NCBI RefSeq assembly: GCF_011602485.2
Contig: NZ_CP050022.2
Location: forward strand, 6,654,001 to 6,718,000
DNA: 64,000 nucleotides
Origin: Bradyrhizobium sp. 1(2017)
GTDB lineage: Bacteria > Pseudomonadota > Alphaproteobacteria > Rhizobiales > Xanthobacteraceae
Direction of reading: 5' to 3'
Each line of letters begins with the position of its first letter. The first letter of the stretch is position 1. Below, in pieces: positions 1 to 64,000 of this stretch. The notes beneath the pieces were generated by a model, which saw only the letters and a program-made list of their open reading frames with translations, made no database searches and was not told where the DNA came from. A program made the position numbers and the translations under genes.

Positions 1-635
1 ATCACGGTCTGGTCGGCCACGGCGCGGACCTCGAAAGTGTCGGCAGTCTCGTACGCGACGCCCGTTCGCCGGGTCTTATCGAGCTGCACTTTCACCAGGT
101 CCAGCAGCTCGCTCGGACCTGTGACCTTGAACGCCGGCGTCGGCGAATTGATGGTCAGCGCCCCGATCTGCTCGACCAGCGACCCGATCGCCTTGTCGCG
201 GACCGCCTCGTTGAGGAACGGCAGCAATATCCGCGCGACGGAGCTCGCGATATTGGTCTCGATCTCGCGGCAGGCCGCCTCGAAACCGTTGACGATCGTC
301 GCCGCCTGCTGATCGGACCATTTCGCCCGCTCCTCGCCGAGCCGGATCGCGCTGCGGACGCGTTCCTCCGCAAGCCTGGCGTCGCCTTCCGCGATACCGG
401 CCGCGTGGCCGCGCCGATAGGCATCGTCGAGCAGATTGACTGGCGGGGCTTCCGGCGCCGGAGACGGCGGCTGAAGCTGCGGCCGCTGATGGGCCTGCGG
501 CTGAGGTTGCGGTTCATGCCGAACCTCCTTCGGCTTCGTCAGCACGTCCTGGATCTTGGCCGGCGGAGGCGACGGCGACTTGGCGCGACCATTCGCGTCG
601 AACTGCGTCAGGAGTTTTCCGATTGCCGCGTTCAT
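1..635 (-). CDS. fliH: FliH-like flagellar export stator protein (partial, 3' end outside window)
   Basis: The frame starts at an ATG that overlaps the fliF stop codon by ATGA and stays open to the window edge, giving about 211 residues. Residues about 40-65 are rich in Pro and Gln. An Ala/Glu/Arg-rich helical stretch follows (about 66-125), then a mixed alpha/beta region. This layout fits FliH, the regulator and stator of the FliI export ATPase, and the coupling to fliF supports it. FliH proteins diverge strongly, so the name rests mostly on layout and neighbours; other flagellar accessory proteins are possible. The C-terminus is not visible. Confidence 0.7.
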   Translation of the reverse strand, partial: MNAAIGKLLTQFDANGRAKSPSPPPAKIQDVLTKPKEVRHEPQPQPQAHQRPQLQPPSPAPEAPPVNLLDDAYRRGHAAGIAEGDARLAEERVRSAIRLGEERAKWSDQQAATIVNGFEAACREIETNIASSVARILLPFLNEAVRDKAIGSLVEQIGALTINSPTPAFKVTGPSELLDLVKVQLDKTRRTGVAYETADTFEVRAVADQTV

Positions 636-2257
636 GCCGCCTCCTCGCGTCGCATCCAGTCTTTAAGGATCGCTGCCGCCTGCGCCTGATCGAGCCGGAC
701 GATCTGCTCCAGCCGCTTCTGTGGCGTTCGCTGCATCTTTCCTTCGAGGTCTTCGACGAGGTTGAGCTCGGCCTCCTCGCTGTCCGGCAGCGCAAGGGCC
801 GCCGCGGCTTCGAGCTCGGCGACCTCGGCCGCTTCGGCCTGCTCCTGCTGCGCGCGATGGGTCAGAATGCCGTTGACCGCGGGCCGGAGCCCGAACCAGA
901 CCAGCATCGAGGCAACGGCGAGGATGGTCACCGCGTTGATGACGCTACCGAGCTGCTTGTTGACCATTTCGACGAAGCTGATCGGCGGCACCGGCGCCAG
1001 CTCGCGCGAGCCTTCGATGAAGTCGACCGCCGTGACCTGGATCTGGTCGCCGCGCGTCTTGTCCAGCCCGCCTGCGGTGGCCGCGAGCTGGCTGATCTCG
1101 GCAAGCTTGCTGTCGACGATGGCCTGGTTGGTCTTGTCGCCGAGATCGGCGACGAGACGGGCGCGGTTGACCAGGACGGCAATGAAGAGCTTCTTGACCG
1201 AATAGCCGTCGCTCACCGTCGTTGTGGTCTTGGACGACACCTCGAAATTGGTGACGTCCTCGCGGCGGGACTTGTCCTCGCTGGAATTCTTGCCGCCGCC
1301 TGCATTCACCTGCTGGTCGGGAAGGTTCTGCTGGACGGTGGTGGGCGTCGAGCGGTCCGCATTCTGCGAGGATTCCTTCTCGCGCACGTTTCGCACCGAA
1401 CGCTCGGCGCGGCTCTCGGGATCGTAGACGGTCTCGTTGATCTGCCGCTTGTCGGTGGAGAGCTGCGGCGCGACGCTCACCTCGAAATTGTCGAGGCCCA
1501 GATACGGCGTCAGCGCCTTGCGGATATTCTCCTGCACCATGCCGCCGACCGTCTTCTGCAGGCTCGCCATTTTGGTCGGCGCGGCGCTGGCCTCGTCCTC
1601 TTCGGCCAGCAGCATCGAGCCGTCGGCGTCCAGCACCGTCACCTTGTCGCGGTTCATGCCGGGAATGGCGGCGGCGACGAGATGGCGGATCGACTGCGCC
1701 GTGCGCGCCTCGATCGCACCGTCGGTGCGCAGCACGACCGATGCCGAGGGCGGCTGCTGCGTCGCGCGGAACGAGCCGCGTACGGGCATGACGATATGAA
1801 CCCGTGCGGCCTTGACGCCCTTCATCAGCTGCACCGTACGTGCGATCTCGCCCTCCAGCGCCCGCAGCTTGGTGACTTCCTGCATGAACGAGGTGAGGCC
1901 GAGCGAGCCGATCTTGTCGAACAGCTCGTAGCCGGAATTGGCGCTGGTCGGCAGTCCCTTCTCGGCAAGCAGCATCCGCGCCTGCATGGTCTGGCTCGGG
2001 CGCACCGAGATAGCGTCGCCGGCCGGATTGACGTCGAAGGTGATGTTCTGCTCGCGCAGCGCGGCGCCCATGCGCGTCACGTCTTCACGGGTGAGGCCGG
2101 TATAGAGCGTCTCGAACTCGGGACGGCTCAGGTAATAGGCGCCGCCGACGACGGTGACGAGAACGGCAAACCCGATCAACCCCAAGGCCATCAGGCGTCG
2201 CGGCCCGAGCTCCAGCAGATTGTTGAGCAGTTGCTGTATCTGCGCGCGACTGAGCAT
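632..2257 (-). CDS. fliF: Flagellar MS-ring protein FliF
   Basis: FliF forms the inner-membrane MS ring on which the export gate and rotor are built. The 541-residue product has a first membrane segment at about residues 22-42, periplasmic ring-building domains (LYTGLTREDV and the MLLAEKGLP region), a second membrane segment at about 438-458, and a C-terminal tail (LEQIVRLDQAQAAAILKDWM) of the kind that binds FliG. I chose the ATG at 2257 because GAGG lies five bases before it; an upstream in-frame start would add eleven unlike residues. Its stop overlaps the start of the fliH-like gene. The two flagellin genes lie directly upstream. Confidence 0.95.
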   Translation of the reverse strand: MLSRAQIQQLLNNLLELGPRRLMALGLIGFAVLVTVVGGAYYLSRPEFETLYTGLTREDVTRMGAALREQNITFDVNPAGDAISVRPSQTMQARMLLAEKGLPTSANSGYELFDKIGSLGLTSFMQEVTKLRALEGEIARTVQLMKGVKAARVHIVMPVRGSFRATQQPPSASVVLRTDGAIEARTAQSIRHLVAAAIPGMNRDKVTVLDADGSMLLAEEDEASAAPTKMASLQKTVGGMVQENIRKALTPYLGLDNFEVSVAPQLSTDKRQINETVYDPESRAERSVRNVREKESSQNADRSTPTTVQQNLPDQQVNAGGGKNSSEDKSRREDVTNFEVSSKTTTTVSDGYSVKKLFIAVLVNRARLVADLGDKTNQAIVDSKLAEISQLAATAGGLDKTRGDQIQVTAVDFIEGSRELAPVPPISFVEMVNKQLGSVINAVTILAVASMLVWFGLRPAVNGILTHRAQQEQAEAAEVAELEAAAALALPDSEEAELNLVEDLEGKMQRTPQKRLEQIVRLDQAQAAAILKDWMRREEAA

Positions 2258-2550
2258 ATGACCTCGTGGCAATGCGAACGTAGGCGACACTCCGCTGCCA
2301 ACCTTGTCTGAAGGTTGCGCGAGGACGCGAGCTCGCCGGTTCGCGGACGAGGCGTTGCAATTTTACAAGAGTTGCAGTGACGCGATCGATGCCGGCAACG
2401 GACAGCCGGAAGATGGCCGCTCGAACGGCCGCGACATATCGCGTCTGACGTCGGGAGGTCGATGTACCGGCACGCCTGGCGCCCTCATGCCCGCCGTTCA
2501 CGGCGGTGACCGTGCTCCCCGGGGAGCACGGTCGACTTCGAAAGCGCCGC
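2258..2550. other. Intergenic region between flagellin 1 and fliF
   Basis: No convincing gene is visible. The part next to flagellin 1 holds two inverted repeats (see terminator entry). The rest, including an AT-richer patch near 2355-2385, may carry a fliF promoter, but I recognise no consensus. Confidence 0.5.
2508..2533 (-). terminator. Palindromic hairpin after flagellin 1
   Basis: A perfect 26-base palindrome has arms gaccgtgctcccc (2508-2520) and its complement (2521-2533), so about four central pairs must open to form a loop. It lies 17 bases past the flagellin 1 stop. A second stem, ccgccg-ttca-cggcgg, follows at 2491-2506. No strong T-run follows on the minus strand, so it could equally be a 3' stabilising hairpin. 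Confidence 0.55.
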
Positions 2551-3462
2551 TTAGCCGCGGAACAGCGACAGGATGCTCTGGCTGTTCTGGTTGGCGATCG
2601 AGAGCGCCTGCACGCCGAGCTGCTGCTGGGTCTGGAGCGCCTGGAGGCGGGTCGATTCCGCGTTCATGTCGGCGTCGACGAGCTGACCGATACCGCGATC
2701 AACCGAATCCATCAGCGACTTCACGAACTCCGTGTTGTTCGAGATGCGGTTCTTGATGGCACCGAGGTTCGCGGCGGACTGGCTGACCGTGTTGAGCGCC
2801 GCGGTGACCTGGGCGATGTAGCCATCGAGCGTGGTCTGGTCGGCCGTCGAATCGGTCAGCGCGCCGATGTTGATGGTGTCGACCGACGCACTGCCGCTCA
2901 CCGTGTCCAGGATGCCGCCCGTGGTCGCAGTGTAGAGCGAGTAGTTGGCGACCGTCACCGTGATGGTGTTGATCGTCGGCGTGCCGCCGACGCGCGAGAA
3001 CGACGACACCAGGTTGACCGTCGCCGGGGTGGTGGCGTTGGTGCTGAGCCAGTTCACGCCGTTGAACGTCGCCGCGTTGGCCACGTTCTTCATGTCCTGC
3101 TGGATCTGGGTGATTTCGGCCTGGATCTTGGTGCGGTCGATGCCGGCGGTCTTGGCTTCGACCAGCAGCGCCTGGAGCTTGGTGAGGCCGGAGTTGCTGT
3201 CGCCGATGACCTTGTTCAGAGCGGTGTACTCGGTATCGACGGTCGCAGCCGACAGACCGAGCGAGTCGGACACCGCGGAGAGCGCGGCGTTGTCGGCGCG
3301 CATCGAGGTCGCGATCGACCAATAGGCCGAGTTGTCCGAAGCGGTCGCGACACGCTGGCCGGTCGAGATCCGGTTTTCGGTGGTCTGCAGGCTGGCGCTG
3401 ACATTCCGGAGGGTCTGGAGCGCAGTCATTGCAGCGGAGTTGGTAAGCAGGCTGGAAGCCAT
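2551..3462 (-). CDS. lafA: Flagellin, lateral type (paralogue 1)
   Basis: This is a filament subunit, exported through the flagellar channel and polymerised at the tip. The 303-residue product starts MASSLLTNSAAMTALQTLR and ends in an amphipathic helix finishing SQSILSLFRG, the conserved D0/D1 ends of flagellins. The middle is short, so the protein is about the size of the small lateral flagellins of Bradyrhizobium and far shorter than the large subpolar ones. I chose the ATG at 3462 because AAAGGGAC precedes it; the open frame upstream encodes the conserved leader, not flagellin. Long blocks are identical with the paralogue at 3733-4638. lafA is by analogy with Bradyrhizobium. Confidence 0.93.
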   Translation of the reverse strand: MASSLLTNSAAMTALQTLRNVSASLQTTENRISTGQRVATASDNSAYWSIATSMRADNAALSAVSDSLGLSAATVDTEYTALNKVIGDSNSGLTKLQALLVEAKTAGIDRTKIQAEITQIQQDMKNVANAATFNGVNWLSTNATTPATVNLVSSFSRVGGTPTINTITVTVANYSLYTATTGGILDTVSGSASVDTINIGALTDSTADQTTLDGYIAQVTAALNTVSQSAANLGAIKNRISNNTEFVKSLMDSVDRGIGQLVDADMNAESTRLQALQTQQQLGVQALSIANQNSQSILSLFRG

Positions 3463-3494
3463 CTTCGATGTCCCTTTGAAAGCAGATTGGATTT

Positions 3495-3545
3495 GGGGAC
3501 ATACCGGGCTTGCACCGGTACGACAGGGCGGCATCATGCCTTTGG
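3495..3545 (-). promoter_or_regulatory. Conserved leader element of flagellin 1
   Basis: This 51-base block lies 32 bases upstream of the flagellin 1 start and matches the block upstream of flagellin 2 at 47 of 51 positions. On the transcribed strand it contains the palindrome GGCATGATGCC and a hairpin with arms TACCGG and CCGGTA around a 7-base loop. Such conservation outside the coding region suggests a 5' UTR control element or a shared promoter/operator. FlbT acts on flagellin 5' UTRs in related bacteria, so it is a candidate ligand. Confidence 0.65.
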
Positions 3546-3684
3546 GCTGCGGAAATGCGCGTGAGCCCAATCGGTCGTAGCGGCAAGACTAGCCAGCGAA
3601 GCTTGTGTGGGGCTTGTGGCGTCGTGATCCGACTGCAACAGCACGGCCGGAATCGTGGCGCGAGCGACGTCGCGCAAAACGAAG

Positions 3685-3712
3685 GGGCCGCGCTTCGCGA
3701 GAAGCGCGGCCC
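3685..3712 (-). terminator. Rho-independent terminator after flagellin 2
   Basis: A perfect 12-bp GC-rich stem (3685-3696 with 3701-3712) closes a four-base loop, and the minus strand continues CTTCGTTTTG. It lies 20 bases past the flagellin 2 stop and upstream of the flagellin 1 leader, so the two flagellins are probably separate transcription units. Confidence 0.85.
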
Positions 3713-3732
3713 TGCCGGGACTGTCTTGCGAC

Positions 3733-4638
3733 TTAGCGGAACAGCGACAGGATGCTCTGGCTGTTGTTGTTGGCGATCGAGAGCGCCTGAACGCCGAGCT
3801 GCTGCTGAACCTGGAGGGCCGCCAGGCGGGTGGACTCCTGGTTCATGTCGGCGTCGACGAGCTGGCCGATACCGCGATCAACCGAGTCCATCAGCGACTT
3901 CACGAACTCCGAGTTGTTCGAGATGCGGTTCTTGATGGCGCCGAGGTTGGCGGCACCGGAGGAGACCGTGCCGATCGCCGCGGTGACCTGCGCGATGTAG
4001 CCATCCAGTGTGGTCTGGTCGGCCGCCGAGTCGGTCAGCGCGCCGATGTTGATGGTGTCGACCGACGCACTGCCGCTCACCGTGTCCAGGATGCCGCCCG
4101 TGGTCGCGGTGTAGAGCGAGTAGTTGGCGACGGTGACGGTGATCGAGCCGGTGGTCGGCGTGGCGCCGACGCGCGAGAACGACGACACCAGATTGACCGT
4201 CGCCGGCGTGGTGGCGGTCGTGCTCAGCCAGTTGACGCCGTTGAACGTCGCCGCGCTGGCCACGTTCTTCATGTCCTGCTGGATCTGGGTGATTTCCGAC
4301 TGGATCTTGCTGCGGTCGACACCGGCGGTCTTGGCTTGGACCAGCAGCGACTGGAGCTTCGTCAGGCCGGAGTTGCTGTCGCCGATGACCTTGTTCAGAG
4401 CGGTATACTCGGTGTCGACGGTCGCGGCCGACAGACCGAGCGAGTCGGAGACGGCGGAGAGCGCGGCGTTGTCGGCGCGCATCGAGGTCGCGATCGACCA
4501 ATAGGCGGCGTTGTCCGAAGCGGTGGCCACGCGCTGGCCGGTGGAGATCCGGCTCTGCGTGGTGGAGAGTTGCGTGCTGACAGACCGCAGGGTCTGGAGC
4601 GCGGTCATGGCGGACGAGTTCGTGAGCAGGCTTGACAT
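3733..4638 (-). CDS. lafA: Flagellin, lateral type (paralogue 2)
   Basis: A 301-residue filament subunit beginning MSSLLTNSSAMTALQTLR and ending NNNSQSILSLFR, with the conserved N- and C-terminal helices and a short central domain. The central stretch around NYSLYTATTGGILDTVSG is identical with paralogue 1, which suggests recent duplication or gene conversion. The start is preceded by AAAGGGAC, and the conserved leader lies 38 bases further upstream. It is followed by a strong terminator and preceded by fliP. Small differences are concentrated near the N-terminus (SVSTQLSTTQSR versus NVSASLQTTENR). Confidence 0.93.
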   Translation of the reverse strand: MSSLLTNSSAMTALQTLRSVSTQLSTTQSRISTGQRVATASDNAAYWSIATSMRADNAALSAVSDSLGLSAATVDTEYTALNKVIGDSNSGLTKLQSLLVQAKTAGVDRSKIQSEITQIQQDMKNVASAATFNGVNWLSTTATTPATVNLVSSFSRVGATPTTGSITVTVANYSLYTATTGGILDTVSGSASVDTINIGALTDSAADQTTLDGYIAQVTAAIGTVSSGAANLGAIKNRISNNSEFVKSLMDSVDRGIGQLVDADMNQESTRLAALQVQQQLGVQALSIANNNSQSILSLFR

Positions 4639-4676
4639 TGCGAATGTCCCTTTATGTACGCGTTACATTTTCATCA

Positions 4677-4727
4677 GGGGACATACCGGGCTTTCACCGG
4701 TACGGAGGGGCGGCATCATGCCTTTGG
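4677..4727 (-). promoter_or_regulatory. Conserved leader element of flagellin 2
   Basis: Second copy of the 51-base flagellin leader, differing at four positions from the copy at 3495-3545. The GGCATGATGCC palindrome and the TACCGG/CCGGTA stem are both kept; the substitutions fall in the hairpin loop and in the spacer between the two elements. Confidence 0.65.
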
Positions 4728-4878
4728 ACTGATATGGGTGGGGTCCAACCCGCCGTGACGCATTGCTAGCACGCCGAACCTTGCCGCCAGATTAAAATCG
4801 CCTTGAGTATCATCGCTGTAGCGGAGGTCTTGCGGTTACCATCCGCTAACCATGATGCCGCGGCCAGGCTGCGTTCTT

Positions 4879-5619
4879 TCAGGAGAACGAGCGCACCAGT
4901 CCGGAAGCCAACAGGTTCCAGCCGTCGATCAGCACGAAGAACAGCATCTTGAACGGCAGTGCGAGGATGGTCGGCGGCATCATCATCATGCCCATCGACA
5001 TGGTCAGCGTCGCCACGATCATGTCGATGACGAGGAACGGCAGGATGATGAGGAATCCGATCTCGAACGATCGCCTCAGTTCGGAGATCATGAAGGCCGG
5101 GATGATGACGCGCATGTCGATGCGCTTGTCGTCGAACTTCTTGCGGAAGCTCTCCGCGGCGAGCGCCTCGAAGGTCTGCAGATCCTTGTCGCGGACATGG
5201 GCCAGCATGAACTCGCGGAACGGATCGGTGATCTTCAGATAGGCCTCTTCCTCCGAGATCTCGTTCTTCATCAGCGGCTGGACGCCGGTCTCCCAGGCGC
5301 GGTCGAATGTCGGCGCCATCACGTAGAATGTCATGAACAGAGCGAGGCTGATCAGCACGAGGTTGGCCGGCGTCGTCTGCAGGCCGAGACCGGCGCGCAG
5401 GAACGACAGCGCCACCGCGAATCGCGTGAAGCTCGTCACCATGATGAGCAGACCCGGCGCCACCGACAGCACCGTGATCAGCGCCATCAGCTGGACGATG
5501 CGGCCGCTGGTCGAGCCGTTTCCGGGCGGCAGCAGCGAATTGAGGTCCGGGATCTGGGCCAGCGCCACTTCGGGCAGCACGACCAGCGTCAACGCAAGCA
5601 GCAGGACTCTCACTCTCAC
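4879..5619 (-). CDS. fliP: Flagellar type III export gate protein FliP
   Basis: FliP is a core subunit of the FliPQR export gate in the centre of the MS ring. The 246-residue product has a cleavable-type signal sequence (MRVRVLLLALTLVVLPEVALA), as FliP usually does, then hydrophobic segments near residues 40-60 and 85-105, a soluble middle (KNEISEEEAYLKITDPFREF) and two C-terminal membrane segments separated by a Met-rich stretch (MSMGMMMMPP). Length is normal. Its ATG overlaps the fliL stop codon. The gap after it holds the flagellin 2 leader. Confidence 0.96.
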   Translation of the reverse strand: MRVRVLLLALTLVVLPEVALAQIPDLNSLLPPGNGSTSGRIVQLMALITVLSVAPGLLIMVTSFTRFAVALSFLRAGLGLQTTPANLVLISLALFMTFYVMAPTFDRAWETGVQPLMKNEISEEEAYLKITDPFREFMLAHVRDKDLQTFEALAAESFRKKFDDKRIDMRVIIPAFMISELRRSFEIGFLIILPFLVIDMIVATLTMSMGMMMMPPTILALPFKMLFFVLIDGWNLLASGLVRSFS

Positions 5620-6062
5620 TGGATCACCAACGTCTCAATGATCAATTCGCGGACCTTGCCCGAGGAGCGGATACTGGCGCGCTCGATGAGATCGTCGCGC
5701 AGGTGCTGGAGGCCGCGCGATCCCTCGAACTGCGCAACCGATGCAGACCGCAAGTAAGTGACGATGTCCTCGCTGATGTGGGCGGCCAGGATGCCGGCGT
5801 CCTCGTCGCTCATGCTCTCGGTCACCATGGAGGCTTCGACGCGGGCCCAGTTGTTGGCCGGCGCGGCGAGGTTGGTCACGATCGGGGACAGCTTCCGAAG
5901 CCGCGCGCTGCCGGCGTAGCTCGAGGCGAGGGGCGGCGGTGTGGCGCTCTTCTTCGCGTCGGCGACGCGCTCGGCCGCCGCAAACAGATGCAGGCCGGCC
6001 AGCGCGCCCGCACCGATCGCGACAAGGGTCAGCACGAGGATGGCCGCAAGCAGGCGCATCAC
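5616..6062 (-). CDS. fliL: FliL-like basal-body-associated protein
   Basis: A 148-residue protein with one N-terminal membrane segment (about residues 3-25) and a small soluble domain expected in the periplasm. FliL proteins surround the stator and help stabilise it. The C-terminal part (YLRSASVAQFEGSRGLQHLR, then IIETLVIQ) matches the FliL pattern in which a short tail ends near an IETLVIQ-like strand. Position between flgH and fliP is the rhizobial one. It overlaps fliP by four bases. Confidence 0.85.
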   Translation of the reverse strand: MMRLLAAILVLTLVAIGAGALAGLHLFAAAERVADAKKSATPPPLASSYAGSARLRKLSPIVTNLAAPANNWARVEASMVTESMSDEDAGILAAHISEDIVTYLRSASVAQFEGSRGLQHLRDDLIERASIRSSGKVRELIIETLVIQ

Positions 6063-6101
6063 GTCCCCTGCCCTCGCGACGCGGCCTGGCCGGCGCGGAT
6101 C

Positions 6102-6809
6102 TCAGAACGGTGCCACGGCGTCATAGATCCGATGTCCCCATCCAGGCTGCTGCACGTCAGACAGATTTCCGCGACCGCCATAGGACACGCGCGCCTCTGC
6201 AATCTTGTCGTAGGAGATCGTGTTGGCCCGCGAGATGTCGCGCGGGCGCACGATGCCGCCGACGTTGAGCACGCGCATCTCGGTGTTGACGCGAAATTCC
6301 TGCGAGCCGCTGATCATCATGTTGCCGTTCGGCAGGACGTCGGTGACGATGGCCGCAATGGACAGCTTGATGTCCTCGGTGCGATCGATCTGGCCGTTGC
6401 CCTTGATCTGGGTGTTGGTGCTGAGATTGGCGTTGGCCGTACCCGCGTCTTTCCATCCGGCCACGTCCATCAGCCAGTCGAGCCCGAACTTGATCTGCGA
6501 ATCGCGCGAGCGGTCGGTCTTGTTGTCGAGCTTGGCCTTGTCCTGCATCGAGATGATCACCGTCACGACGTCGCCGGTGCGCCGGGCGCGGGGATCGCGG
6601 TAGAGATCGGTGCCGTCGTCCCAGGTCGAGCGATAGCTGACGGGCGTGCGCATGCGCGGCGTCACCGGAATTGGGTCGGCCTGCGTCCGCAGGCCGCTGC
6701 CGACCGGCGACAGCAGCGGGCCGGTCAGGACTTCGGCCGGATCGTGGTAGCAACCGGCCAAGGGCACCGATGCGAGCGCGAGCGAGAGGATGAGGATCGG
6801 CTTCTTCAT
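6102..6809 (-). CDS. flgH: Flagellar L-ring lipoprotein FlgH
   Basis: FlgH forms the outer-membrane bushing of the rod. The 235-residue product has a lipoprotein signal peptide with lipobox LAGC, giving a lipidated Cys20, and contains the conserved RARRTGDVVTVIISMQDKA and NGNMMISGSQEFRVN regions of FlgH. The start directly follows the motE stop codon, so translation is probably coupled. Length is typical. Confidence 0.96.
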   Translation of the reverse strand: MKKPILILSLALASVPLAGCYHDPAEVLTGPLLSPVGSGLRTQADPIPVTPRMRTPVSYRSTWDDGTDLYRDPRARRTGDVVTVIISMQDKAKLDNKTDRSRDSQIKFGLDWLMDVAGWKDAGTANANLSTNTQIKGNGQIDRTEDIKLSIAAIVTDVLPNGNMMISGSQEFRVNTEMRVLNVGGIVRPRDISRANTISYDKIAEARVSYGGRGNLSDVQQPGWGHRIYDAVAPF

Positions 6810-7616
6810 CTATTTGGTCTTTCCGTCGTCCACGCGACGCATCCCGCCGAGCAGGTCGGCAAGGTGTGCGGCACGCGCCGTATCCATCTCGTTGAAGATC
6901 GCGCTCGAGCTCCTCGGGCTGAGCTTGGCGAGCACGGCGGCGGCGGTCTCGTCCGCCATGCCGGCAATCTGGGTCGCCGCGGCCTCCGGTTTCATGCGCG
7001 AATAGATCTCGACGACGCTGGCTTCGGCCTTCTTCAGGAAGTCGTCGCGCAGCGCCATCCACTTCTCATATTCTGCGCGCTTGGCTTCGACCTCGGCGAT
7101 GCGCTCGCGGAGCGAGCTCTCGGCCTTCTCCAGCTCCTTGAGCTGCCAGGCCAGCCGTGCATCGACGGCGGGATCGGCGACGTTGCTACAGAACAGCGCC
7201 ACCTCGTTGTCGACGGGCACGGCAGCCTGTGGCGTCGCGGGCTTTGGCGGGGTCGTGACGCTGCCGGGCCTGGCTGCGCGGACGGGCGCCGGCGCCTCGG
7301 CAGCCGGCACGGCGCCGGTGATCGCGGGTCCTGACTCTTCGGCCGCCCACGCCGTGGCACGGATGGAGCTTTCTCCTGGAGCCGGAGTGGCCGGCTTCTG
7401 CGATCCGGACGCGCGGGCACGCGCGAAGGACAGCAGGTTGAGCGGCTTCGACGGCTTCGCCTCGTCCAGCGCAAACACGGGAAAAGCGCCCGCAAGCGTC
7501 CAGACCGCAACGAGGAGGAGTTTGGCTTTGTGATCCACCTTCAGCATCGGGCCGCGCGATTCTCGGTCGAGACCAGAGCATTGAGCGACCAAGCTTGCAC
7601 GACGCTTGTGCATCAT
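6810..7616 (-). CDS. motE: MotE-like periplasmic flagellar chaperone
   Basis: The product has a signal peptide (MLKVDHKAKLLLVAVWTLAG from an internal Met24), a Pro/Ala-rich linker, a coiled coil (KELEKAESSLRERIAEVEAK) and a C-terminal MgtE-N-like domain (SRMKPEAAATQIAGMADETA). This is the layout of rhizobial MotE, a periplasmic chaperone for the motility protein MotC in Sinorhizobium. The gene sits between flgI and flgH, as motE does there. The ATG at 7616 overlaps the flgI stop by ATGA and is used here; the internal ATG at 7547 gives a cleaner signal peptide and may be the real start. Confidence 0.8.
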   Translation of the reverse strand: MMHKRRASLVAQCSGLDRESRGPMLKVDHKAKLLLVAVWTLAGAFPVFALDEAKPSKPLNLLSFARARASGSQKPATPAPGESSIRATAWAAEESGPAITGAVPAAEAPAPVRAARPGSVTTPPKPATPQAAVPVDNEVALFCSNVADPAVDARLAWQLKELEKAESSLRERIAEVEAKRAEYEKWMALRDDFLKKAEASVVEIYSRMKPEAAATQIAGMADETAAAVLAKLSPRSSSAIFNEMDTARAAHLADLLGGMRRVDDGKTK

Positions 7617-8743
7617 TGCACGATGACATCGGCCTGGAGCGCGCCGGCCGTCTTGATCGCCTGGAGGATGGCGATGATGCCCGATGGCTTCAGCCCGATC
7701 TGGTTCAGCCCGCGCACCAGGCGCTGGAGATCGACGCCGCTCAGGATCGCCACCTGCGCGCCGGCCTCGTTGGCCTCGACCACAGTCTGCGGAACGACCA
7801 CAGTCTGGCCGCGCGAGAACGGCGCCGGCTGCGACACCACAGGCATCTCGGTGACGCGAACCGTCAGATTGCCGTGCGTCACGGCGACGGTCGATATGCG
7901 CACGTCGCGTCCGATCACCACCGTGCCGGTGCGCTCGTTGATGACCACCCGCGCCGGCGTGTCCGGCTCGACCGTCAGCTCGCCGATTTCCGCCAGGAAA
8001 CGGACCGGGCCGATGTGGCGCGGCTTCGACAGCACGATCGTGCGGAAGTCGCGCTCGAAGGCGATCTGCGCACGATAGCGGCCGCCGGCGTAGCGATTGA
8101 TGGCGTCGAGGATGCGCGTTGCGGTGACGAAGTCAGGGTTCCTGAGCTCGAGCACCAGGAAGTCCATCTCATGGAGGCTTCCCTGCACCTCGCGCTCGAC
8201 CAGCGCACCGTTCGGAATGCGTCCCGCAGTCGGCGTGCCCTGGCTGACGTTCTGTGCCTGGCCGCCGACGCTGTAGCCGGCAACCGTGATCGCGCCCTGG
8301 GCAACCGCATAGACCGCGCCGTCCGCCGCCCGCAGCGACGTCATCACCAGCGTGCCGCCGAGCAGCGAGGTCGCATCGCCGAGCGACGACACGGTCACGT
8401 CCATCCGCTCGCCGGCGCCGATCGATGGCGGCAGGTCCGCGGTCACCATCACGGCCGCGACGTTGCGCGTGCGCAAGGTGGTCGGCCGGGTGGGATTGTT
8501 GGTGCTCGTGGCCTCGTTCCTGACGTTGATGCCCATGTTCTCGAGCATCGATTGCAGGGACTGCTCCGTGAACGGCGCATTGCGGAGCGTATCGCCGGTG
8601 CCGTTCAGGCCGATGACGAGGCCGTAGCCGACGATCTGGTTCTCGCGCAGTCCCTTGATGTCGGCGATGTCCTTGATGCGGACGGCGGCCTGGGCACCGG
8701 CGGTGACGAGGAGAAGAACGAGCGCGAGCAGGACTCTGGTCAT
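7613..8743 (-). CDS. flgI: Flagellar P-ring protein FlgI
   Basis: FlgI polymerises in the periplasm around the rod. The 376-residue product has a signal peptide (cleavage near AQA-AVRIKD) and the family's conserved motifs VRIKDIADIKGLRENQIVGY, GLVIGLNGTGD, and GVDLQRLVRGLNQIGLKP near the C-terminus. Length is typical. It overlaps flgA upstream and motE downstream by four bases each. Confidence 0.97.
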   Translation of the reverse strand: MTRVLLALVLLLVTAGAQAAVRIKDIADIKGLRENQIVGYGLVIGLNGTGDTLRNAPFTEQSLQSMLENMGINVRNEATSTNNPTRPTTLRTRNVAAVMVTADLPPSIGAGERMDVTVSSLGDATSLLGGTLVMTSLRAADGAVYAVAQGAITVAGYSVGGQAQNVSQGTPTAGRIPNGALVEREVQGSLHEMDFLVLELRNPDFVTATRILDAINRYAGGRYRAQIAFERDFRTIVLSKPRHIGPVRFLAEIGELTVEPDTPARVVINERTGTVVIGRDVRISTVAVTHGNLTVRVTEMPVVSQPAPFSRGQTVVVPQTVVEANEAGAQVAILSGVDLQRLVRGLNQIGLKPSGIIAILQAIKTAGALQADVIVQ

Positions 8744-9216
8744 GACCCGTCCACGACCTTGACCGTGCCGTCCGGCTGAACGACACCCCTGATGATCACG
8801 CCGGTGTCGGTGTTTCGCACCGGGATAAGCGCGCCGGCCGCGCCCGATTGCATTGCCGCGCCGTATGTGACGATGGACAGGCCGCTGTCTTCCACCACGA
8901 CCTTGACCATGGCGCCGCGGGCGACCGTCCAGGGATCCTCCACCGCATTGGTCGGGATCGGCTGGCCCGGCAGCAGCGTGCGGCGGGCCATGCGGCCAAC
9001 CAGGACCTGACGTCCTTCGATGAACATGGCAACGCCGAGCAGATTCGGCGCGAAGCCGCGCTCGATGATCATGTCGTCCCGGATCAGCTCGCCCGCACGG
9101 ATCGAGACGGCCGGCACGGGAAGCCGCTTCTCCTCGGCCGCAGCAAGGCGCGCCGAGACGAGAACCAGCAGCACGGCGGCCAACCCGCGCATGATCAGGC
9201 CCACCCTGTTCAACAT
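8740..9216 (-). CDS. flgA: P-ring assembly chaperone FlgA
   Basis: FlgA helps FlgI assemble in the periplasm. From the ATG at 9216 the product is 158 residues with a signal peptide ending SARLAAA-EE, followed by the SAF-like segment (VPAVSIRAGELIRDDMI, then GRMARRTLLPGQPI) that is diagnostic for FlgA. The open frame extends 17 codons further up into flgG, but those residues are not signal-like, so the downstream Met is preferred. It starts 13 bases after flgG and overlaps flgI by four bases. Confidence 0.92.
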   Translation of the reverse strand: MLNRVGLIMRGLAAVLLVLVSARLAAAEEKRLPVPAVSIRAGELIRDDMIIERGFAPNLLGVAMFIEGRQVLVGRMARRTLLPGQPIPTNAVEDPWTVARGAMVKVVVEDSGLSIVTYGAAMQSGAAGALIPVRNTDTGVIIRGVVQPDGTVKVVDGS

Positions 9217-9229
9217 CGAGACACCGGAA

Positions 9230-10027
9230 CTAGCGCATGCCCTTCGAGACGGTCGAGGCCATTTCATCCGAGGCCTGGATGACCTTGGCGTTCATTTCGT
9301 AGGCGCGCTGAGCCGAGATCAACTCGGTGATCTCCTTGACGGGATCGACGTTGGAGGCCTCGAGATAGCGTTGGTTGATCTTGCCGTAGCCGGCATCGCC
9401 GGGCAGCCCGACGACCGGCGTGCCGGAGGCCGTGGTCTCGCGGTAGAGATTGCTGCCGAGCGGCTCGAGGCCCGCTTCGTTGGCGAAATTGGCGAGGCTG
9501 AGCTGGCCGATCTGGCGCGGATTGATTTCGGTGTCCAGCTTGGCGAACATCTGCCCGGTCTGGTTGACCGTGACCTCGACCGTTCCCTGCGGCACCGTGA
9601 TCGCGGGGTCGAGCAAATAGCCGTCGATCGTGACGAGCTGACCGTTGGCGTTGGTGTTGAACGAGCCTGCGCGAGTGTATTGCACCTCGTTGTTGGGGCC
9701 GAGCACCTGGAACCAACCACGGCCGTTGATCGCGAGGTCGTAGGGGTTGCCGGTCTGCGTCAGCGCGCCCTGGATGTGCAGCTTGCGGATCGCCGCCGAC
9801 TTGACGCCGAGGCCCAGGTTGCTGCCTTCCGGGATCGGCGAGGAGCCGTTGACGTTCGCAACGCCCTGCATGCGGTCCATCTGGTAGAACAGATCGGTGA
9901 ATTCCGCACGCGCCCGCTTGTACGAGGTCGAGTTGATGTTGGCGATGTTGTTGGCGATGACCTCGACGTTGGTCTGCTGGGCGTTCATGCCCGTGGCCGC
10001 AATGGCGAGCGATTTCACGATCGTCAC
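9230..10027 (-). CDS. flgG: Flagellar distal rod protein FlgG
   Basis: FlgG builds the distal rod. The 265-residue product carries the N-terminal rod motif ([19 protein letters not shown]), the FlgG-type sequence [20 protein letters not shown], and a C-terminal D0 helix ([20 protein letters not shown]). Length is typical. It lies 9 bases downstream of fliE in one run with flgB and flgC. Confidence 0.97.
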
Positions 10028-10036
10028 TCCCTCAGA

Positions 10037-10366
10037 TCAAATCGACATCCGAACGACTTCTTGATAGGCCTGCACGACCTTGTCGCGAACCGCGACTGCC
10101 GTCTGCAAGGCCTGCTCGGCCGACATCAGCGCCTCCACGACGCGCCGCGTCGATTCCTTGCCCTGCATCGCCGAGATCGACGCCGCCTCGCCCGCCTTCA
10201 GCGTTCCGATCGCGTCCGTCGTCACCTGTTTCATCACCGATTCGAATCCGACCTCGTCGCCGGTCTGGATCGCGGTCGTCGCCGCCGGCGAGATCGCCTG
10301 GGTCTCGGCCGCGCGGCTTGCTGCCTGTCCGGCGGAGACCGCCGTGGATGAGATTGCCTCAAGCAT
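10037..10366 (-). CDS. fliE: Hook-basal body junction protein FliE
   Basis: FliE links the MS ring to the proximal rod. The 109-residue product has a disordered N-terminus and the characteristic C-terminal helices (MQGKESTRRVVEALMSAEQA, then VVQAYQEVVRMSI). It lies two bases after flgC and just before flgG, the usual rod-gene order in rhizobia. Confidence 0.95.
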   Translation of the reverse strand: MLEAISSTAVSAGQAASRAAETQAISPAATTAIQTGDEVGFESVMKQVTTDAIGTLKAGEAASISAMQGKESTRRVVEALMSAEQALQTAVAVRDKVVQAYQEVVRMSI

Positions 10367-10368
10367 TG

Positions 10369-10785
10369 TCAGCTCCTCAGGAGATCGATGGTCATGCCCA
10401 GCATCGACCTGACCTGTTTCACGACCTGGAGATTGGCCTCATAGGACCGGTTGACCTCGCGCATATCGGCCATCTCGATCATCATGTTGACGTTCGGCAG
10501 CTTGACGTAGCCGGCCTTGTCGGCGGCGGGATGCCCCGGATCGTACTCGACGCGATATGGCGTGGTGTCGACCCCGATCTCCTTGACCTTCGCAAGCTGC
10601 GCGCCCGAGGCACGGTCCATCGCGGCATCGAAGGTGATGGTCTTGCGCTGATACGGATCGGCTCCGGCGGTGCGCCCGGTCGAGGTCGCGTTCGCGAGGT
10701 TCTCCGAGACGATGCGCATGCGGGTCGATTGGGCTTCGAGCCCGGAGCTTGCGACCGTCAATGACGACTGTAGGGAGTCCAGCAT
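10369..10785 (-). CDS. flgC: Flagellar proximal rod protein FlgC
   Basis: A 138-residue rod subunit with the N-terminal motif ([20 protein letters not shown]) and C-terminal helix ([20 protein letters not shown]) of FlgC. It is 11 bases downstream of flgB and two bases upstream of fliE. Confidence 0.97.
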
Positions 10786-10796
10786 ATCAATTCACC

Positions 10797-11177
10797 TCAG
10801 GCCTTTGCGCTCGACAGGACCATGCGGTGAAACGAGCGCACGATCGCCGAATTCATCGAATAGTCGCGACTGACGTCGCTGCCCTTGATCATCTCCTGCT
10901 CGAGGCTGACGGAATTACCGGAGTGAACTACCTCCCAGCTGTCCTTCTTGGCGGTCTTGCGCGTATCTGTCTCGGCCGCGGATAGCTGCATGTGCGACGG
11001 CGACGTCGTCGCGAGCCTGACCGGCATGCCATCGAGCACCTTGTTGAAGGGCTCGACGTCGCGCGCCTTGAAGCCAGGCGTGTTGGCGTTGGCGACGTTG
11101 GTGGCGATGGTCGACTGGCGGAGCTCGAGGTACCGAGCCTGCGACGATGCCAGTTCAAAGAGATAAAGCGGTCCCAC
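10797..11177 (-). CDS. flgB: Flagellar proximal rod protein FlgB
   Basis: A 126-residue rod subunit with the motif STIATNVANANTPGFKARDV and a C-terminal helix typical of FlgB. The start is a GTG at 11177; the only upstream purine-rich signal is a weak GGGGCG. The 87-base gap to flhB on the same strand is the largest in this part of the cluster, so a new promoter may lie there. Confidence 0.94.
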   Translation of the reverse strand: MGPLYLFELASSQARYLELRQSTIATNVANANTPGFKARDVEPFNKVLDGMPVRLATTSPSHMQLSAAETDTRKTAKKDSWEVVHSGNSVSLEQEMIKGSDVSRDYSMNSAIVRSFHRMVLSSAKA

Positions 11178-11264
11178 GACAACGCCCCGTTATGTTCTGT
11201 TGGGGACAAGCTTAGGATCGCAAGCTTTCGTCAGGCTGATGCAGCCGACGCCGTCCTCGGAAAT

Positions 11265-12350
11265 CTATGGGACCTTCTCGGACCGCGCCGCCTGCTTGGA
11301 CTGGAGGAAGTAGATGATCTCGGCGACGGGACGGAAGAATTCCGCCGGGATCATCTGATCGACCTGAACCGCCTCGTAGAGCGCGCGCGCCAGCGCCTTG
11401 TTCTCGATGACGGGAATCCGGTTCTGCTCGGCGACTTCGCGGATCTTCAGCGCGATCACGTCCATACCCCTGGCGACGACGAGTGGCGCCGCGTTCTCCT
11501 CGCGCTTATAGCGAAGCGCGATTGCGAAGTGCGTCGGGTTCGCGATCACCAGCGTCGCGCGCGCGGCGGAGGCGATCATGCGCTGGCGCGAGCGGTCGCG
11601 CGCCAGCGAGCGCAGGCGCGCCTTGATCAGCGGATCGCCCTCGGCCTGCTTGTGCTCGTCCTTGATCTCCTGCTTGGTCATGCGCAGCTCGCGCCGCCAG
11701 TGGAAACGCGACCAGGCGAGATCGATCGCGACCAGAACGATGGTCGCAATGCAGATCGCCGAGACGATCCGCATCGCGATGTTGAGGATCATCTCCGGCA
11801 GCGCCACCGGATCGGTGTACATCGCCTCGAATGCCTTCGCCTCCGACGATCGCAGCACGAAGGCGACGACGGCGGTCACCGAGGCGAGCTTGAACAGCGA
11901 CTTCGCGAACTCGACGAATCCCTGCGTTCCGAACAGCCGGCTCCAGCCGCTGACCGGGGAGATGCGCGACATGTCCGGTCTGATGCGCTCCAGTACCAGG
12001 CGCGGCGCATTCTGCAGCAGCGACGAAGCCAGGCCAAATGCCATCATGATGACGACCAGCGGCGCCAGGAATCGCAGCGCCTGAAGCCCGACCACGGTGA
12101 GCAGATTCTGCGCGTCCGCCGCGGTCGTGAGGGGGAAACCTTCGGGATCGTCGAGAAAGCTCTTCAGCGTCGGCGTCAAATGCTGCACGCCCTGGCCGAT
12201 CAGGAAAGCCAGGATCACCATCAGCGCCGCCATCGAGGCGAAGATGGACGCCTCCCGAGAGACCGGGATTTTGCCCTGTTCGAGCGAATCACGGACTTTC
12301 TTCTCGGTCGGCTCTTCTGTTTTGCTCTCCTTGTCGGATGTTTCTGCCAT
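11265..12350 (-). CDS. flhB: Flagellar export switch protein FlhB
   Basis: FlhB is the substrate-specificity switch of the flagellar export gate. The 361-residue product has four hydrophobic segments in its first 215 residues, a charged linker (RMTKQEIKDEHKQAEGDP) and the autocleavage motif NPTH at residues 271-274, all intact. The N-terminus EEPTEKKVRDSLEQGKIP is also family-typical. It lies 13 bases downstream of fliG. Confidence 0.97.
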   Translation of the reverse strand: MAETSDKESKTEEPTEKKVRDSLEQGKIPVSREASIFASMAALMVILAFLIGQGVQHLTPTLKSFLDDPEGFPLTTAADAQNLLTVVGLQALRFLAPLVVIMMAFGLASSLLQNAPRLVLERIRPDMSRISPVSGWSRLFGTQGFVEFAKSLFKLASVTAVVAFVLRSSEAKAFEAMYTDPVALPEMILNIAMRIVSAICIATIVLVAIDLAWSRFHWRRELRMTKQEIKDEHKQAEGDPLIKARLRSLARDRSRQRMIASAARATLVIANPTHFAIALRYKREENAAPLVVARGMDVIALKIREVAEQNRIPVIENKALARALYEAVQVDQMIPAEFFRPVAEIIYFLQSKQAARSEKVP

Positions 12351-12363
12351 GCCCGTTCAGCGG

Positions 12364-13404
12364 TCAGCGGAAGACCAGCTCATCCTCCTGCTCGGGGTTG
12401 AGCTCGATTTCACCCTTCTCCGCGAGTTCGAGCGCGAGGTCGGTGATCACGCGCCGCGCCTCCAGCACGTCGCGCTGGTTCGACGGCTCGCCGATGGCGA
12501 GCTCGTGCTCGACGACGCGGCGGACGCGCGAGGCGACCGAGGACAGGATCAGCTCGCGGAAGTTCTTGTCGGTCCCCTTCAGCGCGACGACGATGCGATC
12601 GGTCGGCACCTGGTCGAAGATCATGGTGCGCGCCTTCGGCGTCAGGTTGATGACGTCGTCGAAGGTGAAGAGCAACTCCTTCAGCACTTCGGCGGATTTC
12701 GGCCGCTTCTCCGACAGGCTTTTCAGCATGTCCTCGATATGGCCGCGCTCCATCTTGTTGATGATGTCGGCGACGCGGGCGTAGGTGTCTGCGCCGAGAT
12801 TGCGGGCGAAGTTGAGAGTCAGGTCCTCGTGCAGCGTCTTCTCGATGATGCGCATGGCGTCGTCGACGATCGGCTTGAGGCTCAGCACGCGCCGCATCAG
12901 CTCGTTGCGCAGGCTCGAGGGCAGCTGGCTCATGACCTTGGCGGCGCAGGCCGGCTTGACCTTGGACAGGATCAGCGCGGCGGTCTGCGGATGCTCCTTG
13001 GAGAGATAGCTTGCCAGCGAGTTTTCCGACACCGAGGAGACGCGATCCCAGACCGACCGGCTCGAATTGCCGAGCAGGTCCGACATGATCTGCGAGACCT
13101 GGTCGGCCGGAAGCACGTCGCCGAGCACGGCTTCCAGACCGCCGAGCGTGCCGAGGATATTGGCGCCCATCGAGAACTGTTGGGCGAATTCCTCGACGAT
13201 CCCCTCCAGCTCCTGCGCCGTGATCGGCCGCAGCTCGGCCGCGGCCTTGGTGACGATGCGGATCTCCTGCGGCTCGAATTGCTGAAGCACGCTCGCGGCC
13301 GCCTGCCGGCCCATGGCCAGGAGCAGCGCCGCGACCTTCTCAGTTCCGCCCAGCGTTGCAACGCCTCGCTGCTTGACGGGAGCGATGCCGACCTGTGCCG
13401 CCAT
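12364..13404 (-). CDS. fliG: Flagellar rotor switch protein FliG
   Basis: FliG connects the MS ring to the C ring and interacts with the stator. The 346-residue product has the N-terminal FliF-binding domain (KVAALLLAMGRQAAASVLQQ), the middle ARM-like domain with an EHPQTAALILSKVKP motif, and the C-terminal torque helix region (DDVINLTPKARTMIFDQV). It ends two bases after fliN begins its run and is followed closely by flhB. Confidence 0.97.
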   Translation of the reverse strand: MAAQVGIAPVKQRGVATLGGTEKVAALLLAMGRQAAASVLQQFEPQEIRIVTKAAAELRPITAQELEGIVEEFAQQFSMGANILGTLGGLEAVLGDVLPADQVSQIMSDLLGNSSRSVWDRVSSVSENSLASYLSKEHPQTAALILSKVKPACAAKVMSQLPSSLRNELMRRVLSLKPIVDDAMRIIEKTLHEDLTLNFARNLGADTYARVADIINKMERGHIEDMLKSLSEKRPKSAEVLKELLFTFDDVINLTPKARTMIFDQVPTDRIVVALKGTDKNFRELILSSVASRVRRVVEHELAIGEPSNQRDVLEARRVITDLALELAEKGEIELNPEQEDELVFR

Positions 13405-13406
13405 GG

Positions 13407-13796
13407 TCAGGTGTCACCCTGCCCCAGCGGACCAACGATCTCCGTCAACGAGACGCCGAAGCGGGAATTGTCCTCCTCGACCACGACCACCTCGCCGCGG
13501 GCCACGATGCGGCCGTTGACGACGACGTCGACGGGCTCGCCGACCCGGTGGTCGAGCGGCACCACGGCGCCGCGCCCGAGCTTCATCAGGTTCGCCACCG
13601 GAATGGTCGCAGATCCCAGCACCACCTGCATGGTGACGGGAATGCGCAGGATGGCATCGACATTGGCGAACTTGCCGGTCTCCTCCGCCGTGCGCGCGGC
13701 GATCTCCGCCAGCCGCTCCAGTGGAGATGCATCGCTATGCCCCTCGTCGGACCCCGATGCTCGCGTGGCAGTCTCATAGTCGAAGGATTGCGCCAT
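13407..13796 (-). CDS. fliN: Flagellar C-ring protein FliN
   Basis: A 129-residue C-ring subunit. After about 50 variable residues comes a SpoA domain (RIPVTMQVVLGSATIPVANL, VGEPVDVVVNGRIVARGEVV, then EDNSRFGVSLTEIV). It stands between a small membrane protein gene and fliG, and its stop lies two bases from the fliG start. Confidence 0.96.
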   Translation of the reverse strand: MAQSFDYETATRASGSDEGHSDASPLERLAEIAARTAEETGKFANVDAILRIPVTMQVVLGSATIPVANLMKLGRGAVVPLDHRVGEPVDVVVNGRIVARGEVVVVEEDNSRFGVSLTEIVGPLGQGDT

Positions 13797-13872
13797 TTCG
13801 TCTCGCCTCTTGGTAATTCCGCTGCCGGAGCGCCGCGTCGTCCTGGACGTATCGCTTTCGCCGACTTCGGCT

Positions 13873-14184
13873 TCAATGCTTGTTCACTTCGACACCTGCG
13901 GTCGCGGCGGGCCCGAGCCCGCTCCGCGCGTCGATCGCGGCGATCGCCTCGTGGGCCTGATCGATCTTCGTGCTCAGCACATTGGCGAGCCGTCCGAGAT
14001 TTGCAGTGGAATCGTGCGCCGCATTGATGACCGTGTCGAAGGCGCCCGCCGTCTCCTGGACGATGGTCGAGAATTCTCCCTGGTAGCTGCGCAGCCGCGC
14101 CAGCTCGCGGTGCATCCGGGTCACCCGCATGCTGGTGAAGGCGAGCGCAATCAGCAGCACGGCATCAACGAGATAGGATATCAT
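13873..14184 (-). CDS. Small membrane protein encoded between fliM and fliN
   Basis: From the ATG at 14184 the product is 103 residues: an N-terminal membrane segment (MISYLVDAVLLIALAFTSMR), then a helical coiled-coil-like part (RMHRELARLRSYQGEFSTIV and further). The start lies 20 bases inside fliM, so translation is probably coupled. I believe a small family like this recurs beside fliM in alphaproteobacteria, but no function is known to me. The layout suggests an inner-membrane protein with a cytoplasmic or periplasmic coil that could touch the switch or stator. Confidence 0.75.
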   Translation of the reverse strand: MISYLVDAVLLIALAFTSMRVTRMHRELARLRSYQGEFSTIVQETAGAFDTVINAAHDSTANLGRLANVLSTKIDQAHEAIAAIDARSGLGPAATAGVEVNKH

Positions 14185-15106
14185 CGACGAACTCCCGTTT
14201 CTGATCGACGGGATCGGCCACCTGCATGGCGTAATAGCCATCGAGCTGGCCGATCTGACACCAGAACAGCACCTGGTTGTTGCTTTCGAGCCGGGCGAGC
14301 GTGCGCGGCGTGGCTTCGAGCTCGAGCACCTGCCCGACCTGGAACTTCACGACGTCGCCGAGGGATATCATCTTCTCGTCGAGCACCGCGCTCAGCGTCA
14401 CCTCGGTCCGGTGGACCTCGCTCTCCATCTGCTCGCGCCAGCGCGGATCGGTCGCGCGGCCGTCGCTGACGACGACATGGGCGAGCTTCTGCCTGAGCGG
14501 GTTGAGCGCGGAGTGCGGAATGATGAGGAACATCTGGCCGCCGCGATAAAGCGCCTGCAGCATGATGTTCGCGCAGATCGACATGTTGCCGCTTCGCCCG
14601 ATCGCCAGCGAGGCCATGGCGGTCTCGACCCGTTCCACGCGGAAGGTGACGTCGGAGGTCCCGGCAAAGGCGGATTGCAGCGCCTTGGCGAACCGCTCGA
14701 ACAGCGCCTGGACCAGGCGGATCTCGATGTTCGAGAACGCGCGTTCGACGTCGAGCGGGGGCTCGGCGCCGTCCGACCCGAACATCGCCTCGACCATCGT
14801 GAAGACGAAATCGCGGTCCAGCATGATGATGATGCGGGAATCCCACTGCTCGGCATAGAGCACCGCCGCGACCGCGTTGGCCTCGTAGTCCTTGATGATG
14901 TCGCCGACGCGGTCGTTGGTGATGCCGTTGACCGAGAAATAGCAGGGCGTTCCGGCCATCGGCTGCAGGCTGTCGGTGCACGACGCTGCCATGCGATCGA
15001 AGATCACATTGAGCATCGGCATGCGTTCGATCGATATGCCGGCGGCGTCCAGCAGGTAGTTCGGCAGCTGCTTGCGCTGATCGACCTCGACGTCTTCCAT
15101 CATCAT
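14165..15106 (-). CDS. fliM: Flagellar C-ring switch protein FliM
   Basis: FliM receives CheY-P in the C ring. The 313-residue product contains a central CheC-like domain with NIEIRLVQALFERFAKALQS and a C-terminal SpoA domain (LDEKMISLGDVVKFQVGQVL). The canonical EIDALL-type CheY-binding peptide at the extreme N-terminus is not obvious, so binding may be altered; rhizobial FliMs are divergent there. The start overlaps the motA stop codon. Confidence 0.93.
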   Translation of the reverse strand: MMMEDVEVDQRKQLPNYLLDAAGISIERMPMLNVIFDRMAASCTDSLQPMAGTPCYFSVNGITNDRVGDIIKDYEANAVAAVLYAEQWDSRIIIMLDRDFVFTMVEAMFGSDGAEPPLDVERAFSNIEIRLVQALFERFAKALQSAFAGTSDVTFRVERVETAMASLAIGRSGNMSICANIMLQALYRGGQMFLIIPHSALNPLRQKLAHVVVSDGRATDPRWREQMESEVHRTEVTLSAVLDEKMISLGDVVKFQVGQVLELEATPRTLARLESNNQVLFWCQIGQLDGYYAMQVADPVDQKREFVDDILSR

Positions 15107-15999
15107 GCGCGGGCAGCCTTCGGTTCAGCCTCGGTCGGGACGGCCTTGGGACCTGCAATCGTCTCGTTCTCGACGACGTCGATCGACGGCCGCTCGGTGC
15201 TCGCGATCATCTTGCGGCCGTGCTCGACCGCGATCTGCGGCATGGCACCGTTCATGAACGCCAGCAGCGTTTGCTTGACGATGATGTAGGGCCGGCACTT
15301 CTTCTCGCGCGTCATCTTGATCTTCAGGGCGAAGGGCGAAATGATGCCGTAGGACAGGAAGATGCCGGCGAAGGTGCCGACGAGCGCCGCGCCGATGAAG
15401 CCGCCCAGCAGCTTCGGCGACTGGTCGAGCGCCCCCATGGCCTTGATGACGCCGAGCACCGCGGCGACGATGCCGAGCGCCGGCAGCGCCTCGGACACCA
15501 CCACCAGCGCATGGTAGGGCGTCAGCTTGCTCTTCACGATGGTGTGGATCTCCTCGTCCATCAGCGCCTCGATCTCGTGCGTGCGCGCATTCCCCATGAT
15601 GATGAGGCGGACATAGTCGCAGATGAACTGGAGCAGCGCGGGATCGGAGAGCACGCTCGGAAACGCCTTGAAGATCTCCGAGGAGGCAGGATCGTCGATA
15701 TGCGCCTCGACCTCGTTGCGGCCCTTGCCGCGCAGCTCTCGCATCAGCGCATGGAGCGCCCCGAGCAGATCGAGATAATAGCGCTCGCCGGGCACCGCGC
15801 CGGTGATGGCCTGCATGCAGGCCACGCCAGTGTCCACCACCGTCTTCCACGGATTGGCCACGATGAAGGTACCGACGGCGGTGCCAAGGATGATCACGAA
15901 CTCCCACGGCTGCATGAGCACGGCCAGATGTCCGCCCATGGCGGCAAATCCGCCGAGCAGTGCCGCCACCGTGATGAAAATCCCCACGAAACTGCCCAA
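15103..15999 (-). CDS. motA: Flagellar stator protein MotA
   Basis: MotA is the proton-channel stator subunit that contacts FliG. The 298-residue product has two N-terminal and two central-to-C-terminal membrane segments, with the conserved motifs PWEFVIILGTAVGTFIVANP and PALGIVAAVLGVIKAMGALD. Charged cytoplasmic residues lie between. motB is not in the window. The gene is divergent from the DUF1217-flgF-fliI run, with a 142-base shared promoter region. Confidence 0.96.
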   Translation of the reverse strand: MGSFVGIFITVAALLGGFAAMGGHLAVLMQPWEFVIILGTAVGTFIVANPWKTVVDTGVACMQAITGAVPGERYYLDLLGALHALMRELRGKGRNEVEAHIDDPASSEIFKAFPSVLSDPALLQFICDYVRLIIMGNARTHEIEALMDEEIHTIVKSKLTPYHALVVVSEALPALGIVAAVLGVIKAMGALDQSPKLLGGFIGAALVGTFAGIFLSYGIISPFALKIKMTREKKCRPYIIVKQTLLAFMNGAMPQIAVEHGRKMIASTERPSIDVVENETIAGPKAVPTEAEPKAARA

Positions 16000-16141
16000 C
16001 GCGCCGCTCCATCACCGATCCCACCGGGAATATCTAGTCGGCGAGCCTTGCGCGAAGCTGGCTTCGGTCCCGCCAGCCCCGCGCAAGCATTTCGCGGCAG
16101 CTTGAGACGGTGCCGCAGAAGTGGCCGGAGGGACGCGTGTC

Positions 16142-16930
16142 ATGCTATCCACCATCGCGGATTACACCAGACTGACCAAGGACATGGGCAAGTCGCTGAC
16201 GCAGGTCGCGACGCAGCCCGACGTCAGCCGCGAGACCGACTATTTCCTCAGTCACATCGGCAATGTGAAAACCATCGACGATTTCCTGAAGGACTACCGC
16301 CTCTACTCCTATGCGATGAAGGCCTATGGCCTCAGCGACATGACCTATGCCAAGGCGTTCATGCGCAAGGTGCTGACCGAAGGCGTCGGCAACAAGAACA
16401 CCTTCGCCAACAAGCTCACCGACGTCCGCTACCGCGAATTCGCGGCGGCCTTCAATTTCGCCGCCCTCGGCGGCAGCGCCACCCAGACGGCCCAGGCCAC
16501 GACCGGGACGGCGACCCAATACATCAGGCAGACGATGGAGCAGAAGGCCGGCGACCAGAACGAGGGCCTGCGGCTGGCGCTCTATTTCACCCGCAAGGCC
16601 TCGACCGTCACCACGGCCTACCAGATCCTCGCCGACAAGGCGCTGACGCAAGTGGTTCAGACCGCGCTCGGCCTGCCGTCGACGATCAGCGCGGCCGACA
16701 TCGACGCCCAGGCCAAGATGATCACGGACAAGATCAAGCTCACCGACTTCCAGGATCCGGCCAAGGTCACCAAGTTCGTGCAGCGCTTCGCCGCGATGTG
16801 GGATGCGACCCAGGCCCAGAGCGACAACTCGACCAATCCGGCGCTGGTCCTGATCGGCGGCGCCTCGTCGATGGCCGGCATGGATATCGACATGCTCTCG
16901 AAACTTCAGTCCATCCGCTTCGGAAAGTAA
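16142..16930 (+). CDS. DUF1217 flagellar-cluster protein
   Basis: A 262-residue, mostly helical, soluble-looking protein of the DUF1217 family, which occurs beside flgF in rhizobial flagellar clusters (orf38 of Sinorhizobium). It has repeated motifs of the type KTIDDFLKDYRLYSYAMKAY and RYREFAAAFNFAALG. I chose the ATG at 16142 because GGAGGG lies nine bases upstream; a GTG at 16121 would add seven residues that include that signal. The role is unknown. It ends three bases before flgF. Confidence 0.88.
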   Translation: MLSTIADYTRLTKDMGKSLTQVATQPDVSRETDYFLSHIGNVKTIDDFLKDYRLYSYAMKAYGLSDMTYAKAFMRKVLTEGVGNKNTFANKLTDVRYREFAAAFNFAALGGSATQTAQATTGTATQYIRQTMEQKAGDQNEGLRLALYFTRKASTVTTAYQILADKALTQVVQTALGLPSTISAADIDAQAKMITDKIKLTDFQDPAKVTKFVQRFAAMWDATQAQSDNSTNPALVLIGGASSMAGMDIDMLSKLQSIRFGK

Positions 16931-16933
16931 GCC

Positions 16934-17662
16934 ATGCAATCGGCTCTCTATGTGGGATTGTCGGCGCAGGTCGCCCTCGAAAAGCGCCTCCAGACGATCG
17001 CCAACAACGTCGCCAACGTCAACACCGCGGCGTTCCGCACCGACGTCGTCAAGTTCGAGACCGTGCTGTCGAAAGCGGGCGCGAACCCGGTCGCGTTCTC
17101 CTCGCCCGGCGACAACATCATCTCCCGCGAGATGGGCAACATCACCGAGAGCGGCAACCCGCTCGACGTCGCCGTGGTCGGACAGGGCTGGATCGCCTTT
17201 GCCGGTCCGAACGGCACGGTCTATACGCGTGACGGTCGCCTCCAGATCGCTCCCAATGGCGACCTTCAGACCGTGTCGGGCTTCCCGGTGGTCGATGCCG
17301 GCGGCGCGCAGATCACGCTCGACCCGAACGGCGGTCCGGTCTCGATCGCGCGCAGCGGCGCGATCAGCCAGGACAACAACGAGATCGGCACCATCGGCCT
17401 GTTCAACATTCCCGCGGACGCCAATCTCGAGCGCTACGGCAATTCCGGCGTCACGCCCGACCGGCCCGCAACCGCAATCGCCGACTTCTCCCGCGACGGC
17501 TTCAAGCAGGGCTATGTCGAGGGCTCCGGCGCCAATCCGATGATGGAATTGACGAAGCTGATCGCGGCCTCGCGCGCCTTCGACGGCACCAATTCGATGA
17601 TCGAAGGCACCGAGAGCTCGCTCCAGAATGCAATCCGGACGCTGGGCGAACCCGGCAAATAG
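16934..17662 (+). CDS. flgF: Flagellar proximal rod protein FlgF
   Basis: A 242-residue rod subunit with N-terminal TIANNVANVNTAAFRTDVVK, a central ESGNPLDVAVVGQGWIAFAG motif and a C-terminal helix beginning NPMMELTKLIAASRAFDGTN. Length is typical for FlgF and shorter than FlgG. It lies between the DUF1217 gene and fliI. Confidence 0.95.
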   Translation: MQSALYVGLSAQVALEKRLQTIANNVANVNTAAFRTDVVKFETVLSKAGANPVAFSSPGDNIISREMGNITESGNPLDVAVVGQGWIAFAGPNGTVYTRDGRLQIAPNGDLQTVSGFPVVDAGGAQITLDPNGGPVSIARSGAISQDNNEIGTIGLFNIPADANLERYGNSGVTPDRPATAIADFSRDGFKQGYVEGSGANPMMELTKLIAASRAFDGTNSMIEGTESSLQNAIRTLGEPGK

Positions 17663-17698
17663 GCTGCGCCTCGCGCGCATTGAGGTTGGACGGTTTCC

Positions 17699-19024
17699 TT
17701 GAACGCTCTTCGGCAACTCGAGTGGGCGCTGCTGGAGCTTCAGCAGAGCACTCCCCTGGCAAGCGTCAGCGGCGCGATCTCCGAGATCGCGCCGACGCAT
17801 TTCCGCGTGTCCGGCCTGTCGCGCTTCGTCAGGCTCGGCGAGCTCATCGGCGTCAATTCGGCCGGCAAGCCCCAGATCGGCGAGGTGGTGCGGATCGACA
17901 GCGAGGGCATCATCGCCAAGCCCTTCGACCGCCAATTCGCCGGTGGCCTCGGCTCGGTCGCCTACCGGATGCCGCCGCTGTCGTTTGCGCCCGATCCGAG
18001 CTGGAAAGGCCGCGTCATCAATGCGCTCGGCGCGCCGCTTGACGGACAGGGTCCGCTCACGCCGGGGTCGCGTGCGGTCTCCGCGGAAGCCGAGGCGCCT
18101 TCGGCCATGAAGCGCGCGCGCGTGCACAGGCCGCTGCGCACAGGCGTGCGCGTCATCGACCTGTTCGCGCCGATCTGCGCCGGCCAGCGCGTCGGCATCT
18201 TCGCCGGCTCGGGCGTCGGCAAATCGACGCTGCTTGCGATGTTGGCGCGCAGCCAGGGTTTTGACACCGTCGTGCTGGCGCTGGTCGGCGAGCGCGGCCG
18301 CGAGGTGCGCGAGTTCATCGAGGACGTGCTGGGCACCGACCGTCATCGCGCCGTCACAATCGTATCCACGGGCGATGAAAGCCCGATGATGCGGCGGTTG
18401 GCGCCGAAGACGGCGATGGCGGTGGCGGAGTATTTCCGCGACCGCGGCGAATCGGTTCTGCTGATGGTCGATTCGATCACCCGTTTCGCCCACGCCGCCC
18501 GCGAGGTCGCACTCGCCGCCGGAGAGCCCGCCGTCGCGCGTGGCTACGCGCCGACCGTCTTCACCGATCTGCCGCGCCTTCTGGAGCGCGCCGGCCCCGG
18601 CGAGGAGGGATCCGGCACGATCACCGGGATCTTCTCCGTGCTGGTCGACGGCGACGATCACAACGAGCCGATCGCCGACACCATCCGCAGCACGCTCGAC
18701 GGGCACATCGTGCTCTCCAGGCACATCGCCGACCAGGCGCGCTATCCGGCCGTCGACGTCCTGGCCTCGGTCTCCCGCCTCGCCCATAACGTCTGGGATC
18801 CCGAGGAGCGCGACTTGGTGAGCAAACTGCGGGCCATGATCGCTAAATACGAGGACACGCGCGACCTTCGCCTGATGGGCGGGTACCAGTCGGGGCGCGA
18901 TTCGGGCCTCGATCAAGCGGTCGACATGGTCCCGAGAATCTACAACGCGATGCGGCAGGACGCGTCGGCTGCTCCGAGCGCCGATCCTTTCCGCGAGCTC
19001 CGGGACATGCTCAAGGGCGACTGA
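17699..19024 (+). CDS. fliI: Flagellar export ATPase FliI
   Basis: FliI is the hexameric ATPase that prepares substrates for export. The 441-residue product has the P-loop GSGVGKST at residues 170-177, a Walker B region (SVLLMVDSITRFAHA) and the family signature GYAPTVFTDLPRLLERAGPG. The start is a TTG at 17699 with GAGG about 14 bases upstream; no ATG or GTG fits the family N-terminus. It is the last gene of the plus-strand run, with no clear terminator behind it. Confidence 0.96.
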   Translation: MNALRQLEWALLELQQSTPLASVSGAISEIAPTHFRVSGLSRFVRLGELIGVNSAGKPQIGEVVRIDSEGIIAKPFDRQFAGGLGSVAYRMPPLSFAPDPSWKGRVINALGAPLDGQGPLTPGSRAVSAEAEAPSAMKRARVHRPLRTGVRVIDLFAPICAGQRVGIFAGSGVGKSTLLAMLARSQGFDTVVLALVGERGREVREFIEDVLGTDRHRAVTIVSTGDESPMMRRLAPKTAMAVAEYFRDRGESVLLMVDSITRFAHAAREVALAAGEPAVARGYAPTVFTDLPRLLERAGPGEEGSGTITGIFSVLVDGDDHNEPIADTIRSTLDGHIVLSRHIADQARYPAVDVLASVSRLAHNVWDPEERDLVSKLRAMIAKYEDTRDLRLMGGYQSGRDSGLDQAVDMVPRIYNAMRQDASAAPSADPFRELRDMLKGD

Positions 19025-19792
19025 AGCGCGACGAGAATCATCATCGCGTTTGGCAGCTGCACACTTTTCCCGCTGATGTCCCGGAGCGCAGCGCAAGCGC
19101 GCATCGCCTCATGTTTTCGACAGATGATTGCGCATGCCGCCACGCATCCAGCGCATGCAAAGGCATGACCGTCACCGGCTTTCATCGTTCGCGCATCCAC
19201 CGTCCGGGTGGGAGGAGCAGGCTGGCCCGACCAGACGGGCGATTCCGCGCCCGAGGCGACAACAACCGGCGCGTGCAATTCCTGCAAGTTCCCTTGAATA
19301 TTCCTGACGGATCGTACAAGTTGTGGATGACCTCGCGATGCTCATCCTCGTCATGCACAAGCTTCGATCAACTCGCATCAACGACAGACAACGACGTCCG
19401 CGAAATCAAACTGTCGCACAATTGCGTGCGTGTTCGACGTACAGCGTACTGCGTTCACCATCATGTGTTCGGAAGCGTGCGATTGTCTTGAACATTACAT
19501 TCCCCTGCGACGACATCCGATCTTCGAGACCGTCTTGACTTGATTTTGTTGAGAAGCTCATTCATCGTTTCCGCGGAATACACAAGAAACGTCTGCTTGT
19601 GACTTGAACTTCAGGGGCTCCGGTTGAACTACTCCGATCCATCGTCTGCAGGCGACGGCAACTCGGGCTCCCGTGCGGCGATGACGCTGTTGGCGCGCCA
19701 TCAGCGACGCAGCCCTTCGCGCCGGACCACGCGCCAGGACGCAACGCGGCTTCGGGACGCCGCAGACGATGTTCCGGGGACGAGGTAGATCC
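19025..19792. other. Non-coding region between fliI and a marR gene
   Basis: No gene is convincing here. Short open frames lack a ribosome site and have unnatural composition (many Ser, Arg and Cys). The middle (about 19290-19560) is clearly lower in GC than its surroundings and may contain the marR promoter. Confidence 0.6.
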
Positions 19793-20428
19793 ATGCCATT
19801 GGCGCGAGAGGCCGTCGAGCTGCTGGTTCAAGCGGCGAGAGCCTGGTATTTCGAAGGCAATCAGCATGGACTGCGCGATCGCGAATGGATGGCGCTGCGC
19901 TTTCTCGGCCGCGCCAATCGATTCTCGCGCACGCCGTCCGCGCTTGCGGGCTTCATCGGCGCCACCAGGGCGACGGCATCGCAGATCGTGAAGACGCTCG
20001 AGAGCAAGTCCTTCCTGGTGCGCAAGCCGTCGCATGAAGACAAGCGTTCCGTCGTGCTCCACGTCACCGCGCAGGGCGAGAAATGTCTGAGCCAGCACGA
20101 CCCGATCAATCACGTGATGAATGCGGTCAGGTCGCTCGGGACCGATGAATGCGTCAAGCTGCGCGACTCGCTGCGGGAGGTTCTCAATCATCTCGACACG
20201 GCCCATCAGCGCCTCGACGCCAGCATCTGCCGGGACTGCATGTTCCTCGCCGAACGCGGCCCGGGCACCGGCAAGGGACGCACGACGGCCGAGTTCATGT
20301 GCCGGTTGTATCGCGCGCCAGTGTCGCTCGAGGAGACGGAGTTGCTGTGCACGAGTTTCGAGCGCACCCGCGACCGTCCGAAGATCGAGGAGCATCTCGA
20401 TCGCGCCCGCGTGGCAAGCCAGAGGTGA
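19793..20428 (+). CDS. MarR-family regulator with C-terminal cysteine quartet
   Basis: A 211-residue protein. The first 140 residues form a MarR winged-helix domain (SALAGFIGATRATASQIVKT recognition region, HEDKRSVVLHVTAQG wing). An additional C-terminal part carries Cys146-x2-Cys149, Cys170 and Cys186, a pattern suited to binding zinc or an iron-sulfur cluster. I chose the ATG at 19793 because GAGG precedes it at a good distance. It stands alone, followed by a hairpin. Regulation by metal or redox is an inference. Confidence 0.85.
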   Translation: MPLAREAVELLVQAARAWYFEGNQHGLRDREWMALRFLGRANRFSRTPSALAGFIGATRATASQIVKTLESKSFLVRKPSHEDKRSVVLHVTAQGEKCLSQHDPINHVMNAVRSLGTDECVKLRDSLREVLNHLDTAHQRLDASICRDCMFLAERGPGTGKGRTTAEFMCRLYRAPVSLEETELLCTSFERTRDRPKIEEHLDRARVASQR

Positions 20429-20450
20429 GTCGCACGCGGGCCTGTCGCGT

Positions 20451-20476
20451 GTCGTCCTGCGCTTGGCCAGGACGAC
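20451..20476 (+). terminator. Hairpin after the marR gene
   Basis: Arms gtcgtcctg and caggacgac pair over a loop of eight bases, 22 bases past the marR stop. There is no T-run, so it is a weak terminator candidate or part of the neighbouring repeat block. Confidence 0.45.
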
Positions 20477-20500
20477 GTCATTGCGCGATCTCTCCTCGTC

Positions 20501-20562
20501 GTTGCGAGCGCAGCGAAGCAATCCGGAATCAGTAGCCTGGATTGCTTCGCTCCGCTCGCAAT
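20501..20562. repeat. Dispersed inverted repeat (CERSEAIQ type)
   Basis: Two 24-base arms (20501-20524 and 20539-20562) match as inverted copies at 22 of 24 positions around a 14-base loop. The core attgcttcgctccgctcgca is a very common dispersed repeat in alphaproteobacterial genomes, whose false translation contains CERSEAIQ. Function is unknown. Confidence 0.85.
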
Positions 20563-20673
20563 GACGGAGTGTGGCGCAGCGGCTCGGTCCTCGAATCACC
20601 ACTGTCATTCCTCGCCACCGGGTCTCGCCTTGCGAACCTGATGGCGGGCTCCGCGTGGAATCCGGCAGGCCGC

Positions 20674-20742
20674 AGCGTATCGCTGATCACGAGCGTCTCT
20701 CGGAATATTGGATCGTCCGGTCAAGCCGGACGATGACACCGA
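20674..20742. repeat. REP-like dispersed repeat
   Basis: The block contains the inverted repeat tcgtccggtcaagccggacga (arms around a short centre, from 20716) preceded by a gcgtatcgctgatcacgagcg-like segment. I recognise this combination as a frequent intergenic repeat of Bradyrhizobium genomes; the exact ends are estimated. Confidence 0.6.
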
Positions 20743-21300
20743 GTGCTTGGCTGCAGACACGGCTTCACAGCCTCGCGGCGCTTTTCGCCCGAGCTTTGCT
20801 TCGTCACTTCGCCCTATAACCAAGAGGGCGCAGGGAAGGCCGGGTGCCGGCGGCACCCGCGGTCCACTGCGCGAAAGGCACACGCAGGAAGAACCGCACA
20901 GCAGCATACAGGTGAAGCCCAACACACGGCCTTCCCTGCGCGATGGTCGGACGGCTTATGCCGTGCTCTCCCGGGAGCCGAGTTCCTTCTGGCCTCCCTC
21001 ACCCCGGCGAAAGTCGCCGGCACCGCGCCGGTTGACGCCAGTGCCGCATCCGCCGGGGCTTGACCGTAGCAACGACGGCCAGGACCATACGGTTTTGCCG
21101 TACGCACGGCCCGTTGGCGCCACAGGGTCCGACGGCGTTGTGCACGTTGCCATCGGAATATGACGCGACGAACCTGACAGCGCCGCTCGTCCACGCAAAG
21201 CCCTGGGCTCACGGAGAGCAATCCGCCCTGCCCACGCCTCTCGCGCACGACGCTGCTGCGTCCACCGCAAGCCCGGCCCTGCGATCACACGACACATGAC
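20743..21300. repeat. Long dispersed Bradyrhizobiaceae repeat, non-coding
   Basis: False translations of this block contain the phrase NQEGAGKAGC followed by FPARW, which I recognise from many spurious hypothetical proteins in Bradyrhizobium, Afipia and Rhodopseudomonas. It contains a perfect 15-bp inverted repeat (20828-20842, gcgcagggaaggccg; 20927-20941, its complement) around 84 bases. No frame has a ribosome site or protein-like composition. It may be a transposable relic or a structured RNA; the ends are approximate. Confidence 0.6.
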
Positions 21301-21553
21301 CGCCCCTCAAGGGCGAGCCGGGATGGGCGACACATACGCCGTTTCCGAATTTCGGTAAAGCGGAATATTTTCGTCCGGACGGATTGACAGGGGCGACACA
21401 GGGCGAGAGCTGCAGCCCGGATGGAGCCAACGGGTCGCGCCAATGCGGACCCGATGACGGGCTCCGCGCCAATCCGGGATCGTGAGAGATGCCGAGCGAG
21501 CGCCGGATTGCGCTTTCACTCCATCAGGTTGCGAATCGCCACGCAACGAAAAA

Positions 21554-21577
21554 CACCCGGCGGTTTCCCGCCGGGTG
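21554..21577 (-). terminator. Terminator of porin 1
   Basis: A perfect 10-bp stem (cacccggcgg, 21554-21563; 21568-21577) with loop of four is followed on the minus strand by TTTTTCGTTGCG. It lies 27 bases past the porin stop. The same terminator follows porin 2. Confidence 0.92.
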
Positions 21578-21603
21578 CTCGTTCAGATATTCGAGAGGTA
21601 TTA

Positions 21604-23178
21604 TTACCAGTTGCGCTGAGCGCGGAGGAGCAGGGTGATCGAGTCCTGATCCTTCAGCTCGTAGGCAGCAGCCGGCTTGGCGACCGGGAAGTTGTTGCCG
21701 CCGGCGATGACACCGGAATACTTCTGGTCGATGTGGGTCCAGTTCAGGTCGGCCGAGAACGTGAGGTTCTTGACCGGGGTCCAGCGGGTGATCAAACCAA
21801 CCTGACCGACGTTGAAGTCAGGATTGCACGAGGTCAGGCCCGGAACCGACGAGAAGGCGCCGCCAACTCCGCAGAGGAAGGTCTTCGCGCCGCTGCCGAA
21901 CTGAGCAGCCGCGTAGGCACCGTAGATCGCGGTGTTCCAGTACGGATCCCAGTTGTGGGTGTAAGCGCCACGGAAGCCCCAGGTCTTGACGGTTTCTTGC
22001 TGGCCACCGGTGATGAACACGGTGTCCGGAGCAACAACCGCAGCGACGCTCTGGTAGGCAATGCCCGAGTTGCCGTACGCGACGAACGAGCTACCCGCCA
22101 GGTTCTGGAAGTTGTAGCGGGTCGCACCGTCCGTGTAGACGCCCGAGATGTTGATCACGTCACCCGCACCGGTCGGGATGTTCTTGATCGACAGAGCGAG
22201 CTGCACGGCCCAACCCCACTTGTCGTCGGGGTGGCCAGTGGGCTCGGTGGCGCCGTAGTAGGCAACGTGGTTGTCATGCGCCGCAACCGACGCCTGGAAG
22301 AGACCCCAAGCCTGGTCGACACGCATCATGGCAACGAGGTTCGGAGAACGCGAACCGCCGATGGCGTTGGCACCCAGCGCACCGGTGGTCAAACCGGCGA
22401 TCGCAGCAGCACCCGCCGCAGAGCTGATGTTGAAGTTGCCGGCCTGATAGTAGGCCGTCGCATCTTCAGCCGAGAACGACGCCGTGATGCCCTGACCGAA
22501 GTCAGCGGTGTAGGAGAACTGGTTGACACCAGTGACCGTGCCGCTGCCGCCGACGAGACCGTCGAAGTTGTTGCCGGGATAGTTGGTCCAGGGCGCGTCG
22601 AACTGCGACACGGCCTTACCCATCGTGAAGCCGGCGAACTGGATGAAGGCGTAGTACACGCCGAGCGAACCGCCCGAGGTGCCGCCGTCCGTCGGGTTGA
22701 TCGACGAACCGACCAGCGCAGGCGCCGCACCGGCATTGTTGAGGGCCAGCGTGCCGGTATAGGCAGTGCCGCCGAACGCAGAACCCGTGCCCTGATAGCC
22801 GCCGGTGGTCCAGGAGAACGTCGCATCGAAGAAGGTGCGGACGACGCCGTATTCGGTCGCGGTGCGCGTGTCGATGTTGAGGTCCTGACGAGCGCGCATG
22901 GTGTAGTAGTTGCTCAGGCGGTTGTGCGCACCGGCCGGGGAGCCGATCGCCGCGCCGTAGACGCTGTTCGTGCCCAGCGCGACTTCAGCGCGCAGGTAAC
23001 CACCCAGCTTGATGCAGGTGTCGGTGCCCGGGATGTAGTAGAAACCCGCACCATACAGGGAGCAGATCTTCACGTATTCGACCGCCTTGGCCTTCACGGG
23101 CAGATCGGCTGCCTGCGCTCCGCCCACGGCGATCAGACCCGCCGCTGAGCCGAGCAAAAGGCTCTTAACCAACTTCAT
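21604..23178 (-). CDS. Outer-membrane porin, Omp2/porin_2 family (copy 1)
   Basis: A 524-residue trimeric-type general porin. It has a signal peptide ending GGAQA-ADLPVK, the conserved alphaproteobacterial segment GFYYIPGTDTCIKLGGYLRA and a strand-rich C-terminus ending LLLRAQRNW with a terminal aromatic residue, the usual outer-membrane insertion signal. Many Tyr/Thr/Gly strand repeats lie between. A GGAGG sits 8 bases upstream of the start. The gene is nearly identical with the one at 24399-25973; differences cluster in loops (for example LALNNAGAAPAL versus LGLNTAGASPAL). Confidence 0.95.
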   Translation of the reverse strand: MKLVKSLLLGSAAGLIAVGGAQAADLPVKAKAVEYVKICSLYGAGFYYIPGTDTCIKLGGYLRAEVALGTNSVYGAAIGSPAGAHNRLSNYYTMRARQDLNIDTRTATEYGVVRTFFDATFSWTTGGYQGTGSAFGGTAYTGTLALNNAGAAPALVGSSINPTDGGTSGGSLGVYYAFIQFAGFTMGKAVSQFDAPWTNYPGNNFDGLVGGSGTVTGVNQFSYTADFGQGITASFSAEDATAYYQAGNFNISSAAGAAAIAGLTTGALGANAIGGSRSPNLVAMMRVDQAWGLFQASVAAHDNHVAYYGATEPTGHPDDKWGWAVQLALSIKNIPTGAGDVINISGVYTDGATRYNFQNLAGSSFVAYGNSGIAYQSVAAVVAPDTVFITGGQQETVKTWGFRGAYTHNWDPYWNTAIYGAYAAAQFGSGAKTFLCGVGGAFSSVPGLTSCNPDFNVGQVGLITRWTPVKNLTFSADLNWTHIDQKYSGVIAGGNNFPVAKPAAAYELKDQDSITLLLRAQRNW

Positions 23179-23689
23179 GTTAAACCTCCAAGTTGCTCTT
23201 CAGGGATGGTCACTGACCGGGACGGCCAATTCCCCAACTCCCTCTAAATCACCGCTTTCGGCTCCTTCGCGTCTTCGGACACACCCGCATGAACGCGAGG
23301 GACTTAAGCGAATGACCTAAACGGGACGACCTTGGGATGCCCCCCTCCGTCGCGTGATCACCATGATCGATGCCCCACGCACACACAACAAGAGAACGTC
23401 GCGAAACGGACCTATGAAGCGTGTTTTCCGACGGGTGTTGCACAAAAATCACGCGAGCTCCGGGCTCGCCCTGTGCAGCAACCTATTGAAAAACAACAGG
23501 AATTATTGTTTCACGTTGCTGTGATACGGACAATCGTTCAGGGAACCCGCCGCGCTGCCCACAGTCGGCACGACGCCGGGCCGGGCTTGAGATCTTCTCT
23601 GGGACGCGAATCGAGCGTCCTCTTATCGTGATCATTTCAATCACCGGCGGTCACTTCGGCGACGGTTCCAATGTCCGAAGAGAGCAGGA
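23179..23689. other. Upstream region of porin 1
   Basis: No gene is evident. The ribosome site GGAGG of porin 1 is at its left end. AT-rich patches near 23240-23300 and 23470-23540 probably hold the porin promoter, and the right end merges into the recombinase relic. Short open frames on the plus strand look accidental. Confidence 0.5.
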
Positions 23690-24252
23690 AGATATTAGCC
23701 GCTCCAAGCCGGCTGGCCTCCCCCACGACCGCGCTTCGTTTGTGCTCCTGCCGGACCGCGCAGAAATCGTGCGAAAGATTTTCGAGCTCGCGATTGGAGG
23801 AATGGGGAACTGCGCACTCGCGAATTATCTCGATGAGCGAACGGTAGCGAGCTCTACCTAGTCTCTACATTGGGACCACACCACGATCGGCTACATGCGC
23901 AGGAACCGCGCGACTTACGGCGAGTACATTCGCTGCCGGTCACAAGAAGGGCATCCCAAGCGGTCCCCCGATCTCATAGACGAGCCTACTTTTGACGCCG
24001 CGCAGATCGCGCGCCAGCAGAACCTTGCCCATCGCACCCACGGGAAATGATCTTGCGAACATCTTCGGCGGCCTATGCTCGTGTGCCTGTTGTGGCAGCG
24101 AGGTCATATTCCATCGCATTTCGAATGTGCAGGTTCTTGTGTGCGAGCGCGTGTTAGACGACGGCGCCTGCAGCCGCTCGGCTCGGACATACAAGGATTT
24201 CGAGATCGGTGTTCTCGCTTTATGGCTCACCCGGCGCTGCTCGACAAAGTAA
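23690..24252 (+). pseudogene. Relic of a large serine recombinase (resolvase)
   Basis: Three consecutive segments together match the middle and zinc-ribbon part of large serine recombinases. The first reads FVLLPDRAEIVRKIFELAIG GMGNC (split here) and ends at a stop near 23861. The second, from about 23872, reads WDHTTIGYMRRNRATYGEYI then DEPTFDAAQIARQQN and ends at TGA at 24048-24050. The third, in another frame, reads GNDLANIFGGLCSCACCGSE and LVCERV. The N-terminal catalytic domain with the active serine is absent. At least one in-frame stop and one frameshift make it non-functional. It lies between two copies of a porin gene, a likely scar of a past integration. Confidence 0.85.
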
Positions 24253-24351
24253 GCGTAAGAGCAGAGAGCGGTGCGGCTAAATCTCGTCGAGGAGATCAAG
24301 GACTTTCCGCGGACCAGCGGCGATCCCTACGCATCGCCACGCAACGAAAAA

Positions 24352-24375
24352 CACCCGGCGGTTTCCCGCCGGGTG
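24352..24375 (-). terminator. Terminator of porin 2
   Basis: Same stem-loop as after porin 1 (arms 24352-24361 and 24366-24375, TTTTT tail on the minus strand). The flanking sequence from 24333 onward also matches, so the terminator belongs to the duplicated unit. Confidence 0.92.
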
Positions 24376-24398
24376 CTCGTTCAGATATTCGAGAGATA

Positions 24399-25973
24399 TT
24401 ACCAGTTGCGCTGAGCGCGGAGGAGCAGGGTGATCGAGTCCTGATCCTTCAGCTCGTAGGCAGCAGCCGGCTTGGCGACCGGGAAGTTGTTGCCGCCGGC
24501 GATGACACCCGAATACTTCTGGTCGATGTGGGTCCAGACCAGGTCGCCCGAGAACGTGAGGTTCTTGACCGGGGTCCAGCGGGTAATCAAGCCAACCTGA
24601 CCGACGTTGAAGTCAGGATTGCACGAGGTCAGGCCCGGAACCGACGAGAAGGCGCCGCCAGCTCCGCAGAGGAAGGTCTTCGTGCCGCCGCCGAACTGAG
24701 CAGCCGCGTAGGCACCGTAGATCGCGGTGTTCCAGTACGGATCCCAGTTGTGGGTGTAAGCGCCACGGAAGCCCCAGGTCTTCACGGACTCCTGCTGGCC
24801 ACCGGTGATGAACGTGGTGTCCGGAGCAACAACCGCAGCGACGCTCTGGTAGGCAATGCCCGAGCTGCCGTACATGAGGAACGAGCTACCCGCCAGGTTC
24901 TGGAAGTTGTAGCGGGTCGCGCCGTCGGTGTAGACGCCCGAGACGTTGATCACGTCACCCGCACCGGTCGGGATGTTCTTGATCGACAGAGCGAGCTGCA
25001 CGGCCCAACCCCACTTGTCGTCGGGGTGGCCAGTGGGCTCGGTGGCGCCGTAGTAGGCAACGTGGTTGTCATGTGCCGCGACCGACGCCTGGAAGAGACC
25101 CCAAGCCTGGTCGACACGGACCATACCGACGAGGTTCGGAGAACGCGAACCGCCGATGGCGTTGGCACCCAGCGCACCGGTGGTCAAGCCGGCGATCGCA
25201 CCAGCACCCGCCGCAGAGCTGATGTTGAAGTTGCCGGCCTGATAGTAGGCCGTCGTATCTTCAGCCGAGAACGACGCCGTGATGCCCTGACCGAAGTCAG
25301 CGGTGTAGGTGAACTGGTTGACACCAGTGACCGTGCCCGAGCCGCCGACGAGACCGTCGAAATTGTTGCCGGGATAGTTGGTCCAGGGCGCGTCGAACTG
25401 CGACACGGCCTTACCCATCGTGAAGCCGGCGAACTGGATGAAGGCGTAGTACACGCCGAGCGAACCGCCCGAGGTGCCACCGTCCGTCGGGTTGATCGAC
25501 GAACCGACCAGCGCAGGCGACGCACCGGCAGTGTTGAGGCCCAGCGTGCCGGTATAGGCGGTGCCGCCGAACCCAGAACCCGTGCCCTGATAGCCGCCGG
25601 TGGTCCAGGAGAACGTCGCATCGAAGAAGGTGCGGACGACGCCGTATTCGGTCGCGGTGCGCGTGTCGATGTTGAGATCCTGACGAGCGCGCATGGTGTA
25701 GTAGTTGCTCAGGCGGTTGTTTCCACCCGCCGGGGAGCCGGTCGCCGTACCGTAGACGCTGTTCGTGTCCAGCGCGACTTCAGCGCGCAGGTAACCACCC
25801 AGCTTGATGCAGGTGTCGGTGCCCGGGATGTAGTAGAAGCCGGCGCCGTACAGGGAGCAGATCTTCACGTACTCGACCGCCTTGGCCTTCACGGGAAGAT
25901 CAGCTGCGAACGCACCGGAGCTGGCCATCAGGCCCGCAGCGGCACCGAGAAGAAGTGTCTTCGTAAGCTTCAT
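24399..25973 (-). CDS. Outer-membrane porin, Omp2/porin_2 family (copy 2)
   Basis: A 524-residue porin with signal peptide ending SSGAFA-ADLPVK, the IPGTDTCIKLGGYLRAEVAL segment and the same aromatic C-terminus (RAQRNW) as copy 1. I chose the ATG at 25973 because GGAGGTTTACTA precedes it; the open frame continues 46 codons upstream without signal-like sequence. The upstream regions of the two porins diverge directly behind the ribosome site, so the copies may be expressed under different conditions. An attenuator or small RNA candidate lies about 260 bases upstream. Confidence 0.95.
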   Translation of the reverse strand: MKLTKTLLLGAAAGLMASSGAFAADLPVKAKAVEYVKICSLYGAGFYYIPGTDTCIKLGGYLRAEVALDTNSVYGTATGSPAGGNNRLSNYYTMRARQDLNIDTRTATEYGVVRTFFDATFSWTTGGYQGTGSGFGGTAYTGTLGLNTAGASPALVGSSINPTDGGTSGGSLGVYYAFIQFAGFTMGKAVSQFDAPWTNYPGNNFDGLVGGSGTVTGVNQFTYTADFGQGITASFSAEDTTAYYQAGNFNISSAAGAGAIAGLTTGALGANAIGGSRSPNLVGMVRVDQAWGLFQASVAAHDNHVAYYGATEPTGHPDDKWGWAVQLALSIKNIPTGAGDVINVSGVYTDGATRYNFQNLAGSSFLMYGSSGIAYQSVAAVVAPDTTFITGGQQESVKTWGFRGAYTHNWDPYWNTAIYGAYAAAQFGGGTKTFLCGAGGAFSSVPGLTSCNPDFNVGQVGLITRWTPVKNLTFSGDLVWTHIDQKYSGVIAGGNNFPVAKPAAAYELKDQDSITLLLRAQRNW

Positions 25974-26472
25974 TAGTAAACCTCCAGGTCGGTTCAGGGG
26001 GCCGGCTCCTCGCCGGAGCCGCTCTACCCGCTTATTTCCGTTCAATTCAGATCCGCACTGAAGGTCCGGACTGAAACGACAGTGAGGTGCCCCCCCTCCG
26101 TCGTGACTCACGTATAGTTTAGAAAATCAATGGCCTCAATTTATTGATTTCGTGAATTTGAAGATCGGGGCGGGATGTTGCTCAGGCGCAACAGCGCGAT
26201 CCGACGCGCCTAAGCTACGTAAGCAAAAGAAAAAGCCCCCAGGGGGCATCCCGAGGGCTTTCTTGGAGGTCTCACAGCGCTGTCCATCGAGTTGGTCAAG
26301 AGCAGCAAGCTTGAGTGCAATGACGAATAACTCAATCAATTGTTTTTTGCAAGCATTTGAAGTTCGAATTGGTTGCCGCCACGCGACAATCCGCCACCCC
26401 CATCCTGCGCAATAGTCGAGACGTTGCCGCGATTTCCCTTTAAAATGCCGTCCAAGGGAAATGAGGAGCCAC
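25974..26472. other. Intergenic region between porin 2 and a marR gene
   Basis: This divergent region has no convincing gene. It is low in GC near 26105-26160 and 26325-26350, fitting promoters for the porin (minus) and marR (plus). A terminator-like hairpin lies at 26232-26261. Confidence 0.55.
26232..26261 (-). terminator. Terminator-like hairpin upstream of porin 2
   Basis: Arms aaagccc (26232-26238) and gggcttt (26255-26261) enclose a GC-rich centre, and the minus strand continues TTTTTCTTTTGC. No minus-strand gene ends here, so it would end either a small RNA that starts within about 200 bases to the right or a leader transcript of porin 2. Confidence 0.6.
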
Positions 26473-26952
26473 ATGTTCGAGAAAAAACTCGACAGGGCGA
26501 TCACGGAATTCATTTGGAATGTCGTCGAGATCAACTCCCAGCTGGAGGACATCCATACCAGCTGGGCCGCACTATTGGGGATTACCGAGCCCCAATGGCT
26601 GATCCTGATGGCTGTCACGGAGCTGGATGAGGGGCGAGGTGTCGCTGGAATCGACATCGCGAACAAGCTGCGGGTCCATCCGGCCTATGTGACCAACCAA
26701 ACCAAGAGCCTCGAAAAGAGCGGCTTCCTGTCGCGACGGCCGGCCGAGGACGATGCGCGCTTCGTCCTGATGTCGCTGACGACGAAAGCGGCGGCGGAAA
26801 TCGAAAAGCTGTCCAAGCGAAAGCTGGCCTTGAACTCGACTTTGTTCAATGACCTCGACGAAAAGACCCTCACCGAGCTGAACGCAGTGCTCGCAACGAT
26901 GGCCAAAAATGCCCGGCTGGCGGCGCGCCTCCTTGCAATCGACGTTTCCTGA
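26473..26952 (+). CDS. MarR-family transcriptional regulator
   Basis: A 159-residue winged-helix regulator with the typical motifs LGITEPQWLILMAVTELDEG, the recognition region (ANKLRVHPAYVTNQTKSLEK) and the wing (RPAEDDARFVLMSLTTKA). I chose the ATG at 26473 because GAGGAG lies four bases upstream; a start at 26461 would overlap that signal. It is divergent from porin 2 and convergent with the hydrolase-like gene; either may be its target. The inducer is unknown. Confidence 0.93.
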   Translation: MFEKKLDRAITEFIWNVVEINSQLEDIHTSWAALLGITEPQWLILMAVTELDEGRGVAGIDIANKLRVHPAYVTNQTKSLEKSGFLSRRPAEDDARFVLMSLTTKAAAEIEKLSKRKLALNSTLFNDLDEKTLTELNAVLATMAKNARLAARLLAIDVS

Positions 26953-27043
26953 TCCGCCGATGGGAAGCCGGCGTTGGGACGTCGGATGTTTGTCGGCCGG
27001 AGACGACCCTGGCGGCAGTCGTGTTCGACAACCATCACGCCGG

Positions 27044-28126
27044 CTAGAGGTACGTCACGGGCTCGATTTGACGGACGGCCCCTAGACTGCTGCAGAGCCA
27101 TTCGAGGATGAAATCGTCCACAGCGACGAAATTCTCAACTTCGCCCAAGGGGTGGGGGATGCGGTTCGGCACGACGACGAAGCAAGCGGCTCCGGCCTGC
27201 CGGTAGCCGGCTTGCAGCTCGAGAGCGTCCTGCTCCCATATCATTGAGCGGCTTCCGACTGCCATGAGGAGCGGGCATGGTATCCGGCGCAACGGGAGCG
27301 GCGGAGCTGCCGCGGTCCCGTGCTCAGCGGCCTGCCCGGAGCGAGTCATCCAGCGCAATGATGCCCGGCGCATGACGGGCGACAGAAGGCCGCCGTCGCA
27401 AACCGCGGCAGCAATCCTGCGGTCGGACAAGGCCACGCGGGACGCATGAATGGCGCCTGCCCCCTCGCCATAGATCGCGATCCGCTGTTGACCGACATCC
27501 GGGCGAGCCTCCAGATAGTCCAGCCAGCATTGCAACATATGCTCCGGCTTGAAGGAGTGACGCGCAGATGGAACGCCGGCATCGACCAGCAGGAGCGAGA
27601 CGCTCTGGAAGCGTGAGGCGGGCAGCAACCTGCTCATCATCGACCCCAGAGTGATTTCCTCGTCACTGATGCAGACCAGCACGGGCGGGGAAGGTTGCCG
27701 GGGAGGCGTCGGCAGAAAGAAGCCGGTCAGCGTGCCCTGACCGAAACAGTCGATCGTCACACGCTCGATCGCCGGACCGGCGTCATCCTGGAAACCCGTG
27801 AGGCTGATCCTGACCTTCTCTGCCAGGTCCACGCTTTCCAGATCTCCTGCGCACGAAAGGCTCCTTACAACTTCCAGGGCGGTCAACGAGCACAGCCACG
27901 CTTCCGCCGCAGCTTGAAGCGAACCCTCTTCGCGCGCAGACGCGGCTTGGGTTCTGTAGCCGTCTGCAACCTTCAACCAGTCTGCAATTCGCGTGCGCCT
28001 GCGCGTGCCGCACACAAGTTCTGCAACCGACAGACTTTCGAAGAAGCTCGACGCCCGATTCCGCAAGCGGGCGAGGCTTCGGCCGGTGCCGTCGCACAAG
28101 CCGTCAGGCCAGCTGTCAATTTCCAT
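27044..28126 (-). CDS. Alpha/beta-hydrolase-like protein without nucleophile
   Basis: A 360-residue protein. After a helical N-terminal part (about 1-115) comes an alpha/beta-hydrolase fold of the FrsA or dienelactone-hydrolase-like type, with central strands PPVLVCISDEE and FQSVSLLLVDAGVPS. The nucleophile elbow reads IAIYG-E-G-A-G (220-224), so the Ser, Cys or Asp expected at residue 222 is Gly. A late strand PCPLLMAVGSRSMIWEQDAL and a His in NRIPHPLGEV are kept. It may therefore bind a ligand without hydrolysing it. No partner gene is adjacent on its strand. Confidence 0.75.
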   Translation of the reverse strand: MEIDSWPDGLCDGTGRSLARLRNRASSFFESLSVAELVCGTRRRTRIADWLKVADGYRTQAASAREEGSLQAAAEAWLCSLTALEVVRSLSCAGDLESVDLAEKVRISLTGFQDDAGPAIERVTIDCFGQGTLTGFFLPTPPRQPSPPVLVCISDEEITLGSMMSRLLPASRFQSVSLLLVDAGVPSARHSFKPEHMLQCWLDYLEARPDVGQQRIAIYGEGAGAIHASRVALSDRRIAAAVCDGGLLSPVMRRASLRWMTRSGQAAEHGTAAAPPLPLRRIPCPLLMAVGSRSMIWEQDALELQAGYRQAGAACFVVVPNRIPHPLGEVENFVAVDDFILEWLCSSLGAVRQIEPVTYL

Positions 28127-28820
28127 GTCCGCCCCCGAACGCCGTCGTCAACGTGGGCCAGATTTGCCGACTTCGCCGTCAGCGCGGCGCCCAAACCAAC
28201 TTCCACACAAATTCGCTGGAATAATCGTCATCGCTGCCGCAATCGTCACGTCTCAGCTCCGTTGCTGATGCAATGTTCTGTTCGCCACCCTGCCATTTTT
28301 GTTTTTCCGGTTTCGTATTTTTTTGTTGCGATAGACGACTAAAAAAATCTTGTTCGATAATAGAAGAGGCGAAGATCGATCGGTTCAACTTGTCGTGAAT
28401 TCCTGCGGCGGCATTCGATGGGCGCTATGCAGAGGAAGATCGAACAGACCGCGCTGCTCGTCGATCGGTAGACGGAGCAGAAAGGCGTAATCACGCCCCA
28501 ACAGCACGACGCGACCGACGTCGGGTGCGACTCATCAGAATTTCGTCTGAACGGAATCTCAGGGGAGAGCTTGTCGCGTGGCCCGCCCCCGCCCCGCGCC
28601 GCAAGATCGTGTCGCCGCAACCGGAACGCAGCGCGTTCCGAGTTGGGATAGTCACCACGCCGATCGAGATTGCTGCACGCCTCCGGCCACGCACTCCGCA
28701 GCCAATCTTGTATGCATTATCCCAGTTGCCATCCTCGCGGACTTCGCTTTACATGCCGGCAACGCGCCCGCGGATGACGGCCGGGGCCAAAAATCACACA
28801 CATTGTCAAAGGGGCGAAGC
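28127..28820. other. Intergenic region upstream of a reductase-like gene
   Basis: It contains an AT-rich block (about 28290-28390). A 40-codon minus-strand frame (28385-28507, GTG start) reads MLLGRDYAFLLRLPIDEQRG with natural-looking composition but no clear ribosome site; it may be a gene remnant. Nothing else is supported. Confidence 0.45.
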
Positions 28821-29885
28821 ATGGCGCGCAACATATTGATTCTGGGAGCCTCTTACGGCTCCCTGCTGGGCACGAAGCTGCTGATGGCAGGGCACAATGT
28901 GACCCTGGTCTGCCGCGCCAAGACGGCGGAGCTGATCAACCGCGACGGTACCGAGGTGCGCATCAAATTGCGCGACGAGGCGGTGCACCGGGCGATCTTC
29001 TCGCGCAACCTGCCCGGCAAGCTGGATGCAGTGACGCCGGCCAATGTCGACCTATCCCGCTACGATCTGGTCGGCCTTGCGATGCAGGAGCCGCAATACA
29101 CCAACCACACGGTGCGCGTTCTCATGGTCAAGATCGCCGCGGCGAAGCTGCCGTGCCTGTCGATCATGAACATGCCGCCGCTGCCCTATCTGAAGCGAAT
29201 CCCGGCGCTCGCGGACATGGACCTCGAGGAAGCCTATACCAATGCGCAGGTGTGGGAGCGGTTCGAGCCTGGTCTGGTGACGCTGTGCTCGCCCGACCCG
29301 CAGGCGTTCCGTCCACCGGAGGAGGCCGCGAACGTGCTTCACGTCGGCCTGCCCACCAACTTCAAGGCGTCGGTCTTCGCCGACGAGAGGCACAACAAGG
29401 TGCTGCGCGAGCTCGAGGCCGACATCGACGCGGTGACGCTCGACGGGCTCGACGTGCCGGTGAAGCTGAAAGTGTTCGATTCTCTGTTCGTGCCGCTGGC
29501 GAAATGGTCGATGCTGCTCACCGGCAACTACCGCTGCATCACGCCCAACGAGCCGCAGTCGATCCGCGACGCCGTGCATGGCGATCTGAAGCGCTCGCAG
29601 ACGATCTATGACCATGTCGACGCGATCGCGCGCCGCCTCGGCGCCGATCCGCAGGACCAGGTGCCGTTCGCGAAATATGCCAAGGCCGCGGAAAGCCTGC
29701 TCAAGCCGTCCTCGGCGGCCCGCGCGGTCGCGAGCGGCGCCCCCTTCATCGAGCGCGTCGATCTCCTGGTGAAGCTGATCTCGCATCAGCTCGGCGTGCC
29801 CAACCCCGAGATCGACCGCACGGTCGAGACCGTGGACCAGAAGCTGAACGAGAAGATCGTGCAGGGCGGATCCGGCGCGCAATAG
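28821..29885 (+). CDS. Ketopantoate-reductase-like NAD(P)-binding protein
   Basis: A 354-residue protein with an N-terminal Rossmann motif (NILILGASYGSLLG, then LLMAGHNVTLVCR), as in ApbA/PanE 2-dehydropantoate 2-reductases, and a helical C-terminal domain (YRCITPNEPQSIRDAVHGDL). It is longer than true PanE and differs in the catalytic-domain pattern, so it probably reduces another 2-oxo acid or related compound. I chose the ATG at 28821 because AAGGGG precedes it; an upstream in-frame extension of 81 codons has unnatural sequence. Confidence 0.8.
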   Translation: MARNILILGASYGSLLGTKLLMAGHNVTLVCRAKTAELINRDGTEVRIKLRDEAVHRAIFSRNLPGKLDAVTPANVDLSRYDLVGLAMQEPQYTNHTVRVLMVKIAAAKLPCLSIMNMPPLPYLKRIPALADMDLEEAYTNAQVWERFEPGLVTLCSPDPQAFRPPEEAANVLHVGLPTNFKASVFADERHNKVLRELEADIDAVTLDGLDVPVKLKVFDSLFVPLAKWSMLLTGNYRCITPNEPQSIRDAVHGDLKRSQTIYDHVDAIARRLGADPQDQVPFAKYAKAAESLLKPSSAARAVASGAPFIERVDLLVKLISHQLGVPNPEIDRTVETVDQKLNEKIVQGGSGAQ

Positions 29886-30493
29886 CGCGCCGTTCCGGCG
29901 GGCGCCGCGCGCACGCTCGCAAATCACGGCAAGCCGGGCCAAAAGTTCGAACAGCGGGGCGCGAACAAATGAGGCGAGCGCGGGATGCCGGCCGCTGCCC
30001 TCCGACGTCGAACGCTCATCGGCCTAGCTAACGGGTCCCGAGTTCACAGATCCTGATCTTCGTCATGCCATGCCGAGCGTGAGATTCGTCTCACCTCTGC
30101 ACTGCCGCTCGCCCTGGAGTTCGACGCAACGCTGTTCCCGGTGTGGCGAAAACTCAATGACGGTCGCCGCACGCCACGATCGTCGCGCCGTCACAGCCAG
30201 CCCACGCACGAACCGCTGATATCACGACTGCGTGAGACGACGACACGCCGCTGTCATATCCCGGCGCTTGACGAGCAAAGCGCGCCAGATCGGCGCGAAT
30301 GGGCGCTCTTTTGGTGCACTCCCTTCATTCGCGCAAACGTTGCATGCGCCCAGCACGGCCTCGGTTTCTTGCCGAGTCACCGAAGAAATGAGCAACATAC
30401 CTTTTTAAGTCAGGTGTTTATCACCTGTTTGCCGGTCTGCTGTTCCGGCGCGATCGCAATGCTCGGCTGAGAGAAACAAGAAGAACAACAACA
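29886..30493. other. Intergenic region before the CxxCxxCC protein gene
   Basis: No gene is supported. A hairpin gtgaga-ttcg-tctcac lies at 30079-30094, and an inverted repeat caggtg-tttat-cacctg at 30411-30427, 67 bases before the next start. The latter, inside an AT-rich stretch, is a plausible operator for that gene. Confidence 0.5.
30411..30427. promoter_or_regulatory. Inverted repeat upstream of the CxxCxxCC gene
   Basis: Perfect 6-bp arms caggtg/cacctg around tttat. It lies next to the AT-rich sequence ctttttaagt, so it could overlap a promoter. The gene it precedes encodes its own winged-helix domain, which makes autoregulation possible. Confidence 0.4.
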
Positions 30494-31312
30494 ATGGATC
30501 AGGCGATGCTGAGCGTCGTCCGCGCGGTCGAGGCAGGCGCGACGACGATGAAAGGCGTGATCGACGCCACCGGGCTGTCCCGCCTCAAGATCGAACGTGC
30601 GTTGGGTGCGCTGGAGAAGCAGAAGCTGCTGGCCCGCGACGGCCAGGGCTTTCGCGCGACCGGCCTGCCGAAGACGGCGCGGCCCGCCCGGCAATGCGGC
30701 TCATGCAACGCCTGCTGCGATATTCTGGAGGTGGCCGCCGTCGACAAGCCGGTGAACCAGCTCTGCAGGCATTGGCAGACGGGCACGGGATGCACCATTT
30801 ACGATCGCCGCCCGCAGATGTGCCGGTCGTTCGTCTGTGCCTGGCTGCAGGGCCATCTCGACGATTCCTGGTTTCCCGCGCAGGCGGGCCTCGTGGTGCA
30901 TTTCAGCCAGGATGCGGTCAATGTGACGGTCGATGACGAATGTCCCGACCGCTGGCGCGAGGAACCGTATTTCAGCAAGCTCGTCGAATGGTCGCTGAAC
31001 GGGATCAGGCGGATCGGCAACCGTGGCTATGCGACCCTCGTGGTCTCCGGCGCCGACCGATTCCTGCTGCTTGGACGCACGTTGGTTCGCGACCCGACGC
31101 CGTTCGGAACCGCGTTCCTGCCGCTCACCGCCGATACTTTCCGGTTCTGGCGGGCGAAGTCGCCGGAGCATTTGCAGCGGCTGCACGAACGCATCGCCGA
31201 GATCGAGCGCATCAGGCAGGAGTTCGGCTCCTGCACCATCCCCGAGACCGGGGATGACGATCCACAAGCTCCCTATCGGCCCGCACTTCTACGGTTGTCG
31301 CATCACGCCTGA
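30494..31312 (+). CDS. Winged-helix protein fused to a CxxCxxCC (YkgJ-like) domain
   Basis: A 272-residue protein. Residues 1-58 look like a helix-turn-helix or winged-helix domain (TTMKGVIDATGLSRLKIERA, then LEKQKLLARDGQGFRATGL). The next part is the YkgJ-type metal-binding domain with Cys68-x2-Cys71-x2-Cys74-Cys75, then Cys91, Cys100, Cys110 and Cys115. Stand-alone YkgJ-like proteins are thought to bind zinc or iron; the function is unknown. The remaining 150 residues have no motif I recognise. The HerA-like gene follows 105 bases downstream on the same strand. Confidence 0.82.
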   Translation: MDQAMLSVVRAVEAGATTMKGVIDATGLSRLKIERALGALEKQKLLARDGQGFRATGLPKTARPARQCGSCNACCDILEVAAVDKPVNQLCRHWQTGTGCTIYDRRPQMCRSFVCAWLQGHLDDSWFPAQAGLVVHFSQDAVNVTVDDECPDRWREEPYFSKLVEWSLNGIRRIGNRGYATLVVSGADRFLLLGRTLVRDPTPFGTAFLPLTADTFRFWRAKSPEHLQRLHERIAEIERIRQEFGSCTIPETGDDDPQAPYRPALLRLSHHA

Positions 31313-31417
31313 ACTCCGCCGTGGGCAACGCGGCCCGATTCGCGCGGTAGCGCTCGACGCGCCCCGGCCGGGTTGATAAGCCGCTGTCCGCGAATGACGG
31401 GGACTTGAGTCGGGGAC

Positions 31418-32932
31418 ATGACGGTTGCGATCGAGATGGGGCAGACCACGGCAGGCGCCGCGGCGGCCATGGACCTCGAGGAACTGCTGGCGACCCGTCT
31501 CCTGGTGCAGGGCAATTCGGGCTCCGGCAAGTCGCATCTGTTGCGGCGGCTGCTGGAGCAGAGCGCGCCCTGGGTGCAGCAGGCCATCATCGACCCCGAA
31601 GGCGATTTCGTCACGTTGGCCGAGCGCTTCGGCCATCTGGTGATCGAGGCCGAGGATCACACCGAGCGCGGCCTTCAGGTCGCCGGCGAGCGCGCGCGGC
31701 TGCATCGCGTCTCCACCGTGCTCAATCTCGAAGGCCTCGATGCCGAGAACCAGATGCGCCGTGCCGCCGCGTTCCTCGGCGGGATGTTCGACGTCGACCG
31801 CGACCATTGGTACCCGATGCTGGTGGTGGTCGACGAGGCGCAGCTGTTTGCGCCGGCGGTGGCCGGCGAAGTCTCGGACGAGGCGCGCAAACTCTCGCTC
31901 GGCGCGATGACCAATCTGATGTGCCGCGGCCGCAAGCGCGGCCTCGCCGGCGTCATCGCGACGCAGCGGCTGGCGAAGCTCGCCAAGAACGTCGCGGCGG
32001 AAGCCTCCAACTTCCTGATGGGCCGCACCTTCCTCGACATCGACATGGCGCGCGCCGCCGATCTGCTCGGCATGGAGCGGCGGCAGGCCGAGGCCTTTCG
32101 CGACCTCGAGCGTGGGCAATTCATGGCGCTGGGACCTGCGCTCTCGCGCCGTCCGCTCCGCTTGAACATCGGCCCGACCGACACGAGCCCGCGCAATTCG
32201 ACGCCGCGGCTGATGCCGCTGCCGGAAGCGACCCTGGAGGATGCGCGCGCCGTGATCCTGGCCGCGCCCCCGCCCGATGCCAGCCGGCCGCAGCGAAGGC
32301 CGGCGCCTGACCTGCTCGAGCAACTGCGCGCCGCAAGGGCGGCCGCCACGCCGGAGATCCGGCCCGAGATCGCCGAGGTGCCGGTGAGCGCGGAAGAGCT
32401 GGCGGAGCGGCGCGAGCGCGTGGACCGCACCCTTCGCGCCGTGCTGGCGGAGCCCGATGCCGGCTTCCGCGCCATCGGCGTGCTCTATCAGGAGTTCGTG
32501 GTCCGCTGCCGCATCGAGGGACTCGGCGCCGCGGTGCCCGATCTCAACGAATTCCGCCGCATGCTGACGCATGCGCGGGCCGGGCTCGGCGCGGAGCTTG
32601 CGGAAGACGACGCCTGGCAGGACGTGTCGCTGCGCGCCTCGATCCTGCCCGACGACATGCAGGGCGTGTTCATGATGATCGCGCGCGCGGCCAAGGAAGG
32701 CTGGCCCTGCCCCGGGGACGCCGCGATCGCGCGCGCCTATGGCTCGCATTCGCTGCGCCGCGCGCAGCGGCTGCTCGGCTATATGGAGGAGCAGGGCCTG
32801 ATCGTCGTCCAGCTCGACGGCGGCGGACGCCGGATCGTGACGCTGGTGGAGCTCGCCTGGGCGACGGCGCCGGGCGATCCCAATGGCGACGATTTGCCGG
32901 CAGAACCTGCACAGAGCGCCGCGGCGCTCTGA
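31418..32932 (+). CDS. HerA/FtsK-like ATPase with C-terminal winged-helix region
   Basis: A 504-residue P-loop ATPase of the HerA (DUF87) superfamily. The P-loop is GNSGSGKS at 32-39, Walker B is MLVVVDEAQ with Asp139-Glu140, and the region RGRKRGLAGVIATQRLAKLA resembles the sensor/arginine segment of HerA. Residues about 270-400 are a charged linker; about 425-490 look like a winged helix (GDAAIARAYGSHSLRRAQRL). HerA enzymes usually pump DNA with a nuclease such as NurA; no nuclease gene is adjacent. It may act with the CxxCxxCC protein upstream. Confidence 0.85.
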   Translation: MTVAIEMGQTTAGAAAAMDLEELLATRLLVQGNSGSGKSHLLRRLLEQSAPWVQQAIIDPEGDFVTLAERFGHLVIEAEDHTERGLQVAGERARLHRVSTVLNLEGLDAENQMRRAAAFLGGMFDVDRDHWYPMLVVVDEAQLFAPAVAGEVSDEARKLSLGAMTNLMCRGRKRGLAGVIATQRLAKLAKNVAAEASNFLMGRTFLDIDMARAADLLGMERRQAEAFRDLERGQFMALGPALSRRPLRLNIGPTDTSPRNSTPRLMPLPEATLEDARAVILAAPPPDASRPQRRPAPDLLEQLRAARAAATPEIRPEIAEVPVSAEELAERRERVDRTLRAVLAEPDAGFRAIGVLYQEFVVRCRIEGLGAAVPDLNEFRRMLTHARAGLGAELAEDDAWQDVSLRASILPDDMQGVFMMIARAAKEGWPCPGDAAIARAYGSHSLRRAQRLLGYMEEQGLIVVQLDGGGRRIVTLVELAWATAPGDPNGDDLPAEPAQSAAAL

Positions 32933-32959
32933 TCCCGGCGATTTAGAAGCGTCTCATCG

Positions 32960-34072
32960 TCAGGCCGCCTCGAAACTGCGGGCTGCATCGGGCGAACGGC
33001 GCGCCTCGTCCGCAAACATGCGGCGATAGAGCAGGACCGAGACGAGCCAGGCCACCGCGAACAGCGCGATCACGACGAAGCCGACATTCGCCAGCGACTC
33101 GTTGAGGCCGTCGACCACCGACCAGATGCCGCCGGACAGGCCGAGCCGCTCCGCGATCAGGCCGAACGCCTCGACGCCACCGATGAACAGCGCAACCGCG
33201 ACGGAGGCCCCCGTGATCGTGAGATTGTACCAGAGCTTGCGCAGGGGATCGACGAAGGCCCAGCGATAGGCGCTGACCATCAGCGCGGAGTCGGCGGTAT
33301 CGACCAGCGCCATGCCGGCCGCGAACAGTGCCGGAAAGACCAGCACGTCGGCGAGTGCAGCACCGCGCGCGGCTTCGCCGGCGGAGATGCTGAGCAGGCC
33401 GATCTCGGTCGCGGTGTCGAAGCCGAGCCCGAACAGCAATCCGAGCGGATACATATGCCAGGGCTTCGTCACCAGGCGGAACATCGGGCCAAGCAGCCGC
33501 GCCAGGAATCCGCGCTTGGCGAGCAGCGCATCGAGACCTGCGGCGTCGTGAACGCCCTGCGCGCGCGCCAAGCGGAACGTCCGCCACAAGCCGGCGAAGA
33601 TGGCGAGATTGATGGCCGCGATCACCAGCAGGAACAGCGCCGAGACCGACGTACCGATCAGCCCGCCGATCTCCTTGAGCAGGCTGTCGCCGCCAAGGCT
33701 CACGACGCCGAGCGCCAGCAGCATGGTCGCGACCACGACCACGGTGGAATGGCCGAGCGCGAAAAAGAGACCGACGCTGCGCGGCGCGCCGCCCGCCTGC
33801 ATCAGCTTGCGCACGACATTGTCGATGGCGGCGATGTGATCGGCATCGACGGCGTGGCGCAGGCCAAACACCCAGGCGAGCAGCGCGGTCGCCATCACCG
33901 TGGGACGATCGCCGAACGCCGCGAAGGCCCAGGCCCAGGCAGCGACATTGGCGGTGACGAGCCCGCCGAACAGCAACGCCACGCCGGGCTCGACCGCCCG
34001 CAAAGACCATCTCGTCAAGATCCCAATCCGTCCGTTGCACGCCCCGCCGCGCCACCGGTATGATATTTTCAT
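32960..34072 (-). CDS. Nickel/cobalt permease, NiCoT (HoxN/NixA) family
   Basis: A 370-residue inner-membrane protein with about eight membrane segments. The family signature RHAVDADHIAAIDN (HX4DH type) is complete, followed by LFFALGHSTVVV and GLLFGLGFDTATEIGLL. These proteins import Ni2+ or Co2+; the sequence alone does not decide which. The annotated ATG lies inside a palindrome (34059-34073), so the true start may be further downstream, for example at one of the TTG or GTG codons in the next 30. It is convergent with the HerA-like gene. Confidence 0.93.
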   Translation of the reverse strand: MKISYRWRGGACNGRIGILTRWSLRAVEPGVALLFGGLVTANVAAWAWAFAAFGDRPTVMATALLAWVFGLRHAVDADHIAAIDNVVRKLMQAGGAPRSVGLFFALGHSTVVVVATMLLALGVVSLGGDSLLKEIGGLIGTSVSALFLLVIAAINLAIFAGLWRTFRLARAQGVHDAAGLDALLAKRGFLARLLGPMFRLVTKPWHMYPLGLLFGLGFDTATEIGLLSISAGEAARGAALADVLVFPALFAAGMALVDTADSALMVSAYRWAFVDPLRKLWYNLTITGASVAVALFIGGVEAFGLIAERLGLSGGIWSVVDGLNESLANVGFVVIALFAVAWLVSVLLYRRMFADEARRSPDAARSFEAA

Positions 34073-34073
34073 A
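34059..34073. promoter_or_regulatory. Palindrome at the start of the Ni/Co permease gene
   Basis: Perfect arms tatga/tcata around tattt. The half-site resembles the GTATGA half of NikR operators, but NikR sites have a longer spacer. A repressor site for metal control is possible if translation starts downstream. Confidence 0.35.
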
Positions 34074-34137
34074 GAATTCTCACACTGGCCAGTCCGGGCT
34101 TTGGCCTGCCGACCGCCTATGCGAGTTTGCGGGAGGT

Positions 34138-34168
34138 CGTCATGCCCGGGTTTGTCCCGGCCATGACG
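34138..34168 (-). terminator. Hairpin after livF (REP-like)
   Basis: Arms cgtcatgcccggg (34138-34150) and cccggccatgacg (34156-34168) pair at 12 of 13 positions. Similar gtcatgcccggg palindromes are frequent between genes in Bradyrhizobium, so this is both a dispersed repeat and a possible terminator of the liv-type operon. Confidence 0.5.
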
Positions 34169-34189
34169 GCGTAGATCCGTCAGCTCCCC

Positions 34190-34930
34190 CTACGCCGCCT
34201 CGGAACCACCCAGATAGGCATCGCGGATGCGGGGATCGTCCTTCAATGTCCGCGCCGGGCCTGACAGCACGATCTTGCCGGTCTGGAGCACATAGGCTTC
34301 GTGCGCGATCTCGAGCGCGAGGCTGGCATTCTGCTCGACCATGAACACCGAGACGCCCTCCTGGTTGATGGTACGGATCAGTTCCAGCACGCGATCGACA
34401 TAGAGCGGTGACAGGCCCATGGTCGGCTCGTCCATCACGATCATGCGGGGGCGGCTCATCAATGCGCGCGCCATCGCCACCATCTGCTGCTCGCCGCCGG
34501 AAAGCGAGCCGGCGCGCTGCGGCAGCCGCTGGCCGAGCTTCGGGAACAGCGTGAGCATCCTGTCGAGATCCTGCGCGACCGCGTCGCGGTCGTTACGCAC
34601 GAAGGCGCCCATCAGGATGTTCTCGCGGACGCTCATGTCGGCGAACAGCCGCCGCGCTTCCGGCACCGAGGCGATACCGCGGCGGACGATCTGCGGCGTG
34701 GTCAGCCCGATCAAGGAGACGCCATCGAACGTCACGTCACCGGAGCGCGGCTTCACCAAGCCCAGGATGATCTTCATCGTCGTCGACTTGCCGCTGGCAT
34801 TGCCGCCGAGCAGGCAGACGATGTGGCCGCGCCCGACCGCTATCGACAGGTCGAAATGCACCTGGGCCTGACCGTAGAAGGTATTGACGTTCGACAGCGC
34901 CAGCAGCGGTTCGGGAGAAAGGTTGGTCAT
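34190..34930 (-). CDS. livF: Branched-chain-type ABC importer ATPase, LivF-like
   Basis: A 246-residue ATPase with Walker A GGNASGKST (42-50), signature LSGGEQ (143-148) and Walker B RMIVMDEPT (Asp167-Glu168). Walker A carries Asn-Ala where most LivF have Asn-Gly-Ala. It overlaps livG by four bases and is the last gene of the minus-strand cluster starting at 42048. The name reflects family only; the substrate need not be an amino acid. Confidence 0.92.
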   Translation of the reverse strand: MTNLSPEPLLALSNVNTFYGQAQVHFDLSIAVGRGHIVCLLGGNASGKSTTMKIILGLVKPRSGDVTFDGVSLIGLTTPQIVRRGIASVPEARRLFADMSVRENILMGAFVRNDRDAVAQDLDRMLTLFPKLGQRLPQRAGSLSGGEQQMVAMARALMSRPRMIVMDEPTMGLSPLYVDRVLELIRTINQEGVSVFMVEQNASLALEIAHEAYVLQTGKIVLSGPARTLKDDPRIRDAYLGGSEAA

Positions 34931-35769
34931 GCCGCGCTCTCCTGCTTTGTCGCCAGCCCGTGGCCGAGATAGGCCTCGATCACCTTGGCATCTCTCCGTA
35001 CTTCTTCGCCCGGCCCTTCCGCGATCTTCTTGCCCTCGTCCATGACGATGACGCGATCGGAGAGGCGCATCACCATCTCCAGCTTGTGCTCGATCAGGAG
35101 GATGGTCAGCCCTTCCGCCTTCAGCTCGGCGACGAGCGCCTGCATCTCCGCGGTTTCGGTCGGATTCATGCCGGCGGTGGGCTCGTCCAGCAGCAGCAGA
35201 CGGGGCTTCAACGCCAGCGCACGGGCGATCTCGACACGGCGGCGGTTGGCATAGGACAGGCTATAGGCCGGCTGATCGATCCGCGGCAGCAGCCGCTCGC
35301 CGAAGCGGGCGAGGATGGCCCTCACCTCCTCGCGCAGCCGCTCCTCTTCAGCCTTGACGCTGCCGGGACGCAGCAGCGCGAGGCCCAATTCCAGCAGCGG
35401 ACCGATCACCGGCACGGCCGGCCTGACCGCGCGCAGTCGCGTATGCGCGCCGATCAGCACGTTGTCCATCACGCTGAGATTGCCGAAAACGCGGCCGAGC
35501 TGGAAGGTGCGTGCGATACCTTCGGCCGCGAGTCGTTCCGGCGACAGGCCCGTGATGTCCTCTCCCTCGAAGTGGACCACGCCGCCATCGGGCCGGTCGA
35601 GGCCGGTCACGAGGTTGAACAGCGTCGTCTTGCCGGCGCCGTTCGGGCCGATGATGCTGATGAGCTCGCCTTTGGAAAGGTCGAGATCGATGGCGTCGAC
35701 CGCGGTGAGGCCGCCGAAGCGGCGCGTCAAGCCGCGCAGGGACAGCATCGAGTTCAGCTGCTCCACCAT
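34927..35769 (-). CDS. livG: Branched-chain-type ABC importer ATPase, LivG-like
   Basis: A 280-residue ATPase with Walker A GPNGAGKT (41-48), the degenerate signature LSYANRR (171-177) that replaces LSGGQ in LivG proteins, and Walker B LLLLDEPTAGMNP. The ATG at 35769 shares one base with the stop of the permease gene (TGATG), so translation is coupled. A longer open frame running further upstream is out of the gene's family and covers permease DNA. Confidence 0.92.
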   Translation of the reverse strand: MVEQLNSMLSLRGLTRRFGGLTAVDAIDLDLSKGELISIIGPNGAGKTTLFNLVTGLDRPDGGVVHFEGEDITGLSPERLAAEGIARTFQLGRVFGNLSVMDNVLIGAHTRLRAVRPAVPVIGPLLELGLALLRPGSVKAEEERLREEVRAILARFGERLLPRIDQPAYSLSYANRRRVEIARALALKPRLLLLDEPTAGMNPTETAEMQALVAELKAEGLTILLIEHKLEMVMRLSDRVIVMDEGKKIAEGPGEEVRRDAKVIEAYLGHGLATKQESAA

Positions 35770-37592
35770 CAGATCGTCCCCAGCAGGCCCTGCGGCCTGA
35801 ACCGCACCAGCAGCAACAGCACGATGCCGTAGATCAGGATGCGGTACTCCGCCGCGATCCGGAAGACTTCCGGCAGGCCGACCAGCGCGACCGCTCCAAG
35901 GATGGCACCGACGACATTGCCGAGGCCGCCGAGGATGACGACCGTGAGCGCCAGGATGGATTGCTGCGTGTTGAAGGTCTCGTGGTTGATGTAGGAGTAA
36001 AGATGCGCGGCAATGCCGCCGCTGATGCCGGCGGCGAAGCCGCCGAAGATGAAGGCGAGCGACTTGTAACGGTTGAGGCTGAGGCCATAGGCGCGCGCGG
36101 CGGTATCGTCGTCGCGGATGGCGCGGAAGCTGCGGCCGAGATGCGAGGCCAGCAGACGTCCCTGGAGCAGGGCGAGCACGACCATCACCGCAAGGCTGAA
36201 CCAGTAGATCGACGTCGGACTGATCAGATCGTAGCCGAACAGCGACAGCGGCGGAATGCCGGAGATTCCAATCGGACCGCGTGTGACGCTTTCCCAATTC
36301 AGGATCACCAGCGCCACGATCTCGCCGATGGCCAGCGTTGCGATCGACACGTAATGCCCACGCAGGCGGAACGATGGCGAAATCAGAAGCGTGCCGAGTG
36401 CGGCGCTCATCAGGCCGCCGCCGATGATGGCAAGGCCGACGGGGACAGCCAATATCAGCGACAGCAACGCGGACGTGTAGGCGCCGATGGCGAGCAGCGC
36501 GGCATGACCGAGCGAAACCTGCCCCATCGTGCCCGCGACCAGCGTGAGACTCAGCGCGAGCATGCCGAGCAGCCAGGCGTTGATCAGGGTCTGGAGCACG
36601 TAGAACGACACCGGAAACAGCGGCAGGATCAAAAAGCCGGCGACGGCGACCAACAACGCCCAGCGCGGAATGTGCACCGGGCGGCTCGGTGCGATGAACG
36701 TGCCGGTGAGCGGCTCGGGCGGTGCCTGCCGCGCGCTGACGAACAGGCCGTTCGGCCGCAGCACGAGCACGACGACCAGGAGCAGGAAGGCGAACAAATT
36801 GCGGTAGCTGGTGCCGAGCACGGCGACGCCGTAGCTCTCGACCAATCCGAGCAACAGGCTGCCGATCACCGCCCCCGGCACGTTGCCGGCGCCGCCGACG
36901 ACTTCCGCGACGACGCCCTTGAGCGTCGCCTGAAGGCTCATCGCGGTGTCGATCTGGTTGTAGTACATGCCGACCAGCATGCCGGACACGCCGCCGAGCG
37001 CCGACGCGATGCCGAACACGGTCTGATTGACGCGGTTGACGTCGACGCCCATCTGCATGGCGGCGTCGCGATCCTGCGCGGTGGCACGCACGGCCCAGCC
37101 GAGCTTGGTGTAACGCAGGAACACGAACAGCAGCAGCGCGCTGCTGAGGCCGACACCCGCAATGAGCAGATCAAGCAGTCCGATCGTCCCGCCACCGACC
37201 TGGAAGCGGACATCCGGCAACTGGCTCGGAAGCGCCCGCGGATTGGGCGAGAAGGTCAGCATCACCAGCTGATCGAGCACGAAGCTGATGCCGATGGTCG
37301 CGAGCAGCGGCGCAATGCGAACGGAGTTCTGGAGCGGCCGCAGACCAAACCGCTCGATGATCAACCCGACGATCGCCGCAACGGCAGCGACCACAATGAT
37401 GGTGAGCGGGAGCGGCGTATGCAGCTGCACCACCGCGACCCAGCCGATATAGGCGCCGACGAGGTAGATCGAGCCTTGCGCAAAGTTGATCAGCCGGCTG
37501 ACGCCGAAGATCAGCGCGAGCCCGACCGCAACGAGGGCATAGACATTGCCGACGATCAGCCCGTTGATCGTGTAATCGAGCCAGGAAGACAA
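35769..37592 (-). CDS. Fused LivH-LivM-type ABC permease
   Basis: A 607-residue membrane protein in which a LivH-like half (about 1-290: [20 protein letters not shown], then the EAA-like [20 protein letters not shown]) is followed by a LivM-like half (about 310-607: [20 protein letters not shown], then [20 protein letters not shown]). In E. coli these are two proteins. The linker near residues 285-310 ([20 protein letters not shown]) is Pro-rich. The reading frame is uninterrupted, so this is a genuine fusion. The binding protein gene precedes it by 57 bases. Confidence 0.93.
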
Positions 37593-37649
37593 ACGTTGGT
37601 CCCCGCGTGGAAAGAAAGGCGGCCGGAGCGGCGCGCTCCGGCCATCATG

Positions 37650-38807
37650 TCAGGTCGGCTTGCCGTCCCAGAGCGCGAACTGCCCCTTGCGGACGACGAG
37701 CTCGGCGTTCATGGCGCCCTTGACCCGGCGGGTCGCGACGTCGAACGTCGCGGTGCCGAAGATGACGCTCGGAACGTCCTTGACCTTGGCGAAGGCGTCG
37801 CGGATCGCCTTGCGGTCGGTGCCGCCGATCTTCACCACGGCAGCCGCCATGTTCATCGCATCATAGGCGTAGGCGTTGAAAGCATCGGGCTCGAGCCCGT
37901 TGTATTTGCTCTTGAAGCCCGCAATGAATTTCTGCACCTCGGGCCGCGGGTCTTCCGGAAAGTAGCGCGTACCGACATGGACGTCCTCGACGGCCTCGCC
38001 GCCCAGCTCCAGAAATTTCGGCGAGTAGACCGAGCTTGCCGCGCAGATCACCTGCTTCAGCCCGACCTGCCGGGCCTGACGCGCGATCAGCGCGCCATCG
38101 GAATAATAGGAGATCAGGATCAGACCGTCCGGATTGGCGTCGCGCACGCGCACCAGCGTGGAGCGGAAGTCGCGCTCCTCCGCGATGTAGCCCTCGGTCA
38201 CCGCGATCTCGGCGCCGTATTCCTTGGCGGCCTTGACGAAATAGTCCCGGCTGGTGCGGCCCCAATCGGTGTTGAGGTGCAGCACCGCGAGCTTCTTCAG
38301 GCCGAGCCGCTTCACGGCATAGGACGCCAGCAGCGGTTGCTCGTCGGCCTGGCTCACGGACGTGCTCCACATGAAGTCGCCACCCTTGGTAAAATCGGGG
38401 TGCGAATTGGTGAAGCCGAACTGCACGAGGCCGCCGCGCTGATAGATCGGCGAGGCCGCCATCGAGGCCGGGCTCGAGAAATCGCCGAGCTCCATGACGA
38501 TGCGGGGATCGGATAGGAACTTTTGGGCGATCGCCACCGACTGGCGCGGGTCGCTCTGGCTGTCCTCGAACTGGTAGGCGAGCTTGCGGCCGCTGATGCC
38601 GCCGGCAGCCTGGATCTCGTCGAGTGCGAGATCGAAGCCCTGCTTCCACTGCGTGCCATACTGTGCATTCGGTCCCGTGAGGGGTCCGCTGACGCCGAGC
38701 AGGATCGGCTCGGAGGATTGCGCGAACGCGGCGCGCGAAAAGGCCGCGCCCGCCATCATCGCGCCGAAAGAGCCTTTGACCAGGGTACGGCGATCGATCT
38801 TGCTCAT
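37650..38807 (-). CDS. Periplasmic binding protein of a branched-chain-type ABC importer
   Basis: A 385-residue LivK-like binding protein (type I fold). The N-terminus DRRTLVKGSFGAMMAGAAF is a twin-arginine signal. Conserved family stretches include EPILLGVSGPLTGPNAQYGT and a C-terminal RKAIRDAFAKVKDVP. It would deliver the substrate to the fused permease encoded downstream. The ligand is unknown; clustering with a flavin monooxygenase suggests something other than amino acids. Confidence 0.92.
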   Translation of the reverse strand: MSKIDRRTLVKGSFGAMMAGAAFSRAAFAQSSEPILLGVSGPLTGPNAQYGTQWKQGFDLALDEIQAAGGISGRKLAYQFEDSQSDPRQSVAIAQKFLSDPRIVMELGDFSSPASMAASPIYQRGGLVQFGFTNSHPDFTKGGDFMWSTSVSQADEQPLLASYAVKRLGLKKLAVLHLNTDWGRTSRDYFVKAAKEYGAEIAVTEGYIAEERDFRSTLVRVRDANPDGLILISYYSDGALIARQARQVGLKQVICAASSVYSPKFLELGGEAVEDVHVGTRYFPEDPRPEVQKFIAGFKSKYNGLEPDAFNAYAYDAMNMAAAVVKIGGTDRKAIRDAFAKVKDVPSVIFGTATFDVATRRVKGAMNAELVVRKGQFALWDGKPT

Positions 38808-38878
38808 TTACCGCTCCATCCACTCAGCGTTGATACGGTCAGCGTTGATAACAGCAATTTCTGTGCCGGCCGGATTGC

Positions 38879-39457
38879 TCATTTCGAAGGCTCGCCGAGC
38901 GACAGCATCAGCCGGTTCGCCCAGTTGAAGAAGGAGGCGCCGTTGATGACGTCGACGATCTCGGCGTCGTCGAGCCCGGCCTGGCGCAGCTCCTGGATAT
39001 TGTCGGGACCGAACGCGATCGGCGTCTCGGCCAAAGCGACCGAGGCCTTGACCACCGCATTCCAGCGCTGGCCGAGATCGGCACCGACGCCTTCATCGAG
39101 CAGACGCTGCACGTCGTCGCGGCGCTTGGAATAGGTGCTGGCAAAGCGCGCATGCACCGAGGCGCAATAGATGCAGCCATTGTAGCGCGAGGTCGCGGCG
39201 GCCGCGAGCTCGCGCTCGGCGCGCGGCAAGCCATCGGCGACGTTGTAGAAAATGTCCTTGTCGGTCCTGGTGCGGGCTTCCAGCACGTCGGGGTCGCGCA
39301 CCAGCAGGCGGAAATATTCCGACTTGGCGCGGGCGCGATCGACGAGGCCGGCGAAATGCCGTTCGGTCAGCTCAGCCTCGGGCAGCGGATCGATCCACGA
39401 CACCCAGCCGAGCTCGTCCTGGGTGAAGACGACGGGTGGATTGACGGTGGCGCTCAT
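38879..39457 (-). CDS. AhpD-like alkylhydroperoxidase-domain protein (Avi_7169-type)
   Basis: A 192-residue protein with the carboxymuconolactone decarboxylase/AhpD fold and an intact redox motif Cys95-Ile-Tyr-Cys98 followed by His102 (NGCIYCASVH). I chose the ATG at 39457 because GAGGAG precedes it. It matches my memory of a family that always occurs with a luciferase-like monooxygenase and a second CMD protein, as here. A role in reducing a peroxide or disulfide intermediate is an inference. Confidence 0.85.
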   Translation of the reverse strand: MSATVNPPVVFTQDELGWVSWIDPLPEAELTERHFAGLVDRARAKSEYFRLLVRDPDVLEARTRTDKDIFYNVADGLPRAERELAAAATSRYNGCIYCASVHARFASTYSKRRDDVQRLLDEGVGADLGQRWNAVVKASVALAETPIAFGPDNIQELRQAGLDDAEIVDVINGASFFNWANRLMLSLGEPSK

Positions 39458-39470
39458 ATGCAGGCTCCTC

Positions 39471-40073
39471 TCATGCCTTCGCGGCGGCGAGCGTGCGCAA
39501 ACCGCTGACGACGCGCACCTGGAACGACAGAAACGCAACGAGTTGGGAGAAGGTGACGATGCCGGTGGTCGACCAGCCGGCAGCCAGCAGCGCCTTCATG
39601 TCCGCGGAGGCAGCATCGCGCGGACGAAAGACCAGGAGGTGCGCATGCTCGAGCACGGCCACGAGCCGGGCGCCGAGACCGGGCTTGCGCTCCGCGCTGA
39701 CGCGATAGATCAAACCGGCCTTGTTCTCGATCGACAACGGGCCGGCCGGAAAGGCACCGTAGGGGCCCGAGGTCTGGCCGCGCTCGATCTCGACCTGGAT
39801 GGCCTCGGCAAGCGCCGCTCCATCCGTCGTCGCGGCAAGCTTCTCGCGATAGAAGGAAGCGACCGGAGACTCGCCATGCAGCCCGGTCACGAAGGCCGCG
39901 ACCGCGACACGCTCGGCCAGCGAGAAATCGCTCGCATCGATCGGCTCGAACAAGGCGAGATAGCTCTTCTGCGCGTTCTCGCGCGCCTGAAGTCGGCGCG
40001 CGCGGATGGCGTCCAGAGCCGATCCCGGTTCGATCCCGGCGAGCGTGTCGATGATATCCTTGGTGCTCATCAT
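39471..40073 (-). CDS. CMD-domain protein lacking cysteines (Avi_7170-type)
   Basis: A 200-residue helical protein of the CMD family (SLAERVAVAAFVTGLHGESP, then SAERKPGLGARLVAVLEHAH). It contains no cysteine at all, so it cannot do the CxxC chemistry of its neighbour. Its gene lies 13 bases upstream of that neighbour and 34 bases after the monooxygenase. It may be a structural or substrate-binding partner in a mixed oligomer. GAGG precedes the start. Confidence 0.83.
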   Translation of the reverse strand: MMSTKDIIDTLAGIEPGSALDAIRARRLQARENAQKSYLALFEPIDASDFSLAERVAVAAFVTGLHGESPVASFYREKLAATTDGAALAEAIQVEIERGQTSGPYGAFPAGPLSIENKAGLIYRVSAERKPGLGARLVAVLEHAHLLVFRPRDAASADMKALLAAGWSTTGIVTFSQLVAFLSFQVRVVSGLRTLAAAKA

Positions 40074-40107
40074 TCAGCCTCGTGCAACGACATCCCGTTC
40101 ATTCCGA

Positions 40108-41142
40108 CTAGCCTGCCAACGCCACACCAGGTGCGGTCCGGATCCAGCCCAGTGCCGGCGCGACCTTGTCCGCGACCAGCTCGATCGAGCGCAGGGTATA
40201 GGGGTGCGGCGCGTCGACCGAATGGGCCTGGAACACCAGATCGGTCACCCGCTCCAGCGTGGCATCGGCACGGAGCGAAGCGATGACGCCGTCGGCCGCG
40301 CCGACATGGGTGTCGAACGCCGTGATCATCTCCTCCAGCGTCTCGCCGGGCCTGGCGTGACCGCCCTTGAGGAATTGCGGCAGCGCACGCCTTAGCCCGA
40401 TATCGGCAAGCCGCATCGCTTCGGCATGATCGTCGGCGACGAAGACGCTGCGCGAGGCCATGATGCGGGGCTCGCATCCCGGCGGGAGCGCTGCGAGATA
40501 GGCGTCGATGATCGGGTTCTGGATTTCGGCGAGTGTCGCACGCGGCGCCTCCTTGGCCCGCGGCTGCGTGCGTGACAGCAACAGGCCATCGCCCGCCTTG
40601 CCGGCCCGGGCGCCGCCCGCAACCGAGAATGTCGCCTGCCAGATGCGCTTGTCCAATTGCGGCCGTTGCGGATAGAGCGTGTCGCCGCCATCAAGAGGTT
40701 TGCCGACCAGCGCGGCGCGGACGACCTCCAGATTGCGGGCAAAAATCTCGTTGCGCTGGCTGCTGTCGAGGCCGAAGGCGGCGAAGGCCGACGGATTGCC
40801 GCCGGTGCCGACGCCGAGCTCGAAACGGCCGTTGCAGAGCAGGTCGAGCACCGCAGCATCCTCCGCCACCCGCACCGCATTCTCCAGCGGCAAGGTCACG
40901 ATGCCCGTGCCGAGGCGGATGCGCGAGGTCTGCGCGGCAACGTAGCCGAGGAAGGCGAAGGGCGACGGCAGGCCGCCTTCGCGCTCATGGAAATGATGCT
41001 GTGCGATCCACGCGGAATCCAGTCCCGCTTTCTCTGCGCGCACGATCTGCTCGGCCGCGAAGCGATATCGCTCGGCGGGAGGCGCCTCGTCGAGGAGGCG
41101 CGTGAAGAAGCCCAGTCGTTTCAGGTTTGCAAAGCGTTTCAT
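40108..41142 (-). CDS. Luciferase-like FMN-dependent monooxygenase (KPN_01858-type)
   Basis: A 344-residue protein of the bacterial luciferase-like fold, probably using FMNH2 and O2 supplied by a separate reductase. Motifs include the start KRLGFFTRLLDEAP, the strand-helix AGLDSAWIAQHHFHEREGGL, GTGIVTLPLENAVRVAEDAA and GRFELGVGTGGNPSAFAAFG. Relatives remove sulfonates or cleave C-N and C-S bonds, and a family with this neighbourhood is known but uncharacterised. It stands between the MetQ-like and CMD genes on one strand. Confidence 0.88.
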   Translation of the reverse strand: MKRFANLKRLGFFTRLLDEAPPAERYRFAAEQIVRAEKAGLDSAWIAQHHFHEREGGLPSPFAFLGYVAAQTSRIRLGTGIVTLPLENAVRVAEDAAVLDLLCNGRFELGVGTGGNPSAFAAFGLDSSQRNEIFARNLEVVRAALVGKPLDGGDTLYPQRPQLDKRIWQATFSVAGGARAGKAGDGLLLSRTQPRAKEAPRATLAEIQNPIIDAYLAALPPGCEPRIMASRSVFVADDHAEAMRLADIGLRRALPQFLKGGHARPGETLEEMITAFDTHVGAADGVIASLRADATLERVTDLVFQAHSVDAPHPYTLRSIELVADKVAPALGWIRTAPGVALAG

Positions 41143-41265
41143 ACGACCCCTGTCGGGCGAGGATGGGCCCCGATGATGTCGGTTGCCGCAGGTCCGGACA
41201 AGCGGGCATTGCGCAAGGCTGCCCGCCGGGATCGCCCTGCACTGGAGCTTGCCTGGGCAGATTGC

Positions 41266-42048
41266 CTACCAGCTCGGCAGCACCGCGCCCTTGAACTTGG
41301 TCAGGACGAACTCCTTGACCTCCGGCGTGTGGTAGCTGCTCACGAGGGTCTTGACCCAGGGCTTGTCCTTGTCGGCGGCACGAACGGCGATCAGGTTGAC
41401 GTACGGGCCTTTCGGGTCCTCGCGCAGGATCGGATCCTTGACGGGGTCGAGGCCGGCCTGGGTCGCATAATTGGTGTTGATCGCGGCAGCATCGACATCG
41501 TCGAGCGCGCGCGGCGCCTGCGCCGCATCGACCTCGATGAATTTCAGCTTCTTGGAATTCTCGGTGATGTCGAGCACCGTCGGCTTGAAGCCGGTGCCGT
41601 CCTTCAGCTTGATCACGCCCTTGTCACGCAGCAGCAGCAGCACGCGTCCGCCATTGGTCGGATCATTGGGGATCGAGACCTTGCCGCCCTCGGGGATATC
41701 GGCGAAAGCCTTGTGCTTCTTCGAATAGACGCCGATCGGGAAGTTCACGGTGAGCGCAACGGCCTCGATCTTGTAGCCGCGGTCGGCCTTCTGGTTGTCG
41801 AGGTAAGGTTGGTTCTGGAACGAATTGGCCTGGATTTCGCCGGCATCGAGCGCGGCGTTCGGAACGACATAGTCGGAAAACTCGATCAATTGGATGTCGA
41901 GCCCCTGCTTGGCGGCGATCGGCTTCACCGCTTCCAGGATCTGCGCGTGCGGTCCCGGCGTCACGCCGATCTTGATGGTCTCGGCACTCGCGACGGCGGA
42001 CCAGGCAGCGAGCACGGTTGAGAGAATCAGGTGGAGGCGAAACGACAT
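41266..42048 (-). CDS. MetQ/NlpA-like substrate-binding protein
   Basis: A 260-residue type II binding protein with signal peptide (cleavage near AVASA-ETIKIG) and family motifs IKIGVTPGPHAQILEAVKPI, VNFPIGVYSKKHKAFADIPE and NDPTNGGRVLLLL. There is no lipobox Cys, unlike E. coli MetQ. The ATG at 42048 has GGAG ahead of it; an ATG four codons upstream overlaps that signal. No metN or metI gene is adjacent, yet it heads the monooxygenase-liv cluster, so it may feed another transporter or be an alternate receptor. Confidence 0.9.
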   Translation of the reverse strand: MSFRLHLILSTVLAAWSAVASAETIKIGVTPGPHAQILEAVKPIAAKQGLDIQLIEFSDYVVPNAALDAGEIQANSFQNQPYLDNQKADRGYKIEAVALTVNFPIGVYSKKHKAFADIPEGGKVSIPNDPTNGGRVLLLLRDKGVIKLKDGTGFKPTVLDITENSKKLKFIEVDAAQAPRALDDVDAAAINTNYATQAGLDPVKDPILREDPKGPYVNLIAVRAADKDKPWVKTLVSSYHTPEVKEFVLTKFKGAVLPSW

Positions 42049-42211
42049 CTTGGTCTCCATAGGCCTTCGGCAATGATGGAACCGTATTCGCTTCTCTGCG
42101 GTGCGAAATCAATGAAATGGAAATCCATAATCGCCGCCTGCGGCGGGCGCACTTTCTCCATTCGGCACCAAACAGGAAACGAATTCACAGGGCGACGGTG
42201 CCATGCGCCGG

Positions 42212-42236
42212 CGCCGCCTGGGTATCCCAGGCGGCG
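42212..42236. terminator. Strong hairpin downstream of the LPNG-repeat gene
   Basis: Arms of 11 bases (cgccgcctggg and cccaggcggcg) around tat. It lies between the stop of the minus-strand gene at 42323 and the start of metQ-like, without a T-run on either side. Confidence 0.55.
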
Positions 42237-42322
42237 GTCCGGTTAGCGCTTCGCTGCATCCGTGGCACGAGAGCGCAATGCGTCGCACGCCTCTTCCAAC
42301 CCACCATTCTTCAGTTGGCGGG

Positions 42323-42880
42323 TCAGACCACGGATACGCCTTGGCTGGTCCGGCCCGACAACGTCGCCTGCCGCGCGGCGTAGGCTGACGCCGCGGCCGA
42401 TGCCGGTGAATAATGCGCGAAAGATTCTGCGAGCTCCTCGGCCACCTCAGTGAGTTCCTTCATGACCGTGGCGCTGTTCGTTGCCTGACCGCCGGAGAAA
42501 TGACGGACCTCGAACGAGATACCATTGGGAAGATCGACATGGATCTTGTCGACCCCGACCGTATCATGCGCGTCGTCGTTCTCCGCGCGATCGACGCTGG
42601 ACGGCGGATGTCCCGACGTATCCTGGCTCGCCAATCTCTGCACGAAGTCCTCGATGGACTTGAGCATGCCACTGTCCAGGCCGCCGCTACCGAAGTGGAC
42701 GATACCGATCGACATGCCATTCGGCAGATTGACCTTGACCTCGTCGTAAGGCGCGCCGTCATTGATCAGGGATGCGAAGGTCGAGATGCCGGTTTGCGAG
42801 CCCGCTGATTTCGCCTGGCCGGCGGACGAAGGCGAACTCGCCGCGCTTCCCCCGATGCTGCTCATGCCGTTGACGCTCAT
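42323..42880 (-). CDS. Unknown protein with two LPNG repeats
   Basis: From the ATG at 42880 (GGAG eight bases upstream) the product is 185 residues. The first 40 are Ser/Gly/Ala-rich without a signal peptide. Then come two similar units: APYDEVKVNLPNGMSIGIVH with following F-GSGG, and VGVDKIHVDLPNGISFEVRH with following F-SGGQ, at about residues 43-67 and 106-130, separated by a helical or acidic linker. The C-terminal 50 residues are helical and Ala-rich. I do not recognise a family. The Ser-rich N-terminus would fit a type III or flagellar secretion signal, which is a guess. Confidence 0.72.
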   Translation of the reverse strand: MSVNGMSSIGGSAASSPSSAGQAKSAGSQTGISTFASLINDGAPYDEVKVNLPNGMSIGIVHFGSGGLDSGMLKSIEDFVQRLASQDTSGHPPSSVDRAENDDAHDTVGVDKIHVDLPNGISFEVRHFSGGQATNSATVMKELTEVAEELAESFAHYSPASAAASAYAARQATLSGRTSQGVSVV

Positions 42881-43187
42881 GCAAACACTCCACTCCATTG
42901 CAAATGCACGTTCTGCGTGCAATGCGCATGCCAGCTGATGGGGTCATTGCCATCAAGGACTTACTGCGAATCCCCGATGACTGCCGTGTCGCACCGGCAA
43001 TTGTGTCCCGGCAGAAGCTGCCCACCTTGACCGCGCCGACGACGGCCCCGATCGCACGGCCTGGCCGCACGCACCTCGCCATTTCGTCGCACGGCTTTGC
43101 CGCTTTGTGTCCATTGCCGCCTCGCCCGAGATGAAACATGATGGCGCGCGACTGGCGACGCGCTTTCTTTGAGCTGGAGGACGACCG
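42881..43187. other. Divergent promoter region, 42.9-43.2 kb
   Basis: It separates the LPNG-repeat gene (minus) from a binding-protein gene (plus). The ribosome site GGAGGACGACCG of the latter lies at its right end. No further element is clear. Confidence 0.5.
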
Positions 43188-44975
43188 ATGAACGAAAACG
43201 AAGTCCGTGGCCTGATCGCGGAAGTGAAGCAAGGCACGCTGTCGCGGCGCTCGTTCATCCAGAAAGTTGCCGCGATCGGGATCGCAGCGCCGATCGCGAG
43301 TCAGATCCTGGCCTGGCACGACGTCGCCATGGCCGACGCCAGACTCCCATACAAGCCGTCGAAGGCCGGCGGCGGCGGCCCGCTCAAGGTCCTGCTCTGG
43401 CAGGCCCCAACCTTGCTCAATCCGCATTTCGCGATCGGCACGAAGGACCAGATCGCCTCGCGCGTCTTCTTCGAGCCGCTCGCCGGCTGGGACAAGGACG
43501 GCAATCTCATCCCCTGCCTTGCCGCGGAGACTCCGACCAAGGCAAATGGCGGCATTGCGGCGGACGGTATGAGCGTGATCTGGAAGCTCAAGCAGGGCGT
43601 CAAGTGGCATGACGGCAAACCCTTCACCGCCGACGACGTCGTCTTCACCTGGCAATACGCCGCAGATCTCGCGACCGCGGCCTATACCACGGGATCGTAC
43701 AAGGACATCAAGGTCGAGAAGATCGACGACCACGCCGTCAAGGTGACCTTCAAGGCGCCGACGCCGTTCTGGGCCGATCCGTTCGTCGGCTCGGTCGGCC
43801 AGATCCTGCCGAAGCATCATTTCGGCGACTATGCCGGCGCCAAGTCGCGCGAGGCGCCGGCCAATCTGAAGCCGGTCGGCACCGGCCCCTATAAATTCGT
43901 CGAGTTCAAGCCGGGGGACCTCATCCGCGCCGAACGCAATCCCGACTACCATATCAAGAACCAGCCGCATTTCGACACGCTCGAGATGAAGGGTGGCGGT
44001 GATGCGGTGTCTGCGGCGCGCGCGGTGCTGCAAACCGGCGAATATGACTTTGCCTGGAACATGCAGGTGGAGGAGGAGGTCCTCAAGCGCATGGAGGCGA
44101 GCGGCAAGGGCAAGCTCGACGTCACGCCGTCGGGCAATGTCGAGTTCATCATCCTCAACACCACCGACCCCTGGACCGACGTCGATGGCGAGCGGTCGAG
44201 CGTCAAGACCAAGCACCCGACCCTGTCCGATCCGGCCGTGCGCAGCGCGATCAACCTCCTGATCGATCGCGACTCGATCCAGAAATTCATCTACGGCCGC
44301 GGCGGCGTCGCAACCGCAAGCTTCGTCAACGCGCCAAAGCAGTTCAAGTCGCCCAAGCTGAAATACGCCTTCGACGTCGACAAGGCCAACAAGATCCTCG
44401 ACGAGGCCGGCTGGAAGAAGGGCGCGGACGGCATCCGCGAGAAGGACGGCAAGAAGCTCAAATACGTCTTCCAGACCTCGACCAACGCCCCGCGCCAGAA
44501 GACCCAGGCCATCATCAAGCAGGCCTGCGAAAAGGCCGGCATCGACATCGAGATCAAGTCGGTCACCGCGTCGGTGTTCTTCTCCTCCGACGTCGGCAAT
44601 CCCGACACCTACTCGAAATTCTATGCCGACATGGAGATGTACAACACCACGCAGCCGCAGCCCGATCCGGAGCGCTTCCTGAACCAATGCGTCTCCTGGG
44701 AGATCGCCACCAAGGACAACAAATGGCTGGGCCGCAACATCTCGCGCTATTCCGATCCCGAAGCCGACAAGGCCTACAAGGCCGCGCAGAACGAGCTCGA
44801 TCCGGTCAAGCGCGCCGCGCTGCTGATCAAGGTCGACGAGACCTTCTGCGACGCACACGTGTTCCTGCCGCTGCTCTCGCGCAACATCGTCAACGCCGGC
44901 ATCAACAGCCTCATGGTCGATATCTCGGGCTGGGACACCATCACGTGGAATCTCGCGAGCTGGCACCGGAGCTGA
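43188..44975 (+). CDS. Peptide/nickel-type ABC substrate-binding protein, orphan
   Basis: A 595-residue family-5 solute-binding protein. The N-terminus holds a twin-arginine motif (SRRSFIQK, residues about 19-26) and hydrophobic stretch, so it is exported folded by Tat. Family motifs include VFFEPLAGWDKDGNLIPCLA, KQGVKWHDGKPFTADDVVFT and LSDPAVRSAINLLIDRDSIQ. A perfect ribosome site precedes the ATG. No permease or ATPase genes are next to it, so the transporter partner is elsewhere. The ligand is unknown (peptide, sugar or metal chelate). Confidence 0.92.
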   Translation: MNENEVRGLIAEVKQGTLSRRSFIQKVAAIGIAAPIASQILAWHDVAMADARLPYKPSKAGGGGPLKVLLWQAPTLLNPHFAIGTKDQIASRVFFEPLAGWDKDGNLIPCLAAETPTKANGGIAADGMSVIWKLKQGVKWHDGKPFTADDVVFTWQYAADLATAAYTTGSYKDIKVEKIDDHAVKVTFKAPTPFWADPFVGSVGQILPKHHFGDYAGAKSREAPANLKPVGTGPYKFVEFKPGDLIRAERNPDYHIKNQPHFDTLEMKGGGDAVSAARAVLQTGEYDFAWNMQVEEEVLKRMEASGKGKLDVTPSGNVEFIILNTTDPWTDVDGERSSVKTKHPTLSDPAVRSAINLLIDRDSIQKFIYGRGGVATASFVNAPKQFKSPKLKYAFDVDKANKILDEAGWKKGADGIREKDGKKLKYVFQTSTNAPRQKTQAIIKQACEKAGIDIEIKSVTASVFFSSDVGNPDTYSKFYADMEMYNTTQPQPDPERFLNQCVSWEIATKDNKWLGRNISRYSDPEADKAYKAAQNELDPVKRAALLIKVDETFCDAHVFLPLLSRNIVNAGINSLMVDISGWDTITWNLASWHRS

Positions 44976-45053
44976 GAGCCGGAGCTCACGCTTGCTGGAC
45001 GGGAGCATTTCATGAGACAATCGGCTGCCGCGCGGCGCCGGCCGGGCGCAGCC

Positions 45054-45311
45054 TCAATGCTCGTGCCGACCCGCACGGTCTGCGTTCTTGTCCTTCGCGA
45101 CCTCACGGACGCACTCGGCGTCCGAACCCGTCATGCTCTTCATGCACAGGGCCAGCCTTGCAAAGCCGCAGGTTTGATGCCCTTCATCGCGGAGGCAGAA
45201 CCGATCGATATAGGCTTGTGGGGGGTCGAGCGTCGCCTCGGAAAGACCGATGATCGTCACGAGCGCCGCGCCGAACATCAACAACGAAATCACACGTCGG
45301 CGCCTCGACAT
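45054..45311 (-). CDS. Small secreted Cys-containing protein (DUF3551-like)
   Basis: An 85-residue protein with a signal-like N-terminus (SRRRRVISLLMFGAALVTII) and four cysteines in a pattern like that of the small exported DUF3551 proteins common in Bradyrhizobium (FCLRDEGHQTCGFARLALCM, then DAEC). AGGAG precedes the ATG at 45311; the longer open frame upstream is unnatural. Probably exported with two disulfides. Function unknown. Confidence 0.72.
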   Translation of the reverse strand: MSRRRRVISLLMFGAALVTIIGLSEATLDPPQAYIDRFCLRDEGHQTCGFARLALCMKSMTGSDAECVREVAKDKNADRAGRHEH

Positions 45312-45408
45312 GGTAATTCTCCTGGCTTCGCATTCAGGCACTGCGTCGTTCGGTCTTGGCGCCGGCGTTGCTTCTCGGGGCCGCTTGCTCGATCGCCCGG
45401 CTGTTGCG

Positions 45409-45618
45409 CTAGCGCGCGACGACCGCGACGGTGGCTCTGCAGAAGGTGAAGATGAAGCGGCCATAGAGTAGACCGACCCCCAAACCTGACGATGCCAGGC
45501 GATAGGAATTGCCGACGGCACGGGCAATCTCGAGCCATCCCGTGACCTCATTGTGCGCGGTCGCCACGTGGATGCCGGCCAGCGGCAGCATCAGGACCTG
45601 AATGCCGATCTCGCTCAT
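45409..45618 (-). CDS. Small protein coupled to an AraC regulator
   Basis: A 69-residue open frame whose ATG overlaps the stop of the araC gene (ATGA). The sequence starts MSEIGIQVLMLPLAGIHVAT and contains a C-terminal segment (YGRFIFTFCRATVAVVAR) that could lie in a membrane. The overlap favours a real coupled gene, but the size leaves doubt. No family is recognised. Confidence 0.5.
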   Translation of the reverse strand: MSEIGIQVLMLPLAGIHVATAHNEVTGWLEIARAVGNSYRLASSGLGVGLLYGRFIFTFCRATVAVVAR

Positions 45619-46439
45619 GACGGAGCTGCTCCCGCGCGCGGCAGCGGCATGAACTGCGCGAGATAGGCGCTCCGCCATTGATAGGGCGTATCACCGACGA
45701 ACCGCTTGAACACCGTCGTGAAGTGCGCCTGGGTCTGGAATCCGACCGTCAACGCGGTATCGACCAGCGAGACGTCGCCTTGCTTCAGCAGATCCTGCGC
45801 GCGTTCGATCCGGCACTTCAACAGATATTCGTGAGGCCGCATCCCGACCGCCACCCGGAACTGGGCGGCAAAGTGCATCCGGCTGAGCCCGGCAACGGCA
45901 GCGAGTTGCTCCAGCGTGATCTTCGCGCTCAAATTTTCGTCGACATATTGCATGACGCGCTTGAGACGCCATTTCTGCAAGGACCGCACGGTGCGGCAGC
46001 CACCGCCTTCACGCTCCTCGACATCGGGCTCGGCTTCGCTGCGTTGGAGCGGCGCGCTGGCGCGGCGGGTCAGGATGGCAAGACGCAGCGCGTCGGCGAG
46101 GATGGCCGAATGGGGGTGATGCATGACTTCGGTCGCCGCAAGCGCGTCCGAAAGACGCCGCATCACCGGATCCGTGGACTCCCCTGCACCGCATTCCTGA
46201 TCGAGGCGATTGGCGGAAACCCTGAGGCCGGATCCGCGAGCGGACCTGCGCACGTCCGGTGCAGGCGCTTCGATGGCGAGGGCCACATCGAGATGGACCA
46301 GAGCCAGTTTCGTGCCCTCGTTGCCGTCATGGCCGGCATATCCCGAGGGACCGCGCTTGCGGCTTTCGAGTTCCAGGACATCAAGCGAGCCAATCGCAGG
46401 ATCGTTGGTGGTGAGCGGCTGAGACAGCTGTAGCGACAT
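45615..46439 (-). CDS. AraC-family transcriptional regulator
   Basis: A 274-residue regulator. The first 150 residues are variable; the last 100 form two helix-turn-helix motifs (SLQKWRLKRVMQYVDENLSA, LSRMHFAAQFRVAVGMRPHE, then VGFQTQAHFTTVFKRFVGDT). That domain closely resembles the one at 53761-54807 (both contain SRMHFAAQFR), which suggests paralogues. The kinase gene is transcribed divergently from it. Confidence 0.92.
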   Translation of the reverse strand: MSLQLSQPLTTNDPAIGSLDVLELESRKRGPSGYAGHDGNEGTKLALVHLDVALAIEAPAPDVRRSARGSGLRVSANRLDQECGAGESTDPVMRRLSDALAATEVMHHPHSAILADALRLAILTRRASAPLQRSEAEPDVEEREGGGCRTVRSLQKWRLKRVMQYVDENLSAKITLEQLAAVAGLSRMHFAAQFRVAVGMRPHEYLLKCRIERAQDLLKQGDVSLVDTALTVGFQTQAHFTTVFKRFVGDTPYQWRSAYLAQFMPLPRAGAAPS

Positions 46440-46879
46440 CGTCGAAGCTCCATTTCCCCGTTTCGATCCGGAGAAGCCTGGCCGGCTTGTCCGAACGTCA
46501 TGGCAGCAGAGTAATTCGACGGGCCGCGCGCTCCATTCTACGCGCGGGTGGACCGATAGGTTCTCGGGTTGATCGCATCATACCTAGGTATGATCGCGGC
46601 CCGGCCATCGGGCGGGCCGAAAGCCGGACATCTTCCGCGCATTTGCGAATCACCCGGATGCGTTGCGCGATGCGCCTGCGGTAAGTTGACGCGCCATTGC
46701 CTGGAAAACCTGCGGAGAATCGCTGTTTTGCGAGGGATTCGCCCCTCATCGGCTGCGTCGCGTCCAGCCGGTCGCGAGGTCTTCCAAGAGAGCACGAAAA
46801 TCACGCGCCGAGATGTTGTCGGCGCGATCAAATCGCGGCATCAACGCCGCTGGAATGAAGCGAACGACGACCAGCGACG
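46440..46879. other. Divergent region between araC and the histidine kinase
   Basis: No gene is visible. The region contains the perfect palindrome at 46577-46594 and probably the promoters for both genes. Confidence 0.55.
46577..46594. promoter_or_regulatory. Perfect 18-bp palindrome, candidate operator
   Basis: ATCATACCTAGGTATGAT reads the same on both strands. It lies 138 bases upstream of the araC start and 286 bases upstream of the kinase start. The TACCTAGGTA core has the two-fold symmetry expected of a dimeric LuxR/FixJ-type regulator such as the one encoded at 48787. The assignment is an inference. Confidence 0.55.
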
Positions 46880-48790
46880 ATGACGATTCCTGACCGGGCC
46901 ACGGGTTCGTCCGTGAGCCGCGCCGGCTCGCGGTTCTGGTCCGCTGTCCTCGCCCTCGCGGTCTTCCTGGTCGATGTCCTGACGCCGCTCGAGGGCGCAA
47001 TCGCCGTTCTCTACGTCGTTGCGATCCTGCTCGCGGCGAGAACGAACCGGCGCAACGACATCATCGTCGCCGCGACCGGCTGCGCGGTCCTGACGATCGC
47101 GGCATATCTGTTCTCGCATGATCTCCAGCCCATCGCATCGCCGGCCTTTCGCGCCCTGGTGAGCCTCGCCGCCATCGCCATCACCACGCTGCTCGCGCTC
47201 CAGAATCATGCCGCAACCAATCGCCTGGCGGCGCAGGCGCGCCTGCTCAACCTCTCGCATGACATGATCTTCGCCCGCGACCGTACAGGCTTGGTCAACT
47301 TCTGGAACAAGGCCGCGGAACAGACCTATGGCTGGCCGGCCAGCGATGCGCTCGGGCGGTCCGCCGACGAACTGTTGCAGACCACCTATCCCGACCGGCG
47401 AGAGGCGATCGAGGCCGCTTTGCTCGAGACCGGCCGTTGGGAAGGCAGAGTGGAGCAACGTACGAAGGCCGGCGTCACGCTGACGGTCGATGCCCGCTGG
47501 GCCGTGCAGCACGACCATCTCGGCAAGCCGGTCGGCGTGCTCGAAACGCACACCGACGTCACGGACCGCGTGGCGGCGCACAGCGCGCTGGTGCAGAGCG
47601 AGCAGCGATATCGCCGGATGTTCGATGCAAGCCGGATCGGCGTGGTGGAGGAAGACTGGAGCGACGTACGGGCCACGCTGGGAGCGTTGGATACTCGCGG
47701 CGCCGGCTTGCGCGATCATCTGGCGAGACATACCGATGTGGTCCGTTCCGCCCGCCGGCTCGCCAGGATCACCGACGTCAACCCGGCCATGCAGAAGATG
47801 GTGGGCGCGGACAGCTCTTCGGTCTTCATCACGAACGTGGACAGGTTGCTCGGCGAGAACGACCGCAGCTTCCTCGGCGCTTTGCTGGCCTTTGCGAACG
47901 GAGAGCCGTTCTACGAGGGGGAGACCGAGATCGTCAGGCTCGACGGCCGCAAGGTCCCCGTGCTGTTCACGATCACCTTTCCGGCCGGGCCGGATGGAGA
48001 TCGTAACGTGCTCGCCTTCGTCATCGATATCACCGAGCGCAGGCAGGCGCAGGATGCGCTACTCGCCGCGCAGGCGGATCTCGCGCACGCGGCGCGCGTC
48101 GCGACCCTGGGCGAGATCAGCGCCTCCATTGCCCACGAGGTGAACCAGCCGCTCGCAGCGATCGTAACCAGCGGCGAAGCCGGCTTGCGATGGCTCCGGC
48201 GCGACGTGCCCGACCTGAAGGAGGTCGCGACCACGATCGGTCACGTCGTCGCTCAGGGCCGGCGGGCCAGCGAGATTGTGTCCCGCATCCGGAATTTCCT
48301 GAAGAAGGCCCCGCCCCAGCAGGATGAGCTGCAGATCAGCGAGATCATCGAGGAGGCGACTGCTCTGGTCGCGCGCGAGTTCGCGAAGGACGACGTCGTC
48401 CTCGCCATCGAGACGGAACCTGGCTTGCCGCCGATCCGTGGCGACCGGATCCAGTTGCAGCAGGTGCTCGTCAACCTGCTGATCAATGCCGGCCAGGCGA
48501 TGTCCGGCCAATCCGGCTCCCGCACCGTCATGCTGCGCACCGGCAACGTCGATAGTGAGAGCCTCGTCATTACGGTGCAGGACAGCGGCCCCGGCATCGG
48601 GCCCGACGACCTGCGGCGCCTGTTCGATCCGTTCTTTACGACAAAGCACGGAGGAATGGGCATGGGACTTGCGATCTGCCGAACGACGGTGGAAGCTCAC
48701 GGCGGCCAGTTGTCGGCAGAGAGCATCCCCGGCTCGGGAGCGACATTCCGCCTGACACTGCCATTCAGCCAACAGCACACCTCGCCATGA
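46880..48790 (+). CDS. Membrane PAS-domain sensor histidine kinase
   Basis: A 636-residue kinase. Hydrophobic segments cover residues about 20-115 (VLALAVFLVDVLTPLEGAIA and others), then two PAS domains (about 120-225 and 245-385), then HisKA with phospho-acceptor His419 in IAHEVNQPLAAI, and an ATPase domain with VLVNLLINAGQAM, DSGPGIGPDD and GGMGMGLAICRTTVEAHGG. This layout resembles FixL-type kinases, but no haem-binding His is evident in the PAS domains. Its stop overlaps the start of the next gene by ATGA. Confidence 0.93.
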   Translation: MTIPDRATGSSVSRAGSRFWSAVLALAVFLVDVLTPLEGAIAVLYVVAILLAARTNRRNDIIVAATGCAVLTIAAYLFSHDLQPIASPAFRALVSLAAIAITTLLALQNHAATNRLAAQARLLNLSHDMIFARDRTGLVNFWNKAAEQTYGWPASDALGRSADELLQTTYPDRREAIEAALLETGRWEGRVEQRTKAGVTLTVDARWAVQHDHLGKPVGVLETHTDVTDRVAAHSALVQSEQRYRRMFDASRIGVVEEDWSDVRATLGALDTRGAGLRDHLARHTDVVRSARRLARITDVNPAMQKMVGADSSSVFITNVDRLLGENDRSFLGALLAFANGEPFYEGETEIVRLDGRKVPVLFTITFPAGPDGDRNVLAFVIDITERRQAQDALLAAQADLAHAARVATLGEISASIAHEVNQPLAAIVTSGEAGLRWLRRDVPDLKEVATTIGHVVAQGRRASEIVSRIRNFLKKAPPQQDELQISEIIEEATALVAREFAKDDVVLAIETEPGLPPIRGDRIQLQQVLVNLLINAGQAMSGQSGSRTVMLRTGNVDSESLVITVQDSGPGIGPDDLRRLFDPFFTTKHGGMGMGLAICRTTVEAHGGQLSAESIPGSGATFRLTLPFSQQHTSP

Positions 48791-49458
48791 CACGACCAAG
48801 TCAAGCCTATCCGCCGGGCCGACCCTCCAGTTCAGTCGTCATCATCGTCGATGACGACGCAGGCATTCGTGCCTCGCTCGACAGCCTGTTCCGCTCCGTC
48901 GGCCTGGAAACGCGCCTGTTCGCCTCGCCGGCCGAACTGCTCGGCGGCACGCTCCCCGACGGCCCCGGCTGCATCGTGCTGGACGTCAGGCTTCCGGGCG
49001 TGAGCGGGCTCGATCTGCAGGGCCAATTGACCCGGCAGGGCATCACCTATCCCATCATCTTCATGACCGGCCATGGCGACATTCCGATGTCGGTGCGCGC
49101 CATGAAGGCCGGCGCGGTCGATTTCCTCTCCAAGCCGTTTCGCGACCAGGATATGCTCGACGCCGTGACGGCGGCGCTCGAGCGCGATGCACAGCATCGG
49201 GCCGAAGCTGCGACCAAGGACGACATTCGGGCCCAATACGAGACCTTGACGGCGCGCGAGCGCGAGGTGATGGGCTATGTTACCGCCGGGCTGATGAACA
49301 AGCAGGTCGCAGGCCTGATCGGGCTGAGCGAGATCACGGTCAAGATCCACCGCGGAAACGTCATGCGCAAGATGGGGGTTAAGTCGCTGGCCGACCTCGT
49401 CCGCAAGGCGGAGGCGCTCGGGGTTTCCCAGACCCGCAGGACTACGGACCAAACCTGA
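48787..49458 (+). CDS. FixJ-type response regulator
   Basis: A 223-residue regulator. The receiver contains the acidic pair in VVIIVDDDAG and phospho-acceptor Asp66 (CIVLDVRLPG), with Lys near LSKPF; the C-terminal LuxR-type helix-turn-helix is at about residues 155-210 (LTAREREVMGYVTAGLMNKQ, then GLSEITVKIHRGNVMRKMG). It is translationally coupled to the kinase, which is its likely partner. The palindrome upstream of the kinase may be its site. Confidence 0.95.
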   Translation: MTRPSQAYPPGRPSSSVVIIVDDDAGIRASLDSLFRSVGLETRLFASPAELLGGTLPDGPGCIVLDVRLPGVSGLDLQGQLTRQGITYPIIFMTGHGDIPMSVRAMKAGAVDFLSKPFRDQDMLDAVTAALERDAQHRAEAATKDDIRAQYETLTAREREVMGYVTAGLMNKQVAGLIGLSEITVKIHRGNVMRKMGVKSLADLVRKAEALGVSQTRRTTDQT

Positions 49459-49556
49459 GTATAATTCCGGCAGGGCGGCCCCGCGGTGCATAAGACATCA
49501 GCCGCGCAACGGGAGATATCCTCCTTGCGGAACACCGCGGCCAGGATGTGTCCCCA

Positions 49557-49937
49557 ATGGCCAAGACCCCGGTGATTGCGATCGTGGACGACGATGAAGG
49601 CGTTCGCACGTCGCTCGCGAGTCTGGTGCGTTCACTGGGCTATGAGGCGCACGCCTACGAGTCCGGGGTTGATTTCCTGCAGGAAGCGTCGGGGAACGAT
49701 CCGGAATGCATGATCGCCGACGTCCAGATGCCGGCCATGTCCGGTGACGAGCTGCAGGCGCAGCTGGTTGCCTCCGGCCGCCGCTTCCCGATCATCTTCA
49801 TGACGGCGTTTCCGAGCGAAACGGTGCGCCAGCGCGTGATGGCGGCGGGCGCGCACTGCTATCTCGGCAAGCCCTCGAGCGGCGACGAGATCATCCGCTG
49901 CCTCGAAGAGGCGCTGGCGGGCCACGCGCGGCAATAA
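49557..49937 (+). CDS. Stand-alone receiver-domain protein
   Basis: A 126-residue single receiver (IAIVDDDEGVRTSLASLVRS, Asp55 in CMIADVQMPAMSG, Lys in YLGKPSSGD) without output domain. Such proteins often act as phosphate sinks or partner competitors. I prefer the ATG at 49557, with AGGA ten bases upstream, to a GTG at 49548. It lies 98 bases after the FixJ-like gene and 160 bases before the efflux operon, so it may tie the kinase to the exporter. Confidence 0.9.
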   Translation: MAKTPVIAIVDDDEGVRTSLASLVRSLGYEAHAYESGVDFLQEASGNDPECMIADVQMPAMSGDELQAQLVASGRRFPIIFMTAFPSETVRQRVMAAGAHCYLGKPSSGDEIIRCLEEALAGHARQ

Positions 49938-50097
49938 CTTCTCCCTTCATGATCGCACCGGCCGCCTTCGGATGCCCGACGTGCATTTCGGCAATCAGGT
50001 TGGCGGCCTGGAAATACCTGCGATGAGCGCAAGTCACATAGTCGCGTGAAGTCACGACATTGGCAGCGCCGCCTGCGCCGCCGAAGGACGCTGCGCG

Positions 50098-51999
50098 ATG
50101 CAAGTGAACGCCACCGGAGCCGTCGCCGAAGCGCGCCCATTGGTCTTCGCCGGTTTCCCGGCGAGTTCCTGGATTTTCGCGCTGCGTGTGTGGCTGGCGA
50201 CCCTCATTGCGCTCTATGTGAGCTTTTGGCTCGAGCTCGAATCGCCATCGACGTCGGCCTTGACCGTCGCGGTCCTGGCACTGCCGACACGCGGGCAAGG
50301 CATGGAAAAGGCAGGCTACCGCCTGCTCGCGACGGCCATCGGCGTAGCGGCATCGATCGCGATCGCCGGCATGTTTTCCCAGACCAGCGGTCTGCTGCTC
50401 GCGGCATTCGGCATCTGGGTCGGACTGTGCGTCTATATGGCGGGCATGCTGGATGGGAATCGAGCCTATGCGGCGGCTCTCTGCTGCATCACCGTTGCCC
50501 TGATCGCCATCGAGCAGATCGACAGCCCGCTGCAAGTGTTTCCCACCGGCGTCGCGCGCGGCGCCGCCATCGGCATCGGTGTGCTTGCGGTGGCGCTGGT
50601 CAACGAGGTGCTGGCCGCGCCGGACTATCATCCGGTTCTCGCAAGCCGCCTCGAGGCGCTACATCGCCGCGTCGTGGATGTCGCGCAAGCCGCCATTCGC
50701 GGAGTACCTGCATCTGCACAGGATACGGCGAATCTGCTGCGTGACGTCGTGGCGCTGCGTCCGGAGATCGCGAGCCTCACGACGGAATCGAGCGTCGGCA
50801 CGGCCCGAACGGCGGCCGCGCGTTCCACCATGGTGGACCTCGTGAACGAGCTGACGCTCGTCCGCGCATTCGCGGCGCTGCGGGCCGCATCCGCAACAGT
50901 GCCGGATGATCCGCATGACGGCGGCCTCGACCTGCTGACGATTGCCCGGGATCACCTGCACAGCGAGATCGTACGCAGGAATGCCGACGTGCGGCGCAGC
51001 CTCGAGGCCATGCGGGCCGGAATACAGCCGTTGCGGCAATGGCGCGCGCCATTGTACCGATCGCGCCGCATCGCCGCCGAAGGCGGGGTCAAGGCCGCGA
51101 TCCACTTCATGCTCGTTGCAATCATCTTCGTGATGGCGGGATGGCCGATGACAGAGCTCTGTCTCGCGCTCGCCGCCGTCATCATCGGCTTGAGCTCGAC
51201 GGCTCCGGATCCGCGCCGCTTCACGATGCTGGCGGTCTTTGCCACGCTGCTGGCCTGTCCGCTGGCCGGGGTCTTGAAGTACCTGGTCTTCGACGGCGTC
51301 TCCGAGTTCCAACTGCTGGCCATCGGCCTTGCGCCTGTCGTGATCGGCCTGGCGCTGCTGATTGCATCGCCGAATCCCGCGCGGTCATCCCTCGGCCGGC
51401 TCACCCTCGTCTTCACGCTAGCCGTGCTCGCGCTAAGCAACCCGCAGGGTTACGATCCCGAAACATTTGTGGTGACGTGCCTGTTTGCCCAGCTGTCCGC
51501 GGTTCTGGCGTTTGCGGCGCAGCTCGTGCTTCCGTCCTTGTCCGGCGACCGGCGGATCAGCCTGTTGCTCGGCGCGGCGCATCGCGAGCTGAACAACTTG
51601 GTTTCCGGACAAGTCCGGCATCTTGCGCCCGAGGAAGCCGCGTTTCGCGATGCCGCGCGCATCGGGCAGATCGTGACGGCCGGCGGCGGCCCGCCGGCCA
51701 ACCGGCAGGTCGTCACAGAGGCCATGCGCTACTTCGATCAGACGGTGGCGCTGCGGCGGTGCCATGCCGAGTTGGAGCGGCTCGCGACAGGGCCGCTCGC
51801 CGAGGCCGCACGTGCCGCGGGAACCGCCCTGGTCTCACGGAATGGCCGCACAGTGCTGGCCGCCGCCGAGGCGCTGCGCCAGCTGGCGTTGCAACGCCGC
51901 CTTTCCGTAGAGCCGGTCCTGACCGCGCTGGTTTCGACAAGCGTCGCGTTCGAACCGCGGCAGGCCCTCGCCGGTTCCGGCACCGAGGAGCGGCCATGA
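50098..51999 (+). CDS. Inner-membrane FUSC-family exporter, AaeB-like
   Basis: A 633-residue membrane protein of the fusaric-acid-resistance/AaeB family. Six hydrophobic segments in the first 180 residues, a soluble helical middle (about 190-340, RLEALHRRVVDVAQAAIRGV) and a second membrane set at about 345-490 give the usual two-half layout. E. coli AaeB exports aromatic carboxylic acids with AaeA. The ATGA overlap with the next small gene shows the operon. The substrate is not known. Confidence 0.9.
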   Translation: MQVNATGAVAEARPLVFAGFPASSWIFALRVWLATLIALYVSFWLELESPSTSALTVAVLALPTRGQGMEKAGYRLLATAIGVAASIAIAGMFSQTSGLLLAAFGIWVGLCVYMAGMLDGNRAYAAALCCITVALIAIEQIDSPLQVFPTGVARGAAIGIGVLAVALVNEVLAAPDYHPVLASRLEALHRRVVDVAQAAIRGVPASAQDTANLLRDVVALRPEIASLTTESSVGTARTAAARSTMVDLVNELTLVRAFAALRAASATVPDDPHDGGLDLLTIARDHLHSEIVRRNADVRRSLEAMRAGIQPLRQWRAPLYRSRRIAAEGGVKAAIHFMLVAIIFVMAGWPMTELCLALAAVIIGLSSTAPDPRRFTMLAVFATLLACPLAGVLKYLVFDGVSEFQLLAIGLAPVVIGLALLIASPNPARSSLGRLTLVFTLAVLALSNPQGYDPETFVVTCLFAQLSAVLAFAAQLVLPSLSGDRRISLLLGAAHRELNNLVSGQVRHLAPEEAAFRDAARIGQIVTAGGGPPANRQVVTEAMRYFDQTVALRRCHAELERLATGPLAEAARAAGTALVSRNGRTVLAAAEALRQLALQRRLSVEPVLTALVSTSVAFEPRQALAGSGTEERP

Positions 52000-52199
52000 C
52001 GAACACCTATCGTGAGCTTGTCGTCGGCGGCGTCCTCATCGCCCCCATCATATCCTACGCGGTCATGGCACTGGTGGCGTTCCTGTTGCTCCGCCCGGTG
52101 CTGCGGCTGGTTGGATTTGGCAGACTATTCAGCAACCCGTCGCTGGCCGAGCTCAGCCTCTATGTAGCGATGTTCGGGTTGCTCGCCTTGTTGTTCTAG
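51996..52199 (+). CDS. DUF1656 (AaeX-like) small membrane protein
   Basis: A 67-residue protein with two hydrophobic segments (VLIAPIISYAVMALVAFLLL, then LSLYVAMFGLLALLF), in the place of AaeX/YdhI in aromatic-acid efflux operons. It overlaps the aaeB-like stop by four bases and ends 11 bases before the membrane-fusion gene. Confidence 0.88.
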   Translation: MTNTYRELVVGGVLIAPIISYAVMALVAFLLLRPVLRLVGFGRLFSNPSLAELSLYVAMFGLLALLF

Positions 52200-52210
52200 C
52201 GAGAAAAGTC

Positions 52211-53503
52211 ATGGCTACTGCCCTGCCCCGAGACACTGCGTCGGTCGACGACGAAGCACAGGCCCCCGTCCGCGCCGGCACCGCCGACACGGTCGATGGC
52301 TCCGGCCTCGAAGAGCCCATGGCGCGCGGTACCGACGACCGCGGCATCGGCGGCGGACCATCCTGGCAGACCGCATCATCCACGACGTCGCCGCGCAGAA
52401 CGATCGGTCGGCTGATGGCCGGGGCCGGCAAGCATCTTGCGACCCTCGGTATCGCGCTCCTCGCCGTCTGGATCGCGATCGCGACGTGGGAGCACTACGT
52501 GAACGCGCCCTGGACGCGCAATGGCAGCGTTCGCGTGCAGGTCGCCAACGTCGCGCCGCAGATCCCGGGCAAGATCGTGGAGCTGCGGGTGGCCGACAAC
52601 CAGTTCGTTCACAAGGGCGACGTTCTCTACGTCATCGACCCCTTCGACTTCGAAGTGGCCGTCCGAATCGGGAAAGCGCTGGTCGACCAGCGGGCTGCGG
52701 ATCTGGAAGTGAAGCAGGCCGAGTTTGACCGGCGCCAACACCTGTCGGATCTGGCCACGACGCCGGAGGAGCAGCAGATCTTTGCGGGCAATGCGGCGCA
52801 GGCGAAAGCAGCCTTCGAGGCGGCCGCGCACCAGCTCGCCCAGGCCGAGCTGAACCTGAAGCGGACCAATGTGGTCAGCCCAGTCGACGGTTACGTCACC
52901 AACCTGCTGCTGCGCGTCGGAGACTTTGCCACGACCGGCGTGAGCAACATCTCAGTCATCGATTCCAACAGCTTCTGGATCGACGGCTATTTCGAAGAGA
53001 CCAAGATGGCGCGCGTCTGCGTCGGCGATCGCGTGGAGGCGCAGCTGGTCGGCTATTCCAGACCCATTCTCGGACACGTGAAGACCGTGACGCGCGGCAT
53101 CAGCGCATCGAACGCCGCAGCAGGCACGCAAGGCTTGCCCAACGTCGACCCGATCTACACCTGGGTGCGGCTTGCCCAGCGCGTACCGGTTCGCGTCGCC
53201 ATCGACGCGGTGCCGCCGGACGTGCCGCTCGTCTCCGGCATGACGGCCACAGTGACGGTCCGGCAGCCCGACGCGGATGATCGCCAAACCTGGCTTCAGC
53301 GGCTTCGCGCGACCCTCGTCGCGCCCATCTCCGATCTGTTCGGCGCGGGAGATCCACTCCGTCCGGGCTGCCTCCAATCCGCGTCCGGACAGCCTCCCGA
53401 GACGAGCGCGCTTCCCTACGCGCGGGTGCCCGCAGTTCCGTCAGCGGAAAAGATCGCGCCCGGCCTCACACCCGGCATCGATGCCTCGCCCCGCCTTCCC
53501 TGA
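52211..53503 (+). CDS. Membrane-fusion protein, AaeA/HlyD-like, with long N-terminal extension
   Basis: A 430-residue periplasmic adaptor. About 70 residues without known domain (acidic, Gly/Pro-rich) precede a single membrane segment (HLATLGIALLAVWIAIATWE). Then come a lipoyl half (VAPQIPGKIVELRVADNQFV), a coiled-coil hairpin (about 155-220), the second half (SPVDGYVTNLLLRVGDFATT) and a beta barrel. The last 70 residues are a Pro-rich tail. The extension and the tail are both longer than in E. coli AaeA. Confidence 0.9.
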   Translation: MATALPRDTASVDDEAQAPVRAGTADTVDGSGLEEPMARGTDDRGIGGGPSWQTASSTTSPRRTIGRLMAGAGKHLATLGIALLAVWIAIATWEHYVNAPWTRNGSVRVQVANVAPQIPGKIVELRVADNQFVHKGDVLYVIDPFDFEVAVRIGKALVDQRAADLEVKQAEFDRRQHLSDLATTPEEQQIFAGNAAQAKAAFEAAAHQLAQAELNLKRTNVVSPVDGYVTNLLLRVGDFATTGVSNISVIDSNSFWIDGYFEETKMARVCVGDRVEAQLVGYSRPILGHVKTVTRGISASNAAAGTQGLPNVDPIYTWVRLAQRVPVRVAIDAVPPDVPLVSGMTATVTVRQPDADDRQTWLQRLRATLVAPISDLFGAGDPLRPGCLQSASGQPPETSALPYARVPAVPSAEKIAPGLTPGIDASPRLP

Positions 53504-53760
53504 AAGAGAAGCGCTGCATCGCAATCCTGAATCGAAGCCGGCGGTGCCATGACACACCGGCGCTCGGCGCAGCCCCTTGATTTTTCTGCTCTAATCGACC
53601 GCCTTGCGACCTCCCGCCGCACCCGACGCATTCGCAAAATCTAACACGATTTAAGCAACTCTAACGAGCCTTGTGACGGCATCAGACTTATCGTTCGAAC
53701 ATCGACCAATGACGTTCAGCTGCGCTCACCGCAGCAGTTGAACCAAGGATGGGACGAGCG
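53504..53760. other. Intergenic region before the second araC gene
   Basis: An AT-rich stretch (about 53570-53700) probably carries the araC promoter. No gene or strong repeat is visible. Confidence 0.45.
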
Positions 53761-54807
53761 ATGTTCAGCGATATGCAAGCGGCGGGCGCCCGGTTGACGT
53801 ATCAACCCAGCCCTCGCGACCCGGATCTCCCTCAGGGGTCACGCGCATTCCCCCATGAGCGCAGATGGCGCCAGCCCGAGCAACGGACGGGCAACGCACG
53901 CGAGGACATCGTGATCTCGCGCTGGACCTATGCGCAGACGGCCGTCAAGCGGGAGGAAGCGATCACGCCTGACGACCGATACTTCTTCTCCATCGCCCTG
54001 AAAACGACCCGTCTCAAGCTGACGAGAGGCGCTCGAACCATATTCGACGGCATCATGCCGGCGGGCACGCTGTATGTCGGCGCACCGTCAAAGCCGCTCT
54101 GCGCGCAGTTTCATGCGCCCTGCGACTTCCTGCACTTCCACGTTCCGGCCAACTGCATTCCATCTGCGAAATCGGGGAGGGAATCGGTCGCGCCCGACGG
54201 CCTGAACGATCTCGTTCTACTGCGCGATGCATTCGCCGAGCAGCTCGCAAAGGCGCTGACCGAGCACGGCCATCTGGTCGACCAGGACTTCGCGCGCTGC
54301 ATCGCCCAGACGCTGGCGATGCATGTGGCACGGCGCGAACAGCCGCGCGCGAAGGTCAATGCCCTGCCGAAATGGCGTCTGCGCCGCATCGAGGAATATG
54401 TCAGGGCACATTTCGACCACTGCATCAGACTGACGGACCTTGCCGGCGTCGCGGGACTATCGCGGATGCACTTCGCGGCGCAGTTCCGCGCCGCGACCGG
54501 TTATCGGCCGCGCGAATACTTGCTGCACCAGCGCATCGAGCATGCGAAATCCCTGCTGTTGAATTCCGAAACATCCCTGGCCGAGGTGGCGCTGGCGGTC
54601 GGCTTCTGCACGCAGGCGCATTTCTCCACCGTCTTCAAGCGGATGACCGGCGACACCCCGGCACGCTGGCGATGCGCCAGCCGGAACGCAATGGTCTCGT
54701 CCGGGCCGGCTGCCGTGGATTCGGCGTCCGGGCGGGAGATCATCTCTGGCGTCCTGCCGGCGGAGCTTCGTGAATCATGCGAAATGAGAAACAACCTGAT
54801 TACTTGA
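53761..54807 (+). CDS. AraC-family transcriptional regulator (second)
   Basis: A 348-residue regulator with a ligand or dimerisation domain (about 50-200, containing GTLYVGAPSKPLCAQFHAPC) and a C-terminal AraC DNA-binding domain (LPKWRLRRIEEYVRAHFDHC, LSRMHFAAQFRAATGYRPRE, then VGFCTQAHFSTVFKRMTGDT). It follows the efflux operon on the same strand after 257 bases and resembles the regulator at 45615. An ATG at 53749 is an alternative start. A strong terminator lies about 95 bases downstream. Confidence 0.9.
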   Translation: MFSDMQAAGARLTYQPSPRDPDLPQGSRAFPHERRWRQPEQRTGNAREDIVISRWTYAQTAVKREEAITPDDRYFFSIALKTTRLKLTRGARTIFDGIMPAGTLYVGAPSKPLCAQFHAPCDFLHFHVPANCIPSAKSGRESVAPDGLNDLVLLRDAFAEQLAKALTEHGHLVDQDFARCIAQTLAMHVARREQPRAKVNALPKWRLRRIEEYVRAHFDHCIRLTDLAGVAGLSRMHFAAQFRAATGYRPREYLLHQRIEHAKSLLLNSETSLAEVALAVGFCTQAHFSTVFKRMTGDTPARWRCASRNAMVSSGPAAVDSASGREIISGVLPAELRESCEMRNNLIT

Positions 54808-54902
54808 AATACTTCTTTCGCCCGATCGGCGATGCTGCAGATGTTGGTGACTTACACCCCAAGTCACGGCTCGCGCCTCTCCTCCCAGGCCTACGAGCAT
54901 TA

Positions 54903-54942
54903 GGGCCGTCCTTTTCCCCCCAAAGGACGGCCCCTTTTTTTT
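54903..54942 (+). terminator. Rho-independent terminator after the second araC
   Basis: A perfect 12-bp stem (gggccgtccttt and its complement, 54903-54914 with 54922-54933) with a C-rich loop is followed by c and eight T residues. It separates the regulator from the convergent malonate operon. Confidence 0.95.
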
Positions 54943-54990
54943 CGGCCGCATCGCGCGCCGTTCGCGGCCGGGCGGTATCGATGAGAGTGT

Positions 54991-55929
54991 CTAATCGCCG
55001 AGATGCTGCGCAAGCCAGGCACGCACGCCCTGAAGACTCCTGAAATCATCCAGCGAATGTGCCGGCAGATCGGGCCGGATGCCCCTGACCATCGCGCTCA
55101 GCGCATGTCCCGGTCCAAGCTCGAGAAACGCCGTGGTGCCGGCCTCCAGACAGGCCTGCAAGCAGCTTTCCCATTGAACGGTTTGCGAGATCTGCGCGGC
55201 GAGCTTGTCGAGACCCGCCTCGGCGGAAGCGATGGACGCGCCGTCGATGCCACTCAGGACACGCCCGCCGCCGGCCGGCGGGAACGCCACGGATGCCGAT
55301 CGCAGGATGTCGCGGAACTCGGTCGATGCCTCGGCGAGCCTGGGGGTGTGGGAGGCAACCTCGACCGGGACATCAACGACCCTTGGTCCATGCATCGCCC
55401 TTGCAGCCGCGGCGATCCCGTTCAATGCCTCCCGGCTGCCGCCGATCAAGAAGGCGTCGCCCGGATTGACGATGGCGATCGCCGCATCGTAGCGCTCGCA
55501 AAGCCGGTCAACGTCGCCGCGCGAAAGTCCGCGCACGAAGACCAGTCCGTCGCCGCGACACGTGGCGGCATCCATGGCTTCCGCCCGGCGTGCCACGATG
55601 TCGAGCGTGTCCTGCGGTTTGAACAGACCGCCGACGCCCCAAGCCGCAACCTCGCCGACACTGTAGCCGGCGACGATGACGCCCTTCGGAATGGAAGCCT
55701 CGAGCGCGACCGCGGCGGCCAGGGCCTGAACCGTGCATAGAATCTGGCCGGCGCGGTTGCGATGCAGAGCTTCATCGGTTTCGCTGCGCACGAGGTCGCG
55801 CGGATCCCTGCCGCTCAGCAATGTCGCCGCGTGCGCAAACAGGTGCGCAGCTTCCGGCGCGTCGCCCGTCAGAGCGAACATGTCGCGGTGCTGCCTGCCT
55901 TGTCCCGCGCACAGGATTGCCAGCGTCAT
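54991..55929 (-). CDS. mdcH: Malonate decarboxylase: malonyl-CoA:ACP transacylase MdcH
   Basis: MdcH charges the enzyme's carrier protein with malonyl groups from malonyl-CoA, priming the decarboxylase. The 312-residue product has the acyltransferase nucleophile Ser90 (AGYSVGE) and partner His194 (VASHTPRL), with the FabD-like start LAILCAGQGRQHRDM. It is the last gene of the mdc operon, 9 bases after mdcF. Confidence 0.93.
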   Translation of the reverse strand: MTLAILCAGQGRQHRDMFALTGDAPEAAHLFAHAATLLSGRDPRDLVRSETDEALHRNRAGQILCTVQALAAAVALEASIPKGVIVAGYSVGEVAAWGVGGLFKPQDTLDIVARRAEAMDAATCRGDGLVFVRGLSRGDVDRLCERYDAAIAIVNPGDAFLIGGSREALNGIAAAARAMHGPRVVDVPVEVASHTPRLAEASTEFRDILRSASVAFPPAGGGRVLSGIDGASIASAEAGLDKLAAQISQTVQWESCLQACLEAGTTAFLELGPGHALSAMVRGIRPDLPAHSLDDFRSLQGVRAWLAQHLGD

Positions 55930-55938
55930 TGTCGCGGC

Positions 55939-56886
55939 CTAGCCGGGAAAGAGCATGGCGATCGCGATCGCCAGCGTGACCGCACTCACGGCAGTGCTCG
56001 CGATGACCACGGATCCCACCGTCGCGGAATCCAGCCGATAATTGACGGCAAACAGGATGCCGAAAAAGCCGGAAGGTACCGCGGCAAGCAGAATGGCCGT
56101 CCTCGCAATATCGGGCGAGATCGGGACGACATGAGTGACTGCAAGGGCGGCCAGCGGCCGAACGATGTCCGCCGTCACCGTTGCGGCTGCGACCTTCCAG
56201 TTCAGCTGGAACCGGTGTGCCGACAGTATGGCGCCGGTCAGGAACAGGGCGACGCCAGCGGCCGAACTGCCGATCAGCGCGAGGCACGCATGGGCGAGCG
56301 CATCAAGGCTGACATTCGATAGCGAGAACACGATGCCGAGCGCGGGCGCGAGCACCACCGGCTTTGTGACCGCGCGCCCGATCGCGGTCAGGATCTGCCG
56401 TAACGCAAGGTCTTCGCCGCGCGCCTTGGCGGCGTCCATTTCCGCGATGATCAGGGTCACCGGGCTGATCAGGATAGAGCCGGTCGCCAATGCGACGGCG
56501 ACCGGGACGACTCCGGCCGGTCCGACGATGGAGGTCAGGATCGGAAGACCGACACCAGCGAGATTCGGGAAGCCGACCGTCAATGCCTGGATCGACGCAT
56601 CGGGCCGCGAGACCTTGGCGAGGCCCCGCGCGGCAAGATACCAGGCGACATAAAGCAGCGCCATCGTGATGGCCAGGACGATGAAGAGCGGAATTTGATC
56701 GATCATCTCCTTGCGCGACGCAGATGCGGTCGCGGCGAATAGCGACGCCGGCACGGCAAAGTCCATCACGAGGGCATTGAGCGCATCGACCTGCAGATTG
56801 TCGACGATATGAAACCTGCCGGCCGCGTAACCCAGCAGCAGAACGAAGAACACCGGCACCAGCGCCATCAGGATTGCATTGGACAT
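55939..56886 (-). CDS. mdcF: Malonate transporter MdcF, AEC family
   Basis: A 315-residue AEC-family carrier with about ten membrane segments (AILMALVPVFFVLLLGYAAG, then AGVALFLTGAILSAHRFQLN). In mdc operons this type imports malonate. The ATG at 56886 shares one base with the mdcB stop (TGATG). Function is assigned by operon context. Confidence 0.88.
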   Translation of the reverse strand: MSNAILMALVPVFFVLLLGYAAGRFHIVDNLQVDALNALVMDFAVPASLFAATASASRKEMIDQIPLFIVLAITMALLYVAWYLAARGLAKVSRPDASIQALTVGFPNLAGVGLPILTSIVGPAGVVPVAVALATGSILISPVTLIIAEMDAAKARGEDLALRQILTAIGRAVTKPVVLAPALGIVFSLSNVSLDALAHACLALIGSSAAGVALFLTGAILSAHRFQLNWKVAAATVTADIVRPLAALAVTHVVPISPDIARTAILLAAVPSGFFGILFAVNYRLDSATVGSVVIASTAVSAVTLAIAIAMLFPG

Positions 56887-57767
56887 CACGACTCCGCTGC
56901 CTCATGGGCATCGACGAAGAGCGACATCGCAAGCAAATCGGCCGACCCACCGGGACTGAGACGACGGGCGACGAAGCTGTCATGGATCGATCGGGCGTGT
57001 GCACGCCATCCCGCGGCGCGTACTCCACCGGCGTCGATGAACTGGCGCGCCGCGCGGTGCGCAAAGCGAAGCCCGTCGAGCCCACCTCGATGCAGCAGGT
57101 TGGTGTCTTCGACGGACGCGATCAAGGCAAAACACGCCTCGACCCGGGCTGCTTCCCGATCTTCAGGGGCGGCGGACATCGCCCGCCGCAAGGCCGGCAA
57201 GCCGATCCGGTAGATGCTGGGAAACCCGTTCGCCGCCTCGAAGCGGGCTCCACCTGCTTGAAAGCGGCGGCGCGCAGCGTTGCCGTGGCTGTGCAGCAGC
57301 AGCGGACCATCGATGATGCCGGCGCCCCAGAGGCGAGCCACGCCGTCGCCGAGCGTCGACGCCGGATCGACCAGCCCGCCGGCCTTCGCGCCGGCCGCCG
57401 CGCACAACAGGCCGAGCCCGAAGATCGCGCCGCGATGCGTGTTGACGCCGGCCGTCGCTTCAAACATCGCGCGCTCGGCTTCGAGGCCGATGATCCGCAG
57501 CTGTCCCATGCCGCAACCGCGCGCGCCCGCATCGGCAAGGGATTGCAGATATGGCTTGATCGCCGCGGCGCTGCGACGAAACGCGCCGGCATCCATGTCG
57601 TCGTGGCTGCCATTGTCGACATGGCTCACGAGCCCCGGCTTCGGCCAGGTTTCCAGCTCCATGACGAGGCAATCGGCCGCGAGATCGCCGATGGCGGAAA
57701 CATCGGACACAGTTCGCGCCAGGCGTGGCGCAGACGGTTCAGCGCCTCGCAAGGCAGCGGAGATCAT
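56886..57767 (-). CDS. mdcB: Triphosphoribosyl-dephospho-CoA synthase MdcB
   Basis: MdcB makes the precursor of the prosthetic group of the carrier protein. From the ATG at 57767, which overlaps the mdcG stop by ATGA, the product is 293 residues. Family motifs are DLAADCLVMELETWPKPGLV, GVNTHRGAIFGLGLLCAAAG and SVEDTNLLHRGGLDGL. It is encoded between mdcG and mdcF. Confidence 0.93.
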   Translation of the reverse strand: MISAALRGAEPSAPRLARTVSDVSAIGDLAADCLVMELETWPKPGLVSHVDNGSHDDMDAGAFRRSAAAIKPYLQSLADAGARGCGMGQLRIIGLEAERAMFEATAGVNTHRGAIFGLGLLCAAAGAKAGGLVDPASTLGDGVARLWGAGIIDGPLLLHSHGNAARRRFQAGGARFEAANGFPSIYRIGLPALRRAMSAAPEDREAARVEACFALIASVEDTNLLHRGGLDGLRFAHRAARQFIDAGGVRAAGWRAHARSIHDSFVARRLSPGGSADLLAMSLFVDAHEAAES

Positions 57768-58444
57768 GATCGCGGCGCTCCCGAAATGAACCGGTCCCTG
57801 TCCAGAAGCGTCGCGCCGTCGATGCACTTGACCAGAAGCTCGCTCGCGCCCGCACTGAATTCCCGCCAGTTCACCGCCGCGCCGTCGGCACGCATCAACT
57901 CGCCATCGAGCCGCATCGGTGCTTCAGTCTCGATCGCAGCCAGATCGGCGACGAGACGATCCAGGTCGGTTTCGGGCCGCGTCTCGAACAGGAGGTCGAG
58001 ATCCGAGCTCGCGGTTACGTAATCGAGCCCCGTCATCGACTCCCAAGCGAGGCTGCCAAAGACGCGCGCGGGCGCCGAATGGCGAAGCGCGAGCTCCTCG
58101 AGCCGATCGAGCGTCGGCCGCCAGCACGGCGGAGCGGACGCATATGCTTCCCTCAGCGACGGAGGCCTCGCAACCGCGACGACGTCATCGAGGCCGGCGA
58201 GAAAGGAAAGCCGCTTCTTGCCGGCGGATGGGGGCAATGGCAGGCCCAGCGCGAGACCGTCTGTCTCGGATGGCAGCGCACGCCGCCTGATCGTCGGCCA
58301 CCCCAGTTCCGCCCAGTAAAGGACGAGGGGATCGCGCGCGAGGTCACCATGCGGGTCGAGCATCGCCCGCCAGCCTTGCGGATTGACGAAGACGAGGTCG
58401 TGACGACCGGCCGGGCGCTCAAGGGATTTGCAAGGCGAGATCAC
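57764..58444 (-). CDS. mdcG: Phosphoribosyl-dephospho-CoA transferase MdcG
   Basis: MdcG attaches the prosthetic group to MdcC. The product is about 226 residues from a GTG at 58444, which lies inside mdcE; a GTG at 58450 is as possible. Expected start RHDLVFVNPQGWRAML and nucleotidyltransferase motif (VFGSLAWESMTGLDYVTASS, then DLDLLFE with its Asp residues) are present. The longer upstream frame is antisense-like to family. Confidence 0.87.
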   Translation of the reverse strand: MISPCKSLERPAGRHDLVFVNPQGWRAMLDPHGDLARDPLVLYWAELGWPTIRRRALPSETDGLALGLPLPPSAGKKRLSFLAGLDDVVAVARPPSLREAYASAPPCWRPTLDRLEELALRHSAPARVFGSLAWESMTGLDYVTASSDLDLLFETRPETDLDRLVADLAAIETEAPMRLDGELMRADGAAVNWREFSAGASELLVKCIDGATLLDRDRFISGAPRS

Positions 58445-59141
58445 GAACACGCTCCGCAATATCGGCCGCCTTCGGCCGGCCACAACGCTCCTTGCCGAGC
58501 GCGTCGCGCTGATCCCTCGCAGTCGGCAAGTCGGCGAGCAGCGCCTCCAACTGGCCGGCGAGCGGCGCGGCATCGCTCCAGATCATGTGAACTGCGCCCA
58601 TCTGTTCGAGATTGGACAGACCAGGGGCAAAGACCGGCGTCGATTTCGCCTTCTCGTCGAGGGCCTCGATCGACAGCTTGGTCACCTTCGCCATCGACGG
58701 CAGGTCCATCACCGCGGGTTCGGCACCGGGCAGTCCGACCAGCACGCGGGTCGCAAGACCCGTCGCAAGCAAGGCTCCTGCGGCCGAGTGGCCGTAGAGA
58801 AGCCCGATGGTCGGGCGGCCGTGCATGTCGGCATGGATCAGCACTTTCGCCAGATGCGCCAAAAATTCGTTGAGCCCGAGCAGTTCGTCACGCTTGCTCA
58901 TGCGCTGACTGTCGCTGTCGACCAGCACCAGGATTGGTCCCGCATCCCGGTCGATCGACTCCAGGACATGTCCGGACAGAATGATCGCCTCGTCGACGCC
59001 GAGCGCGGTCCGATCCGCAACACCGATGACGAGCATCCTGCCGCCGGACCGCAGCGTCGCCGCACCGGCGATGACGCCGCCATCGTTGCCGATCTGATGG
59101 CCGTCGGGAAACAGCGAAGCGAGAATGTCATCGAGCGTCAC
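58419..59141 (-). CDS. mdcE: Malonate decarboxylase gamma subunit MdcE
   Basis: MdcE, with MdcD, decarboxylates the malonyl group on the carrier. The 240-residue product belongs to the carboxyltransferase superfamily (GAVHMIWSDAAPLAG, LLYGHSAAGALLATGLATRV). The GTG at 59141 has GGGAGGACC directly upstream, an excellent site, and overlaps mdcD by 14 bases. An upstream in-frame ATG is inside mdcD and not used. Confidence 0.92.
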   Translation of the reverse strand: MTLDDILASLFPDGHQIGNDGGVIAGAATLRSGGRMLVIGVADRTALGVDEAIILSGHVLESIDRDAGPILVLVDSDSQRMSKRDELLGLNEFLAHLAKVLIHADMHGRPTIGLLYGHSAAGALLATGLATRVLVGLPGAEPAVMDLPSMAKVTKLSIEALDEKAKSTPVFAPGLSNLEQMGAVHMIWSDAAPLAGQLEALLADLPTARDQRDALGKERCGRPKAADIAERVRDLALQIP

Positions 59142-60066
59142 GGCTGGTCCTCCCGATTTTGTTGGCCAGCGCAATGAACTGGTCGGCCGGCAGTTCCGGC
59201 ACCGTTTCCGCATGCGCGATGCCTTCGGCGGTCCAGATGTCGATGGCGTCCCCGCAGGCGCCGAAACGTCGCAACCGCTCGGCCAGGCGCACTTGCTCCG
59301 CTTTCAACCGATCAAGATCGAAGGCGCCGATCAAGCCGATCAGCTCGAGCGCGGCCTCGCGAAAATCCTGCACCGTATCGTCGGCAAAGACGTCGGCCGC
59401 ACCGAGCAGCCGCCGATGCTGGCCGCCCATGGTGCGCCAGACCATCGCCCGGTCCCGCGAGTCGAACTCCTCGACGCCGCGATTGGTCTCGATCACCTCG
59501 GGGCCAGAGACGGCGATGCGTCCGGGCTCCGACACGGCGAGCGCGGAGCAGCAGCCCGCGATCAGGCCGCCGCCACCGTAGCAGCCGGAGCGTCCGCCGA
59601 TCAGGCCGATGACCTTCACGCCGGCGCTCCGCGCCTCCATCACCGCACGCATGATCTCGGCGATCGCGAGCTCGCCCGCATTGGCCTCCTGCAACCGGAC
59701 GCCACCGGTGTCGAACAGGATCACGACCGGGATCGAGCCGATCTCGCGCGCCGCGCGCAGCAGCCCGGTGAGCTTGGCACCGTGCACCTCACCAAAGGCG
59801 CCGCCCATGAAGCGCCCCTCCTGCGCTGCGACGAACACCGGCGCGCCGTCGAGGTGGCCGTGGCCGACGACGATGCCGTCGTCGTACTGCTCGGGCAGAT
59901 CGAATATCTTCAGATGCGGACTGATCTCGCGCTGCTCCGGCCCGATGAACTCGACGAAGCTGCCGGCATCGATCAGCAATTCCAGTCGCGTGCGCGCCGA
60001 CGCCTCGTTGAAGCTGGTGCTGCGGGCCCGTTCGGCCGGGACGATATCCTTGAGCAGGGCGGTCAT
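59128..60066 (-). CDS. mdcD: Malonate decarboxylase beta subunit MdcD
   Basis: A 312-residue carboxyltransferase-like subunit with motifs HLDGAPVFVAAQEGRFMGGA, ILFDTGGVRLQEANAGELAI and GGRSGCYGGGGLIAGCCSAL. Together with MdcE it forms the active centre for malonyl-S-ACP decarboxylation. It overlaps mdcC by four bases. Confidence 0.95.
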   Translation of the reverse strand: MTALLKDIVPAERARSTSFNEASARTRLELLIDAGSFVEFIGPEQREISPHLKIFDLPEQYDDGIVVGHGHLDGAPVFVAAQEGRFMGGAFGEVHGAKLTGLLRAAREIGSIPVVILFDTGGVRLQEANAGELAIAEIMRAVMEARSAGVKVIGLIGGRSGCYGGGGLIAGCCSALAVSEPGRIAVSGPEVIETNRGVEEFDSRDRAMVWRTMGGQHRRLLGAADVFADDTVQDFREAALELIGLIGAFDLDRLKAEQVRLAERLRRFGACGDAIDIWTAEGIAHAETVPELPADQFIALANKIGRTSRDAR

Positions 60067-60380
60067 CGGCCCTTCTCCGCGATCAGTCGCACCGCCTGCG
60101 CCAGCCGAAGCGAAACCGTGTCGGGACGCGCGCCGCCATCATTGATCGAAAACTTCAGTCCGCCCGGCGAGAAGCGCTCGACGAAATCATCGATCACGGC
60201 GGTCCAGACCTCGCCGAATCCCACCGCCGCCGTCCTGATCTCGACGGCGCATTGCTCATCCGGCAACACGCGCTCCACCAGCACTTCCAGATTGCCCGAG
60301 GCGACTACGCCGACAAGGGCGCTCTGCCTCGTGCCATCCGCGCGGGCGCGAACCCGGTGTTGAAAGCTGAGATCTTCCAT
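60063..60380 (-). CDS. mdcC: Malonate decarboxylase acyl carrier protein MdcC
   Basis: A 105-residue acyl carrier subunit. The prosthetic-group serine is expected at Ser28 in VVASGNLEVLVE, which fits the SGDLEVL-like motif of the family. The carrier shuttles acetyl and malonyl groups between MdcA and MdcDE. Its gene lies 9 bases after mdcA. Confidence 0.92.
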   Translation of the reverse strand: MEDLSFQHRVRARADGTRQSALVGVVASGNLEVLVERVLPDEQCAVEIRTAAVGFGEVWTAVIDDFVERFSPGGLKFSINDGGARPDTVSLRLAQAVRLIAEKGR

Positions 60381-60389
60381 GATCCATCC

Positions 60390-62036
60390 TCACCAGTTCC
60401 TGAATTTCGACGGCGGCGCGTAGAGCCCGCCCGACCAGCGCACGAGATCCTTGATCGACCGCGCCGCCAGCAGGCTGCGGTCCGCATCGAGCGGATTGAT
60501 GCCGAGATCCTCGGGCCGGCGGATCACGCCGCGCTCGCGCAGGCGCGCGACCATGGCAGGGTCCCGCCGGCGGCCGACGTCGGTGTAGCCGGCGACACCG
60601 CGGATCGCTTGCTCGCGTTCCTGCGCGGTGCGGCAGAGCAGAAGATTGGTCACGCCCTCCTCGGTGACGATGTGCGTGACGTCGTCGCCATAGATCATCA
60701 CCGGTGCGAGATCGAGCTTCAGCTTCTCCGCGAGTTCGATCGCGTCGAGCTTCTCGACGAACAGCGGCACGTTCTTGTCGCCAAAGGTCTCGCCGATCTG
60801 CACCACCAGCTTGCGGCCGCGGCGCATGAAGGTCGAGCCGTCCGGATCGGCCTCCGCCCCGGCCTTCAGCCAGGGCTCGCTCGGATGGCGCCGACCGCGG
60901 GCATCGGCTCCCATGTTGGGCGCGCCGCCGAAGCCGGCGATGCGCGAGGCGGTGACGGTCGACGAATTTCCCTGCAGGTCAATCTGCAAGGTTGAGCCGA
61001 TGAACATGTCGCAGGCATAGAGCCCGGCGGTCTGGCAAAACGCGCGGTTGGAGCGCAGCGAACCGTCGGGGCCGGTGAAATAGACGTCGGACCGGGCGCG
61101 GATGTAGTCATCCATGCCGACCTCGGAGCCGAAGGAGTGGATCTGCCTGACCCAGCCGGATTCGATCGCTGGAATGAGCGCGGGATGCGGGTTCAGTGCG
61201 AAATGGGTCGCGATCCTGCCCTTCAGCCCAAGCCGCTCGCCGAAGGTCGGCAGCAGGAGCTCGATCGCCGCCGTACTGAAGCCGATGCCGTGATTGAGCC
61301 GCTGCACGCCATAGGGCGCATAGACGCCCTTGATCGCGAGCATCGCGGTGAGGATCTGCCCTTCGGTAATCGCAGCCGGATCACGCGTGAACAGCGGCTC
61401 GACGAAGAACGGCTTGTCCGATTTGACGATGAAATGGACGCGGTCCGCCGGGATATCGACCCGCGGAACCTGCTCGACGATCTCGTTGACCTGAGCGATC
61501 ACGACACCGTCCTTGAACGCCGTCGCTTCCACCACGGTCGGCGTGTCCTCGGTGTTCGGACCGGTGTAGAGATTTCCGTCGCGATCGGCGCTGACGGCGG
61601 CGATCAGCGCGACGTGCGGCGTCAGATCGATGAAGTAGCGGGCGAACAGTTCGAGATAGGTGTGGATCGCGCCCAGCTCGAACTTGCCGCCGAACAGCAT
61701 GCGCGCGATGCGGGCCGATTGAGGCCCGGAATAGGCATAGTCGAGCTTCTTCGCGACGCCGCGGTCGAACAGGTCGAGATGCTCGGGGAGAACGACGCCC
61801 GACTGCACCATGTGCAGATTATGGACCCTGGAGAGGTCGACGGCGAGGAGCGCACGGCTGAGCAGATCGGCCTGCTTCTGGTTGTCGCCTTCCAGGCAGA
61901 CCCGATCACCTGGCCGGAGGACAAGCTCAAGCAGGCGCGTGGCGTCTCCGGCTTCCACGACCTTGCCGCGGGCAAGCGTGGCGCCCGCGGCGATGCGGGC
62001 ATCACGCGTGGCCCGGTTGTTCTGCCAGCTCGTCAT
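60390..62036 (-). CDS. mdcA: Malonate decarboxylase alpha subunit MdcA
   Basis: MdcA exchanges acetyl for malonyl on the carrier protein (CoA-transferase-like). The 548-residue product has motifs TRLLELVLRPGDRVCLEGDN, NLHMVQSGVVLPEHLDLFDR and a C-terminal glycine-rich part (GVYAPYGVQRLNHGIGFSTA). I chose the ATG at 62036, behind GAGGAGCAAAGGCC; a longer frame upstream is not MdcA. It is the first gene of the operon; the promoter should lie in 62037-62211. Confidence 0.95.
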   Translation of the reverse strand: MTSWQNNRATRDARIAAGATLARGKVVEAGDATRLLELVLRPGDRVCLEGDNQKQADLLSRALLAVDLSRVHNLHMVQSGVVLPEHLDLFDRGVAKKLDYAYSGPQSARIARMLFGGKFELGAIHTYLELFARYFIDLTPHVALIAAVSADRDGNLYTGPNTEDTPTVVEATAFKDGVVIAQVNEIVEQVPRVDIPADRVHFIVKSDKPFFVEPLFTRDPAAITEGQILTAMLAIKGVYAPYGVQRLNHGIGFSTAAIELLLPTFGERLGLKGRIATHFALNPHPALIPAIESGWVRQIHSFGSEVGMDDYIRARSDVYFTGPDGSLRSNRAFCQTAGLYACDMFIGSTLQIDLQGNSSTVTASRIAGFGGAPNMGADARGRRHPSEPWLKAGAEADPDGSTFMRRGRKLVVQIGETFGDKNVPLFVEKLDAIELAEKLKLDLAPVMIYGDDVTHIVTEEGVTNLLLCRTAQEREQAIRGVAGYTDVGRRRDPAMVARLRERGVIRRPEDLGINPLDADRSLLAARSIKDLVRWSGGLYAPPSKFRNW

Positions 62037-62211
62037 GGCCTTTGCTCCTCGGCGCGCCTCACCGCTACGGTCCAGTCCACGACTGGTGCGCCGGTCGTCT
62101 CGATCAAATTCATGTAAAACTTCCGGATGGAGAGTCAGGCCGGCGGGAGTGCTGTCTCTCCCGCCGTCCTTCCCTTCGCCGGCCATGCGTCAGGACCGGC
62201 AAAATGCGGCG

Positions 62212-62997
62212 TCAGCGGGCAGCCTGTTGATCGATGCTGCGTGCGGCCCGGCTAATGACGGCCGCCACTTCCTTCGGATGCGATTCGTAGACCGAGTGGC
62301 TTGCGCCCGGGATCACGGTGGTGTGGCTCTTGGCACGCTCGTAATACCAGCGCTCCAGATCGGGGTTGATGATCTGGTCGCTGCCGGCAACGATGCCCCA
62401 GCTCGGCTTGGTCTTCCACGCCGCCGCCGTCAGCGGCGTGCTGAACACCTGCGCAGCAGCCGGCACCTGGGAGCGCGCGACGAACTCGGCGCGCTCACGC
62501 GGCAGATCGGGCGCGAACAGTTTCGGGAATTGCACGGGATCGAGATAGGTGAACTTGTCGGGCGTGACCTTGATGACGCCTTCGGTCTTTCCGAGCACGC
62601 TCGGCGTCTTCTTGCCAAGCGCCGATTCGTCCTCGCCAACGTCGGGCGCGTGTGCGGCGACGTAGACGAGGCCGACGACGCTGGGATGAACGCCCGCTTC
62701 GGTGATGATCGAGCCGCCATAGGAGTGGCCGACGAGAAGCGTCGGGCCGTTCTGGAGATCGAGGATTCGCTTCGCTGCCGTGACGTCATCGGCGAACGAC
62801 GTTTCCGGCTCCTGGACCATGGTGACATGGAAACCTTCCTTGGTCAGGATCTCGTAGACCGGCTTCCAACCGGACGCGTCCACCCAGGCACCGTGGACCA
62901 GGACGATGTTCTTCAGGGGCTCTGCACGCGCCGCGTCGACGGTCGCGAACAGCGAAAGGGTGGCGGCGAAAGCAAGGCAGGCAATACGGGGGTTCAT
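62212..62997 (-). CDS. Exported alpha/beta hydrolase
   Basis: A 261-residue hydrolase with a signal peptide (cleavage near DAARA-EPLKN) and the nucleophile motif GHSYGG (Ser92), the oxyanion strand IVLVHGAWVDASGWKP and a late His in IPGASHSVYESHP. This is the small esterase-like group common in proteobacteria; the substrate is unknown. It is on the mdc strand but has no evident link; the 175-base gap suggests separate expression. Confidence 0.9.
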   Translation of the reverse strand: MNPRIACLAFAATLSLFATVDAARAEPLKNIVLVHGAWVDASGWKPVYEILTKEGFHVTMVQEPETSFADDVTAAKRILDLQNGPTLLVGHSYGGSIITEAGVHPSVVGLVYVAAHAPDVGEDESALGKKTPSVLGKTEGVIKVTPDKFTYLDPVQFPKLFAPDLPRERAEFVARSQVPAAAQVFSTPLTAAAWKTKPSWGIVAGSDQIINPDLERWYYERAKSHTTVIPGASHSVYESHPKEVAAVISRAARSIDQQAAR

Positions 62998-63181
62998 GTC
63001 GGGCTCACTCCGGGTTGGAATGGTGCGACACTAGGTCGAGACCCCGCCAGGTGTATTTCGCCAAACAACTATCCTTGCCACTTCGCACGCCGGGGAACGT
63101 CGATCGCGGCAACGGCCACTCGCGCTTCCGATGAATGCGACCTAGCTATGCGCGCACCCCCGATTGCACAGGATCGAACCA

Positions 63182-63523
63182 ATGACATCCACCGCAAAAC
63201 TCCCGATCGCACTCCTCATCGTGCTCGGTGCCGCATCGCCGGCCTTTGCAGGCACCTGCGCGGAAGAGATCGCTCAAACCCAGGTGCAACTGGATCGCGC
63301 CATCGAAAAGGACGCGGGCTCCCACGGCTGGAAACCGGAGAGCCTCAACGCGCTGCGCAGCCATCAGCCGACGCCCCGCTCTCTTGCCGAGGCCGAGAGC
63401 GGCGACGGCGTCGATTTCACGGCTGCGCTGGATTCGCTTGATCGCGCTCGTGCCGCCGATCACATCGGTGACACGCGCGCATGCAGCCGGGAACTCGCCC
63501 GCGCGCGGGCCATTCTGAGATAG
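63182..63523 (+). CDS. Small exported protein of unknown function
   Basis: A 113-residue protein with a signal peptide (KLPIALLIVLGAASPAFA) and a helical, charged mature part containing two cysteines (TCAEEIAQTQVQLDRAIEKD, then TRACSRELARARAILR). AGGA precedes the ATG at 63182. It looks like the small periplasmic proteins common in rhizobia, but I recognise no family. Confidence 0.75.
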   Translation: MTSTAKLPIALLIVLGAASPAFAGTCAEEIAQTQVQLDRAIEKDAGSHGWKPESLNALRSHQPTPRSLAEAESGDGVDFTAALDSLDRARAADHIGDTRACSRELARARAILR

Positions 63524-63730
63524 CGCAGACGAAATCAGAACGGAGGCCGGCTCGCATCCGCGTCGCTACCCATGCAGCGCGGTCGCCTGGTCGCGCGGCG
63601 GAGCACGCAGCCCACGGACGCAAAGACGTCTCGTGTTCGTGCGGCCCGGGAGCGGGACGTGCGTTCTAGAAATACCCGCGCTCTCGCATCTTTCTAAGGT
63701 CCGGCGACATTCATCGCGGAGCGATCGTCC
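63524..63730. other. Short intergenic region
   Basis: Nothing but a candidate ribosome site (GGAG, 63718-63721) for the following gene can be supported. Confidence 0.4.
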
Positions 63731-64000
63731 ATGCGGGACCAGCATTCAACAAACCACACCGGCATGAGGAGATCGGGATCGCACCGGCTCGCGATGCGTC
63801 CATGCATGCTGCTCGCAGCCGGCCTTTGGCTCGTGTCGGCTGCGGCAATCGCCCAGACGGCGATGCCGGGAATGCAAACTTCCCCCGGCATGCTTCCGAC
63901 GTCGCCACTCAACACGCAATCGACCCGGCCGGTGGGGATCCCGCTGGGATCGACCGAGATTGCAACGCCCGGCACCTCGCCGCTCAATCCCGGGCAAGAC
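63731..64000 (+). CDS. Exported Pro/Thr/Gly-rich protein (partial, 3' end outside window)
   Basis: The frame is open from the ATG at 63731 to the edge (90 codons). A hydrophobic signal (MLLAAGLWLVSAAAIAQ) lies at about residues 26-42, so Met12 or Met22 could be the real start. The visible mature part is rich in Pro, Thr, Ser and Gly (TSPGMLPTSPLNTQSTRP). No family is recognised. Confidence 0.55.
   Translation, partial: MRDQHSTNHTGMRRSGSHRLAMRPCMLLAAGLWLVSAAAIAQTAMPGMQTSPGMLPTSPLNTQSTRPVGIPLGSTEIATPGTSPLNPGQD

Follow-up and report, generated by a model that had tools for sequence, protein, structure and literature searches.

Gene organisation of the cluster

The window, which is the whole stretch of 64,000 nucleotides of Bradyrhizobium DNA analysed here, contains a run of eight genes on the minus strand, and open reading frames together with family models confirm all eight in the order first read from the sequence. 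The run starts with an orphan binding protein of the MetQ/NlpA family (41266-42060; 265 bits to TIGR00363, cut-off 228.85), whose start had been placed in the earlier note at 42048, an internal ATG; a longer start is also open at 42060. Three genes follow, namely, an FMN-dependent luciferase-like monooxygenase (LLM) of the KPN_01858 family (40108-41142; TIGR04027, 547 bits versus a cut-off of 412.9), a cysteine-free AhpD-like protein of the Avi_7170 family, called CMD (39471-40073; TIGR04029, 234 versus 100.75), and an AhpD-type protein of the Avi_7169 family (38879-39457; TIGR04030, 309 versus 233.15). The remaining genes encode a LivK-like protein, which forms part of a distinct subfamily of binding proteins and carries a Tat-type signal (37650-38807; PF13458), a fused LivH-LivM permease, LivHM (35769-37592), which PF02653 matches in two stretches, and two ATPases recognised by family models, of LivG type (34927-35769) and LivF type (34190-34930).

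LivHM and LivG overlap by 1 nt and LivG and LivF by 4 nt, the gaps between LLM and CMD and between CMD and AhpD are 34 and 13 nt, and the spacing is looser between MetQ and LLM (123 nt), where the best hairpin is no better than those of shuffled sequences (z 0.18). Gene calls, family matches, and these overlaps and short gaps thus bear out the initial description of an eight-gene, one-strand cluster with several couplings, which is probably an operon for importing and oxidising a small sulfur-containing organic compound. Upstream, a family-5 (Dpp-type) binding protein is encoded divergently on the plus strand (43188-44975; 96.6 bits to TIGR04028, cut-off 468.5). It is a possible third binding protein, although its membership of the cluster is uncertain.

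Upstream region

Two conserved blocks on the minus strand stand out in an alignment of 51 upstream regions. The block at 42084-42129, TATGGATTTCCATTTCATTGATT, contains TTGATT and GAATAC separated by 17 nt and looks promoter-like; TTGATT-N17-GAATAC is exact in 45 regions, and all 51 match when GAA[TG]A[CG] is allowed. The other, ATTCGTTTCC...CGAATGGAGAA at 42154-42184, is a possible regulator site. The 23-nt promoter-like block was also used to look for a regulon, but with up to 3 mismatches allowed it matches the genome once, at the cluster itself, and provides no regulon link. Three matches at E<=1 came out of an Rfam scan, none of them close to its gathering score, and no plausible riboswitch was among them.

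Conservation among Bradyrhizobium-type loci

All eight genes occur in identical order in 49 of the 57 Bradyrhizobium-type loci, with tight spacing between them, which exceeds what chance would give. The others comprise one incomplete locus at which a contig end cuts the cluster (L076), two that are cut by contig ends and lack MetQ (L058 and L094), two that lack MetQ (L088 and L102), and three in which only LLM is kept (L098, L100, and L101). In 33 of the 49 complete loci, a divergent family-5 gene lies upstream at a distance of 288-7299 nt from metQ.

The LLM-CMD-AhpD trio

LLM, CMD, and AhpD are adjacent and each exceeds the curated cut-off of its NCBIfam model, so the recurring but uncharacterised monooxygenase and CMD trio of the earlier note does exist, as TIGR04027, TIGR04029, and TIGR04030. 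NCBIfam lists these families only as hypothetical equivalogs. In this analysis, members came from the Alpha-, Beta-, and Gammaproteobacteria as well as from actinomycete records, and the gene order here is that of annotated plasmid loci. A solved relative of LLM is 8k74_A (396 bits), and the SsuD and SfnG models are absent among the best 25 of the 29 families listed for it. A search for a flavin reductase partner, as the earlier note had advised, turned up nine PF01613 matches genome-wide, none of them within the window.

Cysteine is absent from CMD in 89 of 90 homologous stretches, the one cysteine of the exception lying near the N-terminus, and the AF2 model of CMD retrieves AhpD-family structures first with a probability of 1.00 (best E 0.0034, none at E<=0.001). 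The AhpD-type protein carries E-X11-CXXC-X3-H, which we take to be the AhpD catalytic motif, in 89 of 89 homologues. Fusion of CMD with AhpD into a single frame occurs in Erwinia (L035), Klebsiella (L044), Pantoea (L046), and Azospirillum (L203 and L207).

The Liv-type importer and its binding protein

All Liv parts score far under the equivalog or subfamily cut-offs of the branched-chain importer (LivF 216 bits against 441, LivG 243 against 362, LivH 185 against 379, LivM 175 against 366, and the binding protein 137 against 477). The LivK-like protein has a single close copy in the genome, the next best being 33% identical, and its subfamily is marked by GDFSS, GFTNSHP, TDWG, and SVYSPKF; an RR pair falls within the N-terminal 12 residues of 57 of the 59 copies aligned. 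Its ASSVYSP stretch aligns with GDG of 3ip5, 3td9, and 4gnr and lacks the acid which, presumably, contacts the alpha-ammonium group of the ligand in amino-acid binders. This acid-free stretch is conserved in 58 of 58 LivK-like copies and also at the Variovorax locus L118.

The orphan MetQ-like protein

The cluster MetQ has a signal-peptide-like N-terminus without a lipobox cysteine, which is also missing from the only other PF03180 protein of the genome, the MetQ of a metNIQ locus at 4.1 Mb; neither MetN nor MetI adjoins the cluster copy. FQN replaces FQH in 54 of 55 cluster MetQ copies, the exception being L096, a complete cluster that keeps the histidine, while the other distinct rows compared comprise 33 with His, 2 with Thr, and 3 with Asn (L115, L127, and L180). 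Two His-to-Asn changes are forced on the MetQ tree, where L096 is the deepest sampled cluster row, and Asn thus arose at least twice, in two MetQ lineages. This histidine has a role in the MetQ pocket, and FQN weakens the case for binding of plain methionine. A methionine-like ligand could nevertheless be bound, because L096 keeps the histidine and MetQ retains the Asn mutated in 6cvl.

MetQ-class proteins dock on MetNI and, with a separate metNIQ locus in the genome, the initial view that a single importer has two binding proteins is probably wrong; the likelier partner of MetQ is the MetNI encoded at that other locus, not LivHM. Sharing of LivHM by MetQ and LivK, otherwise compatible with the reading that we favour, would agree with the promoter-like block that precedes metQ and the seven downstream genes, and with Azospirillum, in which two LivK-type proteins accompany one LivHM. 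However, MetQ (PF03180) and LivK (PF13458) belong to different binding-protein families, MetNI is present elsewhere, and the Liv genes persist where MetQ is missing (L088, L102, and L058), which makes a shared importer improbable.

Other importers and oxygenases in relatives

A complete Dpp-type importer accompanies the trio in 16 of 23 loci that are not of Bradyrhizobium type, and here the Liv-type importer and the orphan MetQ replace it. The Liv cassette of the Bradyrhizobium cluster also accompanies one trio in Variovorax; the pairing of Liv with the trio takes two changes on the tree, with 0 of 200 bootstraps allowing one, and the Variovorax case is most simply a second, separate pairing. 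This, together with the conservation of the locus, upholds the suggestion that importer and trio belong together. An orphan MetQ accompanies two Variovorax trios, and at four other loci the Liv cassette and the genes for CMD and AhpD are found with an FAD oxidoreductase in place of the monooxygenase.

The trio could also act mainly in detoxification or peroxide defence, as an AhpD peroxidase with a flavin enzyme to which importers have hitch-hiked. The invariant AhpD motif and an OsmC gene inside the Liv cassettes of L118 and L204 are consistent with such a role, but several importer types pair with the trio, Liv most simply twice, spacing is tight in 49 loci, and defence would not call for an importer; we regard this explanation as very unlikely.

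All-against-all BLAST was used to look for recurrent neighbours at 38 trio or LLM loci. Once the core, the genes of other importers, and frames that are antisense or overlapping are set aside, a VOC cluster, present at three loci, is the only one of the 60 largest clusters that clearly crosses genera. Neighbour clusters in Ensifer reflect synteny, and four of their proteins are polysaccharide-gene-like or have no Pfam match.

Sulfur genes and the proposed function

Genes of sulfur metabolism lie near several relatives. At Variovorax L118, a DszC/SfnB-like gene comes after the trio; it falls under the cut-offs, and no other gene of this kind reaches E<=1e-40 in that genome of 7.8 Mb. At L126 the trio stands with DszC/SfnB-like and SsuA-like genes, both under cut-off. 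A CysB-family regulator (over cut-off) accompanies the trio at L032, and the trio operon of L037 adjoins an annotated aliphatic-sulfonate ABC set. Within 8 kb of the Liv cassette of L204 lie TauD, a DmoA-family LLM, and an SfnB that exceeds its cut-off; L203 has an SsuA-family protein (over cut-off), a cysteine dioxygenase, and a rhodanese; and the FQN MetQ of L193 shares its island with an SfnB and an SsuA, each over cut-off. The earlier guess of an organosulfur substrate is thus backed by homologous loci, whereas its argument from the MetQ relationship is weak because the protein differs from MetNI-linked MetQs at a nearly always kept histidine.

On this basis, with a probability of about 0.58, the cluster imports one small organosulfur compound and oxidises it in a flavin-dependent manner as a nutrient. 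The LivK-like protein would bind the compound, which probably lacks a free alpha-amino group and could be a thioether, a sulfone, or an N-acylated S-substituted amino acid, and LivHM, LivG, and LivF would import it; the orphan MetQ would bind a related compound and most likely feed MetNI elsewhere in the genome. LLM, using FMNH2 from a reductase in trans, would oxygenate this compound after import, probably at a position adjacent to sulfur and with breakage of the C-S bond, and the cysteine-free CMD in partnership with the CXXC-bearing AhpD could reduce or resolve a peroxide, sulfenate, or thiol product. This would give a concrete, testable role to three NCBIfam families of so far unassigned function, and the MetQ His-to-Asn change and the missing acid of LivK open two proteins to direct ligand screening. 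If the substrate were a soil organic sulfur compound, it would have ecological relevance for bacteria of nodules and soil, Bradyrhizobium among them.

A substrate without sulfur, for example, a nitrogen-containing compound or an aromatic or amide source of carbon or nitrogen, is the main alternative, the sulfur neighbours then reflecting the frequent sharing of plasmids and islands by catabolic and sulfur genes. No sulfur family recurs among the neighbours scanned at the Dpp-type trio loci, which were a part of all neighbours. Pantoea has an M20 amidohydrolase at its trio locus, L046, and also a Glyoxalase_3 protein, both compatible with amide chemistry, and RraA-like genes and an MFS transporter occur at L219 and L220, respectively. 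These two and L206 show no clear sulfur gene, among the eight non-Bradyrhizobium loci with a LivK-type protein, two of which (L205 and L207) were assigned by tblastn similarity alone. Variovorax G672 has three DszC/SfnB-like genes, all far from its trio, and the family-scanned part of the neighbours of the cluster in the window yielded no recognisable sulfur gene. Nevertheless, SfnB, SsuA, TauD, CysB, or cysteine dioxygenase at several Liv, trio, and FQN-MetQ loci, and the position of the single DszC/SfnB-like gene of the L118 genome next to the trio, argue against a sulfur-free substrate, which we consider rather unlikely.

The varied importers and oxygenases beside the CMD-AhpD pair point to an AhpD-type step as the common feature. 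Tentatively, and with less confidence than the organosulfur reading itself, the pair may be the constant part of a modular system for C-S cleavage, in which it performs a dedicated second chemical step on the oxygenated sulfur product while the flavin oxygenase (LLM or FAD type) and the importer (Dpp, Liv, or MetQ class) can be exchanged.

Comparison with known systems

The KPN_01854-01858 and Avi_7169-7170 neighbourhoods share the trio, in the same order, with the Bradyrhizobium operon, but typically contain a TIGR04028 binding protein and Dpp-type permeases, instead of which Liv and the orphan MetQ are found here. E. coli LivKHMGF has the same permease, ATPase, and binding-protein families, whereas here the permeases are fused, the scores lie far under the cut-offs, and the binding protein lacks the acid aligned to GDG. 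The MetNIQ methionine importer shares the MetQ family, which here is an orphan with FQN for FQH. The SfnB/SfnG, Ssu, and DmoA sulfur-source systems likewise combine a flavin monooxygenase with an importer, and such genes occur near several relatives; however, LLM belongs to TIGR04027, and the Bradyrhizobium genome that encodes it lacks any DszC/SfnB-like gene at E<=1e-40. In B. subtilis, the yxe and ytm thioether operons also contain an importer and an LLM; the eight genes described here include no acetyltransferase or deacetylase, and the M20 amidohydrolase of Pantoea L046 is a further likeness to those operons.

Gene Content and Conservation of the Cluster

The cluster on the minus strand (34190–42060) is a variant form of a known but uncharacterised neighbourhood, and family scans confirmed its eight genes at the positions given in the earlier note. 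A MetQ/NlpA protein stands at its head, followed by a trio of a luciferase-like monooxygenase (LLM), a CMD protein, and an AhpD protein, each over the cut-off for TIGR04027, TIGR04029, and TIGR04030, respectively, and then by a Liv cassette comprising a LivK-like binding protein (PF13458), a fused LivHM permease in which PF02653 matches twice, and two ATPases, of the LivG and LivF types. The genome carrying the window is a single contig of 7.86 Mb. Of the homologous loci (L-numbers), one set came from an LLM-alignment scan of genomes as the best 80 of 558 confirmed stretches, a set biased toward near relatives, and the closest named LLM relatives among these listed matches are Bradyrhizobium.

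Within the best 80, all eight genes occur in order in 49 of 57 Bradyrhizobium-type loci, and the complete loci have median intergenic gaps of 138, 38, 33, 64, 58, 3, and 0 nt. The exceptions are L076, interrupted by a contig end; L058 and L094, without MetQ and also interrupted by a contig end; L088 and L102, without MetQ; and L098, L100, and L101, which retain the LLM alone of the eight genes. Of 51 sequences aligned 5' of metQ, 45 carry TTGATT-N17-GAATAC exactly, and all 51 match once two positions are relaxed. The LLM was detected at E ≤ 1e-70 in 17 of 397 sampled Pseudomonadota genomes, 8 of them Bradyrhizobium, and the TIGR04027 cut-off was reached in 5 of the 119 genomes of a family draw.

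Several flanking genes recur in the 49 complete loci: a NicO-type nickel/cobalt transporter (32960–34072, minus strand) follows livF at a distance of <500 nt in 32, a P-loop ATPase labelled HerA-like by eye (31418–32932, plus strand) is in the fetched flank of 37, and a lone, divergent family-5 binding protein (43188–44975, plus strand) is upstream in 33. A 199-aa ORF that separates the cluster from the family-5 gene (42323–42922, minus strand) is matched near several loci, not all. In L101 (4374–11059), the Bradyrhizobium LLM (82% identical) follows another Dpp-type importer without CMD and AhpD, and L177/L197, from another alphaproteobacterial family, holds a 51% LLM relative with one in-frame TAG and no CMD/AhpD match nearby.

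Differences in Importers and Oxygenases between Loci

In 16 of the 23 non-Bradyrhizobium-type loci within the best 80 of 558, the importer is a complete Dpp-type set that includes a TIGR04028-like binding protein, and L124 is a short contig with part of such a set. Variovorax L118, one of the 23, carries the Liv cassette with its trio, while L115 and L127 have MetQ with the trio plus a distant Dpp-type set upstream. Neither Dpp-type importer, Liv cassette, nor MetQ was found in the DNA compared for L106, L108, and L126, and L108 also lacks CMD and AhpD. Among annotated plasmid loci, the Dpp type accompanies the trio in L033, L034, L035, L037, L045, L046, and L133–L137, with CMD and AhpD as a single gene in L035, L046, and L133–L136; L031 and L032 have the trio and no close Dpp set, and a DppC-like stretch (68% identical) ahead of the LLM is the only Dpp remnant in L036.

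When LLM and AhpD sequences were joined for a tree (29 rows, 200 bootstraps), L118 nested inside Comamonadaceae with other importers, and the Liv label requires two changes, one change sufficing in 0 of 200 bootstrap trees. The simplest reading is that the Liv cassette and the trio were paired twice, separately; a single old pairing followed by several losses would also place both in these lineages, at the cost of more changes.

The oxygenase beside the Liv cassette varies as well. The LivK-type protein was located on seven plasmid records, five of which were examined. Azospirillum L203 and L207 have an FAD oxidoreductase and a fused CMD-AhpD gene after the Liv cassette. In Burkholderia arboris L206, CMD and AhpD are separate stretches that lie, together with an FAD oxidoreductase, ~3 kb from the cassette on the opposite strand, and L205 has LivK with no LivHM, LivG, or LivF match beside it. 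In L220, from the genome sample, FAD oxidoreductase, CMD, AhpD, LivK, LivHM, LivG, and LivF keep the window order with the LLM replaced. In L219, the cassette adjoins a flavin reductase, with a different LLM within 2 kb, and this genome also carries the trio at another place. Variovorax L204 and L118 have an OsmC gene inside the Liv cassette.

Other operon variants were also observed. The trio operon of Pantoea L046, L134, and L135 is lengthened by an amidohydrolase (M20 in L046) and a VOC protein; the annotation of L133 shows no more than a short peptidase-dimerisation fragment at the amidohydrolase position, Erwinia L035 has the VOC protein without the amidohydrolase, and L136 has neither. 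In L115 and L127, both Variovorax, a family-5 protein unlike that of the window directly follows the trio-linked MetQ.

Binding Proteins and the CMD-AhpD Pair

On alignment with 3ip5, 3td9, and 4gnr, the LivK-like protein has ASSVYSPKF opposite their GDG stretch, the acid of which we take to contact the ligand alpha-ammonium, and it has TDWG opposite TPYG of 3ip5; 3hut, its nearest solved relative, has the same change. Its motifs (GDFSS, GFTNSHP, TDWG, and SVYSPKF) are kept in 58 of 58 cluster copies, except for two single-letter variants and one Ile/Met change. They are almost intact in L118 and are carried by the LivK-type proteins of L204–L207; L203 has a first copy with the motifs looked for and a second with a SVYSPKF match only.

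Where all five solved chains compared have FQH (two being the same E. coli protein), the cluster MetQ reads FQN. Counting near-copies, 54 of the 55 cluster rows share this Asn; the exception, the complete cluster L096, has His. Of the other distinct MetQ rows, 33 have His; two, L153 and the LLM-linked L047, have Thr; and three have Asn, namely the two Variovorax trio loci (L115, L127) and L180, which sits inside the sulfur island L193, without a trio. Two changes to Asn are forced on the MetQ tree (0 of 200 bootstraps at one), in which some rows are long-branched. The cluster MetQ also retains the Asn of GPYVNLI, a position occupied by Ala in 6cvl. The genome has two PF03180 proteins, and the non-cluster one (56% identical) belongs to a metNIQ locus, making it unlikely that, as the earlier note held, two binding proteins serve one importer.

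All 89 AhpD stretches carry E-X11-CXXC-X3-H, and CMD is cysteine-free in 89 of 90, rows including near-copies. CMD gave no Pfam match at E ≤ 0.001; a structure search with its AlphaFold2 model (pLDDT 81, pTM 0.81) placed AhpD-family structures on top with probability 1.00, the best E being 0.0034 and none reaching 0.001. Since a single open frame covers both proteins in Erwinia L035, Klebsiella L044, Pantoea L046, and Azospirillum L203 and L207, the two would likely form a complex.

Sulfur Neighbours and Proposed Function

We consider it somewhat probable (roughly 0.58) that the cluster imports an organosulfur compound and oxidises it in a flavin-dependent manner: the importer would bring the compound in, the flavin-dependent enzyme would oxidise it, and the CMD-AhpD pair may then work on the product. 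Confidence is slightly lowered because L096 keeps His and the evidence from Dpp loci is thinner. None of the nine PF01613 proteins of the genome, the candidate flavin reductases, lies within the window and, thus, FMNH2 must be supplied from elsewhere.

No sulfur gene was recognised beside the window cluster, no clear one was found at L206, L219, and L220, and the Dpp-type loci, the neighbours of which were scanned in part, show no recurrent sulfur family. The Variovorax genome G672 has three DszC/SfnB-like genes, all far from its trio. At L118, a DszC/SfnB-like gene, below both cut-offs, lies directly 3' of AhpD, and no other gene of this kind reaches E ≤ 1e-40 in the 7.8 Mb genome; by our arithmetic, a lone gene would land in a given 20 kb with ~0.3% chance. 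L126 combines an SsuA-like protein with one of the seven DszC/SfnB-like genes of its genome, both below cut-off; L032 has a CysB-family regulator above cut-off, and L037 adjoins an annotated aliphatic-sulfonate ABC set. Sulfur-type genes or matches accompany five of the eight non-Bradyrhizobium LivK-type loci, a count that is not a statistic because the loci were found by homology rather than drawn at random. L204 has SfnB and a DmoA-family LLM, both above cut-off, and TauD; L203 has an SsuA-family protein above cut-off, cysteine dioxygenase, and rhodanese; and L205 and L207 gave SfnB-like, SsuA-like, or DmoA-like matches by tblastn similarity. In L193, the FQN MetQ lies among SfnB and SsuA genes above cut-off.

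This Variovorax stretch (1–19501) is a dense organosulfur island of SfnB, DszC-like, SfnG-like, SsuA-family, MetNI-type, and MetQ genes.
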